From Halichondria panicea (taxonomy: Eukaryota; Porifera; Demospongiae; Suberitida; Halichondriidae): DNA of 64,000 bases. The position numbers and the translations under genes were made by a program. The stretch is from positions 3,353,502 through 3,417,501 of the forward strand of contig NC_087393.1 of NCBI RefSeq assembly GCF_963675165.1, in the 5' to 3' direction. This document shows positions 1 through 64,000 of the stretch, one piece after another; positions within the stretch are counted from its first letter, which is position 1, and every line of letters begins with the position of its first letter. The notes beneath the pieces are model-generated. The model saw only the letters and a list, made by a program, of their open reading frames with translations, was not told where the DNA came from and did no database searches.

Positions 1-3000
1 AGCTCCCGTGAGATAGCAGCCCATCTTACAGCGTACGACTGGAACCTCTTCACTAACATTCAACAAATGGAGTACATTTATCAGTTGTTCGGACGACACA
101 AGTTTGGCAAGATTGTCACAAACCTGGACCTCTTAATTCGAAGATTCAATGAGGTGTGTTTACTCTGCATGTGTCTATAATTATTATGTAAAAGTATAAG
201 CACCTGTACATGTATGTTGTCAATTAGTCATATGCACCTACGTTGTAGGCATATAGTAATAGTGACAGTTTCCATTCCCATTGTTTGTGCAGGTTCAGTA
301 TTGGGTTGTGACCGAGGTGTGCAGAGAGCCTGACCTGGCTAAGCGGGTGGCCCTCGTCAAGAAATTCATCAAAATTGCTGGATAGTGAGTGAAAATTACT
401 ATTACTTTTACAAGCCTGTTTGCTATTGCAAAGTGCGTGTGAAGCATGCTAATTGTATGCGCATGCTCTCTTCTTTCATTTGTGTGCAAAAACTCGCAAT
501 TTTCAATCAAAAGAGTTTGAAGGTTATAACTCCTAGTCTATTGCCCACCATTTCAAATGAGTGTTGAGCTTGATGTGAACCTCCCTATTAAACTGAGCAC
601 TCCGAATACACACAGCACACTGACCATCTCGCATGTTACATGTTATATGCATATACACTGATTATGTATGCTATAATTATAGCATACAGTGGCATCACTA
701 CACACCGCTACGTATAATTATACGTAGCGGTAGCGGTGTATAGCGGTGTGTAGTGATGCCACTGTATGCAGGTACGTATGTGTACATGTTAATTTCGTAT
801 GATCATGTGCTTTCTTTTTAAGATTTGGTCGAGTTAAACTAACTCTTACAGCAAGCGTACATGTAGTGGTGAGGTTTTGCATGGAGAAGACTTCTACCAG
901 TTCATGTACTGTACTAGCCTCGATCTCAGCCGCACTTCTTCTGAGAGTGGGCATTGTAACGACTGCTTGCGCATGCGCTAATCTCACCCCGGTATCTGGG
1001 GGCTTTGGATAACATCGTATATGCTCAGTAAAACAATGACGTCACAACGAACGAAAGTGGATTTAAGGAAGTGAAGGTTCTAGCCATTTGTGCACATGCG
1101 CAATCAGTCAGTAGCAGGCCTGCGAAGGAGGCTAGTACTGTACTATCATGTGACTGTCTTTTTATGTATTCCTACAGCTGTAAAAACTTTAACAATCTGA
1201 ACTCATTCTTTGCGATAACGATTGGTTTAATGGACGGAGCCATCACAAGACTAAAGCAGACCTGGAAGGAGGTCCCTCCACGGCTTAGGACGCGCTTCGA
1301 GCAGTTCCAGGGACTCACAGTGAGTAGACTTATATAAAGCAGTGCCTTTGGGCTTCTAAATCCCATAGACACCTCCAAAACAGATTAACTACCGTATAGC
1401 TTGTAATTTCGTGGGGGTACAAATTTCATTTGACTTCATTGCATGCATGCGTTCCGGTAAGCCAGTCAGCATAATTATTACGTGTGATTTACATTAAGTA
1501 ACAACCAAAACTGTTTTCTTCTATTTGCTGTTATAAGTGTAGTGCGTAGGAGTATACAACTGAAGCAGCAATTGTTCTACATGGCTATGAATGCAACCTT
1601 TTTCTTATCTACAGTTATAAACATGTACATACTCTGTGCTGGCTCATGTAATAATTAATTATATACACAGGACCCATCACGTAACCATAAGATCCTGCGA
1701 GCATACCAGTCAAAAGTTTCCCCTCCGTTGATCCCGTTTATGCCTCTGGTTACAAAGGATGCATACTTCCTGAACATTGGAAATGAGACGTTTATCGATG
1801 GGCTGGTCAACTTTGAGAAGATGCGATTGGTTGCTAACAGTGTGCGGACTCTCAACCGGTGCAGGACAGGGGTCATGTCAGGTGATGTCAAAGTGCTGTC
1901 TAATAAGAACCCTGCTCTACAACAGTACATAAGGTAAGCCCCATTGGGGTGAGCGGGTATATTTCGAGGTATAAAAACATTCGCGGTTTTTACAAGCATG
2001 TACCGCGAAATTTATACCCCGAATATTAGTGGGTACATGTGGTCACTAACTAAGTCCATGAAAATAAATCAGCGAAATCCTTTCTAACAGTCCTTCTGCG
2101 AAAGTTAATACCCAGTATAAACATTATTAGCCTGAGGTACATGTAGATTATAGTATCTTGTCGGTATGTTTGTTAACCCGAGGCGCGCCATGGGTTATAG
2201 TAGTATCTGCTGACTGCATGTGTGTCTGTTTGTTTGTGATTCTGAGTCTGCTCACCTGGACACGTAATTGTGGCAGATTTTCTCATAAAAGCGAGCAAAA
2301 ACTAAGAAGCTTAATTTTGCACGTTGGCTATAGGCTAGTTGGCTATACGCGGCTTTGATTCGAGACATCAAACTATTGAGTCCTGTTTCATGTGAAAAAG
2401 TATGTACAACCCCGACTAACGCCAAGGGTTCTACACTTTAGTGCTCCCGTTAGTTTGTTCATTACATAATATAGTAATTGTGTATAATTATTCTGGTTCT
2501 ACTCATCTGGTTGCTGAAGTGCTGAATCTATAGCATGGAGAAGCAACCAAGTTTTGATACATGATTGTAAGCTAAGCCTCTATCGATGGCTATAGCTACC
2601 TAGCACCCTAAATACACGGCTTTAATTCAAGGCACTATAAATGTGTGTGTACCTACATGTACATGTAAGCGAATTAATTGTTGATTGCCTGATTTGGGCT
2701 CTACTGAAGTTTTCGTCCCAGTGCATGACCTGCGTATAAATCTGCAGCACTGCCATTCCTAATACTGACATGTATTGTGCATGGGTGAGATTCATATGAA
2801 TTGCAGCACGTACCCCTCTAGTTATTTATTGCACTACTGGCCCACTACCAGGTAGACTGACTCACTTCTTCATGACATAATTATGCACGTACTAAGTCTA
2901 TATAAAATAATTATAGGCTCCTGACTACAATTATCTGCTTTTATGTTTCTTCCAGAGCCATGCTTGCAGATGCACACCTCAGACCAATGTTTGTTTATAG

Positions 3001-3218
3001 CACTTTGTCCCACAGATACATTAATATTAACACATGCTTTTGTGTACTGTGCAATGCAGCATCTGTCTCCCTATAATCATACATGTATACGTACACGCAT
3101 GCATACACACAGAAATCTGAGAGTGATCGACAATGATGTAGTTCTAACAAAAATGTCTCACAAACTCGAACCTCTTGAGAGCAACACTAGAACTCACACT
3201 CCGTCATCTGCTAGCTAG
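1..3218 (+). CDS. RAPGEF4: EPAC-type Rap guanine-nucleotide exchange factor, C-terminal part (5' partial)
   Basis: Five exons join in phase: 1-153, 293-384, 1178-1319, 1671-1933 and 3113-3218 (stop TAG). They encode the C-terminal CDC25-homology/RasGEF domain. Landmarks are [55 protein letters not shown] and [15 protein letters not shown], followed by a short tail beginning LRVIDND and SHKLEP. This pattern fits EPAC (RAPGEF3/4) better than other RapGEFs, especially the RRFNE-x-QxWVVTEV segment and the tail. EPACs load GTP onto Rap1/Rap2 in response to cAMP. The cAMP-binding, DEP and REM domains would lie upstream of the window, so cAMP control cannot be seen here. The last intron (1934-3112) is long for this locus and carries a degenerate repeat copy. 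RAPGEF3 versus RAPGEF4 cannot be decided, and a single ancestral gene is likely. Confidence 0.88.
682..769. repeat. Long near-perfect palindrome in an EPAC intron
   Basis: Two arms of about 35 to 45 bp are inverted copies. The left arm starts GCATACAGTGGCATCACTAC and the right arm ends with its complement. The centre is ACGTATAATTATACGT, and the right arm has a small duplicated piece (TAGCGGTG). It could be a minimal TIR element or a cruciform-forming site. It lies in the intron between 384 and 1178. Confidence 0.85.
1951..2118. repeat. Degenerate copy of the GCGGGTATATTTCGAGG repeat family
   Basis: The segment has the same succession of words as the better-preserved element at 22593-22913: GCGGGTATATTTCGAGG, then a TTCGCGG block, an inverted GCGAAA block, and CAGCGAAATCCTTT near the far end. 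The terminal TACCGTA motifs are lost. It lies in the last EPAC intron, just after the exon ending at 1933. Confidence 0.6.
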
Positions 3219-3883
3219 CTCAATGATTTCTGTTAGATTACTTTTATTATCATTCCACACTTGTGTTGCGTGCTGTTGGTGCTATTTAAGAGTGAAATTA
3301 AGTTGTGTGAAAATGATAATTCCAAAATTGAAATATACTGTACACCGTATAGTGTTAGAAATTGATGTGTGATACAAACTAATGCTATGCGAGTGCCTAT
3401 CATATAATAATCGTATAAATTTGTATAGCACCTTTATTCGAGGCTTGCATGCATGTCCACACATGCACTCTTTTGGGCGTACACTATTGTTAACGTGTAC
3501 TAATTTTAACGAATTAACTAATTAATTAAGTCCTGTGCAAGCAATATTCCCCATTGAAATCGATCGCAAAACCTTATACTATAGTACAATTGTAAGTACA
3601 CACAATCCTTGCCAGAACGCAATATATATTATGTATAGAAATCCCAAAGGGTAAAATTTTCTGCTGATTTGGCTCATTTGCAAATTAAGGTTTTCACCAG
3701 CAAAACATTCTTAGTCTGACTATAATACGGTAAGTAAAATAGTAGAGACCATTCAGATCTGTGCAAAACACAAGAAATAAGTTAAAAGAAACACATTTAA
3801 GTTATAATTATAAGATTATACAGATACCTGTAAGTAAAGCTGTGTAATTAATCATTATACATGTACACCTGTTATAAAATAAT
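3219..3883. other. Intergenic, AT-rich, no gene seen
   Basis: This lies downstream of the EPAC stop codon. I see no supported exon. Positions 3640-3734 resemble, in reverse, one end of the TIR element at 60559-60782 (shared words around TGATTTGGCTCATTTGC and the terminal AATACGGTA), so it is a partial repeat remnant. Confidence 0.6.
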
Positions 3884-5154
3884 AATTGTGACAGGGCCTA
3901 GGAATACAACCCTTATGGAGCAAACTAATTAATTGTATTTTATTGCTTAATTATGCCTCGAGGCGTAGCCGCACGAGGGATACGGTAAAGCTGACTGTGT
4001 GTGTGTCTGTCTGTCTGTCTGTGTGTGTGTGTGTGTATTCCAGCTATAACTGCTCAATGGTTGCAATGCGACGAAAACTAACAGCTTCTATAGGCTTCTA
4101 GCCACGTTCTCTTGGATTTTGATTCGTGGATTAGCAAACTAAAGCTTCTTTCTCGAGTTATGGCTAGTTTGACTCACATTGAAGGCTGTTGCAGTCTCTT
4201 CAGAATCTTTCATAGCATCATCTGTCCGCACAAACTTTCTATTCAACATATGAGTTAGCCTTGCACTAAAGCGCTAGCTTTTTGTTAGCTACAATACTCA
4301 GAAAATATCTGTTAAAACAGCTAGCTAGCAGTAGCCATTTGTGAAATTGATCTCTTTGGACACACCCTTTAATTATTCCTGTGGATGTAATGCGCATGCG
4401 CGCTCATTCCCCATGTGTGATATCCAAGATCCAGATCCAGATTCTCCTGGCAGAATCATCTTTGTCTTGAGGACCTGGTAAGCCACAAAACACTACCATA
4501 TAACAATATAGATAACAATATGCATGTACACAGGTCTTTTCTTCTTAGATATTATATACACTGAACTACAGATCCTGGAAGAATCAATTTTCTTCTTTCT
4601 TGAGGTCCTGGTAAGCCACATAATACAATAAATAACAACAATAGATGCATGTAAATAAGTCTTTTCTTCTCAGTGACTTTATATAGATAAGCTAACTTTA
4701 ATATAAAATTCATTATAGATAACACTCTAATACTTTTGAGCGAAAGCAAAAACATGGCGAGAGGCATTAGCACAGCGCCAGCTTGAACACTAGTTAAATA
4801 AAGCAGTGCTTAAGCTTCAAATTGATTACAATATCACTCACTTTGCACCTTCCTACCCCAAAATATTTTCGGGTGAAAGGGGGACAGTATTGACCTACCG
4901 TTTTGAGAAACTAATGTTCGAAGTTCTATCCACATACAAGAACAGCATGAAAAAATTCAATGGCTGCCTTGTAACGGCTATACAAAAAAATTTTTCGGAT
5001 AAAAAAATTTTTTTTTAGTTAGAGGAGATATTGAAGTTACTTCTTATGAAAGAAAACCAAAATCCTAAAATAGCTCTAAATATTTTACTTTGTAGTGTAC
5101 TGAACATTATTAGTTTGCTCCATAAGGGTTGTTTTCCTAGGCCCTGTCACAATT
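3884..5154. mobile_element. 1.27 kb TIR element with a nested R1 repeat
   Basis: The outer ends are inverted repeats of about 47 bp. The left end reads AATTGTGACAGGGCCTAGGA and continues through ACAACCCTTATGGAGCAAACTAAT; 5108-5154 is its complement with one or two mismatches. Inside, 3951-4794 is an R1 repeat. No transposase-like ORF is visible, so it is non-autonomous. The right end stops three bases before the stop codon of the minus-strand FAM234-like gene. A short related fragment (TGTGACAGGGCCTA) occurs at 28955. Confidence 0.8.
3951..4794 (+). repeat. R1 interspersed repeat, copy 1
   Basis: The head is TTATGCCTCGAGGCGTAGCC, in which CCTCG can pair with the CGAGG that follows. Then come GATACGGTA, a GT/CTGT microsatellite (about 3995-4036), a conserved core containing CTTCTATAGGCTTCTAGCC and TCTCGAGTTATGGCTAG, and a tail ending TTGAACACTAG. 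Other copies are at 34020-34820 and 36900-37752 (both reversed) and 58311-59546. Confidence 0.82.
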
Positions 5155-5157
5155 GCG

Positions 5158-8100
5158 TCAGCTTTTTCTCAGCTGGTGCTTGGGGTGATACACACTGTCT
5201 CCCGTTTTGCCCATATACTTGGCCCAGGGTTGGTCGTCAGGTGGAAGAAATCGACTAAAGTCCAGCTTCCCTTTTCCAAACACCTCCATGAAGCGGTCCT
5301 CTATAGTGAAAGTCCTTAGTCTCAACTTTAGAATAGTCGTACCCCCCAAGTATTCCTGGCTACCTGGAATTGTCTCCCAGCCGACTATGTAAGATAGCTC
5401 CAGTTTTCCATCACCATTGACGTCTCCGATAGTAGGTGTGGCCACATCATTTGTAGGCACGAGAATGTGGGCACAGCGGAATTTCTTTTTGTTGTTAGCA
5501 TCATAGTTCATATCTTGTGGTTGCGGGGGTCTGCCCTGGCTTGGATCGAAATCAGGAGGAAACTTGCTCGGATCAAAATCAGCTTGGCTCGGATCAAAAC
5601 CAGGGGGAAACTTGCTTGGATCAAAATCAGCTTGGCTCGGATCGAAATCAGGAGGAAACTTGCTCGGATCGAAATCAGGAGGAAACTTGCTCGGGTCAAA
5701 ATCAGCTTGGTTCGGATTCTGTAGGGGATCAAAGTCAGAGGGTAAATTCTTACTTGGGTCAAACCCAGGGGGAAATTGGCTGTTGCCATTCATCTCTTGA
5801 GGATTTAAATTTGAAGGGAAACCATTATTCTGGGGGTCAACATCTGGTGGCACCGTGTACTGGGGGTCAAAGTCCTCTGGAGCTTCTCCATCACCAGATG
5901 AATACATACTTGTGTTGTAGTTAAATTCGATATTAGCGTGTCTCTTCATATCACCGGAAAAGTTAGCTGCTATTTTTCCTCCTGTATAATTATGTGTATA
6001 TATATGTACATGTACATGTACAATGATGTGATTATCTGGTGAGTTTTCTTCTGAGCTGTACATATAATAATTATTTACTGGTCTATACTATACTATATAT
6101 GATGATGCTATGCATGTATCCACAAATGCAGGCCACACTTCGATTCACTGTAACTGACATGGACTCACTGAACACAAAGGGCCTCTCCATCATTATTGGC
6201 TTGACCTCTCCGTCTTCTATCATCTCCCTGGTGAGCAGGTACACACTGACAGTCAGTTCCTCCATTGTGTGGTCACAGTAGTGTAGGAAACCCTCCAGAT
6301 CATCGTCAGGGTCCGGGAATTGGTCCTCAGGGGTCGAATTCCAAAGATTATCTGGTTCAAGGGGCATATCAGTCTCATGATCATGTGGTTCTTGCATATC
6401 ACCATGACGACGATCTCTAGCTCTCTTGTCCCCTACAGAAAAGAACAACATAGCATCCAGACCGTGAGTATCTGCTGCTAAACTGAGTCCAGAGTTCATA
6501 GCGATGTGTTCAGAGTCTAGTGACCACAGGGTGCGGCCAGAGCGACCGTCCATTAGGTAGAACGAGGAGGATTTATAGCCTTTATCCCACTCCCCCAAGT
6601 TAGCTCTGACTATCAGGTCTGGATAAGAGTCCTTGTTGTAGAACAGGGGCACTGGGAGGCTGTGTGTATGAAGTAGGAACATCATAACATGAATTTATAT
6701 AAAAAAAACAGTTTTTGTAGTAACGGCATTCTCTAGTACAGATCAGACTCTAATGTGTAGGAATTAAGTAGAGTGTGAGTTGGAACTACAATACACTGTG
6801 TACAACACTCACCTGTAAGACTCGGTGCCAGGATTGTATGCCTCCCAAAGCAGAGTAGCCATATTCATTCCATCGTATGCGTACACATGACCATTGAAGG
6901 TCGTAAGGAGCAAGTCTTCAATACCGTCAACATTAAGGTCCAGTATCAGGGGAGGAAGCAAAATGCCTTTTTTTGTTGATCGGAATATTTCGTATAGGCA
7001 CAGATCATACATGTTAGGGATGAGCTTGTGGGTAGAAAGTTCTGGGCATGCTGACATTGGGGATTTGTTGTCAAAGAATGTTTCGTTGAAGGTCGGTCTA
7101 AAACTCTCGACATCCATAAAGCAAGGATGAAATGAGTCATCTGTCTCTATCTTGTACTGAGTTAGCTCGGCCTTTTTCTTGCTGACCATAGTGCGAATGC
7201 TTTCTAGCGTGATACCCCACAGAGAACCAGACAATGTCTCACCACCACTCCCAAACAAGACCACATCAATATCACCCATTTTAAACAGCACAGGGGAGCA
7301 ATATGTCTCGCCACCATCGGGCATTAAAACAGGATCCATCAACTTCCCCCCCGTACGACCAGACACAACCACCAGGGACCCAGGTGATCTGTTTTCCTCC
7401 GAGGGTGAATACGTAGGATCTCCACCATGTGTATTAATGAGGTCGGGCACACCGTCTTCATCCAGGTCATCAACTAGTAACGGGAAGAAAAAGTTGTATT
7501 TCGGGAAAGTGATAGCAGAATCCACAAACCAGATAATAGATCCATCAACCCCACTCAGAGAGATAAAGCCACCAAAACGTCCTGTGGCGATACAGTCGGT
7601 TACACCATCTTGATTTGCATCCAGGATGCAGCGAAGGGAGAAAACGTCAAAGTTTACTTTTTTCTGCCACACAGTAATACCAGTGAGCCCATCTAGTGCA
7701 AGTAGAGAGCAAGTACAAGGGTCAGATACCGTTGCAGTGAGAATGTCTTGTATGCCATCTCTGTTCATGTCAAACAATTGCAGGGAAAGCTCAGTAGCTG
7801 CAGGAAAGACATCTCGTGTCCAATCCACACTACGTGAGGTGTGTTGCGAATGCGTGGTAGCAGAGTCAAGCTTCACTGATTGAGTGGCGTCAACGTTTTT
7901 AGTAGTAGTTTCTGTAAGCATGTCTTCTGCAAACTGATGAGATGGTTCTGTACTCTCCACTGTTAAACGACCAGTAGTAACACTTTCTTCACTTGGCACA
8001 CTGTTCGGATATGTTGGAAAACTCGATTGCCCAGCTGTTGTACGTGGAGGTATAGTTTCTTTAAAAGGTGCTGAAGTGTCTCTCGATAGTGTGGTTGGGC

Positions 8101-8605
8101 TTGTCGTTTTACTCAATGGTGTTACTGGTTCAGTTTCTTTACTTGGCAAACTAGGTAGACTTTTGGTGGTCGGGTCTTCAGGTTGATTCTTTCCCTTGCA
8201 GACATTGACCCCTCCTGGTGAAGGTGGGGGTAGTTTTACACACATAGGATCTTCTGACGGCGTTTCAGTATGAGACGTAGTGTTGAGATTTTGTGGGAGA
8301 TAGACTTGTGCATACACAACCACTGTAAGAGCCACACCCAATAGGAGCACCAGCAATGCGGCACAACACAAACCAGAATATATCATATGACGTCTGTCTC
8401 TTAGCGTGGCTTTTTCCTTAGCTTGGAGGTGATCCGGGGAGTTAAGGTTCAGTCGAAGGTCGCGGTTGTATATCCCAGTTCCGAATGACTGATCGTCGGA
8501 GAGTTGAGCATCTTGATTGAGCGGGGCGGCTGCATACAAGAGCACCTCATCATCTTCAGAGTCAGCCTGTGAGATCTTCTTGTAGTGAGGGGACTTCTTA
8601 AACAT
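5158..8605 (-). CDS. FAM234/ITFG3-like FG-GAP single-pass membrane protein
   Basis: Three exons join in phase: 6813-8605, 6169-6659 and 5158-5981, giving about 1,035 residues. A cytosolic N-terminus of about 75 residues is followed by one hydrophobic segment (GLCCAALLVLLLGVALTVVVY), a Ser/Thr/Pro-rich stalk, and a large extracellular region. That region has FG-GAP/EF-hand-like calcium loops: DMNRDGIQD, DANQDGVTD, DLDEDGVPD, DLNVDGIED and DVNGDGKLE. The layout is a type II protein with a beta-propeller-like ectodomain, as in FAM234A/B (known family, function poorly defined), but it is nearly twice their usual length. The last exon carries a tandem peptide repeat (see 5520-5760). The start is the first ATG (8605-8603). 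A 5'UTR intron is suggested by a donor at about 8748 and an acceptor at about 8633. ITFG1-like identity is the main alternative. Confidence 0.68.
5520..5760 (-). repeat. In-frame coding tandem repeat (FDPS-K/Q-FPPDFDPS)
   Basis: Within the last exon of the FAM234-like gene, minus-strand units encode FDPSKFPPDFDPS and SQADFDPS in about eight near-identical copies. The unit is about 24 to 45 bp and keeps frame. More diverged units extend upstream towards 5880 (PPGFDPS, LPSDFDP, PPDVDPQ). The region is acidic and Pro/Asp-rich and sits between FG-GAP segments, so it probably forms an extended spacer. Confidence 0.85.
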
Positions 8606-9082
8606 GTTGTACACCGTAGTGTCGATCTGGAGAAATAAAGAAACATATTCCTTGTTGGGATAAAATAATCAAATCAAAATAATTATGAGCTTTAATATTT
8701 ATAAATAAGAGTAATTTATAAGACAAGCAGTTCAACTCACCAGATCTATATGACTCGGACCTCTCTTGGGTAGAGCTCAATCTACCACACAATAGCATGC
8801 ACTGCAGGTTCTAGAAAGTGGGCTTGTCAGCCACTAGCTCTAGCACTAGCTTGCTATACACAATTGTAGCAAGCTGGCATTTGGAGGCGTGGCTGGCTCA
8901 TCTCTAAGGGGAAAACCCGTTTGTGACAGTCTACAAATTGACCAATCACACAATCACACACTTTGCAGCCATGTGCTAGTGATTGGACAAAAGCAAAGTG
9001 CTTTGTGCAAACCGCATTGTGTTTTTCACAGGTTGTGTATCCAGTCCAAAGATACTCTGTCAAACAGAAGATACTCTCCATC
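8606..9082. promoter_or_regulatory. Shared divergent promoter region, FAM234-like / P4HB
   Basis: A 477 bp spacer separates two start codons pointing apart. A CCAAT box at 8941-8945 and an inverted one (ATTGG) near 8982 flank a GCAGCC motif. I looked for an exact ER-stress element (CCAAT-N9-CCACG) and did not find one. The left part includes the likely 5'UTR exon and intron of the minus-strand gene. Confidence 0.45.
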
Positions 9083-12000
9083 ATGAGATCTGTACTTGTT
9101 TTAATAGCCCTGGCCTTGACTGCTTGTGTGTATGCAGAGGTGACAGAAGAAGAAAACGTTTTGGTCCTGACAACAGACAATTTTGAAGAAGTGATAGAGG
9201 CTACAGATTATGTCCTAGTGGAATTCTGTAAGTTTCTGTTGCTACATTAATTAGCCTCCTGTTTAATGTTGCATTGATTGTTATTGTAAATGTACTAGGG
9301 ATTAAAATTTCCCCCTAAGGGTTGCTTTTTACATCATAGTACGCTCTACACTGTACTGAAAAAGGCAACCTAACGATAATTCCTCTTTGTCTGTGAAGTA
9401 CATGATCTATTCTGCTTACAGATGCCCCCTGGTGTGGACACTGCAAGTCTCTGGCTCCTGAATATGCCAAGGCTGCCACCACTCTAAAGGACGAAGGCTC
9501 TGAAATCAAGCTAGGCAAGGTGGACGCCACTGAAGAGAGTGATCTGGCACAGCAGTTCGGAGTGAAGGGCTACCCCACACTCAAGTTCTTTAAGAATGGC
9601 AAAGAATCAGATTACTCAGGTGAGATTGTTGTTACTTACTTCCCCTACAGTGTACATTTTCTTCCTGGTAAGCTTGTTTCGTGTGTCACTTCCCTTGCTT
9701 TGCTTAATCACTTAACATTCAGTGGTTTTAAGCTCACCTCAACTGAATATGTGAAACCCTACTGACACATGCTTACACTTACATACAGGTGGTCGCACTG
9801 GTATCGAGATTGTCAACTGGCTCAAAAAACGCACCGGACCTCCAGCCGTCGTCCTTGAATCCATCGAAGCCGCTAACGAGTTTAAAGATAAAGACGATGT
9901 TGCTGTTATTGGATTTTTCGAGAGCCAGGAGTCCGACAACGCAAAGGCCTACCTCAATGCAGCTGATACCCAAGACAGCATTAACTTTGGTATTGTGACC
10001 AGCAAAGATGTAGCCGAAGGCCTTGAGGCAGTACTTGACAGCATTGTGTTGTTCAAGTCTTTTGACGAGGGACGCGTGACCTTCTCTGGAGAATTCAACG
10101 CTGAGGATATTGTGACATTCGTTCTCACCGAGCAGTTGCCCCTGGTTACCAAATTCAGTGATGAGGTGCTTACATGACTGTAATGTTACGCTTGCTAATG
10201 TTCATGTGTAGTATGGCTATGTGCATGTCAGTATTCTCTTGTTGATCCTGCTACCCCCGTACATGTACCTTTTCTAGACTGCTCCTAAAATCTTTGGAGG
10301 AGCCCAACAGTCTCACCTGCTCAGCTTCATCGATGGTGATAGTGAAGACTTCGACACTGTCATGGCTGGACTCAGAGACGTAGCTAAAACATTCAAGGGC
10401 CAGGTGAGATGGGTGAATGACTATCTAGTGTAGCTATGGGCTTTGCTTGTTAGGCTGCCGAGATTTGTGTGTGCCTGCTTTGCTATAATTCATGTGCAGA
10501 CACCAAATTGATTATGCCCCATCCCCTATTGTAAGATCACTGTTCTGGTAGCTTTGCTATGTCCCCTAAATTGTTGTGAACAAACTCCATTTCACTGTTG
10601 ATGTATCGTCCTGTGTTGGTTGCCAAGCTGCCTCGCCCACTGCCCACAAGAAGGATTAGCACCATTAAATCCAAATTCATGGTAGTAGTCTCCCACACAC
10701 TAAGTGGTCGAAATTCTGTCATGTGTAGCGATGAATGTAATTGCCTAGTTGGAGCTATCTGGTTGGTCCAAGTATATTTCTGTGTCTTCTAGGAAAACAC
10801 CTGCTATTGTAATGTGTGGAATAAGGAGGAAGTATGAACTGAATGTATTGTCTGGCATGTGTACCAGTATTGGCTGAGTCTATGGTGATAGCCAACACGT
10901 GGCATGGTGTATGCACATTTTACCCACACATACCCTAAACTAAACATGCATTGGGGCAGCACCCCATTTGGATTTATCGTCACCAAGCAACACACCACAC
11001 TCACTCTCACTTCAGGTGCTCTTTGTTCACATTGACATGTCAGAAGACTCTGCTCTGAGAGTGGCTGAATTCTTTAACATTGATGCGGACGATGTTCCCA
11101 CCTGTCGCCTTATCAATCTTGAGGCAGACATGAAGAAGTTTGTGCCAGAATTTGAGGGTATCGATATGGAGAAGTTAGGACCATGGATTCAAACCTACCT
11201 GGATGGAGAGCTCAAAGTAGGTCTGGCATGTTTGTGCTCTGCGTGTAGACTTTATTATAGACAAGTAAACGGTATTGGGAGACAGTAATACGACGTGAAT
11301 AAAAGAAATGGGTTGATGTTAGTTGGTTTTACTGCAAAAAATAGAATCATTGTCATGGCTCTAAATAGTTAAAATTATAGTCATGTCATGCATACATGCA
11401 TACATGTAATTTCACCTCCTTCCCCCAGGCACACTTAAACAGTGAGGACGTTCCTGAAGACTGGAATGAAGACCCAGTTAAGGTGCTGGTCGGCAAAAAC
11501 TTTCATGAGGTGGTCTTCGATGAAACCAAGGATGTCTTTGTGGAATTCTGTGAGTCTGCATCACAACATACTTCTACTATATAATAACTATGTTCACACT
11601 AACTTTTATCCAACAGTTCTCTAGTTACAAGACAATTATAATTTACACACACTCTTTCTCACACAGATGCCCCATGGTGTGGACACTGCAAGCAGCTGGC
11701 TCCAATCTGGGATGATCTTGCTGATCATTTTAAGGATGACGAGAATATCGTCATTGCCAAGATGGATTCGACAAAGAACGAAGTTGAGGATATTCAAGTA
11801 CAGGGATTCCCTACCCTCAAGTTCATCAGGAGTGGTACCAATGAGGTGAGTGTGCTTTAATAAAAATGATTTTTATCTCTTTGTCAGTTTTTCAGCTAGA
11901 AGACACTGAATTGCTACACCTAGTTGTGTTGCAAGAGTCCTGTAATGATATTCATAAACATGTTACTCGTTGTCAATTTTATGTGCCCAAATAACCACAG

Positions 12001-12153
12001 GTCATGGACTACAATGGTGGACGAACTCTGGACGATCTGATTGAGTTTGTGGAGAAGACCGTCGCGGGAGAAGAGGTAGGAACTGGAGAAGAGGAAGAGG
12101 AGGAAGATACTACCGAAGAGCCTGCAGAGGAAGTCAAGAAAGATGAACTCTGA
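9083..12153 (+). CDS. P4HB: Protein disulfide-isomerase (PDIA1 type), a-b-b'-a' with KDEL
   Basis: Eight exons (9083-9227, 9422-9619, 9789-10165, 10278-10403, 11016-11216, 11429-11549, 11667-11845, 12001-12153) encode 499 residues, close to the usual PDI length. A signal peptide ([18 protein letters not shown]) is followed by a first thioredoxin domain with APWCGHCK (about residue 50), two redox-inactive domains, a second APWCGHCK (about residue 390), an acidic tail and C-terminal KDEL. Both CGHC sites are intact, so it should form, break and shuffle disulfides in the ER lumen. The two active-site exons have the same architecture, each preceded by an exon ending in GAATTCT, which reflects the ancient domain duplication. 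FOXRED2, another ER redox protein, follows 416 bp downstream on the same strand. Confidence 0.96.
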
Positions 12154-12569
12154 ACATGCTAGGAGTACATTATAGTTTAATAGGTTGTAATAATCATGAT
12201 CTAGTATTTTGTAGAGGAATAAGTATTATATGTACACAGTTATAAAAATCTGTGCACTGTCCTATTAATTTTGCATGGCAACTGCCTATAGATTTGTCAC
12301 CTAAAATCTACATGCCTTGCAAGTCTAGTGTAGATGTATTACATGGCACTTGAAAAGGTTGGATTTTAATTGCTGTGTTCAGTGACTGCTATTAGCTATT
12401 AGTGGGCTCCAATAATTATTCTTTTGGCCATGATCGTTACCGGGAATTGAACATTTTTTGCCATGATCATTTCCAGAATAGGCGTGAGTATGATATAAAA
12501 CGAGAACCGCATGAAAACTCTCAGACATTTCAGAATAAAGGTCTTTATTTGACGATTTCGTTGCTGAAT
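12154..12569. other. Spacer between P4HB and FOXRED2
   Basis: It holds the P4HB 3' end and the presumed FOXRED2 promoter/5'UTR. It is AT-rich with no supported ORF. The word GCCATGATC occurs twice, at about 12426 and 12460, which is weak as a regulatory signal. Confidence 0.4.
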
Positions 12570-15500
12570 ATGTGCTCCTTCGTATGTACTCTGTTGCTGC
12601 TCACCTGCAGTCTCACTGTAGCTGTGTGGGCAGAGGAAGAGCATTCTACTCAATTCTGTGTGATTGGAGCTGGACCTGGGGGTATTAAAATGAAGCTGTG
12701 TTTGATGTGTGCAAATTGTTTAGCATGTCTTTCATACTCACTGCATGCTATATTAACTATCTCTGTACTTCTCTACAGGGCTGCAGCTGGGATATTTTCT
12801 GGAGAGAGCTGGTCGTGATTATGTGATCTTTGAAAAAAACACTACAGCAGGTGAGTTGGGAGTGAGTAATTATCTTGAGCTGTTCCATACCTCTTGCCCA
12901 CAGGGAGCTTTTATCTCCATTATCCAAGGCACAGAACTCTCATCTCCATCAACAAGAGATTTACAGGTCAGCTTGAAGCTTGAAGTTTGCACACATTGTA
13001 GACATAATTATTGTCAATCTCACTCTATAGTCCACAGTCCTAGTGCCCTGTAGTATAAATATAATCATGTCCACCTCTGTCTACTGTTTTCTATGCATTT
13101 TCTGGTTTATCCCACCCCCAGGTGGCACAAACAGTGAGTTCAATTTCCGCCACGACTGGAACTCTCTCATCAGTGATGACGAGAGCCTGCTGATGAAGCA
13201 CTACACAAAAGACTACTTCCCCAAAGCTGATGTTTATGTGAGTCTTTATCCCTGCACTTGCAGGAACTTGGTATACCTCAGACAACAAAATAATGATCAG
13301 AAGTTATTCTGTGAAAACTGAAACACTGGGCACCCACTGTGTACAAATACGCATTCTATATCTGTTTCAGCAGCTGTCTGCATGCCAAGAGTAACAGTAC
13401 AGGTAGTGAAACTGTTCCCCTGCATACTATGCATACACCATAGGTTAAATACTTACAAGATTTTGCAAGCAAACTCAACCTGAACATCCAGTACGAAACT
13501 GAAATTGTGGATGTGAGTCGACCTAACAAGAGCCAGGTGTTTCATTTGACAGATCAAAATAATGTGGTCCACCATTGTCAGGTCGTAGTTGCAAGGTGAA
13601 TCATAATGGCATTTTCTCGAAAGAGGCTGTAAAGTACAACATTAAATTTACTGCTGTCCACTCTCTCCCCTCAGCACGGGCATATGGGTGCCCAATATCC
13701 CTGAAGATATAAATGGCATTGAGCACACAGTGGTAAGTGTCCATTGTCTGTAACACATGTCCACTTTTACCCTCTTAAACAATTATGTATTTGCAATCAT
13801 GTGTTTGATTAATCTCTCTTCCTCGTGCAGGGCTACGAGGACATGTCGCTAGACCTTGATGACTATGAGAACAAGGTAGTACTCATTATTGGGCGAGGTG
13901 AGTCAGCATCTCAATTGCCGTGTCAATCACTATGGAAACAGCGATAATAACAGTACCCCATCTATACAGGCAATGCTGGGTTTGAAACTGCTGACTATAT
14001 TGTGGGACAGACTGCCTACATCCACATGATGGGACGGTATGCGATACTTAAAGCACATGTGCATGTACGTATTAGGGCTTAAAATGTTTGCAGATCACGA
14101 GTTAAACTAGCGTACCAGACTCACTATGTGGGGGATCTGAGGTAAGTCATAGTGAGTAAAGTGAGGATCATGTGACTACATATCGTGCAACCAACACAGG
14201 GCCGTGAATGCTGAGCAAGTGGACACATACCAACTGAAGTCACTAGATGGACAATTTGGTGAGTGCTATGCATTGCATAGCTACTTCACTATAAGCACAT
14301 TATTATATGTACATGTACAACACTCCATCTGCAGAGGGCAACCTCAAGGGTCGCCATGGACGCATAGCCAAGGACAGCAATGGCAGGTTGCATCTCATTC
14401 ATCCTGGAGACGAAGGTGGTGACGAGGGCTCCGTTGAAGAACTAAGTATGTGTCAGCAGGTTAACACTGTATAATTACCGTATAGCAGGGTTATTTTCTT
14501 ATGGTGGAAATGTTTGTATCAGTGAGCATCTACGAAAATTTAAACTGCGAAATTTCCTGGCACAATAAGTTTAACGTCACTATCCTGAGCTGTATGAATA
14601 TTTAAATGGGTAGTCTGTATGAACATTTACAATTAAAATTACCCGCTATACGGTGTATATAATTATATCTTCCTGTACTTTATTATAGTCACTATGCATT
14701 TAGATCTAGGCTGAGTGTTTGTTTCGTGTGTGGTGACTCTGTTGGTACAATTTATCTAGCAAGAGTAATTACTATTCAGCTAGTTAAGGGGGCAAATTCT
14801 ACCTCTATGCAGTCACCAGGAACGTGTTCAAGAATCCATACGACATTATTATCCGTTGCCTGGGTTTCAAGGTAATTTACTTAGAAAGATCGTTAGTAAT
14901 TACTATAATTACATGTAGAGTGATATCGATACCTTTGATACATCGGTGCACTAATGCACTGAATAATTGCTGGTTTGTTCTCTTGTTTAGTTTGACTTCT
15001 CAATTTACAACTCATCACTGGGTCTACAATACTCCTATGCTGGCCACAAAAAGTATCCACGCATCCATAGCAACTACCAAGCTGTTGGCATCCCTAACTT
15101 CTTTATAGGTATGATAAATTTTATGATTCAATAAATTTGAGCTGTTAATAGCTTTTCAGTTATGCACTCAAATCCCTGAATTTAGAGCAATAGTTAACAC
15201 ATTCATGTCGCTTTGAGAGAGGTTATCCTGTGTGAGAGATTTTAGATTTATGCTCTCAATCCAATATTTAAACGTCACTTTCTCCACTCTACGTGCAGCT
15301 GGCACGTCGTCTCACTCCCTAGATTTCAAGAAATCTGCTGGTGGATTCATCCATGGATTCAGATACACAGGTCCGTGCAAACTTTATCGTGGCTTCCACG
15401 AAGCCTGCTAGCTGTGTGGAGTTGAGGGTTTTCAATTCCTGAGGTGTTGGTGTTCCTTACAGGCAGTGGTTTGCATTCTTGCTTACCAGTACAGGAATCT

Positions 15501-18205
15501 AAAATATCTTATGTTTCAATATGTCGGTAATCTTCCAATGAATAGGCGCTTTCCTCCATAGTGCTAGGTGGAAACGATCCAATTCAAGTGTTAATAAATT
15601 AACTCATCTCAGTATGACACTGCATGGTGCTCTACATGTTACTGATGTACATTTCGTACTGCCCCTGCAGTGAAAGCCTTGTTCAACCACCTGGAATGGC
15701 TGTATAGTGGAGTGCCCTGGCCATCAGTCACCCTACCTGCCTCACAGCTCCTGGAACACCTCATACGCAGGATCAACGAGGCATCGGTAACTATACGCAT
15801 ACACTGAAAGCATAGCTGTACGTGTATGTGTTTCTACTCAGTTAATTTTTACCAAGTGTTTGTGTACACAGATGCTCGCTTTTCGATTCTACATACTTAT
15901 ATTTTTGTCCGCCTCAGGCTCCATATCAGATGTTTGGGGTGCTAGGAGATGTGGCTCTCATCAGTAAGTCTGCTTGTAGTGTACGTGACTTCATTAACTT
16001 CCTAACTGCACAGGAAACGATGGTACTGTTGTGTACTTGGAAGAGGTACCCATCAAAGCCATGCCCATTTTTAGAGGTACATCTTGTATAACTATAGTTG
16101 ACGTGTTACATCGTCATTGTATGTGGTCAATTGCATAATTTTCTGTTGCAGAGTTGACTGGGCATGAAATTCAGAGCTTTATTCTATGGAACTTTGAGTA
16201 TGGAAAGAACTACTCTGGACCTGGGTAAGCTGGTCATTATTAATGACATAATCATTACATTGATCGACGTTGTTGTTTTGCTTGCTCATTATTGCGAGAA
16301 AATCCACCCTCAAGGTACATTTTTCCTGCGAGTAATTTGGGACAGTTATAATTTAATATCAGTAATATGTACAAAATAACTAACTACATATTAATTTAAA
16401 GAGGAGTATCCAACTCCCACCACATTCCATTCTACATCTAGGACTGAATACCGTATAGTGGGTAATTTTCGGGGGACAAAATATTCGTGGTTCAGCAATA
16501 ATTTATTGAGACGTGGGTAATATTTTCGTGGTTGCTGCTTGGATTGTAGGTAAAGGTAAGCAAGGTCGCTTCATTCGTGGGTAAAATATTCGTGGTTAGA
16601 GACCTCCAACCACGAAAATCATGAATATTTTGCCCCACGAAAATTACCCGCTATACGGCGTTACTAGCACTTGTAGTTGTGTAAACTGTTAGCCAATCTG
16701 GCCCAGTTAATGTTTTTGCCGCGGCAATGGGCTCAAATGTGGACTGGAGGTACAAACCACAGCATGACCATGTGTGTGTATGCTGATATCATTTTAAATT
16801 AACCACCACACCTACGCACGCACCCACTTAAAATGTGGTTTGAGAGTGACGTAATTAATTATTATACTTATACCGTAACGTGGTTTGTACTACAACTGCC
16901 ATTATAGTTGGATACCCCTCTTTATGAACTCTTGCATGCCGTCACCTTAAGGCATTAATCGTTTTTCTTCTCCCCAGATATGACGTTCTAAGAGAGAACC
17001 GAGTGGAGGGCGACCCAATCCGTGCTGACAGGAGTAACTTTCTCCACCCAGTACTATATTACTACTCCAGCCCACCTCCAATCGGTACATACACACTCCA
17101 CATTCTTCAGGTCACTGTAAACCATTTGCTCATAATAAGATTGCTCATGATCATAAGATAGTGATTTTGAGCAGCTAGAGTGAGTTGCATGTAAGTCCAG
17201 CTCAAGCACCGTAGCCACTTTAGTTTATGCACATTTTTACTGGATACATTAGGTACAGTCTACTGTAGCTTGATTACTGAAACTTTAGGCGGCTGTTTTC
17301 CTTGGCTCTGAGGCTCTGAGTGCCATAGAGTTGCTTATATAAGTCTGGAAAGCAAAAAACACTCTGTGCTGCCGTACAGTATGGTAGGAAGCATCGTATA
17401 ACAGCAAGAACACAGAGCTAGAATTATTTTTGGAAGTTTTATTTTACTACTATATAGTGTGTGCAGTTGCTAGTACTTCCACTGGAAAATAATGATGTTG
17501 AAGCTTGATACACCAACATGTGCTTTAAACATTTGTAGTTTCACAAAATTCAACACACATCCATTTATTAACGTGTCATTTTTTTCATCTGTCATGTACC
17601 CTTATATATATTCGGACAGGTAAGAAGTGGACTTTGGGGGAAATCCCTGCCCCCGATCTATACCACCACCTGGTGGAGGACTTCCTCACAGATTGGACCA
17701 ATAGACAGGACCACATTCTCCTCCTACGCAGGTTTATTGAAGGGGCACTCAACACCGACCTGAGATCTTTCTTTGCCGAGTCCTGTTTTGAGGTATTCTG
17801 CAAAATGAATGCTACAACTAGTATAGTATTAATTAAAGCGTACCCTGGTACTGTTCATTTATTTACACTGGTTTGTATTATGCACACCATTATATTATAT
17901 ATAGATGATGCTCAATTTTGGAGACAATGTGCCTCCATATTGCAAAGACCAGTATTTGAAAGGTATGAATTTTGTATAGTAACCGCAACACATCCATCGT
18001 ACATATTATCATAATTATATATGTGCATATAATTATACAGTTACTAATTAGAAAGTCAAGCAAACAAGTATTTGTAAGCCCACCGTCCACCTAAACATGC
18101 ACACACACACACACAGGTTCTGGAATCTCTGCATCTGATGGGTTTGTTGAGTTTGGTCCTATTGAATCATTCGAGGAGTCAGTTGTCAGTGCACCCATTC
18201 TCTGA
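12570..18205 (+). CDS. FOXRED2: FAD-dependent oxidoreductase of the ER, FOXRED2/ERFAD family
   Basis: Twenty-two small exons join in phase to 632 residues: 12570-12681, 12779-12850, 12904-12966, 13122-13237, 13444-13595, 13675-13732, 13831-13897, 13970-14036, 14094-14141, 14200-14258, 14335-14445, 14813-14871, 14991-15108, 15299-15370, 15671-15786, 15918-15963, 16014-16076, 16152-16224, 16978-17084, 17620-17792, 17905-17962 and 18117-18205. A signal peptide ([21 protein letters not shown]) precedes an FAD-binding motif ([12 protein letters not shown]). A second nucleotide-binding motif, [16 protein letters not shown], follows. [17 protein letters not shown] and [10 protein letters not shown] match FOXRED2. 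The known family acts in ER-associated degradation with SEL1L and ERdj5. The C-terminus ends VVSAPIL, so the KDEL-like retrieval signal usual in vertebrate FOXRED2 is absent; the last exon is the least certain. An AATAAA signal overlaps the stop codon. Confidence 0.93.
14476..14657. mobile_element. TACCGTA-ended TIR element in a FOXRED2 intron
   Basis: It begins TACCGTATAGCAGGG and ends ACCCGCTATACGGT. The inside has facing ACGAAAATT and CGAAATTTCC type words. About 180 bp, no coding capacity, same family as 16449-16659 and 22593-22913. Confidence 0.7.
16449..16659. mobile_element. TACCGTA-ended TIR element in a FOXRED2 intron
   Basis: The left end TACCGTATAGTGGGTAATTT mirrors the right end AAATTACCCGCTATACGG. 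Subterminal ATATTCGTGG blocks are repeated in both orientations. It is about 210 bp and non-autonomous. Confidence 0.8.
17110..17540. mobile_element. Degenerate inner part of the 1 kb TIR element seen at 53593-54619
   Basis: It lies in FOXRED2 intron 19. Ordered words match the inside of the larger element: GCTGTTTTCCTTGGCTCTG, GCAAGAACACAGAGCTAGAA, GTACAGTCTACTGTAGCTT and TTTTTGGAAGTTT. The terminal repeats are not recognisable here, so this is an old or truncated copy. Confidence 0.7.
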
Positions 18206-18386
18206 ATAAACTTGTTTTAGTAGGGAAAATAGTATATCATGTTTCACAGTCATGTATTATAATAATTATGGTCACCGTAAATGACACAGAAAGTTGAAAG
18301 TTTTGTAATGAATCAGTGTTGAGTAATGAATCAGTGTTGACTGTGATTGTAATTGCAAGCTAAGTGAACTGTTAGTCCGTTGAGGT
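18206..18386. other. Convergent 3' spacer between FOXRED2 and MEIOB
   Basis: Only 181 bp separate two stop codons that face each other. The FOXRED2 poly(A) signal AATAAA starts at 18205, inside the stop codon (TGAATAAA). No further gene is seen. Confidence 0.6.
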
Positions 18387-21300
18387 TCATGCCAGGGTGA
18401 CTTCTCTTGAGTCTACCATACACATGGAGAGGATTCGAACTGAGCTCTTCTTTTGTGAGCACAGGCACTGTGGAAAGAACTCGTCAGTATAATATTGCGA
18501 AATAGTTTTTGCGTTCTGACAAAGTAGGCATATACTCTCATAAAACTATTAGCTTACACTGTAGGGTAGTTCGAATCAGTCAAATCTCATCGAACACATG
18601 GCCTAACTACTTAGACAGCAATGAGATTTTCTGAATGTTGCGCTATGTTAACTTCATCAATATTTCTACCGTACTCCTTCTCCTTCAAAACAAGCACCCT
18701 TCCGTAATTATGCGCAATTCAGATATTTGTCCATATAAATTATAGCACCATTTTTTCACCAACTTAAATTGGTGTTATGCGCAGTTTTATGAGAGTGTAT
18801 GCCTATAATGTCTTGATCTTTGTCAAAACGTAAAAACGCAAATTTCTTCTTGATTTGGCTCATTCACACTTCACCCGCAAAATCTAGTAATACGGTAATG
18901 CATTATGTGCACCGACATGACCTTCATGTCATATGTACTGTCTTGTAGAGACACTTGCCTTAAAATAAACCTTGAATTTCTCCAGCACAAGTCCAGTCTT
19001 AATCTCGGTTCTGGTTCGCTCATTCTTTGTAAGCATCTCAGCAGGCTGCAGAGACAGAGAATGCTGACGTATAATCTGATTGTTTAGCGTTATAGTATTG
19101 CTCAAAATGTATGCAGTCACCAAAATTATTTCCTGCCCAGACTCACACAAACACAGAACAGTGCCTGCATGCCAATGCACCTAAGTTGTAGTTGCTCGTG
19201 AAGAGTACATAGCATAGCCTCGTCCCAGGCCGATTTTTCTAAAATTGCACAATATGCGGATTGTTTATCTACAGAATAATGTCACTCCTGAGTCTCCAGC
19301 TGCAAGTAATTATAATTAGCTACTGCAGATCGTGGCCCGCAGCGTATAAAGTAATTCATAAACGGAAGGGAGAAGAATAGAAAAATAGGCCTGGGATATA
19401 GATTGTATCTGGGCGCGTCTATAGCAATAGTAACAGTGGCGTAGCCAGAGGGGGGCAGAGGGTGCTCCAGCACCCCCCTCTGGCATCAGACTCTGCTCCA
19501 CAAGTTCCTTTTACTAACTAGCTAGTTGATACTGAAGAGCTCTAATTGCACGATCACCTCAAAACTCCACCTCCAACTAGCTAGCTCCACCTCCAAATAT
19601 TCAGTGCATCCAGTGCACATGCGCAAAGCCAGACCAAGGTCCCCCACAGAGTTGCAGACTGTTCAGCAGCTTTCACCATCATCATCATGTCACTCTTTGA
19701 GTATTTTTCAGTTGAGAGTTCACAGAGTGGTTTGCCACCCTGTTCTGCTAATTCACAAGCAGAACCTAAACAATGCCGTACAGGACATCTTCAGATGAAG
19801 ATGTGGCTTAACCACCAGTACCCTAAGGCCTCAAAGCAGCAGTACCCTCATTTCTTTAGCCAGATTGCGTTAGAATTAATCTCAGAGCATGTAACAACAA
19901 AAATTTTCTGGGGGAGTGCCCCCAGACCCCCCATTGGGGCGCGTTTTGCACCGCCAATGCGCTCTGCGCACTGGTAATTCCGACAATTCATTCATCCAGC
20001 ATCCCCCTCTCTCAAATCCTGGCTATGCCCCTGAGTAAACACTATACCGTAAGTGTCAGGAGTATTCATGCACTCCTATAAGTATCTATAGCCAATAAAG
20101 CTAGAGAAATGAAAGCACCGCGGGTGCTGATGCATACGTAGCACAAGCTACTAGCTATTGCACATGATATCATGATGAACATTTTTGCATTAAATTTTGC
20201 TGCATGCAGGCAGAATCACAGGGAAACTAAAAAAGAGTGGGAAATGATCGACATGATTGTTGCTAAAAAGTGATACCAAAAGAATGGCTGCTGCACCTTG
20301 CAGCTCTCTTCTCACTCTTGCAGCTACCAATAGCTAGCGTTCTAGTTCAGACCTAACTACAAGTAGAGTATACCAACACTCCATGATGGACAAGTTTTGC
20401 TGTGCTGAAAAGGCTCCTGCAATGGCATTCCAAGTAGGCATAACTCGAGAACCAAGCATTATTTTGCAAATTCACCAATTGAAAACATGACTAGAACCCT
20501 ATAGAAACTCTTACTTAATTGATCCTAGAGCGGCTGTAGCAGCTAGTCTACACAAACACATACCGTATACTTACATGTACGTAGGGATCAACATGTAGTG
20601 GTACTCACCGAGCATGTCAGTAGACTGTAGGCCGCCTGTCCTGTCAGTAACACAGAGTCTACCGTCCCAGTGCAGTCAGTGAGAGAGACCAGCATGTTGT
20701 AGTGTACATCTGAGGAGAAAGACCCCTCGGCCATAGGGGAACTGAGGGAACAGGCCTTGTTGAGACACAGGCTTGAGTCCAGCCCCACCCTAAAGCTACA
20801 CTTTGTGCTATAGGGAGGAATGATAAGTTCCAGTTTAGCAGTACTGCATTGACATAAGACGTAAGTTAACCCGACTAACACATGGCAATTCAATACCGTA
20901 TATGTACAACGTATATATGGGATGCCGGTTTAACACATCATAAAACAATCACAAATTTTAACGTCACCTACATACCAGCGATGATAGAGCACACTGCCCA
21001 GGCCCTGATCAATGTTGAGGGTGGTGAGGTAGGCGAACAAGATCCCAGTGAAACACGAGTCATCCCCCACCCGTGTCGACATCTCATTTTTTAGCTCCTC
21101 TACTGTGTACACCTGGCTGATGCTGGAAACTGTAAGCAACATTTTTAATTCGTGAATCGTAACTGTCCTATCCTTACAATGTTGCTAAGACTAAAACTTA
21201 CTATTATCATTGGCATCTTCTGTAAACGATGTTCTCTTGTCCTCTCCTGCCGGCTCTTTGAAGAGGTCTGACTCCACAGTCTGAGCATACTGGTAGAGCT

Positions 21301-23571
21301 GGTGGGCCTCACCAGAGTCTGAGAGGAGGGAAGACAACACATAATAAAGAAAACTCGTGCTCTGTCACTTGATTAGGGTGAGTAAGGTTCAGTTAGGATT
21401 GCTTAGTGCACTGATTATCACACCTGGATTTGTAATGACAATGGTTTTCTGATCGCATGTTGCCAACATACACTTGCAATATGAGTCATTGCTGACTTTG
21501 ACATCAACTGCAAAAATAACTGTACAGAAGAGCATAAATTATTATAAGACGATAGCACGAAAATTAGTTACTGTGCTTTTAATTGCGTTAGCCGGCTAAT
21601 GACCATAATGAGTATTTTGTCTTCTTATGTATAAGAAGACAAAATACTCATAGCTGTACACAAAAACTGTGCACAAAGTAACTTATGTACCTTTGCTATA
21701 AATATACCACATATCCCTACAAGACCTAGCTATGCGTCGTTGAAAGAAACTCACTGTTCTCTCTTGGTGTCCATGACTGAGCCAGCTCTATCATCTCATC
21801 ATCCCACCTATTGGCAGTTGAAAGTGAATAGATAGTCACATGACTTGTTGACGACTCACATGACTAGTTGGAAATGTGAGCAGCCCTCATCCATGAGGTG
21901 AATGTCACATTTTCTAAGTGGCTTCCCATTCTTAGAAGTCATCTCTCGTACAGCACACACCTACAAAAACAAAACTATAATAATTATAAATGAACTGATT
22001 GTAGCATAAATTTTATGCTACAATCAGTTCACCCAAAAATGACCTTTTATGACAAAATGCAATAACTTTCATCCCATCTATAGGATTAGCAATTACTCAC
22101 GTGCTTTACAATGGCCAGAATATTGATGTGAGAGCCATCCATACTTGGACCATTGCTAAGGATGTCTGAGAGGGTGTGGTAGTCGGAGGGTGGTCTCAGA
22201 GGTACGTGAGCCAGGGCTGTGAACTCTGTGTAATCCCAGCCACTGTACAGGGAGAGGTTTGAGTACGTCTCACTGATGTTCACCTGGTACTGACTGTATG
22301 TGTGCATGTCATGTGTTGGGTATGAGGGAAAGGTGTAGGTGGGTGGTGGGTATCATAGTTATACATGCCTAGGGGTCCATGGGCTCCACTTGTCATTTTG
22401 TGGGTCTCCACTCGTAATTTTGCTGGATACTTGACAGTTCTGCACCTCGACTGCAAATATGAGACACCATAGCTTGACGAGGGAAATACATTGAAATAGT
22501 AGATTGAATGTAATAATTATTAGCAGGAACGTTAAATCTTCATTTGCTCTGGATATTACGGTCTCCTACGTATACAATAATTATAGGGTTAGTACCGTAT
22601 AGCGGGTATATTTCGAGGGTATAAATGTTCGCGGTTTTCGCGGATTGAGCCTGTACCGCGAAAATTTATACCCACGAAAATTTATGAATAGTAGGCGTGT
22701 TCAGTATTATTGACCACACCTATCGACAATAAGAGGTGCCTCACACAGGCTAGGCCTGGATTCGAGGCTAACGGTGTGGAGGTACAGCTGCATGTTGATG
22801 TGCGCATGCGCCAAAAGGCTGGAACTCAGACCACGAAAATAAAATCCGCGAAATCCTTTGTAATGGTCCATCCGCGAAAATTTATACCCTCGAAATATAC
22901 CTGCTATACGGTACTTCATGCATACATTAATTTTCATTTTGTTACCATTTACATGAAGTAGTAACCAATTATAATTTATGTGACTTGAACCTCTAAAAAA
23001 TCAATCTGTAAATAGTTGGTGCTATATTAACGGTACTCTCACAGCTTTGATGGCGGCAGTAAAGCAACATGAATGCTGCTTCACGTACACTCGAACTCAC
23101 CTACGTCACAAATCTTGAAGGAAGAGTGCAACTGTCTCAAATGATCCTCCGAGCCCCAGTAGGTGGCATTAATGTAGTCAGCAGGAGAGTCCCTCAGGGT
23201 GAAAGTAAACTTGCATCTCATGCTGCCTGGGTCTGCATGGGAGGCAAAAAACTGAGTTGAAAAGACAACTCATAAAAAGTCAACCTACTTCTCTTATCAG
23301 GAAATGTGTGGACCCTCTGCTTAGTGATGACTATTCCAACAAGAACCTTCATTGAGAAACAATACTCAGATAAACACTCAATTTATTATTAAATGGCCAT
23401 GCCACTCACAGTGTTGGCTTCATGGGGAGTCACATCCCTAATGGCTACTCTTGTCTCCTGACCATCTTCCCCCCTTGTGTTGCCTGAGGGATTGTGGCCA
23501 GTTTTTTGGGTGCTAGCTGCATTATAACTCGCTTTACGCTGAGCTCTAAATCCACCACTGAAGTTAGCCAT
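18387..23571 (-). CDS. MEIOB: Meiosis-specific OB-fold ssDNA-binding protein MEIOB
   Basis: Thirteen exons, read on the minus strand: 23410-23571, 23289-23346, 23101-23232, 22369-22450, 22101-22293, 21860-21960, 21755-21807, 21424-21507, 21202-21318, 20976-21129, 20609-20843, 18959-19045 and 18387-18467. They give 512 residues. Family landmarks are VGIVITKQRVHTFPDK, FTLRDSPADYINATYWGSED, LSDILSNGPSMDGSHINILAIVKH, WDDEMIELAQSW, VYTVEELK, GILFAYLTTLNID, VSLTDCTGTVDS and a last exon reading SSVRILSMCMVDSREVTLA. MEIOB, an RPA1-like protein that works with SPATA22, binds single-stranded DNA during meiotic recombination. Two introns are predicted to use GC donors (after 22369 and 18959): these are the only junctions that keep phase and align. 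Intron 11 (19046-20608) holds an hAT-like element and an R2 repeat. The last two exons are short and rest on alignment to the family. Confidence 0.9.
18840..18899. repeat. Partial terminal fragment of the TACCGTATTACTAG element
   Basis: It contains TGATTTGGCTCATTC and ends ATCTAGTAATACGGTA, matching an end of the full element at 60559-60782. It lies between the last two MEIOB exons. Confidence 0.6.
19434..20033. mobile_element. hAT-like non-autonomous element
   Basis: The left end CAGTGGCGTAGCCAGAG and right end CTGGCTATGCCCCTG are imperfect inverted repeats of a type common in hAT elements. Inside, GGTGCTCCAGCACCCCCCTC and a CCCCCAGACCCCCC tract are present, with no transposase. An exact 8 bp target duplication is not clear (AGTAA occurs on both sides, shifted). 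It lies in MEIOB intron 11. Confidence 0.7.
20106..20572 (-). repeat. R2 interspersed repeat, reversed copy
   Basis: Read on the minus strand it ends AGCACCCGCGGTGCTTTCATT, the R2 tail hairpin. It contains the core words TCTCGAGTTATGCC and TTTCTATAGGGTTCTAGTCAT (one or two changes). The head end near 20560 keeps ACACAAACACATACCGTAT but has lost the leading hairpin. Confidence 0.75.
21608..21651. repeat. Perfect 20 bp inverted repeat (hairpin)
   Basis: ATGAGTATTTTGTCTTCTTA is followed after four bases by its exact complement. It lies in a MEIOB intron. About 10 bp later, ACAAAAACTGTGCACAAAGT matches the inside of the TIR element at 38082-38505, so it is probably a relic of that family. Confidence 0.85.
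21992..22030. repeat. Perfect palindrome, 19 bp arms
   Basis: GAACTGATTGTAGCATAAA is followed after one base by its exact complement. It lies in a MEIOB intron. Confidence 0.85.
22593..22913. mobile_element. TACCGTA-ended TIR element in a MEIOB intron
   Basis: The left end TACCGTATAGCGGGTATATT is mirrored by the right end ATATACCTGCTATACGGTA. Subterminal TTCGAGGGTATAAAT and ATTTATACCCTCGAA are also inverted. This is the best-preserved copy of this family in the window (321 bp). It could alter MEIOB splicing but lies between exons 3 and 4, away from the junctions. Confidence 0.85.
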
Positions 23572-23762
23572 ATTATATTGCAGATGACAGTGCAGGTGCT
23601 GTGTGCAAGTCATGCAAGAAAGTGGGCAGGGCTAGCGCTTTTGTGCTGCTGCGCTGGTAGGCTGACTTCCTCATTTTACAAGCACAAAGGGCCTCCAAGA
23701 AGCTGCTATCATTCAGGCGCTAGCACTGTCAGTGTGAGAACAAGAGTGGAATCATTCACTTT
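23572..23762. promoter_or_regulatory. Shared divergent promoter region, MEIOB / aquaporin
   Basis: Only 191 bp separate the two start codons. The spacer is more GC-rich than its surroundings and has no clear TATA box. A meiotic gene and a housekeeping-type channel sharing this spacer suggests a simple bidirectional promoter; this is inferred from spacing alone. Confidence 0.45.
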
Positions 23763-26732
23763 ATGATGCTACGTTCAGGTAGATCTAATAATTAAGCAGG
23801 TTTAATATCTTGATCTCAGACTCTGCACACTGTTCATGTTGTTATGCTATTTTATACAGGCACGCTATTAATTAAATAACGCTCTCTTCCACAGAGTCAA
23901 CCCTGCGAGCAAATGTTGGGGACACAACTCCCCTTCTGCAACACAGGGGGTCGGGATCCACCCCCTATTCCCCCTACAAGAAGCCAGCCTGGTACAAACG
24001 ACCCAGGTTCTATCTCGCCCTAATCCGTCGTGGTATTGGGGAGTTTTTGGGCACAGCTCTGTTTGTGTTTGTAGCCATAGCTGCCTCGAGCAGTGTGATT
24101 GAGGATGAGACACATAACTACCTTGTCACTAGCTCTGAAGCTAGTGTGGTGGCTCTAGCTACTGGGCTGTGCTATGCTGGGCTTATGGCTGCACTCGAAC
24201 ACGTGAGGTGAGGGTTCCTTTGTAAATCATATTATAAATGTCTAGCTACAAAGTGCCTGTGTTAGTTGGGCGTGGCCCCACCCTGGACGCAAACGTAGGG
24301 TTGGGCACCCCACTGCAATGTCAGGTTTGTTCCTGCTGCAGAAAATTTGCAGCCCAATCAGATTGCAGAGTTCAAGTGTGAAAGCGTGGCTCATTAATGA
24401 ACGAGTCAGTAACTAGTCATTCTCTTTAAATCAAAATGCAAAAATAGTAGACAAGCCAGCTTCATCCAGGAACACGCCAGGTCAGTTAGAGCTAGTGGTA
24501 TGCAAAAGTGACTCCTGCAGTAGCTGAGCTTTGCCGTTACCGCCCACTTGGAATTATATTCATGCTTAGCCACACCCTAAAGCTAAGTACCGGTGGAACA
24601 AACCTGACATTGCAGTGGTGCCCAACCCTACGTTCGCGTCCAGGGTAGGGCCATGCCCAACTATGCCTGTGTAAGGTTGTTAGACAGTGTACACCAAAGT
24701 CACTGAATCAGCTGTTTTGTAGAAACTCTTGTGTAGACGGTCACTTCCTAATTTGGTGACCTCACTGTATACTTGGTTGTTCTGTATTGTATGCAAAATA
24801 TGCTTCTTCACTTATGCAGTGGAGGGCACATGAACCCTTCTGTCACACTGGGGGTGTTCTTGGCTGGGGGTATCAATGTAATAGCAGCAGTGGTGTATGT
24901 GTGCGCTCAGATTATAGGAGGGATTGTAGGAGCTGCTTGTGTTCTGGTAAGTCTGTGTTACCGTAAAACCTCTATTTAAGGCGACCCTCTAAATAAGCGA
25001 CACTTGGACATTTTGCCCATATAATTTTTTGTGTACATTAAAACTCTACTTTTCCAATTTAAAAGTATCGCTTTAAATTGAAGTTTTACGATAGGTCTTA
25101 TCTAACTGGGTTGGGTATGTAATTATGGATGTTAATAAAATGACGCAGATAGTTAGTGAAATCTGGCTATAATCCCGTGTCTCATGACTGGGAAGACAGT
25201 ATTAATATAATTGTGCTCTATATATTATAATAGCAAGACAAATCTGTTAAGTGATGTTACTTTTACAGGCTTACGACAGTGACTATAGTAACTATAGTAA
25301 CAACTCTAACTACTCAACAACAGTGGACTACGGACTGACATATCTTCATGGTAACATCACCCCCCTACAAGGAATTGCTGTGGAGACAGTACTCACATTG
25401 TTGGTCATCATGGTATACATTCACACCACAATGGAGGGAGAAGACAAGAAATCTCAGAACAAGGGGCATCCAACGGCTAGAAATGTCATTGCACCTCTGG
25501 CTTGTGGCTTCACACTGGCAGCTGCAATTATATCTAGGTGAGTCTGTGCCAGTGAGCCTCTTACCGCAGCTTATTACAGTCGAACGGCCATAGGTACTTT
25601 TTATTAATTAATCATTCTGGACAGTGTCTTGATTTGAAGTCTGCAAGACAAAAGTCACGCTCCTGGTACATGGTATTCATCCTCCTCACGCTAAACAGTC
25701 TCTTATACCCCCAGTGTCCACTCCATGAGAAGCGTTGTATCACACAGGTGCATACTCTCATGATAGTGTGTGCCCTTATTTTGATAGCAGAGAACAGTAC
25801 GTGATAGAGAATTACAAATTAAGAGTATGTACTCTTAATTTGTCTCATGTTCTTAAACCACTAGTAACTATCTTCTGACACAACTTTTCATCACAAGCTA
25901 TAATAACTATTCCGGACCTACTCTTAATTCTAAGGTACATGTATAAGTAAACCTACTTACAGCAACACGATTTGTTACACAGGTTGGAAAATTACCTTGA
26001 AACAATTGCAGACGTCCCCTTTAAACTGTGTACACCCACAGAAAAAACAGTTACAGCTACCGCACGCGCCCCATTTTAGGACAGATTAATGAATGATGCA
26101 ATGCTAATTTACGTAGACCTATGGCCATCCGAATGTGAATGTTAAGATTTCCCTCTGCTAAATAATGCACAGACATGTAAATGAGCCAATTGTGTACCTA
26201 CTCGTTTGTAGATTATGGAACTCAACACTCAGCATTTCCAGGTCTTAATTAACGGTTTAGCCCTAGTTTATAAAGAAAAAACTGGTTAGATGCCACAAAG
26301 TAAGTGACAGAGCCTTAACCATGTGTTATAAGTTGAAAGTCCGGAGACTTTTCTCGTCCTTATCGAGGGAGATGCTAACCTTCTCTCGGCTCATACAACA
26401 CAATAAAAATATTGCACATCTTGCCTATTTATAGATATCAGATTACAAATAATACAGTTTGTGGTTTCACAGGAATGTTATGAATCTCATTATATAGCTA
26501 TTCGGTCACTGGAGGCTCGTTCAATCCAGCACGCAGTCTTGGTCCAGCAGTAGTAGGCTCTGGAAGTGACAGATGGAGCTCTCACTATGTTTACTGGGTC
26601 GGACCACTCGTGGGGAGCCTCTTAGCTGGAATGTTCTACAGGTTGGTGCTCTCATCCAACCCTCTCTTACCACTCACTGAAGATGACACCCCGAAATCAA
26701 ACACTAGACCTCATTCGTTTTTGAATCATTAA
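23763..26732 (+). CDS. Aquaporin (MIP family) with NPS and NPA motifs
   Basis: Five exons (23763-23778, 23895-24207, 24820-24946, 25269-25537, 26498-26732) encode 319 residues. The order is a cytosolic N-terminus, a first membrane helix (GEFLGTALFVFVAIAA), SGGHMNPSVTLG, further helices, an Asn-rich extracellular loop with several N-x-S/T sites (NYSNNSNYSTT), PLACGFTLAAA, GGSFNPARSLGPAV and WVGPLVGSLLAGMFY. The second half-helix has the usual NPA with the selectivity arginine; the first has NPS instead of NPA, a substitution known in some aquaporins that may change pore selectivity. Exon 1 holds only 16 coding bases, so the extreme N-terminus (MMLRSE) is the weakest part. The gene starts 191 bp from MEIOB and ends 118 bp from the SLC39A11 stop. 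Confidence 0.88.
24265..24661. mobile_element. TIR element GTTGGGCGTGG with TA target duplication
   Basis: The left end GTTGGGCGTGGCCCCACCCT and the right end complementary to it face each other. The inverted match continues through about 80 bp on each side (AACGTAGGGTTGGGCACC / GGTGCCCAACCCTACGTT). Both ends are flanked by TA. It lies in an aquaporin intron and shares its ends with the element at 58738-59053. Confidence 0.88.
24961..25092. mobile_element. Short TIR element CCGTAAAACCTC in an aquaporin intron
   Basis: CCGTAAAACCTCTATTTAAG at the left is mirrored imperfectly by AATTGAAGTTTTACG at the right, with AAATAAGCGACA and TATCGCTTTAAA inside. TA flanks both ends. It is related to 41151-41468. 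Confidence 0.65.
25814..25843. repeat. Perfect palindrome, 30 bp
   Basis: ACAAATTAAGAGTA and its exact complement are separated by two bases. It lies in an aquaporin intron. Confidence 0.8.
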
Positions 26733-26850
26733 CTTTTATACAACTTTTATGTATAGTGAATGTCAAAGAGATAATATGAATTTGTTAATTCTGAATGAAA
26801 TATGTGTGTAGCAAGTAACTACGTATGTAGTGATCAATTTATGTTTATGG

Positions 26851-29800
26851 TCACCCAAGACCAACGTCTAATGACATCATCACAATGAAGCCCACCACCA
26901 CAAATATCGAAGAGAGACGACCATTACCACTGTATAGAGGAAATTGTTCTATACATTAAAGGGTAAAGGTCAATCTCGGCCAACTCACCTCGAATGTGCC
27001 TCGGGGATAATGTCGTCAGCCACAACATAGACCATAGCCCCTGCTGCAAACGCCAGGGCATACGGCAAAAGGGGTTCTGCCACCTGTGTACACGGAGTAG
27101 GCTATAAAATCTTGCTTTATGCACAGTACAGTGAAGCTCCCCCAAAAGTTGGTAGTAGAGGCTGCTCTTTGTTTGGGATGTTGAACATGCATGATGGTGC
27201 TATATATAACCTTGTGTATTGAGGTGTCTTACATGTATACTGGGATCAATCCGCATCACCAACATCACCAACACTCCACTTCACCAACTATTATAGCACT
27301 ATAATGTTGTACATACTTTATAATTATATGTATAGTCTTGCAAATTAACAGCACACTATTCATGATTGCTCAAAAGTCAAGAGTTTTGATATACCGTATA
27401 GCGGGAAAATGTTCGCTATTTGGCTCCAGAGCCCTCAGCAGAAATGTTCGTGGGGTTCTGATGTTCGCGTTTCAATGCCTGGAAACCACATCCACCAATA
27501 GCTTTGCATGTGAAATACTTGTGCGTAGGAGTTTCTCCTAGTTTTAATTTTCGCGTTAACTGTCTGCCCTCAAAAAACGCGAAATTTTGCACCTCACAAA
27601 AATTTCTCGCTGTACAGTATAGTTCGAAGGGGACCCTTAGAAATCTGTACCACTCCCTCTAAATGAAACCATCGTGTCATTGTGTGCATGTCAGTCTATC
27701 AAACTAGCCAGGATCTCGCTCACCACAACTGAGAGAGCTCCTAACAGACCAGCCAAGGGCTCCACCATTCCACTCAACTGCCCATACCTGAAAGCAAAAC
27801 AGTTATAACCAAGTAGCTATTCACTATTAGTGGTATCAGGAGTACATTAAGAACGTACTCCTGGTGGTATCATACTCCTGGTGGTATCAGATTAGTTTGC
27901 TCACCAGAAACTCTTCCAGACATCCATACCAGCTGCTCTCAGTGGCAGACTGACTGCCAGCCCCTCAGGGAAGTTTTGAATGCCAATACCCAGAGTCAGA
28001 CTCCTGAGAGAGGAGAAAGAGAGATGTTAGGTGATTGAAAGTAATTTTAGTCTTACCTAGCTCTGTCCAGAGTGGCTGAGGGTGACTTGCCTATCGCTCC
28101 AAACGCAACACCCACAGCTAGTCCCTCTGGAAAAAACTACAACCTGAATTTCAGCTCCTTAAATACATGCAGTATCGTAAAGCGCACCATTTTGAGGGGC
28201 TTAATTTTTGCTCGTGGGTTAGCAATCCTACACGAAAGTTCGTTAATTAGAATTATCTGCTTTAACGTGCAAAGATAGAAGGGGTGATCTCTGGGAGTGT
28301 TTCTGGTTAGTAGTCAAGCCACGAAATGCATTCAACAAAATGCTGTTAGAGGCCATTCCACTGCCTCGAAAATGTTGCGCTATACAGTATACCTGAAAGC
28401 TTAATGGCTTGATTTACAATGTTATTACATATTTGTACAGCTTTGCAGGATCTTCCAATTTCTAATTCTATATAGACATGTCTTATTAGTAGCAGCTAGT
28501 GCATATACTTACCTGGTATGTTATGTACTGTGATGGCTATAATGAGGAGTAGTATTCTCCTCCAGCTGACTCCTGCAGCCACACCCACACCACCCACGGC
28601 CTCTGTCACCTTGTCACCTGATCCACTTGAGCCCAACCTCCTTCGCACATGCTCTCCAGATTCTGAGAATGCCACTGATCTGACAGGGGACGAGCCCTGC
28701 TGAAATGAACAGCACAACAATGAAGTACAGATGATGGAGAATACCTTATACCGGGTTTCGAACGCGTAGTAAATCATGTGCGAATCACACTGTACAAGGG
28801 CATAGTGTAAAAGGTGGAATGGAATATGGAATGATAAAATCAGTGAGAGCTGCAAATGATGCTCTGCTTATACTAGTGCAGTCTAAAATTCTACGAGGAC
28901 TAAAAAAAGTAGACTAGCTAGTTCAATATTAAACTTTTGACACAAATTATACATATGTGACAGGGCCTATAATTATCCTTAGCAGCAGTAATTATGCTGT
29001 GCTTAAAACTAGGTTGAGTGTGAAGTCTAGGAGACACTCCCAAGCTATCTTCTATCTACCTGTAAATATTTTCCCGGCCTTGCATGGTGATGCTTTAAAC
29101 ATGTGTGTGTTGAAGAGACACACTGAACAAGCAACCTTCTTACATGTATGTATAATAAGCTCAAACATAAAAATTTCAATAATTAGCCGTGGTTCTACCC
29201 TCGATTACAGGCCGCGGTCTGCTGCCTGAAAAAACGAAGCCAGCTAGCCTCCTAATAGCCATTAGACTTTGCAAGCACATAAAAAACTTGGTAGGAAACC
29301 TAAAGCCAGCTAGGTCATAGGTTCCTTGAAAGATAGTTTTTAATGCATGCTCTGTCATTCTATATTCCGTTCCATATTCCATTCCAATCTGCATTTCGCC
29401 TTTCACACTACATGTATGCCCTGTGCAAGCTAGCCTGATTGTTTATTGCAATTCATTTGCGATCTGTGCGGAAACCTCACAATTCACAATCGAAAGAATC
29501 ACGCATTCAAAACCTGGTATACTGTAACAGGTAACAACAAAACAGTAAGTTAGTGAAGTTAGTGCAATCTCATACCAAATTGTTGGTACAGTAAAGGCCT
29601 CGATTATCCGGCTTGGCAGTTTTCTTTTTAGAAAATGGGCGTGTCTCTTAAATGCGAACGCACAGCTGTTACTATGGAGACAGGCCTGTTTATATTCTGC
29701 GCATGCACAGAAACCATGTGGCACTGCTGTTTATCAATTAAGTGGGTGGATTAAGGCGTGGTTTATCTATTCGATTATCTGGCTTGCCTCTGGAACTAAG

Positions 29801-31065
29801 GTGTCCAGTAAGGTTCTACTGTACACAGATTAATCCTAGGTTGCACTTGAGTGATTGAAGGCTGGTGTATTGCTGCTGTCACCTGATCTGGGTCTCCCTC
29901 CTCAGCGTCACTCATTGACTCAGTCCGCCATCGTCTCTTCTCACTTGACTCCACGCCGTGGTATGCAACTGACCAATCAGACGAGTGGACACCCTAATGA
30001 TTATACAAGCAACTTTCTCATTACATGTAACTGCTGTTGGTCTGCCTAAAGGTGACTGCTACAGGCAGCTCCATTGCATTGCAAAACTACAATGACTAAC
30101 GTTTAGATTGTGACTCACTAGTAACGGCAAGAGCAGGTCGGCAAGGTACACAAACACAGCTCCAGCTACAAACCCCACGGCTATGGGTAGAAAGATTAGT
30201 GATCCATACATCCCAGACTCGCTAGCCATCTCTATAGCAGGGGCTAATAGGGACCAATAAGACGCAGCCAGCATCACCTGCAGAGAAAGGACACCCCGTC
30301 TAGCAATAGGGCTTTAAACAGATTGCACACAGCTAAGTGTATGTTCAGTCATTGCCAAAAGTGAATATGTGGTATACCTCTTATACAGTATACCGTAATT
30401 GATGTCACCATAATTTAAGCGCCACGTCAGCATCAGCATAATTTTTTAGGTCCTACAACCATTGTTGGAATTATTTTTTTCTGGCGCTTATAAAAAGGCT
30501 TGTTTGAGACATCAAGACAATCATCCAGCATCTTTGACTTCCTTCACTTCTAAACAGTTATCTAGCTACAGTCAACGAACGTTGTTCACAAGTCATTCAG
30601 CTCTCAACGGTGCAGCTAGCAAGTGAAACTGAGCTAGACCACGTCTATTTTCTCTACAAATTCTATACTAGCTGTTGAACATAAGCGCCACCATAATTTA
30701 GGCGCCAGCTTGGGCTGAACGCAATTTTTTGTGCTCTAAAGATGCGCCACTCAGAAGTGGAATTAATTTTTTCTGGCGCTGTAAATTACATCAATTACGG
30801 TAATCATTGTAACCATATTGCACTCACTCCAGCAGCAAATCCAAGGCTAGCATCCAATATCTTCCTTTGATGTTGCTGTTTAATGCCATATAATGGTGTG
30901 TGTTCATAAAATTAATGTTGATAATAATGATACAAAATGGTTGATGTGGAAGCTCACCTTGCTAGTTTGTAATACAAACACTAGGGCAGCTCCAGCTGCA
31001 GTTAGACCCCAGGTCAGCAGTGTCCCTAAGAGAGCCTGTATCAGAGGATGGTACCCACTCAGCAT
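26851..31065 (-). CDS. SLC39A11: Zinc transporter ZIP11 (SLC39A11)
   Basis: Ten exons (30958-31065, 30828-30875, 30119-30277, 29883-29993, 28513-28699, 28057-28126, 27905-28003, 27724-27787, 26989-27083, 26851-26929) encode 339 residues, the length of vertebrate ZIP11. The N-terminal helix ([22 protein letters not shown]), [28 protein letters not shown], a variable Ser/Arg-rich cytosolic loop, [61 protein letters not shown] and the tail [12 protein letters not shown] are all typical. The two HN-x-PEG / QN-x-PEG motifs hold the expected metal ligands. ZIP11 imports zinc into the cytosol or from internal membranes. Introns carry several TIR elements (27392-27621, 28170-28392, 29587-29822, 30391-30802). 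Two exon-4 acceptors are possible; the one used (AG before 29993) keeps phase. Confidence 0.95.
27392..27621. mobile_element. TACCGTA-ended TIR element in SLC39A11
   Basis: The left end TACCGTATAGCGGGAAAATG is mirrored by CATTTC-like words and TTCTCGCTGTACAGTA at the right. GTTCGCG and GCGAAATTTTGC face each other inside. It is about 230 bp. Confidence 0.65.
28170..28392. mobile_element. TIR element of the CGTAAAGCGC / GCGCTATACAGTA type
   Basis: The left end AGTATCGTAAAGCGCACCAT and right end AATGTTGCGCTATACAGTA are inverted. GGGGCTTAATTTTTGCTCG inside is shared with 45327-45564 and 61150-61310, which defines a subfamily. Confidence 0.65.
29587..29822. mobile_element. pogo/Tigger-like non-autonomous element, copy 1
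   Basis: The left end TACAGTAAAGGCCTCGATTA and right end AAGGTTCTACTGTA are imperfect inverted repeats. Inside are GCGCATGCACAGA and GGGCGTGTCTCTTAAATG, shared with 54988-55243. TA flanks fit a Tc1/mariner/pogo target. Confidence 0.75.
30391..30802. mobile_element. TACCGTAATTGATG TIR element, copy 1 (412 bp)
   Basis: The left end TACCGTAATTGATGT is exactly mirrored by ACATCAATTACGGTA. Inside, ACCATAATTTAAGCGCCA occurs near both ends, and long stretches match 56492-56918 closely. It is non-coding and lies in an SLC39A11 intron. Confidence 0.9.
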
Positions 31066-31298
31066 CTTTAGCAGATTTTACAACATGTATATAAGTTGGT
31101 AAATACCACCTTATCCACTAAACATCCACTGGAAGTTGCTATTAGATAAAGGGTCACCACATCCAAAAAACAGGAGTTCACTGCATGCATGCATGATCAC
31201 CATGAATTAATGACAATTTAAACTAAGCAAAGCTATGCACCATAAACAAAACAAAGAACAGAAAGGGGATAAGGGGATATAAAAAGGATGTGGACATA
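31066..31298. other. Spacer between GAS7 3' end and SLC39A11 start
   Basis: Both genes are on the minus strand, so this 233 bp holds the SLC39A11 promoter and 5'UTR and the GAS7 3'UTR. I see no further gene or clear core-promoter motif. Confidence 0.4.
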
Positions 31299-34200
31299 TC
31301 AGTCAAAGACACGATCTACTGGTCTCGTAGTTCCAGTTCCCTTTGTCTTGATAAAGAACTCTCTATCTGCCTTGCTGTTAATCCTGTCCACTGCATCATT
31401 TACTCTTGACAATGACTGTACGTATGTATGTTTGAGTCGTGAAATATAATGCTTATATACACCATCACAGATTCTTGATGCAGGATTGAATACTGTAATA
31501 ATTATATGCACAAGTCTGTACTTTGCAAGTTACTTAAAACAGGGCATAATTTTGCTAAATGAAATGTGTATGTACCTCAGCACTGGCTTCATCTACTGTA
31601 CAGCAGATACCAATGTACTGCAAGAAGTGTCCCTTTAGGAAAGTAGATCGTTCATCCTCCTGTTTCTCATAGTCCTACGTACAATGATAATTGTTAGAGC
31701 AGAAAACATTATATTTATATTTTAATCTCACTCACATCACAAGCGCTAATCATATTGTCCATCCATTGCCCCTGTGCCTGGTTATAATTTTCCTCCAGTT
31801 TCCGTAGGTCCTCCCCTAATGTGTGTGAGTGGTGTGTATGTAATGATTTGGTGTTGGTTGTGGCGTTCATGTGTACAGGGGGTAGGTGGCATAAAGCTGT
31901 AAGAGGGGTAATTGCACTCACCAGGATTACCAGCACTTGTTCTTCTTCTGAGAATGTTCTTGAGGTCAACGTCAGAAGAAGGCTACAAAGCAATGCGAGT
32001 AATAGAAGGGATGTTGACAGTGAATAATGAAGGTATGCCGTGTCTAGCAATTTACCCTTTTCACTTTGTGAGGCTTGCCTGATACAACACCTTTAATCTG
32101 TAGAAGGAAACAGTAAGTGAGAGATTGTAGGGGAATGTAACAGCCTATGCACCTTATCAATGGAGGTATCAAACGCTTGAACTTGTTTACGTGACCGGTC
32201 CATAATCTGTTGATGCTGTACAAAATACATACAATAAATGTACATATACAGTCATACATGTACGTTGTCATGAGTGTGCTAAGACTTGAACATTAAATGC
32301 AGCACTACCTCCTTTCTTCCCTTCTTCTGTGATTCTTTAAATTCAAACAGTGGTTTCTCCATTTCCTTTTGAAGCTAGAGAAATAGTAAATATCAGAGTG
32401 AGCTTAGCAAAACAGAATCCTCTATCATATCTGGATGCAATATATACCTGCTCAACAAATTTTCCATGAGCTTCTGAGCGATGTCTCAGCTCAGCCTTCA
32501 TCGACTGCCATGCTTTGCCAATGGTACTGTAAAAAGAGCCATTGCAGTATGAAGCATAAACACACAGTCTCATGTATAATATATTTTCCAGTGCCTCAGC
32601 AAGACAATAATTACAGTACGATCTAGAATTAGATGAGACTGTTACTCACTCACCCTTCTTCATTGTCTGCCAGTGTTGACTTGGACAGCTTTAACAAGGC
32701 CTTAGCGTATTGCTCCTCAATGGCAGCTCTGGGAAGATAGACAATACGTACTTGTAAGTTTGCAATGACGAATGAAGACATACCTTTCTTTGAAGAACTC
32801 CACCATATCTTTCATGGCATACTTGCCGTTCAAGTGTTTTTCTAAAATAATGTCATAGCCCGTCTGATCTCCTTTGTCCGCCTGCAATGCAAAATGATCG
32901 ATTGTATGAGTTTATTTCAAAAGTCAAGCGGCAAAGAGATTGTTTAGAATGGTAGTTTGATTTCGCCCAGTTTGGCTATAAGATTACAGCAATTAGTAGT
33001 GCTTATACATGCACAGTTTTGTGCTAAGATCTAAGTCACGCAACCCGATCTAAGTCACACGACCTTATCTACATGAGTACAGTGCGGTTGGTTATTCTAC
33101 GCTTTGCCACTCACCCAGAAGTGATCCACATAACTCATCTCATTGGGATTTAAGGGTAGTTGGTCATCTATGTTCTCAATGAATGTTACTCCATTTACCT
33201 GAGGGATAGGACTAATTTAAGCCTGTAGTTGCTGAATTAGGTTATGGAGAAATACTATACTACAGTGGGCACCTACCACAATGTACTTTGGTTTCTTGGG
33301 CTTCTGTTGGATAAAGAGCAAAGTATAGTATTCGATTAGCATAAATATTTAACTCACTTGTGCTTTAGAGGGCTCGATATGCTCTGGTGTGTGGGGAAGA
33401 TAATACAGTTTGTGTAACAGTCACAAACAAAACTATCCAAGCGAGTATACAACGTATAATATATTTAACACATACTTGCACGAAGTCCCATGAGACATAC
33501 ACATAAAACAGTAAATGATCTCTGTAACATGTATATGTTATTCTTATTGAGCAAGTACTTCAGTGACACCAGTGTCTAAGCAACCTTGCAATACATACAA
33601 CCATGCCTGTACTCACGGTGTTTGTGCCCATTGGTTGCAGTGGGGGGGATGGGCTCAGAGGGTATAGCCGTAGGAAGGGCAGTCACTACTGGCAGGTCCC
33701 AGGTGGTTGCTGTAGAACACAAAACTAGTGATTAAGGACAAGAGTATAGTGCTTTCTACATCGGCTTCTACAACAGATAATCCAAAATTCCAGATTCCAT
33801 AGACATGTGTAAGTTATTCTAGCATGATGGCAGATTGTACAGTGTGATACTCAAATAGCCTAATTGCAAGAAACATGGCACACAAGCATCAAATATTGCC
33901 ACAACAAGCAGGCTAATTGTGAACAAAAACAGAGACAAGTACCAACAAATAAAGTTGATATTCGCATCACTTTGTCCATATAAAAATTACCATTGCACAT
34001 TGTTAGTGTACATTGTAAAACTAGTGTTCAAGCTGGCGCTGTGCTAATGCCTCTCGCCATGTTTTTGCTTTCGCTGAAAAGTATTAGAGTGTTATATTAG
34101 TTTCTATAATGAATTTTATATTAAAGTTAGCTTATCTATATAAAGTCACTGAGAAGAATAGACTTATTGACATGCATCTATTGTTGTTATTGACCTCAAG

Positions 34201-34731
34201 AAAGAAGAAAATTGATTCTTCCAGGATCTATAGTTCAGTGTATATAATATCTAAGAAGAAAAGACCTGTGTACATGCATATTGTTATCTATATTGTTATA
34301 TGGTAGTGTTTTGTGGCTTACCAGGCCCTCAAGACAAAGATGATTCTGCCAGGAGGATCTGGATCTATCTTGGATATTATTTTCTCACACATGGGGAATG
34401 AGCGCGCATGCGCATTACATCCATAGGTAGCTGTTTTAACAGATATTTTCTGAGTATTGTAGCTAACAAAAAGCTAGCGCTTTAGTGCAAGGCTAACTCA
34501 TATGTTGAATAGAAAGTTTGTGCGGACAGATGATGCTATGAAAGATTCTGAAGAGACTGCAACAGCCTTCAATGTGAGTCAAACTAGCCATAACTCGAGA
34601 AAGAAGCTTTAGTTTGCTAATCCACGAATCAAAATCCAAGAGATTGTGGCTAGAAGCCTATAGAAGCTGTTAGCTTTCGTCGCATTGCAACCGTTGAGCA
34701 GTTACAGCTGGAACAGACACACACACAGACA

Positions 34732-34775
<44 letters not shown>

Positions 34776-37700
34776 GTCAGCTTTACCGTATCCCTCGTGC
34801 GGCTACGCCTCGAGGCATAATGAGTTTTCCTCATTTGAGGCAAGAAAAGAAGACAAGAAAGCGAGGCGCGGATGTTTTCCGAGGCCCACTTCCGTTTCCA
34901 ATCCCTCTCTCCTACATCTATGGCTCTATTAGTTATATATACAAAGCATCAAAGAGACTGCATGCATGCAAAGACTCTGTATCAAAGTAGCAAAATTGTT
35001 TGCATTATTATTCTATCAAAGTGAAGGAAGATTTACCTTTCAAGTTACTCATGCTTATACCTATAAGAGTTAAATGCTTTGATGCAGCTCTGCAATGTTG
35101 GATCTGCCTGTAAGACAATCGATGTTGTGCATAGCTATATCGCCATATTTGCAACTTACTTTCTCAGCCAAATTTCAAGACAAAACATGGCGGCGTTATC
35201 CCCAAGCGGCTGGTCGCCAAAGGAGGCAAAATTTTGTGAATTCACAATAATTATAAAGTATAAAGCACACAATTTTCAGTGCAAAGACAACAATACATAT
35301 CTTCCTCCATGTTTTCCTACATAGAAGATGTAAATTGTTGTGGGGATGCTCCAATAGCATCACTGGCTCAGCTCTCAAGTAATTTGGAATCATAGATATA
35401 GAAGTCAAGAGAGAAACTGTTGTATCTATGGTGGAATTAGCCTCGATCCCAGGCCGATCCGTCTCTAATTGAACGCTAGGTCGCCTCCTCGGCCTGGGGC
35501 GTGTATCTGGGCGTGCTCTTATTGGCTCCACCTCGCTCAGGTATTCGCTAAAAAAGAGCGAATTCCTGAGCGACTTAACACTAATGGTGTATGTATGAGC
35601 ACCTACTCCGTAAAAGTAATTGTAATCTCATGAATAGCTCCGTAAAGCTAGCTAGCTACTACTATGGCAATTTCAACGTCTTTTGATATCCAAGAAGCAT
35701 TAGCGTATGCACTGTCTTGTGTGAAGCAAGAAGGACTGATCCTCAAGGAACAGCAGGTCCGTGCTCTCAAGCTCCTGTCAGAAGGAAGGGACGTTTTTGT
35801 GTGGTTCCCAACTGGGTATGGCAAGTCTCTGTGCTATCAATTGCTACCCTTCTTGATGGACTACAAGCTTGGTAGGACTAAGGGTCCTCTTGTCGCCAGA
35901 AGTGTAGTTCTTGTCATCTCTCCCCTTGTGTCTCTCATGATTGACCAGGAGTCTGAACACTAGAGGTGTTTCTGCTGCCATCCTCAGTAGTAATAAGGGA
36001 ATCGACAGAAGTCTTGTTGCCACTAACAAAGATGTGTCGGATGGAAAGTACCGTCTGCTGTTCACTGCCCCAGAGGCTGTTGTTGAAGACTATCGTTGGA
36101 GGATGCTATTACTAGAGCCTCCACTCAATTCCTCTTTAGTGGCAATAGCTGTGGACGAAGCACACTGTGTTTACAAGTGGTAAGTTATTAATAACTCCCG
36201 TTGTGATTATTATGTATGTTCTGTAGGAGCTCTGACTTTCGTCCTGCCTATGCACACCTAGGTGAGCTTAGAGCATTTGCCCCTCCTGGTGCTCCAATGT
36301 TGGCTGCAAACTGGATAGTTTCTGACCTACCCTCTAGCTCCACAGCGATTGCAGATGATGTCGAGGCACTGGCATTATGTGGACCATCAATGTGAGCTAA
36401 AAAAATAATTTTATTTACAACACTATCACATTAAAAATTTCCTACTTTGTGCAGGAGTAAAAGCAAGCCTTTTTCCTCGAACCCCGATGGTACTCCTCTT
36501 TGCTGATGGACGTGAGCTCACAGTGAAAGGAGATGCGTCGGAACCACTCGTGTCCTTAGTCCTTTTCTTAGGGGCTGATCTTACTGGACTACTAGGGAGC
36601 TGCTCTTTGGACACTTGTTTCTGGTAGCTACGTCTGGCCAGGAGCCTGAACACCTCTATGGACTCTATCTTCTTGATACAAGAAAGACAGACAATCTTTG
36701 ACAGGCCATCTGAATCACTAACAGGCAGATCCAATGCAAGACTGAGCCTCCCTGGAATATCTTCTTTGAGAGCCTTACTGCTGAACAAATGTTTATATCT
36801 TCTGTTTTGTATGGCATCAGTGCTGCAACATAACCTACAAAGAACAAACTTAGAAGCCATCATTAATTTTATTCAATTTTCATTTGACCACATGGACTAA
36901 CTAGTGTTCAAGCTGGCGCTGTGCTAATGCCTCTCGCCATGTTTTTGCTTTCGCTCAAAAGTATTAGAGTGTTATCTATAATGAATTTTATATTAAAGTT
37001 AGCTTATCTATATAAAGTCACTGAGAAGAAAAGACTTATTTACATGCATCTATTGTAAGTTATTATTTTTTGTATTATGTGGCTTACCAGGACATCAAGA
37101 AAGAAGAAAATTGATTCTTCCAGGATCTGTAGTTCAGTGTATATAATATCTAAGAAGAAAAGACCTGTGTACATGCATATTGTTATCTATATTGTTATAT
37201 GGTAGTGTTTTGTGGCTTACCAGGCCCTCAAGACAAAGATGATTCTGCCAGGAGGATCTGGATCTGGATCTTGGATATTATTTTCTCACACATGGGGAAT
37301 GAGCGCGCATGCGCATTACATCCACAGGAATAATTAAAGGGTGTGTCCAAAGAGATCAATTTTACAAATGGCTACTGTACTGCTAGCTAGCTGTTTTAAC
37401 AGATATTTTCTGAGTATTGTAGCTAACAAAAAGCTAGCGCTTTAGTGCAAGGCTAACTCATATGTTGAATAGAAAGTTTGTGCGGACAGATGATGCTATG
37501 AAAGATTCTGAAGAGACTGCAACAGCCTTCAATGTGAGTCAAACTAGCCATAACTCGAGAAAGAAGCTTTAGTTTGCTAATCCACGAATCAAAATCCAAG
37601 AGAACGTGGCTAGAAGCCTATAGAAGCTGTTAGTTTTCGTCGCATTGTAACCGTTGAGCAGTTATAGCTGGAATACACACACACACACACAGACAGACAC

Positions 37701-37795
37701 ACACACAGTCAGCTTTACCGTATCCCTCGTGCGGCTACGCCTCGAGGCATAATGATACTGAGAAGATTGAACTACAATTGGCACCACTTTTGAAG

Positions 37796-37835
<40 letters not shown>

Positions 37836-39263
37836 CGCAGCGTATGGGAAAACTCACAATTTGCAATCGAAAGAGTATCGCATTCGAAACCCGGTATATA
37901 TTGTAGTCATAATTGTTCACCGTTATGCTGAAAGTGTTGTAAATACAAGTGCTACAAGAATCTGGAGCTTTAGTTCTGACATATGACAATAGTAGTGTTA
38001 TAACGACAACAGTTACGATGATTGAACTAACACCTATTTAAGGTTTTTGAGATTCAACAATAATACTATAAGATATTATTATAAGAAGAAAAGAGTGTCG
38101 AACTACCGATATCTCTACACAAAAACTGTGCACAAAGTAACTTGACATCCTGTCAATTGCATGTGAGCAACTTGCAATTGATGACGTTTACAGAATTTGT
38201 TAACAGTGAGTAAAGAGTGCAAGTGAAGAGGATCAACCTGACTATTGTCTCTATTAATTCTATGATTTTTGTGAAGAGCCTATCAGTGTGCAGTGAGAAG
38301 CTCTGAACATTGAACGTTGAACACGAACGACTAGTTAGAATCAGATGCCATTGTTCAATTACCACACCCCTAAAAATGTCACGGTTAACATTATTTTACT
38401 AGGAGATTACTAAGTTTACAATACTTCATCACGTGCTAGTCATGTTACTTTGTGCGGAGTTTTTTGTAGAGGTATCGGTAGTTCGACACTCTTCTCTTCT
38501 TACGTACTCTTGATAATACTTCCAACTGTTAAAGCAGGAACAATTGAACTCAGTTACACACACATCCTGCATGGATTCATATGCAACAGGTAGCTTCCCA
38601 AAATACAGTCACGTCTCTATTAGAGAATACAATGACAATACTGCCACCTCCTAATTGTTGATCCAACAATCCGATCACTCCATAATTTTTCATTGACACA
38701 TTGGTATATATATAGCCATGAGATTATCATTAAAATAATCATGATTAAATACTTACTCTGGTTGGAGGTGTTGACGTAGTAGACTTTGTCCTCATTAGTC
38801 CCGAGGGCCATCCACTCTGTTGAGTGCAGCACTGCAGCTAGGGCAGAGGGTTTGATACCTCGCTGGAATAAAAAAATGTTCGGAAATTGCAAGTGACCAA
38901 ATACAACTACGCATACCAAACCATAAAAAAGTTTCAGCTGGAAGTAGCAACATTTGCCCAAAACAAACAACCTCGCCGCGTCGCATCAGCCATGTACAAT
39001 ACACGGATTATCATTCCTTTTCAAGAGATAACAAAATATGGGCTCACCTGTATCAGCTCACTGTTGGCCAGTGGCTTGACATAGGAGGTCGGGAACCACC
39101 CCTCTTTGCCACAAGAAAAGCCTCTGCACCACCCATCATCTGTTCTCTCAGCTACTAGCACCACTGTGCACTCGGCAAACGGCAAAGGAATTGCTGGGCC
39201 TTCACCAGTGAAGGTGTAGATAGCCTTCACAAATTCAAAGTCTACTTCTAATTCTTCAGCCAT
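31299..39263 (-). CDS. GAS7: GAS7-like SH3-WW-F-BAR protein
   Basis: Sixteen exons on the minus strand: 39048-39263, 38757-38862, 33617-33709, 33358-33383, 33277-33303, 33115-33198, 32784-32881, 32654-32728, 32448-32526, 32309-32374, 32153-32215, 32056-32097, 31922-31982, 31736-31815, 31576-31674 and 31299-31415. They encode 443 residues. Order: an SH3 domain (about residues 8-65; AIYTFTGEG, DDGWCRGFSCGKEGWFPTSYV), a WW domain (STEWMALGTNEDKVYYVNTSNQTTWDLP), a short linker, and an F-BAR domain with coiled-coil helices from EMSYVDHFW to the family-specific end DREFFIKTKGTGTTRPVD. GAS7 bends and bundles actin-associated membranes. The exon structure splits the WW domain by a 5 kb intron (33710-38756) filled with repeats, a broken helicase and a ZAD-like ORF. 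All phases agree. Confidence 0.95.
34020..34820 (-). repeat. R1 interspersed repeat, copy 2 (reversed)
   Basis: The tail, CTAGTGTTCAAGCTGGCGCT on this strand, comes first, then the core, a CA microsatellite (about 34719-34770), and the head complementary to TTATGCCTCGAGGCGTAGCC. It lies in GAS7 intron 2. Confidence 0.85.
35664..36391 (+). pseudogene. RecQ/WRN-like DEAH helicase fragment, frameshifted and truncated
   Basis: An ATG at 35664 opens a frame with a RecQ-type start: EQQVRALKLLSEGRDVFVWFPTGYGKSLCYQLLPF (Walker A, TGYGKS) and SVVLVISPLVSLMIDQ (motif Ia). Near 35955 the frame breaks, and homology resumes one frame away with SLNTRGVSAAILSS, YRLLFTAPEAVV and AIAVDEAHCVYKW (motif II, DEAH). 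A 47 bp intron (36180-36226) with GT-AG ends then leads to SSDFRPAYAHLGELRAFAPPGAPMLA, after which similarity fades. The second RecA domain is missing, so no functional helicase is encoded. It lies antisense to GAS7 inside intron 2. A second, more decayed copy is at 45130-45310. Confidence 0.75.
36426..36863 (-). CDS. ZAD-like C2-C2 zinc-finger ORF nested in GAS7 intron 2
   Basis: An uninterrupted 145-residue ORF starts MMASKFVLCRLCCSTD and contains IVCLSCIKKIE about 46 residues after the first pair. The CRLC ... CxxC spacing and the intervening hydrophobic pattern resemble the zf-AD (ZAD) dimerisation domain. The C-terminal half is basic and Ser/Pro/Lys-rich (SAPKKRTKDTSGSD, RPSAKRST). There is no C2H2 array. 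It converges on the RecQ fragment with 34 bp between ends, and an R1 repeat begins 37 bp beyond its start codon. It could be a young nested gene, a mobile-element passenger, or the first exon of a longer gene. Family assignment is by motif only. Confidence 0.5.
   Translation of the reverse strand: MMASKFVLCRLCCSTDAIQNRRYKHLFSSKALKEDIPGRLSLALDLPVSDSDGLSKIVCLSCIKKIESIEVFRLLARRSYQKQVSKEQLPSSPVRSAPKKRTKDTSGSDASPFTVSSRPSAKRSTIGVRGKRLAFTPAQSRKFLM
36900..37752 (-). repeat. R1 interspersed repeat, copy 3 (reversed)
   Basis: It is almost identical to copy 2 over the tail, core and head. It carries CA and CAGA microsatellites at about 37675-37708. A separate (CT)n tract follows at 37798-37833. Copies 2 and 3 bracket the RecQ/ZAD block in the same orientation. 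Confidence 0.85.
38082..38505. mobile_element. TIR element GAAGAAAAGAGTGTCGAACT
   Basis: The left end (TAAGAAGAAAAGAGTGTCGA, then ACTACCGATA) and the right end (TATCGGTAGTTCGACACTCT, then TCTCTTCTTA) are inverted over about 36 bp with one or two changes. TA is the likely target duplication. The inside contains ACAAAAACTGTGCACAAAGT. No transposase is present. It lies in GAS7 intron 2. Confidence 0.82.
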
Positions 39264-39440
39264 TTAGAAGAGTTATAATAGCTCGATTGAGCATTTATAT
39301 TTGGAGAAGACCATTAACTGCAGGTGGGCAGGGCTGTGGTGACCGGGCCCCCTCTTGAATTTTGTTAACTAGAGAGGTAGTCTAATAGCTAGTGAGTCGA
39401 TCAGAATAAAATCATCTGGTTCATCGACGTCGATAGCTAC

Positions 39441-39513
39441 GGCCTCGTGGCCTAATGGATAAGGCGTCTGACTTCGAATCAGAAGATTGAGGGTTCGAAT
39501 CCCTTCGGGGTCG
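39441..39513 (+). tRNA. tRNA-Arg (anticodon UCG)
   Basis: A complete cloverleaf is visible without an intron. The acceptor stem is GGCCTCG with CGGGGTC plus discriminator G. The D arm is GCCTAATGGATAAGGC. The anticodon stem TCTGA/TCAGA encloses the loop CTTCGAA, with anticodon TCG at 39474-39476. The T arm is GAGGGTTCGAATCCCTT. It decodes CGA. It lies between the GAS7 start and the B9D1 stop. Confidence 0.96.
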
Positions 39514-39517
39514 TTTT
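39514..39517 (+). terminator. RNA polymerase III terminator
   Basis: A TTTT run follows directly after the tRNA discriminator base, with longer T runs a few bases later. Confidence 0.85.
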
Positions 39518-39561
39518 AATTTTCTTTTTTCTTTCTTGATAATTATTATTACAACATTTAA

Positions 39562-41669
39562 TTATAACTGTACTGTTCTACTTTGTTTACTGCTATTTGT
39601 TATGGTAGGTCGAGGCTCATTTGCTCCACTTCTGAATCCTTGCTTCCACAGATCTTTTGTAACAACATTGATGCTCACAGTCACATGCCCCTGTGATTTA
39701 GTCTTTGTCACTAAACAAAACGGAATCAAATAAGAGAATCAATTTATAATCAATTTAACCCACATTCTCTTCCTTCTCCTTGTGAAATGAACTTTGGATC
39801 TATGAATTCTGGGCTTCGTCCAAAAATCCACCTGAACCAATCAAAACATGTTCAAATAAGTAAACTCTGCAACCAGATCACTTACGCTATAAATTTTGAA
39901 ACGTGACTCTCTGATGCAGGGACGAACATCGGTAGCTTTAACTTGTGCCTATAAACATAAACATCGACCCAATTAGTATGAAGGTGCTCAGACTTACTGG
40001 CCTGGCGTGATAGGTAGGTGGATACAGCCATAACCTCTGACTTCATCCCGCCCTAGACTGTTCACTCCGTATACACTCACAACAATCTGGGGCCCTAAAA
40101 AATTTCACTTCAGATGATTTAAGTACAGCAAACAATAATATTATACTGAATGGCTTGACTTAATTTTCTGCAGCAAAGTTGCCTTGTTAAACTTACATCC
40201 GAATGGATTAGTGCTTTTGAAGGTAACATCTATAGGAAAGTTCCAAACAAAGTGCTTATTAGGTCCACTACTCCTCCTTGTAGATTGTGTTATACCTTCA
40301 CACAACCCCTGCAATCAATGAGAAATTGTCTAGTGTGCAACTGATAGTATACTTGGGGCATTGTGTTGCATACCGTCTTTGTTCTATACAGTACCGCTCT
40401 AATACAAGCACTAACTGTGAAACTTTTGTTGAGAATAATTTATTTAGAGCAATTTTTGCGTGGTTTAAAATTAATAGGCAATTAGGAACGCTTAGCAGCT
40501 TATCTCGTCAAGATTGTATATCAGGTTATAAAGAACAACCACTCACTCGCTTGCTCAATTCATTCTGAACCATCTGCTAACTGCTAAAGAATCCTGCAGT
40601 GCTGGAATCCGCAGCAGAGGAAGAGAGTACACTGCTAAACCACACCCTTTCAATCTTTCTACGTTTGTTTCTTTTTGCTTAATTACATGTACATGTACAA
40701 GAACCACCCTGGCTCCATAAATCTTCTAAATGAGGCAGATTTGAATAATTTGTTGAGTGCTGTACTGTATAACTTATTGGACAGCATTGGAAATTGTCCG
40801 GGTATAATTGGAACCTGTAGGCCATTAGAGTACATGTATAAAGAGGCCCGGAATATGAAAACTAGCTAAGCTTCAAACTAGCTAAGCTTAGAATGTACAT
40901 GTATTAACTTTTCATGGGATTGTCCGGATATTTATATACATGTACCAGTGACATACACACATATAATTATGTATTGCCCAGAAAAGTTTTCGGGATAGTA
41001 ATTAGAAAAGACGGCAGATTTACATATCTAGTAGTGGAGTATAATTATACACACCAGAACAACTCACTGAGACAACTGCCCAATCTTGTCCAGACACAAA
41101 CGAGTAGTTGCAGTACAGGTCATCATACTCGGGGAACTGTAGAAACACAATACCGTACTTATTCGATTTAAAACGACCCTCTAAATATGCGACACCCTTC
41201 CAATTTTCTGACCTCTAAAAGTAGTGATTGCTGCGTTTACAGCATGTCGCGTCCTAAATAGAGGTCAAATCATAGCCTCGATTCCAGGCCGCAAGAAACA
41301 ATGTAATTTAAGCGGCCTATAATCGAGGATAGTAGAGTAACCCAATTAGATGCGACCCTCTAGATATGCGACACCAGGACTTCAACATAAATGTTCAATC
41401 TCCAAAAGAAACGACCTCTGGCTTCATAACTATTTAAAAGTATCGCCTTAAATCGAATAAGTACGGTAGCTACTATAGTACATGTATCGATTTAATAAAA
41501 TTATATCCCCTTAGGTGCTGAATTTCCATGCGCACCATTTAATAGGTAAAATATAGACATTGCATTCCCCTCCCCCTACCTCAGCAGACTCAATCTGTCC
41601 TGACACCATTAATAAAAATACAGGGTCTTTGGCCGCTGGCTGTACTTGTGAAGGCCTCTCTTCTGCCAT
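39562..41669 (-). CDS. B9D1: B9 domain-containing protein 1 (ciliary transition zone)
   Basis: Seven exons (41580-41669, 41068-41136, 40197-40308, 39998-40094, 39886-39948, 39764-39831, 39562-39710) encode 215 residues, close to vertebrate B9D1. The B9/C2-like domain shows [107 protein letters not shown] and [16 protein letters not shown]9D1 works with B9D2, MKS1 and Tectonic proteins in the ciliary gate. The stop is only 49 bp from the tRNA-Arg on the opposite strand, so its 3'UTR may run into the tRNA. The exon 6 donor (GTGGGT) is weaker than the others but keeps phase. Confidence 0.94.
41151..41468. mobile_element. TACCGTACTTATTCG TIR element in B9D1 intron 1
   Basis: The left end TACCGTACTTATTCGATTTA is mirrored by TTAAATCGAATAAGTACGGTA (last 20 bases). 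GCGACC and AAATATGCGACAC words repeat inside. A piece at 41275-41330 (CCTCGATTCCAGGCCGC ... GCGGCCTATAATCGAGG) forms a second, nested inverted pair. Confidence 0.82.
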
Positions 41670-42053
41670 TTGAATAAACCACTTCAATGTTGAGTTGCTA
41701 TAGGTACGTACGTACGGATATAATTATCTTGTCCTATGACCTCCCATTGGGCTTTATTTGGACAGCTGAAAATAAACACCAGGTGAGGAGCTAGCTCAAG
41801 CATATCCATGGTGAGAGCAAGAGTTTGAAGTCGTGTTTTTTCTTTATATAGATATAGATCTATATGCTCCACTTGTCCTGCTATATAGCTATATAGATCT
41901 ATGTTTCATTTCTGTGAAACAACATCTAGTAGCTAGCTCTATGTCTGATACCATACATAATAATGTTAGCATGTCCCCTCACTGAAACACAATCAGTTCT
42001 CAATCTATATTAAAACTTTGTTTATTATGTTGGTTTCTAGGTTGCTGCAGTTA
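41670..42053. promoter_or_regulatory. Shared divergent promoter region, B9D1 / MPLKIP-like gene
   Basis: 384 bp separate the two starts. It contains TATATAGATATAGATCTATA-type AT-rich palindromic stretches (about 41850-41905). A splice acceptor just before 42041 suggests part of it is a 5'UTR intron of the plus-strand gene. Confidence 0.35.
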
Positions 42054-43031
42054 ATGGCTGGAGGAATTCCCTTGTTACCAAATCCTCTGTTTGACTCTTC
42101 CGGATCCCCAGCACTTCAAGCTCAGCCACAACCACAATATTCAAACAACATAGAAATTTGTCCACTTTTATCAATTCCTGAGGGATTGTCACAGCAAACA
42201 TCTTTGCTGCAAGTGCCTCAAACTCTGACAAATGCACACATCTACTCAACACTGCCACAGTCACAAAGTCTGGATTACCAACAGATACCACCACTTCTAC
42301 CTACTCCAACAACTGTACCAGGATTAATGCAACAAACTATATCACCAATCAATTTACAATCTACTCTATCTCAAGTACAACCACTGATGCACTCACAACC
42401 AAGACCGCTGATGTCACAGACTCAATCACAAGTCCGGCCATTGATGTCACACCCCCAGTCGCAATTACCAGCGTACACACAGGCTCACGTGCCACCCCTA
42501 TTGCCACAACCTCACTCTGGACCCCACCCACCACCATTAATGCCTCAAGGTCAATTTGTGCCCTACCGTCCACCTCACAGAAGGCCAGGATTCAATCCGG
42601 AACCCCGCATTCATGATGCCCCCCTGATGAGCGGTCACCTACCCTATCATCCATACCCTTCCCAACAGCGGTATCGTGGAGGGCGTGGTCGGGGACGTCA
42701 TTTCCGAGGCCGGGGCTCTGGAGCATGGAGGAGCCCTCAGTCGACGAGGGATGGTGCTCACTCGATTGGGGCCTACTATAATGAGTCCATGTTTGTGGAT
42801 CCGTGGGCAGAGCTTCTGATTCAAGCTGGTGTTGAAGGCAGTGGGAAAAAAGAACAGGCTGTGAGACACATTACAGATGGAGACACTGACTCTAAGCTGG
42901 ATCAATCGGGGTGCTTTCCTACTCTCAAACTAGACAAAGGTGTTAATGACTTTGTGGAAGTGGCAAGTGGTACAGCGCAAGCTACATGTACAACTCTAGA
43001 AACACAGCTTGTCCACGATAAATTAACTTAG
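42054..43031 (+). CDS. Pro/Gln-rich RGG protein with an MPLKIP/TTDN1-like motif
   Basis: A single-exon frame of 325 residues. Residues 1 to about 175 are low-complexity (Gln, Pro, Leu, Ser) with recurrent PPLLPxP and PLMSxxQ units. Next comes an RGG-like segment (RYRGGRGRGRHFRGRGSGAW), then YYNESMFVDPWAELL and an acidic tail. The YxxSMxxDPWxxL block resembles the conserved end of MPLKIP/TTDN1, a nuclear protein linked to splicing/lariat handling and trichothiodystrophy; that link rests on one short motif. I prefer the ATG at 42054: a possible splice acceptor (TTCTAG, before 42041) lies just upstream, and the upstream ATG at 42018 would be intronic. AATAAA at 43191 is a good poly(A) signal. 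Confidence 0.6.
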   Translation: MAGGIPLLPNPLFDSSGSPALQAQPQPQYSNNIEICPLLSIPEGLSQQTSLLQVPQTLTNAHIYSTLPQSQSLDYQQIPPLLPTPTTVPGLMQQTISPINLQSTLSQVQPLMHSQPRPLMSQTQSQVRPLMSHPQSQLPAYTQAHVPPLLPQPHSGPHPPPLMPQGQFVPYRPPHRRPGFNPEPRIHDAPLMSGHLPYHPYPSQQRYRGGRGRGRHFRGRGSGAWRSPQSTRDGAHSIGAYYNESMFVDPWAELLIQAGVEGSGKKEQAVRHITDGDTDSKLDQSGCFPTLKLDKGVNDFVEVASGTAQATCTTLETQLVHDKLT

Positions 43032-43229
43032 CTAGACCTATTGCAGCTAGACCTATTGCGATGTATTTGTTGCAATCTCTTAAACAATTTTTGCACAATT
43101 TCTATAATCCTGATTCTTCCATACTAAATTTCTAAACATAATTATACATGACTTGTACATAATTGTATGGTACGTATTTATTGTTCTGAAAATAAAACTG
43201 TAATATTAATTAATGCACGTATGTATAAA
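43032..43229. other. Overlapping convergent 3' ends
   Basis: 198 bp lie between two facing stop codons. The plus-strand gene has AATAAA at 43191-43196. The minus-strand receptor has AATAAA (TTTATT on this strand) at 43177-43182. Cleavage 10 to 30 bases past each signal would make the two mRNAs overlap. Confidence 0.7.
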
Positions 43230-46200
43230 CTATATCTGCAGTATATCTACAGTGTTCGCTATAATCTCCACTTCGACATTCATTGGTGACAACTCCTTGC
43301 AATCTTCATTAGCAATTACACCAACTGACTCTCCATTTGTTTTTTCGTTTGCATCACCATTATCTTGAGTCTCATAGTCGTGTGCTGGCGGTGTTACATG
43401 ATTCAGTAGTAGGTTGGTGTTGCTGCTTACATGTATGTCACTATGCAGTGGAGACGACAGGAAGTTTTCAGACTGTCGCTTTTTCTATGGGAGAAAACTA
43501 TTCAGTTAACATGTATCATTAATACAAAAGATATGGAATCAACCCGTTGGATACCGGCCCTTCCCATAATAATATTTACGATAATTATGAGAAACACATA
43601 AAACAAAAAGTAATTAACTCACTTCTTTTATGTCAGTCTTGAGTGACTGAATGGTCTGCTTAAGCTGATCAACCTTGGCCTGGTCTTCAGAGTTACCTTT
43701 GTTGGTACTGTCCAGATAGTTGTTGCCCACGCTGGCCACAGTGCTAATATCCGTCTCACCCGAGGGGTTCTGGTAGAGCTCTATCATCTGGTGGTGGGAT
43801 ACGTGGGGGTGAGGTGTATGTGAGGGGGAGGTACTATTATAATGTAGTGTAAGGGCGGTGTTAAGAGTGATAGGGTTGCTTTGGAGCTATATACGTAGGT
43901 ACTACACAGGGTACATGTACGATTGGCATGCTTATTTTTACATGCATGTGTGGCTTTTGGGAACACTGAGATGAGAGTACATGTATTTTCATATAATACT
44001 ATACTCACCAATGTTCCAAACAAGGTGAACAAGATGACAGTTACCATGGAGAGAATGCAGAATCCGTACACTCCGTATGCCACACTAGAATCATTAACAG
44101 ACAGTCCCACAATGGTAGCCACCAGTGCCACGACAACAGTGGTGCACACACATGCTACAATCAGTTTGGAATCCCTCAATCTCTTGAGCTTGACATTATA
44201 CGTCTGTGTGGCTAAGAACACGCCCACCACGAGGTAGAGAGACTTGATGACCAGCAGGACGGGTATCCAAATGTTAGAGGCAGCTGACATACATTGATAG
44301 GCGAGCAGAGGAACCTCACCATCCTGAACATGGGAGAAAGGGATATCGACAAATTTACAGAGGCAATCACATGAGCACATGCATGCGCACACCGAGGTAT
44401 ACGGTAGTGTGTTTGTGTGTCTGTGAGTAGAGTGATACAGCTGCTGAATGACGTTTTCTTGGATTGATTTACAAAATAATGCTTCGTTCTCGAGTTAAGG
44501 CTAGTCTTGCTAACTTTGAAGGCTGTTGCACACTTGCGTAGCAAATCTGTGGATATAACTTAGCTATTCTACATGTACTTAGTAGTTAGTTCTGCACTAA
44601 AACGCTAGCTTCAAGAGTGAGAAAAAGAGCTGCAAAGCCACACTGTTTTAGCATTAGCTTGCAGCCATTAATAATTATGGACTCTGAACAGTTTTAGCAA
44701 TAATTATAGTCGGACATTTCCCACCATTCTCTGCACTGTGTAATGTAAATTGTAACTGTACACGACATTGTGTGCATGCATTTAATAATAGTCCGCTAGT
44801 ACTGTAGCTTCATTGACAAAGCCTCCACCGAGAGGCATCAGCACCCGCAGTGCTTTTATTATCAGCAGAAGCTCCACATAGAATTGTGACCCCCTGCTAG
44901 CCTCGGTTCCAGGCCGATTTTTTTTTTATAGAACAAAGTTGAAAATACGGCCTGGTATTGATTGTATATGGGCGTGGCAGGAACCGGAAACTAAAGCAGA
45001 GATTCTTCACACTTTGTTTCCTGTCATATTTCCCCGTATAAGTCTAATACCGTAATTTAGCTCCGTGTATGCTCTCAAGTAATAAAATCTAGCCATAGAT
45101 TGTCTAGCTAGCTAGCTATGGGAAGTTTAAGTTGTTCAGATTAACATATACATTGTCTTGCTTCACAAGAAGGCCCCACTCTCATTGCAGAACAGGCCCA
45201 ACTCTTGTCAGAAGGAAGAAATGTCTTTGCCTGGTTTTCAACATGGTATGGCATGTCTCTTGCTATCAATCACTGCCCTTTGTGGTGGACTACAAGCTAT
45301 TAATAGGTAGGACCAACACTGCCGGCCGTATAACGCGAAATTTTAGAGGGGCTTAATTTTCGCTGATTTCGTGGGGCTAATATAATCTGGCCTACACAAA
45401 ATTAAGTCCACGAAAATTGTTCTTTAATTAGCTATAACGTGCAAAGATTAATTAAAGGCGTGGCTTCCAGTAAGCAGTCATCCCACGAACATTGTGCAGT
45501 GAAATGTTTTTAGAGGCCATTCATGAAATATAAGTGCCTCGAAAATTTCGCGCTATACGGTATTATGTCGTACCTACAACTTAGTTTCAAAAATCTAAAC
45601 GGTTAGACAATGACTTACTGGGCGATCGATAAGATCCCTTTGTTGGAGCTTCCGTCGGAAAGAGTCTACAGAGACTATGATGAGAAACACCACGTCAACA
45701 CCTACCATCACCATGACAATGAGAAACAGCATCCAGTCTTTGAGAGGCTGCACATGCGTATAGTTTTCGGCCGATCAGCACCAATATATACCGTAATATT
45801 AATTTTATCTAATGAACATAAACTGTTGTGTATATTTTTGACATGCATCTCACTGCTCACTCTCTTCTTGAGTCTGATGTTCTTGAAGATGTAGTACACC
45901 CTCCATGTTTTGGCCAGCATGGTTCCAAAGAGAAGAGAGAACCCAATGGAGGCCAGCCATACTGACACCTGCAGAGGGTGAGGTAAACGTGTTATAGTAA
46001 GACCCTCATATCTGATTGTACATGTACAAGTTCTTGTTGAAAAGTTGTGTAAACTGATACTGACCATTCAATACTATACACACAACATGTACATGCATGT
46101 ATGATTTGCACAAGTACTCGTCCAGGTATTATTTCAGTGCAACCTAGTCTGTTTGTCGATCTAAGTGCAAGATAAACGGCAGGTATATTAATATCAATGA

Positions 46201-49200
46201 TCCTTTGAAACAGTTCAATTCATTGCTGACACTTCAGATCAGAATGGTAAATGTGCAATTATTATTTTATCTAGGGAAGTTTTGTTATTCGCTCCCAGAT
46301 TATATTTATGCTGCCAAGCATGAATGACTGGAATTCCAGATTATAATATGCGTAATTATTTGAACTCTTGGTATTATTATTATACATAAACAATCAACCT
46401 GAACCACACAAATTCTTGGAAGCATAGTAATTAACAGTTGAGAGAAGAACACAATTGTGTTAACATAATAATTATGCCCAAAGCACAATGTTTGTTAGGT
46501 CCATTTTACTTAGTGAACTGAGCATCTGTCATTTGAACAATCTTTGCGTACATACAAATACGTATGTATAGCTCAAAAGCACTTAAAGAATCAAAGAACC
46601 TCTGATCTCCTTATAGAATGAACATGTACCTGACAGCGCACAATGTCGACAGCAGTGAAATCTACAAAGTTGATGTCCAACCCAAACATGATAACCACAA
46701 TGTAGAAGAGAATAGCTCCTGATATCATGAGCAGGTTCAGATATGGACTGGACAGCTTGACAATTCTGCGGGAGTATATACGTTGTATTTAAAAGTGAGA
46801 GCATTATAATTATGCCTCGGTGTGCATGCGCAAGCGAGGTATACGGTAGTGTGTTTGTGTGTCTGTCTGTGTGTGTGTCTGTGTGTGTGTGCTGCACAAG
46901 AATCAATGAAGTGCAAGTAAGAGTTTCTATAGGCTTCTAGTCATGTTTTCTTGGATTGTAATTCGTGGATTTGCAAAATAAAGCTTCATTCTCGAGTTAT
47001 GCCTAGTTTTGCTTACTTGGAATGCCATTGCAGCCTTTTCAGAAGAGTCCGTAGCAAAACTTGTTCACCGAGAGTTACTACTCTACTTAGTAATTAGCTC
47101 TGCACTAGAACGCTAGCTATTAATATTGGTAGCTGCAAGAGTGAGCAGAGAGCTGCAAGGCTCTGCTGACTTGCAGCCATTAATTTTAGACTTGGAACTT
47201 TTGGCATCGATCGTTTTTAACAACAATCATGGTTGATCATTACCCACTATTCGCATGCAGAAAATTAAAGATGTTCAATGTGTGTATAAAAGCTAGCTAT
47301 TAGTAGTTTTATGTTATGTAGCTTTGGCACCTCCACCGAGGCATCAGCACCCGCGGTGCTTTCATTATGTCATGATTTACACGCAAGCATGAGAGTGTGA
47401 CACAATGCACATCATATACTCTAGTATGGTGGGACCTCTTATTCTGACCATGCTCAAGATCTGTGAAAGTGGCTGGATTAGGGAAATGGCTGGATTTCAG
47501 GGCAAGTTTATAATCATGTCAGAGTTTAGGCTACTTTAGTGAGGTGGGAGGAATTGAAAGGCTTGGAATAGAGAAGTTTCACTAGCTATAGAATAATTAG
47601 TTAAGTAAGTATATTTACAGTACGTGTGTACATATGAATATGTAGGTACAAGACTTACTCATTCAATGATTTCATTATTGTACATTACAATAAAGTACGA
47701 GGCAGGTGTAGTATCAGTATAGCTCACCGTTTTTTACGGAACACAAGGTTGAAGACCATGCAAGCAATGGCAAAGATGATGCCCAAACAGGCAATGATAG
47801 TGTAGATGATAAACAGCACCTGGCTTATTGTGACCAGCTCCGAATCCACCGTGACCCCATCTGTAGGAATTTGCACTCAATAACAGATTGAGCAACAGCT
47901 CTCAGATTATAGCATCAGCAATAAAACCTCCAGATTTGTACAGAGCTTTTAACGACACAAGTATTATGTTTTGCTTGCAGCTACAATGCACATGCATGGA
48001 TTTCCACTAATTATACAGTAAAACCTCTATCCGGCCGGGCAAATTTCTCTACAGCAGGGTCAAAGTTCAATAAAATGTTAGAAGATAGGCGTGTTTATCA
48101 CACATATCCTACATGTCTATTTGCATATTTGCACTGCTATTAATTAACAAAACTAGGCGTGGCTTATCCATTTGCTTATCCGGCCGGCATATTCGGCCTG
48201 GCTCTGGACAATTAAGGGGTCAAGATAATCAAGGTTCTATACTATAGATATTATGTAAGCTCTATGGACCAGCCCAACTCACCAGGAAAGACCGTCTGTA
48301 TACTGTGATCGGGCAAGAATGTCAGAGTACCGATGCTGTCCGCGAAAGCAAATGCAGTGTCATTGTTAGCATCAATGTTGGGGTCTACCACCTGCGTGTC
48401 TGTGCAGTTGTTATAGAGATTATCATGAGATGTAGTTGTTATAGAGATTATCATGAGATGTACTGGTGGGTAATTAAGTGCACTAAAATTGTAAATTTGG
48501 TGTGTAACTTTTCAAGGGGTTTTCTAAGACTCCATTCTAACAAAGGTTATTGTATAATAATAATTATGTATTATAATATTGGTTGTGCAAAGAAGAATGT
48601 GCCTGGCATGTTTTGAACTCACAGAGATATTGGTACACCTTTCTGACTGGCTCACGATCACCGAAAACGTTCAATTTGACCTTACCCTAAAGAGACCAAC
48701 AAGACACAAAACGCTAAAATAAAGTTGGTGCAAAAATGAAAGAAGAATTTAGGGAGTCACTTTAGGTGGCTGTTACAGGTGCATATATATACACACATCA
48801 CGACAACATAATCATTATCTTAAGGCATAGCTTGGATATGGCATATTCAGGTGGGAAGACCTACTTTCGAGTTTCATTGTACATTAAAGAAACAAAAAGG
48901 AAGTCTATCTGTAAATATGAATCCTACATGCAAAGATGCAACCATTAAGCAAACAATACACTTACAGAGACTCCTTGGAAATTTGAATTTCGGGCTGCGT
49001 TGAGAATAAGTTGATTAATTTCTCTAGTGACCGTCGAATTGAGGAAATGGTTGAACTGTTCCAACCTGTTTGCTCCTAGTACGGTCCCATTCTGCAGCTG
49101 TGTAGAGGTCGTGTTGAGAGCAATTGCAGCTATCCATACTGCATCGTACACAAAAGCCGCCTGTCTCAGGGCTTCACTGCGAGGGTAGTTAAGGCTGTTT

Positions 49201-52165
49201 AGATTACGCTCAAAATCTGTCCAGAAAGCACCTGGAGAATCCTATATGAGAAAAGACACATACAATCATTGTTTGCTTACACTGTACTGACTATAATGGC
49301 ATTCAGTTTTAACGAAAGATTAGCCCAGTGTCAGCATGCTTCTACGTAGCATACACACGCCTCACTTAAATCATAATATACACACCCCAAAACTCCTCCT
49401 CACACCCTCACGTCACTCACATATCCCACATCTGTCCGAGCATTCATCTCCTCCTCCAAGGGGGTTGGGAAGTGGTCGACCGCCAGAGACATAAAGATGG
49501 CATTAGTAAGCTCCTGTACTGAACAGTTTGAGCCAGACTGGTCAGTCCACCAAAACTCCGACCACCAGTAATGGCTGATGAATGTGTAACGCGGGTGTAT
49601 CATCCCCCTTTTGTATGCCTATATGTGTGAGGGGTGGGCTGAGTGTTTATACTATGAGAGGTGGAGGTAGTGAGGTACAAAATGCATGACTATGAGAGGT
49701 GGAGGTAGTGAGGTACAAAATGCATGACTATGAGAGGTGGAGGTAGTGAGGTACAAAATGCATGACTATGAGAGGTGGAGGTAGTGAGGTACAAAATGCA
49801 TGGGCACATGTTTAAATGATCAAAAATATGATCAAAAATACAAGGGTCAAAGGAGAAATGCAGGTGTAGTTGCAAGGGTCACTTCCTCTGCTCCCTTTGT
49901 AGTCTTAATCGATATCAACTATGACCAAGCATTCCATTATCAACTAATCAGACTAGTATGGTAACGTGAACTGATTAGGTGCAGATTAGCACTGCTATAT
50001 ATAGCCCATACACGTACACAAGAACAACACAGGCATCCAAAACAAACATAACAGTGTTGCAGCACACTGTACACACATACACTGTACACACATACACTGT
50101 AGACACATCATTCGGTTATTCACCCAGTATACAGTGCATGTGCAAACCATGCACATGGCTAAATTCTGCACTGACTGTTTAGCTACCTACATGTCCGGGT
50201 GCAAATAGTACTAACGTAATTATCATGCGCATAACATAATGGACAGGAACATGATTACTCACCAAACAAAATATTTGTCTTGCAGCATCTTCATAGATAT
50301 TTAACAGAACAATCCTGGCCCCTGACGTCTGGAAAATTGATATGAATTACGTTGCATCAAGTCCACATAAAGCAAAAACAAATTAATGTTTACATAAATG
50401 TATACGGACTCTAAACGAGACATGTGATGCATTCATCTGCTTACATTGAGTTGATCAACAATGTTCTCCAACCGTAAGTTAGTTTCACTTGGTGTCAGTC
50501 CACTATCATAAGGGAACGGCAGCACCCTCACATTTTCCTGCACCAAGACAGCATTCTGCACACTGGTCAACTGAGGGAAAGATGGGCATCAAGTAATAGC
50601 ATAATATCATCACATGAAACAGATTATTCAATCACATCAAATAGAGTTAGTTTCAGCAAGGACACTAGTTTCCTGGAATGCTAAGGCAACTGTTACACTC
50701 GCACACTCTCACAGTGTCGCTCCACACACCCTCACAGTATATCCACACACCCTCACAGTATCCCTCCACACACTCTCACAGTGTTGCTCCACACACCCTC
50801 ACAGTATCCCTCCACACTCACACACCCTCACAGTGTCCCTCCACACCCTCACAGTGTCCCTCCACACACCCTCACAGTATCCCTCCACACACCCTCACAG
50901 TATCCCTCCACACACCCTCACAGTATCCTTCCACACACTCTCACAGTATATCCACACACCTCACAGTATCCCTCCACACACCCTCACAGTGTCCCTCCAC
51001 ACACCCTCACAGTATCCCTCCACACACTCTCACAGTATCCCTCCACACACCCTCACAGTGTCCCTCCACACACTCTCAATCACACTTATAGACTCACATT
51101 GGAGAATAGATCGTCCCTCACTGACACAATAGCCACTTGCTTCCATTCAAACTTTCTGGCGAGTGCTGCTACTGTGGCAATGCTGGCATTGTCCGAGGAG
51201 ATGGTTCGCAGGAAGTTAGGAAAGCGTCTCTTGTTTGATAGGGATACAGAGGTGGTAGTATAGCCGATCTGAAAGAGATAGTAGAAATTGATATCATATC
51301 TGCTTACAAAATAGTATTCTGTAGTTGCACCCTTGCCCTGCGTAAGAAATTATTGTTTTCAGATACCATATAACTATTAGCAAGGGAAAACATCTGAGGA
51401 ATATATAATCATACATACAGTGAAATCCGTCGTCTACATGTATACATACTATACTTTCCTACAGTTAGGTCCTGCTCAAAGTTAGGAGCTGTGAGACACA
51501 CCCTTATTAGCTGTGACAGCTAGCCCATACATTTTCAGTACCTGTGTTAGACTGTAGAATGGAGCCACTTCGGCTGTGGTGAACGCACCCACTGAGCAGC
51601 CCGGACCAATGATCATGTAGCGCTGATCCTGCTCCCCTTGGACTAGTGACAGCTGGTTAATGAACGCTCTGATGGCAGCCAACTGATCACACTGTGTGTG
51701 CCGGGGGGGGGTTGGCTTGGTGTTACACATTACGTAGAGTTTTACATACATACGACGTAGCATACGTGAATGAGGTGGGTGTGGTTGTGAAGGAAAGTAT
51801 GTGTACGTGTTTATAGATGTTACTATGTGTTATAGAATTAGGACGTCATGCTGCTCTCTATTTATTTGTCGTACCATGGTATTTTCAACTTGCAGTTTCA
51901 ATCTGTAACCACTTAACAGATTAGACTCATTAGCAATCTTTTGCACTGCCATTTGTGCTGCTACAGTTAGTCCTCTTGCTCTAAAGCCTGCTACATTGCA
52001 AGGGAAAAGCGCCATCACACTCAACAGAGTCTTGGTCTTTGGAATATCCTGGCAAATCTCCAGTGGATTGTTCCTACAGTCACTATCACAGAGCAGAATA
52101 GAATAACATTCCCAGGGGAGGCTGACCATATACAAAAAGCCCAAAAGCACAAAGTAAGACTTCAT
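43230..52165 (-). CDS. GABA-B-like class C GPCR, paralogue A
   Basis: Sixteen exons (51875-52165, 51542-51691, 51098-51268, 50445-50570, 50263-50328, 49421-49618, 48966-49241, 48623-48686, 48283-48399, 47728-47860, 46630-46765, 45861-45968, 45619-45747, 44009-44323, 43623-43787, 43230-43484) encode 899 residues. A signal peptide is followed by a Venus-flytrap domain: ALFPCNVAGFRARGLTVAAQMAV, IIGPGCSVGAFTTAEVAPFY, FPNFLRT, IVLLNIYEDAA, AFVYDAVWIAAIALN. Seven membrane helices start VTISQVLFIIYTIIACLGIIFA, with KLSSPYLNLLMISGAILFY next, and a C-terminal tail has a short heptad stretch (DQLKQTIQSLKTDIKE). There is no Cys-rich domain, which fits GABA-B and not mGluR/CaSR. A Ser in the GCS motif and a Tyr in NIYEDAA sit where GABBR1 contacts ligand; other ligand contacts are not confirmed. 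Intron 3 holds a 23 bp minisatellite. Confidence 0.9.
44384..44863 (+). repeat. R2 interspersed repeat, copy in receptor A intron 13
   Basis: The head remnant GCGCACACCGAGGTATACGG is followed by TAGTGTGTTTGTGTGTCTG, the core (TTTTCTTGGATTGATTT, TCTCGAGTTAAGGCTAG) and the tail CTCCACCGAGAGGCATCAGC with a hairpin AGCACCCGCAGTGCT. The overall length is about 480 bp. Confidence 0.75.
45130..45310 (+). pseudogene. Decayed RecQ-like helicase fragment, second copy
   Basis: Nucleotide similarity to 35700-35880 is evident in order: TGTCTTGCTTCACAAGAAGG, CTCTTGTCAGAAGGAAG, a Walker A region reading ACATGGTATGGCATGTCTCT (TGYGKS site altered), and TGGTGGACTACAAGCT. Frames are broken and the rest of the helicase is absent. 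It lies in receptor A intron 13, between an R2 repeat and a TIR element. Confidence 0.7.
45327..45564. mobile_element. TIR element CCGTATAACGCGAAATTT
   Basis: The left end GCCGTATAACGCGAAATTTT is mirrored by AAAATTTCGCGCTATACGGT. GGGGCTTAATTTTCGCTG follows the left end, as at 28170-28392. It is about 238 bp with no ORF. Confidence 0.78.
46812..47368 (+). repeat. R2 interspersed repeat, full copy
   Basis: The head TTATGCCTCGGTGTGCATGC pairs with GCGAGGTATA. Next are ATACGGTAG and a TGTGTGTCTGT microsatellite, then the core (TTTCTATAGGCTTCTAGTCA, TCTCGAGTTATGCCTAG), and the tail CACCGAGGCATCAGCACCCG with hairpin AGCACCCGCGGTGCT and terminal TTTCATTATG. The head ATGCCTCGGTG and tail CACCGAGGCAT are inverted. 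It lies in receptor A intron 10. Confidence 0.85.
48014..48242. mobile_element. pogo/Tigger-like non-autonomous element, copy 2
   Basis: The left end TACAGTAAAACCTCTATCCG and right end AATCAAGGTTCTATACTATA are imperfect inverted repeats, with TATCCGGCCGG near both ends. It lies in receptor A intron 9. Confidence 0.65.
49640..49802. repeat. 38 bp tandem repeat, about four copies
   Basis: The unit runs CTATGAGAGGTGGAGGTAGT then GAGGTACAAAATGCATGA and repeats almost without change. It lies in a receptor A intron, between exons 49421-49618 and 50263-50328. Confidence 0.88.
50693..51082. repeat. 23 bp minisatellite, about 16 copies
   Basis: The unit is CACACCCTCACAGTATCCCT plus CCA, with variants (GTGTCCC, CTCTCAC) and occasional shortened units. 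All three plus-strand frames stay open by chance of composition, giving His/Pro/Ser-rich ORFs that I do not consider genes. It lies in receptor A intron 3, ending about 16 bases before the exon at 51098. Confidence 0.9.
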
Positions 52166-52417
52166 TTTGAGAGAGTCAATTTTCTGTAGAACTTTTCTTG
52201 TTGCATACGTAGGTACTAGGTAGATCTAGCTACTTTGTAGATCTATAGCTATTTTAATGTTAATTACTTCAACATTTTTGATGAGCAAAACTTCACCGGA
52301 AACACATTAATAATTATTATTGACTCTGTAGATATAATTATAATGTAATGAGCTTGGAACAGATTTTATAAGATTTTTACAAGAGCTCGGTTCTTTGATG
52401 TTCCAAGAGCTATCAGT
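52166..52417. promoter_or_regulatory. Divergent promoter region between the two GABA-B-like receptors
   Basis: 252 bp separate the two start codons. It is AT-rich (runs of TAATTATTATTG and ATAATTATAATG near 52310-52345), with ATTTTATAAGATTTTTAC close to the plus-strand start. No certain TATA box was assigned. Confidence 0.5.
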
Positions 52418-55400
52418 ATGAGAGATTCACCTTCTACGCTACTAGTGCTGTGTGCCTGCCTGGCCTTAGCTCAAGGACAGCTAACTAACATCACTATAAC
52501 TGTCTTCATAAGTGGGCTCAGTACAAACACAACAGATCAAGGTCAAGACAAAGTGGTTTTTGTCAGGGACTTGGATGGGCGACAGTTCCAAGCAGCAGTG
52601 GACCTGGCTGTAGAAGCAGTTAACAATCATTCTCAAATACTAGAGGGCTACAATCTGCAAGTAGAATATGTTGATTCACAGGTACATCTACATGTAGTTC
52701 ATAAATCATGTAGATCTAACCAAGATTCTATTATGCATAGATTTATGCATAGATAGTCTTGTTTACACCCTGTACTGTACTGTCTAGACCTAGTTAAGTT
52801 ATGCTGCTCAATTTACAGTTACAGTAACAAATCATTCTGCAAATTGCATTCATTGATGCAAACTTAGATACGCACGCACACACACACACTCACGCTCAAT
52901 CATACACACGAACACATACATTATACACTCACTCACGCACGCACACACACTCACACACATGCACATGCCACAGTGCTCAGCTGGGTCAAGTGTTCAAGGT
53001 TTCATTGACCAAATCTTTGACCCAACTGGGAGACTCCTCATCATTGGCTCTGACTGTTCCACGGCAACAGAGCCAGTTGCTGAGCTGGCACCTTTCTGGG
53101 GACTAGTGCAAGTGAGCTCGAAATAATTAATTAACCTGTATGCAAGGATACAATACACAGTAGACTAAGCCGCCCTTAGTGATAACTACCTGAAATTCAA
53201 TGTTCTCTGGAAGTAATTACCTACAACACATAATTATAAACATAATTATATATGTTTATAATTATGTATAAGTATACTTATACATAATTATAAACATAAT
53301 TATGTATAAATATACTTATAGGGATGTGAATAGCTATGTTCACCTTTTTACTTTCACTTATAACATTGTGACTTGCCCACCTAACCCACCCTCCACACAC
53401 CAGATATCTCCTCTCTCTTCTGGCCCTAATTTGGTGGCAGTGGACTCTCCTTTCACAACCTTCCTTCGTCTTGTTCCCTCAGATACAGCAGCTGCAATAG
53501 GCGTGGTCTCACTGATGGAGCAGTTCAACTGGACACGACTGGGGCTAATCACTCAACAAGAATTATCATTCACCTCTGTAAGTGGATGGATGTACCGTAT
53601 TTACTTGATTAAACGCCCTCCTTGAATAAACACCCAGGGTAAAAGCTCTGTCTTTGTCAATAAACGCCCATCTTACGGTCAACCATTTGCTCATTAATTA
53701 TTCATGAGCTAGATCTAGTGATCTTTTCCAGCTAGAATGAGCTGGAAGTCCAGCTGAAACGCAGTAGTCATTTCATGGCTTGAATATACATTTTTACTAT
53801 AAAGCTTAGGTATAGTCTACTGTAGCTTCACTATATGCAGGGCGGGTCGAAGAGATATTTCGAAAAAAGGCTACAATATACTGAAAGCTCACAAGAGGCT
53901 GTTTTCCTTGGCTCTGGCCGCCATTTTAAGTGGAGTTAGTCTACATATTATTATTTTGTGAGAGTTTGTTGGCCTGGAAAGAAAAAAACGCTTCGACCCG
54001 CCCTCCAGAATGGTAAGAAGCATCATATAAGAGCAAGAACACAGAGCTAGAAGTGTTTTTGGAAGTTTAAAATGACTGCTAGTTTTGTGTTGTTTCTAGT
54101 AACTTGATGATCGCTCAGAGCTTCCACTGGAAAATGTTTTGAAGACTGATACTTGTCATACAGGATGATACACCAATATATTTATCTTGTGTGTGCTTCA
54201 AATTTTTATCATGGCATTATAGTTTCACAAAAATCATTATAAGAAAATCATGAATATTCATGAGCAAACTGTTTACCGCAACCTTAAATAATCGCCCATA
54301 TATGGGGCGTGGCACTGTGGGTGGAGCTGAAATAGCACATGGAACCCGTTGCAAGCATGGCAGCATAGAATAATAATACTTTTTATGATGCATCGATGGC
54401 AGAGAGAGAGATACCGACACAGAGGGCACTCCTATGACTTAAATTTAAGCTGAGAAATAGATTTAAGCTGAGACAGCAGCCCAAGAATAGCACAATAACT
54501 GCTGCTGTGCAAGAGTTTTAGAGGAGACATAACAATAAACGCCCTCCTGGATTAAACGCCCCCTCTAAAGACTTCCATCTGAAATAAACGCCTGGGTGTT
54601 TAATCAAGTAAATACGGTACATGGATAGCTGTAATTGTAATTATGTTCTAGACATGGTCATTTTAACCTACATGTAACCAAGGGCATATCGACCAGTCCA
54701 CAAAGGTCGAGCTACGTCCTTAATTAACCTATAATATGATAATGATCTAAGCGATGTGTCTTGAAGCCATTGCTCATATTATTAGTGATCAACTGATATT
54801 ACATGTAGTGATCAACTGCAGGCAAGAAACATGTTTATAATTATGTCATACCATTTGAAACACTCCTGCTGTGTGTTTTGTCAGTCAACTATATTACAGT
54901 CATGAGCCAATTGCTACAGGCATGCCCATTATTCTAGAACTTGTAAGTATATACTCGCCCAGTTTATATTGATCAGTGAAATATAAATACAGTAGAACCT
55001 CGATTATCCGGCCCTCCATTATCCGGCTTGGTAATTTTCTTTTTAATAATTCAGAAATGGGCGTGTCTCTTAAATGTGCATTGCAGCTGTTACTATGGAG
55101 ACAGGCCTGCTTATCTCTTGCGCATGCGCAGACAACCATGTTTATCAATAAAGTGGATGGATCAAGGTGTGGTTTATTTTGATTATCAGTTATCTGGCCT
55201 GCCTCTGGAACCAAGGTGTCCGGATAATCGAGGTTGTATTGTACTGGTATTGCATACAACATAATTACAAGACCTAGTACTATTCCATATGTAACTGCAG
55301 GTCCAATCATCTTGGTACAACAAAGTATTATATTTAGGCACAATCCATATTATAGTGTGTAGATTGCTCGCTGATTGCTGTTAACAGTGTAAGGAAGGAA

Positions 55401-58361
55401 CTGCAGCTGTTTTTTTCCTAGCACAATGCACCAGTACCTTACGTACTATGTACATAAATAAAGGAAAGAGGAAACAGAAACATCCTTGTGGTACAGTCCG
55501 TGTTTCCCCGCTGCCTTCTAGCATGCAAGAATACGATTCCAAGACTTAACCAGTACAGTAGTATCTGTGATGGCAAATGGAGTTGTTAGAGGCACTGTAC
55601 GTGTAACGATGGTTATAAATAGAACACTCTATAATTACTTGTGTTTTGGGTGAGATCCAGACACCCGGCCACAGCTATAAAAGGCGGCTTACCTCGAAAT
55701 TTCCCCCAATAAAAACACAATCGAGGCACTGGTCAAGACAGTTTATAAACAATACCTACCTCTCTGAATGGTCGTTTTTCAAGCAGCTTAGTTAACGCTA
55801 TCATGCACAGTCAATTTAATGCGAAACGCGGATGAGATCAATAGCCTTCTAACCACAAGCATCAAGCCTGCATGTGTGTAGCATGTGATCTGCTTCTATT
55901 TCCAATTCCTTTATGCTATTGCTGACGAATAGCACCAACTTGTGGTAATAAAATACATAGGAGCATGCAAAGCATTTTGGGGGCGAGCGTGAGCGAATTG
56001 TGTATCGATCTTGTTATAATTAAGGTATAGGTAGACATAACTGAAAATTGACGATGTGAAGCTGCAAGAATTCCAAAGATGATAGCTTTGAGTGAAAGTG
56101 AATGTTCAGCCTAGCCGAATGTTAAAAAAGCACAGCAGTAGATCTAATGCCAAAGCTGAGTCAAAAGAGCTGAGTGCACAGCCCAAAAGGAGGAGCAAGG
56201 TTATTTCAAGACAAATATGGCTCCTGCTGGACCCAGTACAAACAGTAAACATGTACATGTTGGAACACATGTGTTGATGACAAATAACCTTCTAGCAAGT
56301 CTGCTGTGACGTGCTGCAGGCGTGCCTATGCAATCAAGAGTCTCTGTGTCCCATGAGCTTGCAACCATTTGCCTAGCTTATTGTACGCATGCGCAATAAT
56401 TCACGTAGAAGTTGGTAAAGAATTATGAGTCCCAAAAGCAAATAATTATCGTGCCAGTCCAAAAAGACAAATTGCAGCATTGATGACTAGGTACCGTAAT
56501 TGATGTAATTACAGCGCCACCATAATTTAAGCGCCATGTCAGCATCAGCATAATTTTTTAGGTCCTAAAAGAGCGTCAACCGTTGCTGGAATTATTTTTT
56601 TCTGGCGCTTATAAAAAGGCTTGTTTGAGACATCAAGCTAGACAATCATCCTGCATCTTTAACTTCCTTCACTTCCTAACAGTTGTCTAACCCATGCTAC
56701 AGTCAATGAATGTTGTTCACGAGTCACTCAGCTCTCACGGTGCAGCTAGCAAGTGAAACTGAGCTAGACCACGCCCATTTTCTCTACGAATTCTACTAGC
56801 TGTAGAACATAAGCGCCACCATAATTTAGGCGCCAGCTGGGCTGAACGCAATTTTAAAAAATGTGCTACTCAGAAGTGGAATTAATTTTTTCTGTCGCTG
56901 TAATTACATCAATTACGGGTATGTGTACACATTACTCCACCCAGACCGCCAGCCGTCTGATGGAACTGTTTGAGGAGAGGAACTTCACCACATACAGCCA
57001 CACCTTTAACACGGGTGAAAACCCAGTGAACACTTTCCGCAATTTATTGGTGAGTTTCTTCAGGTGTGTTTGCAAAGAATTTAGAATTATTACTTCATTG
57101 TAGAATTCTCCTGCAAGAATTATCTTCCTCAACGTTTACCCGTCCTACGCACTCGAAATACTCTGTCAGGTATATCCCCCACACATGCACACACGTACTC
57201 AATAACATCAATTATAGTACGTACTGGTTGAGGTGTTTAGTGTATTTAACTATTGAGACTGGGCCTTATGTATATTGTCATTGCATGTACTAGAATTCTT
57301 GAAATCGGTACTTTTACTTCATTATGCCTCGGTGCGCATGCATAAGCGAGGTATACGGTAGTATGTTTGTCAGTCTGTGTAGACTGCTACAGCTGCTCAA
57401 GGATCAATGAAGTGCAAGTAAGAGTTTCTATAGGCTTCTAGTCATGTTTACTTGGATTTTAATTCGTGGATTTGCAAAATAATGCTTCGTTCTCGAGTTA
57501 TGCCTAGTTTTGCTTACTTGGAATGCCATTGCAGCCTTTTCAGAAGAGCACGTAGCCAAACTTGTTTATCGAGTGTCGCTACTCTACTTAGTAGATAGCT
57601 CTGAACTAGAACGCTAGCTATTGGTACTAGAACGCTAGCTATTGGTAGCTACAAGAGTAAGAAGAGAGCTGCAAGGCTCTGCTGATGCAGCCGGCCATTA
57701 ATTTTAGACTTGAACTTTTGGCATCGATCGTTTTTAACAACAATCATGGTCGATTATTACCCACTCTTTGAGTTTTTGCATGCAGCAAAATTATAATTAT
57801 TGCAAAAATGTTCATCATGTGTATAAAAGCTATTAGTAGCTATGTTATGTAGCTTTGGCATCTCCACCGAGGCATCAGCACCTGCGGTGCTTTCATTATG
57901 ATCATGCATGCTTATTGAACAGGCCACAAATAGAGCATAATTATATGGTACACTCACCTACAGGCACATCGGATGGGCCGTACATTCTCTGAGGGCTACC
58001 TATGGCTGCTCTACTCTTGGTACCCTCAGGAGTGGTGGACAACTGGCGCTGTCTATGACACTACTTGTCGGTCAGAGGAAATCCAGAGTGCTCTGGACCA
58101 TGCCATTATCATTGACTACTTGCCTTTGAGTGATGAGGCCGAGGGGAGGGAAGAAGAGACAGATGCTGGCCTAGTGAGTGAGCGTACTTCATATTTTATT
58201 GTTTTGACCCTTTACCAGGTTGGTAAGAAGATTTATTTTATGTTACTGTAACGTAACCCTTTACCAAATGGATATGGGACTGCATTATTCCCGGTAATGA
58301 ACATATATTTATGCCTCAAGGCATAGCCGCACGAGGGATACAGTAAAGCTGACTGTGTGTG

Positions 58362-58445
<84 letters not shown>

Positions 58446-61400
58446 CCAGCTGTAACTGCTCAACAGTTGCAATGCGACAAAAACTAACAGCTTCTATAGG
58501 CTTCTAGCCACATTCTCTTGGATTTTGATTCGTGGATTAGCAAACTAAAGCTTCTTTCTCGAGTTATGGCTAGTTTGACTAACATTGAAGGCTGTTGCAG
58601 TCTCTTCAGAATCTTTCATAGCATCATATGTTCGCACAAACTTTCTATTCGAGTTAGCCTTGCACTAAAACGCTAGCTACAAGAGTCAGAAAAGATCTGT
58701 TAAAACTGCTAGCTATAGTAGCCATTATTGTGAACTAGTTGGGCGTGGCTCGACCGTCCCTGACGGGAGGTCGGGTTGCAAGCCTATCTGGGATTTGTTC
58801 TAGCGCCACTATATAGCGCCACTATAGTGGCGCCCTATCAGATTGAAGCATTTTTCACGTGCTTGGTTACACTTCCGTTTGCATCTAGTTGCAAAACCGC
58901 ATACAAGTGTATGCTGGTCTACACGTCATCAAGTCGGTTAACACCCACTTGAGAATAACAATATTCATAGCAGTGTTACGTAATGCAGCAGGACAAATCC
59001 CAGATAAGTTTGCAACCCGACCTCCCTTTAGGGACGGTCGGACCACGCCCAACTAATTGTGAACTTGATCTCTTTGGACACACCCTTTAATTATTCCTGT
59101 GGATGCAATGCGCATGCGCGCTCATCCCCACATGTTAGAAAATCCAGTGGCAGAATCAACTTACTTCTTTTTCTTGAGGTCCTGGCATACCGGTAATTAA
59201 GCCACAAAACAAATGATACCATATAGACTAGATAACAATAGATACATGTACACAAGTCTTTTCTTCTCAGTATTAAATGCACACTTTCTGCTTGTTTATA
59301 TACTATACTGTCTGTGCTATACTACTGTCTGTGCTTAAATTTACTCTGTGCCTTTGACAAAGGTTTGCTCCCACTGTTTGGCTACAGGCCATTAAATAAC
59401 TGCAGTTGCTTCAGTATGATCGTTGATTGAATTCTGTGATTGAATTGTACTTATCTCACAGAAGCACATTGCAATTTATTTACCTCTTCTACAACACTCT
59501 AATACTTTTGAGCAAAAGCAAAAACATGGCGAGAGACATTAGCAAGCAACACTCGTTTACTCTAGTGACCCACCAATAGTGTAGTTAGCCTTGAGACCAG
59601 GCTGTTTGTTGACAGAAAGAACGCCTCGTCAAGTTCCTATATAGAACTCGTGTTGCTGAGTCAGGAATTTTTTTGACCGATAATTAACTGCACGCCCACA
59701 GCCGGTTGTGAATATGATTATAGACAATCATTCCACGGTTAGTACGATCAGCTAGCTCATGTATGATCGATTATGCGCGTCATGTCCTGTGTGGCATATA
59801 GGAATTAACTTGACCAGGCGTTCTTTACAGCCTGGTATCGAGGTTAGTATTAACTGTATGTACCCATTGCCAATGCATGTCCCTCCCTATTGCATAATTA
59901 GAGTGGTAAGCCGTTAGAAGCATTTTAGGTAATTGTTACTGACCCTTTACTCTATCCTCAGACCCGTGCCCAATACGAGAGACTGCTCAGGGAGCGAATA
60001 GATGAAGTAGGTGCAGATGACTCTTTCTTCAACCTTACACACCTCTATTTTGATGCTGTGCTCATGGGAGCCCTTGCACTCAACACTACAAACGGTAAGT
60101 GTGTGCTTTGTTTACATCCTGTGGCAGATCCAAGGGAGTTTCATATGAACCACCCTTTTGGATGATGTCTAAGAGATCTGATCAACAACATGCTAGCTAT
60201 ACGTATTAAAACACTGAGTTAGCCAAATATGTCACTTGTTTTACACACTCAGTAATTTCCTTAGCCAAGATTCTTGCCACTGTGCGTGGGTGTAAACACG
60301 TTTGAAATAGGCCCTGATAAATTATGCTCGGAATGTAGCATAATAGGTGTCTAAAGAAATAATACGCATCAATGTCCAGTTTTGGTAAAAATCATTACAT
60401 TAAGTTTTGCATAACGACATATTCAGAGCAAAAAATGGCTGAAGGTGAATATTATGGATTAGTTCAAGTCAGCAAGATAACAATTATGTCTTGTGTCAGT
60501 TGTGTGCTGTGTTTATGTATATATAATTTTCTATGTCACATTTTTTAGGGGATACATGTACCGTATTACTAGAATATTTTGCGGGCGAAAACACCTTTGC
60601 GAATGAGCCAAATCAGCAGAAAATTTGACTCTTTGCGATCAACTATTAATAGCGTTTTGGCAAGGATCGTGTGTATTTACTAGTAATAATTTAGGTTTTG
60701 CAGATTTTATTGTTGCAAATTGATCAACCATCACAAAGTTCGAAAATGTTTGATGCTCACAAAACATTCTAGTAATACGGTAATCAGATTTTTGATGAGA
60801 ATAATCGGATTTATTATCGGATTTTATGAGAATAATAGGCACATTTTTCAAGAATTAAAAAATAGAATAAATTTATCAGGGCCTATATAGTTTGAAACCC
60901 CCTTTCTCCTATTTCCTGGATCTGCCACCGACACCCTCTACAACATGCTATGTACATGCTATGTTACAATGCCACAAGCTGGCCCAGTAGGTGGGGCCCG
61001 AGATCAGGCATGTGATCTACTTTGTTGCATGGAACAATTTGCTGCATAGAAACCATACCACCACATGAGTTCCTCAGGCACCACAAATAGCTAGTATGGA
61101 GGATGGCCTCTGGTCTCCAAAGATAACTTTACCCACGGTGCAATAATTATACTTATAGCGCTAAAGTTTCGAGGCGCTTAATTTTTTCGCTGTTTTCGAG
61201 GGTTAACAATCCTCCATGAATTAGGCCGACTAAATACTTAGCTAACCATGTCGCGAAATTTATTGAACGAAGAAATTTAAATGCCTCGTGCTATACGTAT
61301 CATACAGTACGTAAATTATATTGGCACTCACCACAGTGCACTATAACATTTTATATCAGGGACTGATCTCAGAGATCAAAATGCAACTATAACAACTAAT

Positions 61401-64000
61401 ATTTGTGGCCATCCCTCCGATAATGTACATTTTGAAACTTGCACATGTAGCATGCAGTATTTTCCTCTACTACTGTTACAATGTGTATAGGCAGTGTGGT
61501 AATGACAGTGTACTGCAGTAACATACCTAATAAGGCAATATACGATGTACAGATTATTCGAACTGCCGTTTAGCCCAAATTGTGTTGTTGTTGTCAAAAA
61601 AATGTTTACCCTTGTGCAGCAATGTACAATATCTCCATGTTCAACTATAACACTACGGACATGGTCTCTATCAACATTACCAATACAATACTGGCAGCTG
61701 CAATGGGACGGAGTTTTATGGGTGTCTCAGTAAGTGTCTTTTATTATAACCTTTCATACATGTGTAACTAGCTTAATGATACGTATGTGATCAGCTATGC
61801 ATGGAAGAATTTGAAGTAGGAAACCATAGCTGTTTGTTTGAGCTCACAATTGTATAACTTACAGTGTAAATGTGTCATAGTTATTATGACCTTGCATGTT
61901 GTTTGAACTGTGTTAATTACATTGTGTGATGATTCGTTGTAGTAACCTCCCTATTTGTGGTGTACTATAGTGATGCCATCATAGCAATGAGCTCATATTC
62001 TGAGCTCCATGAATATGATTAGATCCTACACTGTACTGTGTCATACGTACTGTTAGTCTGTCATGTACATAGTACGTGTAGTGACATACCTACGTGCAGG
62101 TGATTGGTGTTTGAAATAATTATTTTCTTAGCTATATATACAGTCATGTGTTCATAAACTTCCTCTGACTCTGAAAGCGTTGATGCATAGTGATACACTT
62201 TGTGTGCATTCAGTTTATTATAAACAAACATGTTGTCTATTGCTATATCAGAACTTTCTGCTTTGGATTGTAACATAAAAATTATTATCAGCTAAGCTCG
62301 GTTTGTTCGTTCCTGACCCGGGTCCATGTATGTGCATGCACTTGCGTATTTATCATTTCCTGAACTGCTCTTTGTGTTGCAATTGATGGTTTGATGATGA
62401 TTGTGCAGGGGTTAGTGAACCTTGGGGGTAACAGAGAGATTGCTCCTGTCATTAGTTTCCGTCAGTACCGAAGTGAGTGACACACACACTGTGTATGTGT
62501 TCTGCATGTACAGTACAATACGTACAGCTAGGGTAATTGCCAATAATTATTGAACCTGATAATCACACAATAATTATATGTTTTCACGTAGCGAGTGGCA
62601 ACCAACAACTGGTGTCCATTTTCATTGGGAACGATTCTTACTTTCAGAATGCAGATGAAGTATTTCCCTGTAAGTTGAAACTTAATCATCAAAGGGATTC
62701 TATTTCTCAAGTGTTATCATAAAGTAGTGTTTTAATTTGACAACGAAATTAGTCACCCTGAATGTTGTTTTCCCTCGATCTTAGCTCCTGGAACTCCAAC
62801 TGATGAGCAATATGTTTTCATCTCTGAACCCTTGTTCATCGTCTACACCATCTTATCCTGTGTGGGCATCCTGTTTGCGTTTGTAGTGGCTCTCTTTCTT
62901 TGTGTCTTCAGGCAACGAACGTGAGTGTATATTAATGCCGTCTTTTCTTGCGGCCTGGTTTGAGACTAAGTATCGATATCCCTTCACTACTGTATACTTA
63001 ACATTATAAAGCTCTGTTCGTTCACCCATACTATCACCACACTATCCTAGTGTCAGTTACAGCTACTTTTTGATACATGTATATACATCCTTGAAGCCTT
63101 TGTAGACTACCGTACATAGCGTGATTAAGTGGTTCAGTCTCTAGCACACCCACAACACAATCTAAGTGATTTTCCACATCTCCACACAGGGTGATCAAGC
63201 TGTCTAGTCCCCTACTGAATATGCTCATCATTGGTGGTACAGTATTGTTCTATATTGACGTCATCCTGTTCGGTATCGACATAGGAACCTCCCCCTTTTC
63301 TACCGTCACTGCTCTCTGCATGGTGAGATGCTCACTTACTCTGCTTTGTTCAAAATATCCTGATCTGTATTATTTATATAATTGCCAACCCAGTCCATGC
63401 ACCTCTGACACGTACTATTAACTCACAGTAAATGCAATAAAATTATAGTGATTCTAACATCCTGTTTGGTGATCAATAATACGAACAAGATTAGTTCATC
63501 TGTTCAAAGACCCTTAAAAATGCCGAATATTGACTTCACCCTGTTATTTGTATGGCTATAGCCATGGGAATTGTAAGGCTGTTGCAATAGTTGACATAGT
63601 TATAGTTCAAGTACAATAACAGTGACTAATGAACTCGTATATAAACAAAGGAAGCCTTGTGTAACTGTTAGGGTAGTGATGCAGTATCACATATCATATA
63701 TTTATACATGCACGTTCTTGCAATGATAACGTAATGTAAATACCCCCCCCCCCCCCCCCACTGGGATGTGTACCTCATTGCTTTGAGCTGCCAATAATAT
63801 TCATATGGTGGTGGTTGTTATAAACTGTCTATTTTGTTGATGTTTTTTTATCACTAACTCTGCTTTGTCTCCATTCACCCACCCACCCAGATTCGACTAT
63901 GGGTGACCACCTTCTCTTTCTCCCTCCTGTTCGGTCCCATCTTTCTCAAGATCTGGAGAGTCCATTACGCCTTCTTCTCCAGAAATAGAGACAAGAAACG
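52418..64000 (+). CDS. GABA-B-like class C GPCR, paralogue B (3' partial)
   Basis: Thirteen exons (52418-52681, 52974-53111, 53404-53577, 56945-57049, 57104-57169, 57964-58173, 59962-60094, 61620-61729, 62409-62472, 62592-62669, 62785-62920, 63190-63322, 63891-64000) encode about 570 residues before the window ends. A signal peptide (STLLVLCACLALAQG) is followed by a Venus-flytrap domain: FQAAVDLAVEAVNN, LLIIGSDCSTATEPVAELAPFW, TTFLRLVPSDTAAAIGVVSLMEQFNWTRLGLI, ARIIFLNVYPSYALEILC, LYSWYPQEWW and LYFDAVLMGALALN. The membrane region begins FIVYTILSCVGILFAFVVALFLCVFR, then KLSSPLLNMLIIGGTVLFYIDVILFGID and FSFSLLFGPIFLKIWRVHY. The exon structure closely parallels paralogue A (identical lengths for the 66 and 64 base exons and the 133 to 136 base membrane exons), so they arose by duplication. 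Intron 3 (3.4 kb) has three transposons. Confidence 0.9.
53220..53322. repeat. AT-rich nested palindromes
   Basis: Alternating TATAATTATAAACATAATTA and ATGTATAAGTATACTTATAC units create several overlapping inverted repeats. It lies in receptor B intron 2. Confidence 0.7.
53593..54619. mobile_element. 1,027 bp TIR element TACCGTATTTACTTGATTAA
   Basis: The left end TACCGTATTTACTTGATTAA(ACGCC) is exactly mirrored by the right end, ending TTAATCAAGTAAATACGGTA (GTTTAATCAAG just inside). Subterminal AATAAACGCC words repeat on both sides. No transposase ORF. Its inside matches the relic at 17110-17540. It starts 16 bases after a receptor B exon ends (53577). Confidence 0.9.
54988..55243. mobile_element. 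pogo/Tigger-like non-autonomous element, copy 3
   Basis: The left end TACAGTAGAACCTCGATTAT (then CCGGC) and right end CCGGATAATCGAGGTTGTAT are inverted, flanked by TA. The inside matches 29587-29822 over most of its length, including GCGCATGCGCAGA. Confidence 0.85.
55250..56491. other. Inner part of receptor B intron 3, nothing recognised
   Basis: AT-rich sequence with short ORFs only. I found no exon, RNA gene or repeat shared with the rest of the window between the pogo-like element and the element at 56492. Confidence 0.5.
56492..56918. mobile_element. TACCGTAATTGATG TIR element, copy 2, next to a splice acceptor
   Basis: The left end TACCGTAATTGATGTAATTA and right end TAATTACATCAATTACGG are inverted. 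The inside closely matches 30391-30802 (GGTCCTAAA, CTGGCGCTTATAAAAAGG, GTGAAACTGAGCTAGACCAC). It ends about 26 bp before the receptor B exon at 56945. Confidence 0.88.
57322..57899 (+). repeat. R2 interspersed repeat, full copy in receptor B
   Basis: The head TTATGCCTCGGTGCGCATGC, ATACGGTAG, core and tail CACCGAGGCATCAGCACCTG ... GGTGCTTTCATTATG are in the same order as 46812-47368. It has an internal duplication of CTAGAACGCTAGCTATTGGTA near 57607-57640. It ends about 65 bp before the exon at 57964. Confidence 0.85.
58311..59546 (+). repeat. R1 interspersed repeat, copy 4, interrupted
   Basis: The head ATGCCTCAAGGCATAGCCGC is followed by a (GT)n tract of about 90 bp (58351-58443), the core and the tail AAAACATGGCGAGAGACATT. 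It is interrupted by a nested TIR element at 58738-59053 and by extra sequence at about 59280-59490. It lies in the receptor B intron before exon 7. Confidence 0.8.
58738..59053. mobile_element. TIR element GTTGGGCGTGG nested inside an R1 repeat
   Basis: The left end GTTGGGCGTGGCTCGACCGT is mirrored by the right end (GGTCGGACCACGCCCAAC), with long inner inverted matches around GGTCGGGTTGCAA. TA flanks both ends. The interrupted R1 words (GCCATTATTGTGAACT / TTGTGAACTTGATCTC) confirm insertion. A GCGCCACTATA direct repeat occurs inside. Confidence 0.9.
59582..59850. mobile_element. TIR element GCCTTGAGACCAGGCTG
   Basis: The left TAGCCTTGAGACCAGGCTGT and right ACAGCCTGGTATCGAGGTTA are inverted, and AGAACGCCTCGTCAAGTT faces AACTTGACCAGGCGTTCT. 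About 270 bp, no ORF. Partial words of this family (CCTCGATCCCAGGCCG) recur at 35439, 41275 and 44898. Confidence 0.75.
60559..60782. mobile_element. TACCGTATTACTAGAAT TIR element
   Basis: The left end TACCGTATTACTAGAATATT is mirrored by ACATTCTAGTAATACGGTA. GGGCGAAAACACC and GAATGAGCCAAATCA follow the left end. It is 224 bp and lies in a receptor B intron. Confidence 0.85.
61150..61310. mobile_element. Degenerate TIR element of the GCGCTTAATTTTTTCGC subfamily
   Basis: The left AGCGCTAAAGTTTCGAGGCG and GCTTAATTTTTTCGCTG match the starts of 28170-28392 and 45327-45564. The right end is GCCTCGTGCTATACGTA. About 160 bp; the ends have decayed. Confidence 0.55.
63744..63760. repeat. Poly(C) tract
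   Basis: An unbroken run of about 17 C residues in the receptor B intron before the last visible exon. It is a likely site of sequencing or assembly length error. Confidence 0.8.

What the first reader, a model, noticed from the sequence alone, without database searches (positions are those of the whole stretch)
43230..64000. Head-to-head pair of GABA-B-like receptors
Two class C receptors without a Cys-rich domain start 252 bp apart on opposite strands and share intron phases and several exon lengths, so they are an inverted duplication. Vertebrate GABA-B receptors are obligate heterodimers of two paralogues encoded at unlinked loci. A shared promoter could give matched expression of two partner subunits. 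Pairing is inference; duplication is visible.
Basis: partly seen in the sequence, partly recalled or inferred. Interest (0 to 1): 0.72.

Follow-up and report, generated by a model that had tools for sequence, protein, structure and literature searches.

The report
Back-to-back pair of GABA-B-type receptors
Two intact but very different receptor genes of the GABA-B type sit back to back 252 bases apart in a compact animal genome; the layout looks ordinary for such genomes and nothing here shows that the two proteins work as partners, though one of them keeps contact residues of the known receptor pair that its neighbour lacks.

Summary
Gene A (minus, 16 exons, 896 aa, 43230-52165) and gene B (plus, 17 exons, 820 aa, 52418-65735, 1735 bp past the window) are intact class C receptors without a cysteine-rich domain; their ATGs are 252 bp apart. 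Both match GABA-B subunits far above other class C receptors. The intron argument for an inverted duplication is weak: paralogues elsewhere in the genome share the same introns. Trees favour A and B as sisters (92/89; 84), but the TM-only tree separates them and AU tests do not exclude splits. A or B joined to GBR1 or GBR2 is rejected, so this is not the vertebrate pair. The gap is ordinary locally: neighbouring gaps are 198 and 269 bp, and almost a third of Amphimedon genes appear to use bidirectional promoters (PMC4773876). Partner evidence is mixed: a heptad-like C-tail motif is in 8 of 9 tails examined; B keeps the H3.55/E5.60 latch of GABA-B subunits, A has Y/Q. Both lack the GABA-amine contact E349. 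Interpretation partly supported; heterodimer unproven.

The parts
43230..52165 (-). Gene A, GABA-B-like class C receptor, 896 aa, 16 exons
   Evidence: Exons (1 to 16): 51875-52165, 51542-51691, 51098-51268, 50445-50570, 50263-50328, 49430-49618, 48966-49241, 48623-48686, 48283-48399, 47728-47860, 46630-46765, 45861-45968, 45619-45747, 44009-44323, 43623-43787, 43230-43484. Pfam ANF_receptor and 7tm_3. phmmer best hit GBR2 chain 6uo8_B, 286.7 bits.
52418..64000 (+). Gene B, GABA-B-like class C receptor, 820 aa, 17 exons; runs on to 65735 in window-continued coordinates (locus L009)
   Evidence: Exons (1 to 17): 52418-52681, 52974-53111, 53404-53577, 56945-57049, 57104-57169, 57964-58173, 59962-60094, 61620-61729, 62409-62472, 62592-62669, 62785-62920, 63190-63322, 63891-64004, 64350-64484, 64679-64993, 65253-65387, 65583-65735. 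Pfam 7tm_3 and ANF_receptor. phmmer best hit fly GBR2 chain 9jqx_B, 318.5 bits.
52166..52417 (.). 252 bp between the two start codons; must hold both core promoters unless there are upstream untranslated exons
   Evidence: GC 30.6% against 41.3% for the window. Transcription starts not known.
51542..52165 (-). A exons 1-2: signal-peptide-like start and first part of the Venus-flytrap domain
   Evidence: signal peptide judged by eye.
43623..43787 (-). A exon 15: C-tail exon with short heptad-like stretch VDQLKQTIQSLKTDI
   Evidence: As a heptad it is not significant alone (526 of 5000 shuffles as good).
44009..44323 (-). A exon 14: TM5 to TM7; position 5.60 is Q
63891..64000 (+). B exon 13 (to 64004), TM3 region with H at position 3.55
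   Evidence: E at 5.60 is in exon 15 (64679-64993).

Best explanation
A and B are two old, intact paralogues of the metazoan GABA-B receptor type (Venus-flytrap ligand domain joined directly to seven transmembrane helices), arranged head to head in a gene-dense stretch. They most likely arose from one ancestral gene by an old duplication that left them back to back (favoured, not proven), and the 252 bp between their ATGs probably carries overlapping or shared core promoters (inferred). Each probably works as part of a dimeric receptor that senses a small carboxylate-bearing metabolite (inferred): the carboxylate-site serine S130 and the aromatic Y250 and W278 positions are kept (B also keeps S153), while E349, which salt-bridges the GABA amine in GBR1, and the contact H170 are not, so GABA by the vertebrate mode is unlikely. 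B keeps the full GABA-B TM3-TM5 contact pair H3.55/E5.60 and could form the canonical dimer latch with itself; A has Y/Q there. An A-B heterodimer is possible but is one option among several (A-A, B-B, or with other paralogues).
For: Intact 16- and 17-exon models, ATG gap 252 bp; complete ANF_receptor and 7tm_3 domains. GABA-B subunits score far above other class C families: A 286.7 bits GBR2, 237.4 GBR1, 75.4 GPR156, 55.6 T1R3; B 318.5 fly GBR2, 269.1 fly GBR1, 252.2 human GBR1, 101.9 GPR156. No Cys between LBD and TM1. Trees: A+B 92/89 (32 of the 35 sequences in hand) and 84 SH-aLRT (quick, 44 rows). GBR1 and GBR2 form their own clade (95/86; 80/84 in the 15-row full tree), and A or B with GBR1 or with GBR2 is rejected, p 0.00007 to 0.004. 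Ligand positions S130, S153, H170, Y250, W278, E349 of GBR1: A S,T,I,Y,W,Q; B S,S,V,Y,W,L (contacts in PMC6429233, passages read). Latch: B H/E, A Y/Q (residues from PMC12499500, passages read). Gaps on either side 198 and 269 bp.
Against: Sisterhood is not firm: the 15-row full tree leaves A and B unresolved, the TM-only tree puts A outside B+GBR (91/91), the LBD-only tree joins them (85/81) with a long-branch warning, and in the LBD the highest identities are A-L040 (28%) and B-L023 (29%), not A-B. AU tests do not reject four trees that split them (p 0.06 to 0.41). No expression data, no transcript, no second species: shared promoter and ligand are inference. The ligand-site reading rests on one alignment at about 30% identity, and the contact W65 was not examined.
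Confidence: 0.7

Rival explanations
1. One reading: A and B are the two partner subunits of an obligate heterodimer, co-transcribed from one bidirectional promoter for matched expression.
For: Head-to-head at 252 bp. Divergent order is rare among neighbouring class C receptor loci here, 5 of 67 pairs against 60 same-strand. Both C-tails hold a short heptad-like stretch in homologous exons; B has an RSR in its tail, and human GBR1 carries an RxR retention motif near its coiled coil (PMC12499500, passages).
Against: The C-tail motif is in 8 of 9 tails examined, so it does not single out this pair. RxR occurs in 588 of 5000 shuffles of B's tail. Latch residues do not match between A (Y/Q) and B (H/E), while both human and fly subunits carry H/E. 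Neither looks like a GBR2-style non-binding partner: A matches 3 and B 4 of the 6 GBR1 contacts, human GBR2 1 of 6. Tight divergent spacing is common in Amphimedon (PMC4773876).
Confidence: 0.18
2. Chance neighbours: two old GABA-B-like paralogues that came to lie head to head by rearrangement; the spacing reflects gene density alone.
For: 30% identity, a branch path of about 2 changes per site and trees that do not exclude non-sister placements. Neighbouring gaps are equally short. In L017 a second head-to-head receptor pair lies 464 bp apart (worked out from the ORF places) and its members are not each other's nearest kin (quick tree).
Against: A and B are each other's nearest rows by path length, in all three trees and, which would be a coincidence for unrelated arrivals.
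Confidence: 0.25
3. A and B are the orthologues of GBR1 and GBR2, so the vertebrate heterodimer pair would once have been a head-to-head pair.
For: Two GABA-B-like genes side by side; both in the unrooted group with GBR1, GBR2 and L037 (100/99 in the full and TM-only trees, 87/87 in the LBD-only tree).
Against: AU tests reject A+GBR2, B+GBR2, A+GBR1 and B+GBR1 (p 0.00045, 0.0040, 0.00007, 0.00028). GBR1 and GBR2 group with each other (95/86).
Confidence: 0.03

Closest known systems
GABA-B receptor subunits GBR1/GBR2 (human; fly dGB1/dGB2, PDB 9jqx and 9jr0)
   Same: VFT domain joined to 7TM without Cys-rich domain; best PDB matches; B keeps H3.55 and E5.60, which PMC12499500 describes as highly conserved in both subunits across bilaterians (passage); S130, Y250 and W278 positions kept in both; short heptad-like C-tail.
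   Different: Not orthologous to either subunit; H170 and E349 not kept; A lacks the latch residues; C-tail heptad stretch much shorter than the five heptads given for human in PMC7411975 (passages read).
Amphimedon queenslandica glutamate-family GPCRs (PMC4302439, abstract and passages read)
   Same: That paper reports 33 glutamate-family receptors, two of which clustered with human GABA-B in one tree but not stably in a larger set.
   Different: No gene order in the passages seen ('tandem' and 'intron' occur 0 times in its main text); whether those two correspond to A and B could not be tested.
Bidirectional promoters of Amphimedon (PMC4773876, abstract and passages read)
   Same: Head-to-head genes with transcription starts within 1 kb: 11,379 genes there; [quoted passage not shown]
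   Different: Those use annotated transcription starts; here only start codons are known.
Own-genome multi-exon class C family (L014, L023, L024, L037-L042 modelled; L043-L055 in part)
   Same: Largely the same intron positions and phases; in seven of nine loci read by eye a C-tail exon beginning like xxxLYKDPxG.
   Different: Neighbours mostly on the same strand (all class C loci). The unrooted branch between the others and {A, B, L037, GBR1, GBR2} has 100/99 (full). Of the 12 own-genome rows compared none but B carries both H3.55 and E5.60.

Membership tests
GABA-B receptor type (class C, GBR) | VFT domain joined to 7TM with no Cys-rich domain | tested here: met
   Full-length Pfam hits to ANF_receptor and 7tm_3 only, besides a sub-threshold Peripla_BP_6 in B; 0 Cys in the linkers of both.
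GABA-B receptor type (class C, GBR) | Closest to GBR among class C receptors of known structure | tested here: met
   GABA-B chains fill the top 17 rows of each table; GPR156 comes next.
GABA-B receptor type (class C, GBR) | Residues that contact GABA in GBR1 (S130, S153, H170, Y250, W278, E349) | tested here: not met
   A matches 3 of 6, B 4 of 6; H170 and E349 are absent in both. Human GBR2 itself matches 1 of 6 in this alignment.
GABA-B receptor type (class C, GBR) | TM3-TM5 inter-subunit latch H3.55 and E5.60 | tested here: inconclusive
   met by B (H, E), not met by A (Y, Q). Of 12 own-genome rows only B has both; L037 has E5.60 only.
GABA-B receptor type (class C, GBR) | C-tail coiled coil | tested here: inconclusive
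   Motif [VI]xxLxxx[VIL] in 8 of 9 tails (motif chosen after seeing them; 118 to 919 of 5000 shuffles per tail have it). The heptad score is not significant singly for A (526 of 5000) or B (1615 of 5000).
GABA-B receptor type (class C, GBR) | Orthology to GBR1 or GBR2 | tested here: not met
   four AU tests, p 0.00007 to 0.004.
GABA-B receptor type (class C, GBR) | Obligate heterodimer at the cell surface | not testable with these tools
   Needs co-expression, surface and signalling assays.
mGluR/CaSR/T1R type | Cys-rich (NCD3G) domain between VFT and 7TM | tested here: not met
   0 Cys in the linkers; no NCD3G hit.
Bidirectional-promoter gene pair | Head-to-head with transcription starts within 1 kb | tested here: inconclusive
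   ATGs 252 bp apart; transcription starts unknown.
Bidirectional-promoter gene pair | Co-expression of the two genes | not testable with these tools
   No expression data at hand.
Inverted tandem duplicate | The two genes are each other's closest relatives | tested here: inconclusive
   92/89, 84, 85/81 with warning (LBD); unresolved in the 15-row full tree and contradicted in the TM-only tree; splits not rejected.
Inverted tandem duplicate | Gene structure shared by the pair beyond what the family shares | tested here: not met
   A shares 12 of 14 mapped introns with B and 12 also with L040, L041 and L042.

The most novel reading that the evidence does not exclude
A and B form a two-subunit receptor that evolved independently of the GBR1/GBR2 pair, with the subunits kept together by one bidirectional promoter, an asymmetric TM3-TM5 interface (H/E on B, Y/Q on A) and a ligand other than GABA. 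It would be a second origin of the GABA-B-like heterodimer, in an animal that (if it is a sponge) has no neurons.
Probability: 0.15. Interest if true: 0.7.

Novelty: new member of a known kind. Interest (0 to 1): 0.37.

Why it matters
It is still open when and how often GABA-B-type receptors became two-subunit machines. A linked pair of GABA-B-like genes in what is probably an early-branching animal, one keeping the dimer-latch residues that are conserved across bilaterian GABA-B subunits and one not, gives a defined set of proteins (A, B, L037 and a member of the expansion) on which homodimer against heterodimer can be tested. As it stands the pair is a useful annotation rather than a surprise.

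Tried and rejected
Rejected: shared intron phases as proof of an A-B duplication (family-wide). Rejected: A/B as GBR1/GBR2 orthologues. Rejected as a special promoter element: the palindrome TAGATCTA occurs twice in the 252 bp and 9 times in the window (mean 1.19 in shuffles), but it and other short palindromes are over-represented across the 281,033 bases of own-genome sequence counted (26 against 4.4 expected); none of the 55 fetched loci has two copies within 20 bases. Not used: the RSR in B's tail (588 of 5000 shuffles have RxR). A scan of prokaryote genome contigs gave 87 pattern matches, none a relative (bacteria and archaea only, so uninformative about animals). No second animal genome was available, so conservation of the pair was not tested. 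Paper searches. Nothing in the titles, abstract starts and passages that I saw reports this head-to-head pair; most listed papers were not opened and subscription papers are mostly not held. Passages were read of PMC4302439, PMC4773876, PMC12716839, PMC6823388, PMC12499500, PMC6429233, PMC7411975 and PMC4704026; no paper was read whole. One search failed on a temporary file name and was repeated.

Rows dropped: of 35 sequences, L043, L045 and L055 (short) were left out; L046 and L050 also, which added 14 single-exon receptors from loci in hand (L004 and L034 are one gene; several other single-exon loci in hand, among them L001-L003, L005, L006 and L018, were not added). One search used 15 chosen rows, 13 for the LBD tree. 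In one search nine loci were read for tails: L039 ended too soon and L037 had a different tail, so the 9 tails tested are A, B and seven paralogues (L042 without the motif). The single-exon receptors were not checked for latch or ligand residues.

Full report
What is there. The window is G000:C17:3353502-3417501 of a 131 Mb genome in 39 contigs. A is on the minus strand, 16 exons, 43230-52165, 896 aa. B is on the plus strand, 17 exons, 52418-65735, 820 aa, and its last four exons lie past the window. All introns are GT-AG, no stop interrupts either frame, and the start codons are 252 bp apart. Transcripts were not available.

What the genes are. Full-length Pfam scans give complete ANF_receptor and 7tm_3 domains: A 162.2 and 144.4 bits, B 130.3 and 152.6. 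In phmmer against PDB chains A scores 286.7 bits with human GBR2, 237.4 with GBR1, 75.4 with GPR156, 55.6 with T1R3 and 32.1 with mGlu1. B scores 318.5 with fly GBR2 (9jqx_B; fly by PMC12499500), 314.4 with human GBR2, 269.1 with fly GBR1, 101.9 with GPR156 and 40.9 with mGlu1. The stretch between the ligand domain and TM1 has no cysteine in either. Both are therefore class C receptors of the GABA-B build.

The family around them. The genome gave 123 stretches matching the 7tm_3 family (150 candidates scored), merged by my rule into 102 loci. Nine multi-exon paralogues on nine contigs, one of them C17 itself, were modelled and thirteen more in part; these models are automatic. They share gene structure with A and B: A has 12 of its 14 mapped introns (of 15) in common with B, but also 12 with L040, L041 and L042, and 11 with L023 and L037 (same phase, within 4 columns). 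The two A introns not counted with B differ by 7 columns and are probably the same introns.

Are A and B sisters? In the 32-row tree they are (92/89, just short of a star); in a quick 44-row tree too (84). In a 15-row set the full alignment does not resolve it, the ligand domain joins them (85/81, with a warning that long branches meet) and the TM part puts A outside B plus GBR (91/91). By path length each is the other's nearest row in all of these trees, but in the ligand domain the highest identities are A with L040 and B with L023. AU tests do not reject four trees that split them (p 0.16, 0.062, 0.41, 0.28), and the TM data do not reject A+B (p 0.265). I call it favoured, not shown. On the unrooted 15-row tree {A, B, L037, GBR1, GBR2 human and fly} is set apart from the other paralogues at 100/99 (full and TM; 87/87 for the ligand domain); with mGluR-like outgroups A+B branch at the base of the multi-exon expansion (98) and L037 falls outside GBR, so the root and L037's place are unsettled. 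A or B with GBR1 or with GBR2 is rejected (p 0.00007 to 0.004), so this pair is not the vertebrate pair.

Is the layout special? The gap to the left neighbour's open reading frame (41970-43031, plus strand; a sub-threshold MPLKIP match) is 198 bp and to the right neighbour (a single-exon class C receptor on the minus strand, 66005-68311) 269 bp, so 252 bp is the local norm. In Amphimedon 11,379 genes are head to head with starts within 1 kb and almost one third of genes appear to use bidirectional promoters (PMC4773876, abstract and passages). Against that, among neighbouring class C loci less than 25 kb apart, 60 of 67 pairs lie on the same strand, 5 are divergent and 2 convergent, so receptor duplicates here are mostly same-strand tandems. 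A second tight divergent receptor pair, 464 bp apart, lies in L017 (worked out from ORF places), and its members are not nearest kin.

Do they look like partners? Three features were checked. (1) Ligand site: at the GBR1 contacts S130, S153, H170, Y250, W278, E349 (PMC6429233, passages: S130 and S153 bind the carboxylate, E349 the amine) A has S,T,I,Y,W,Q and B has S,S,V,Y,W,L; human GBR2 has P,T,V,D,W,F. Both keep the carboxylate side in part and lack the amine contact, so neither is a clear GBR2-like silent subunit and neither is a likely GABA receptor in the vertebrate manner. Among the paralogues E349 is matched only in L042 and H170 only in L024. (2) C-tail: each has a short heptad-like stretch in a homologous exon, but the motif is in 8 of 9 tails examined and the heptad score is not significant for A or B alone. 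It is a trait of most of the family. (3) TM3-TM5 latch: H3.55 and E5.60, described as highly conserved in GB1 and GB2 of bilaterians (PMC12499500, passages), are present in B and, of 12 own-genome rows, only in B; A has Y and Q. I placed the two positions by their spacing to hGB2 K583 (3.59) and to the leucine/phenylalanine at 5.53 named in that paper. B could make the canonical latch with itself; an A-B dimer would need other contacts. If B is a sponge gene, the latch residues predate bilaterians or arose twice.

Most likely working. Inferred: two dimeric Venus-flytrap receptors for a small carboxylate, transcribed outwards from a short common region. Shown: gene structure, family, spacing, residues. 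Not shown: expression, ligand, dimer partner. The obligate-heterodimer reading stays possible (0.18).

Known or new. GABA-B-like receptors in sponges are in print: in Amphimedon two receptors clustered with human GABA-B, unstably, among 33 of the family (PMC4302439, abstract and passages). I saw no report of this pair in the listings, which cover open-licence papers only, nor in the passages opened. I file it as a new member of a known kind.

Noticed in passing
G000:C7:3208136-3298281, minus strand: Array of multi-exon GABA-B-like receptor genes, all 18 7tm_3 hits on one strand.
   Followed up: partly
G000:C3:342141-434796, plus strand: Array of about 20 class C receptors (21 7tm_3 hits), most of them long single open frames, all on the plus strand.
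   Followed up: no
G000:C11:6027715, 6626392 and 6806204: Three class C receptor copies with identical ANF E-values (2.3e-25), one inside a 1532-aa open frame and without a listed 7tm_3 hit: very recent duplicates or an assembly effect.
   Followed up: no
window 50702-51078: Minisatellite in intron 3 of A, 23-bp unit, 16.4 copies, 86% matches; it gives long spurious open frames.
   Followed up: partly
window 58354-58444: (TG)n, 45.5 copies, in intron 6 of B.
   Followed up: no
own-genome stretches counted (281,033 bases): Short palindromes are strongly over-represented: ATAATTAT 219 against 11.5 expected, TACATGTA 118 against 13.6, CATGCATG 63 against 7.2 (order-2 model). Cause unknown.
   Followed up: partly
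L037 (G000:C10:225500-232000, minus strand): A third GABA-B-like gene that groups with GBR1/GBR2 in two trees (94/96, 99/98) but not in the quick tree; it keeps E5.60 but not H3.55 and its C-tail differs from the rest.
   Followed up: partly
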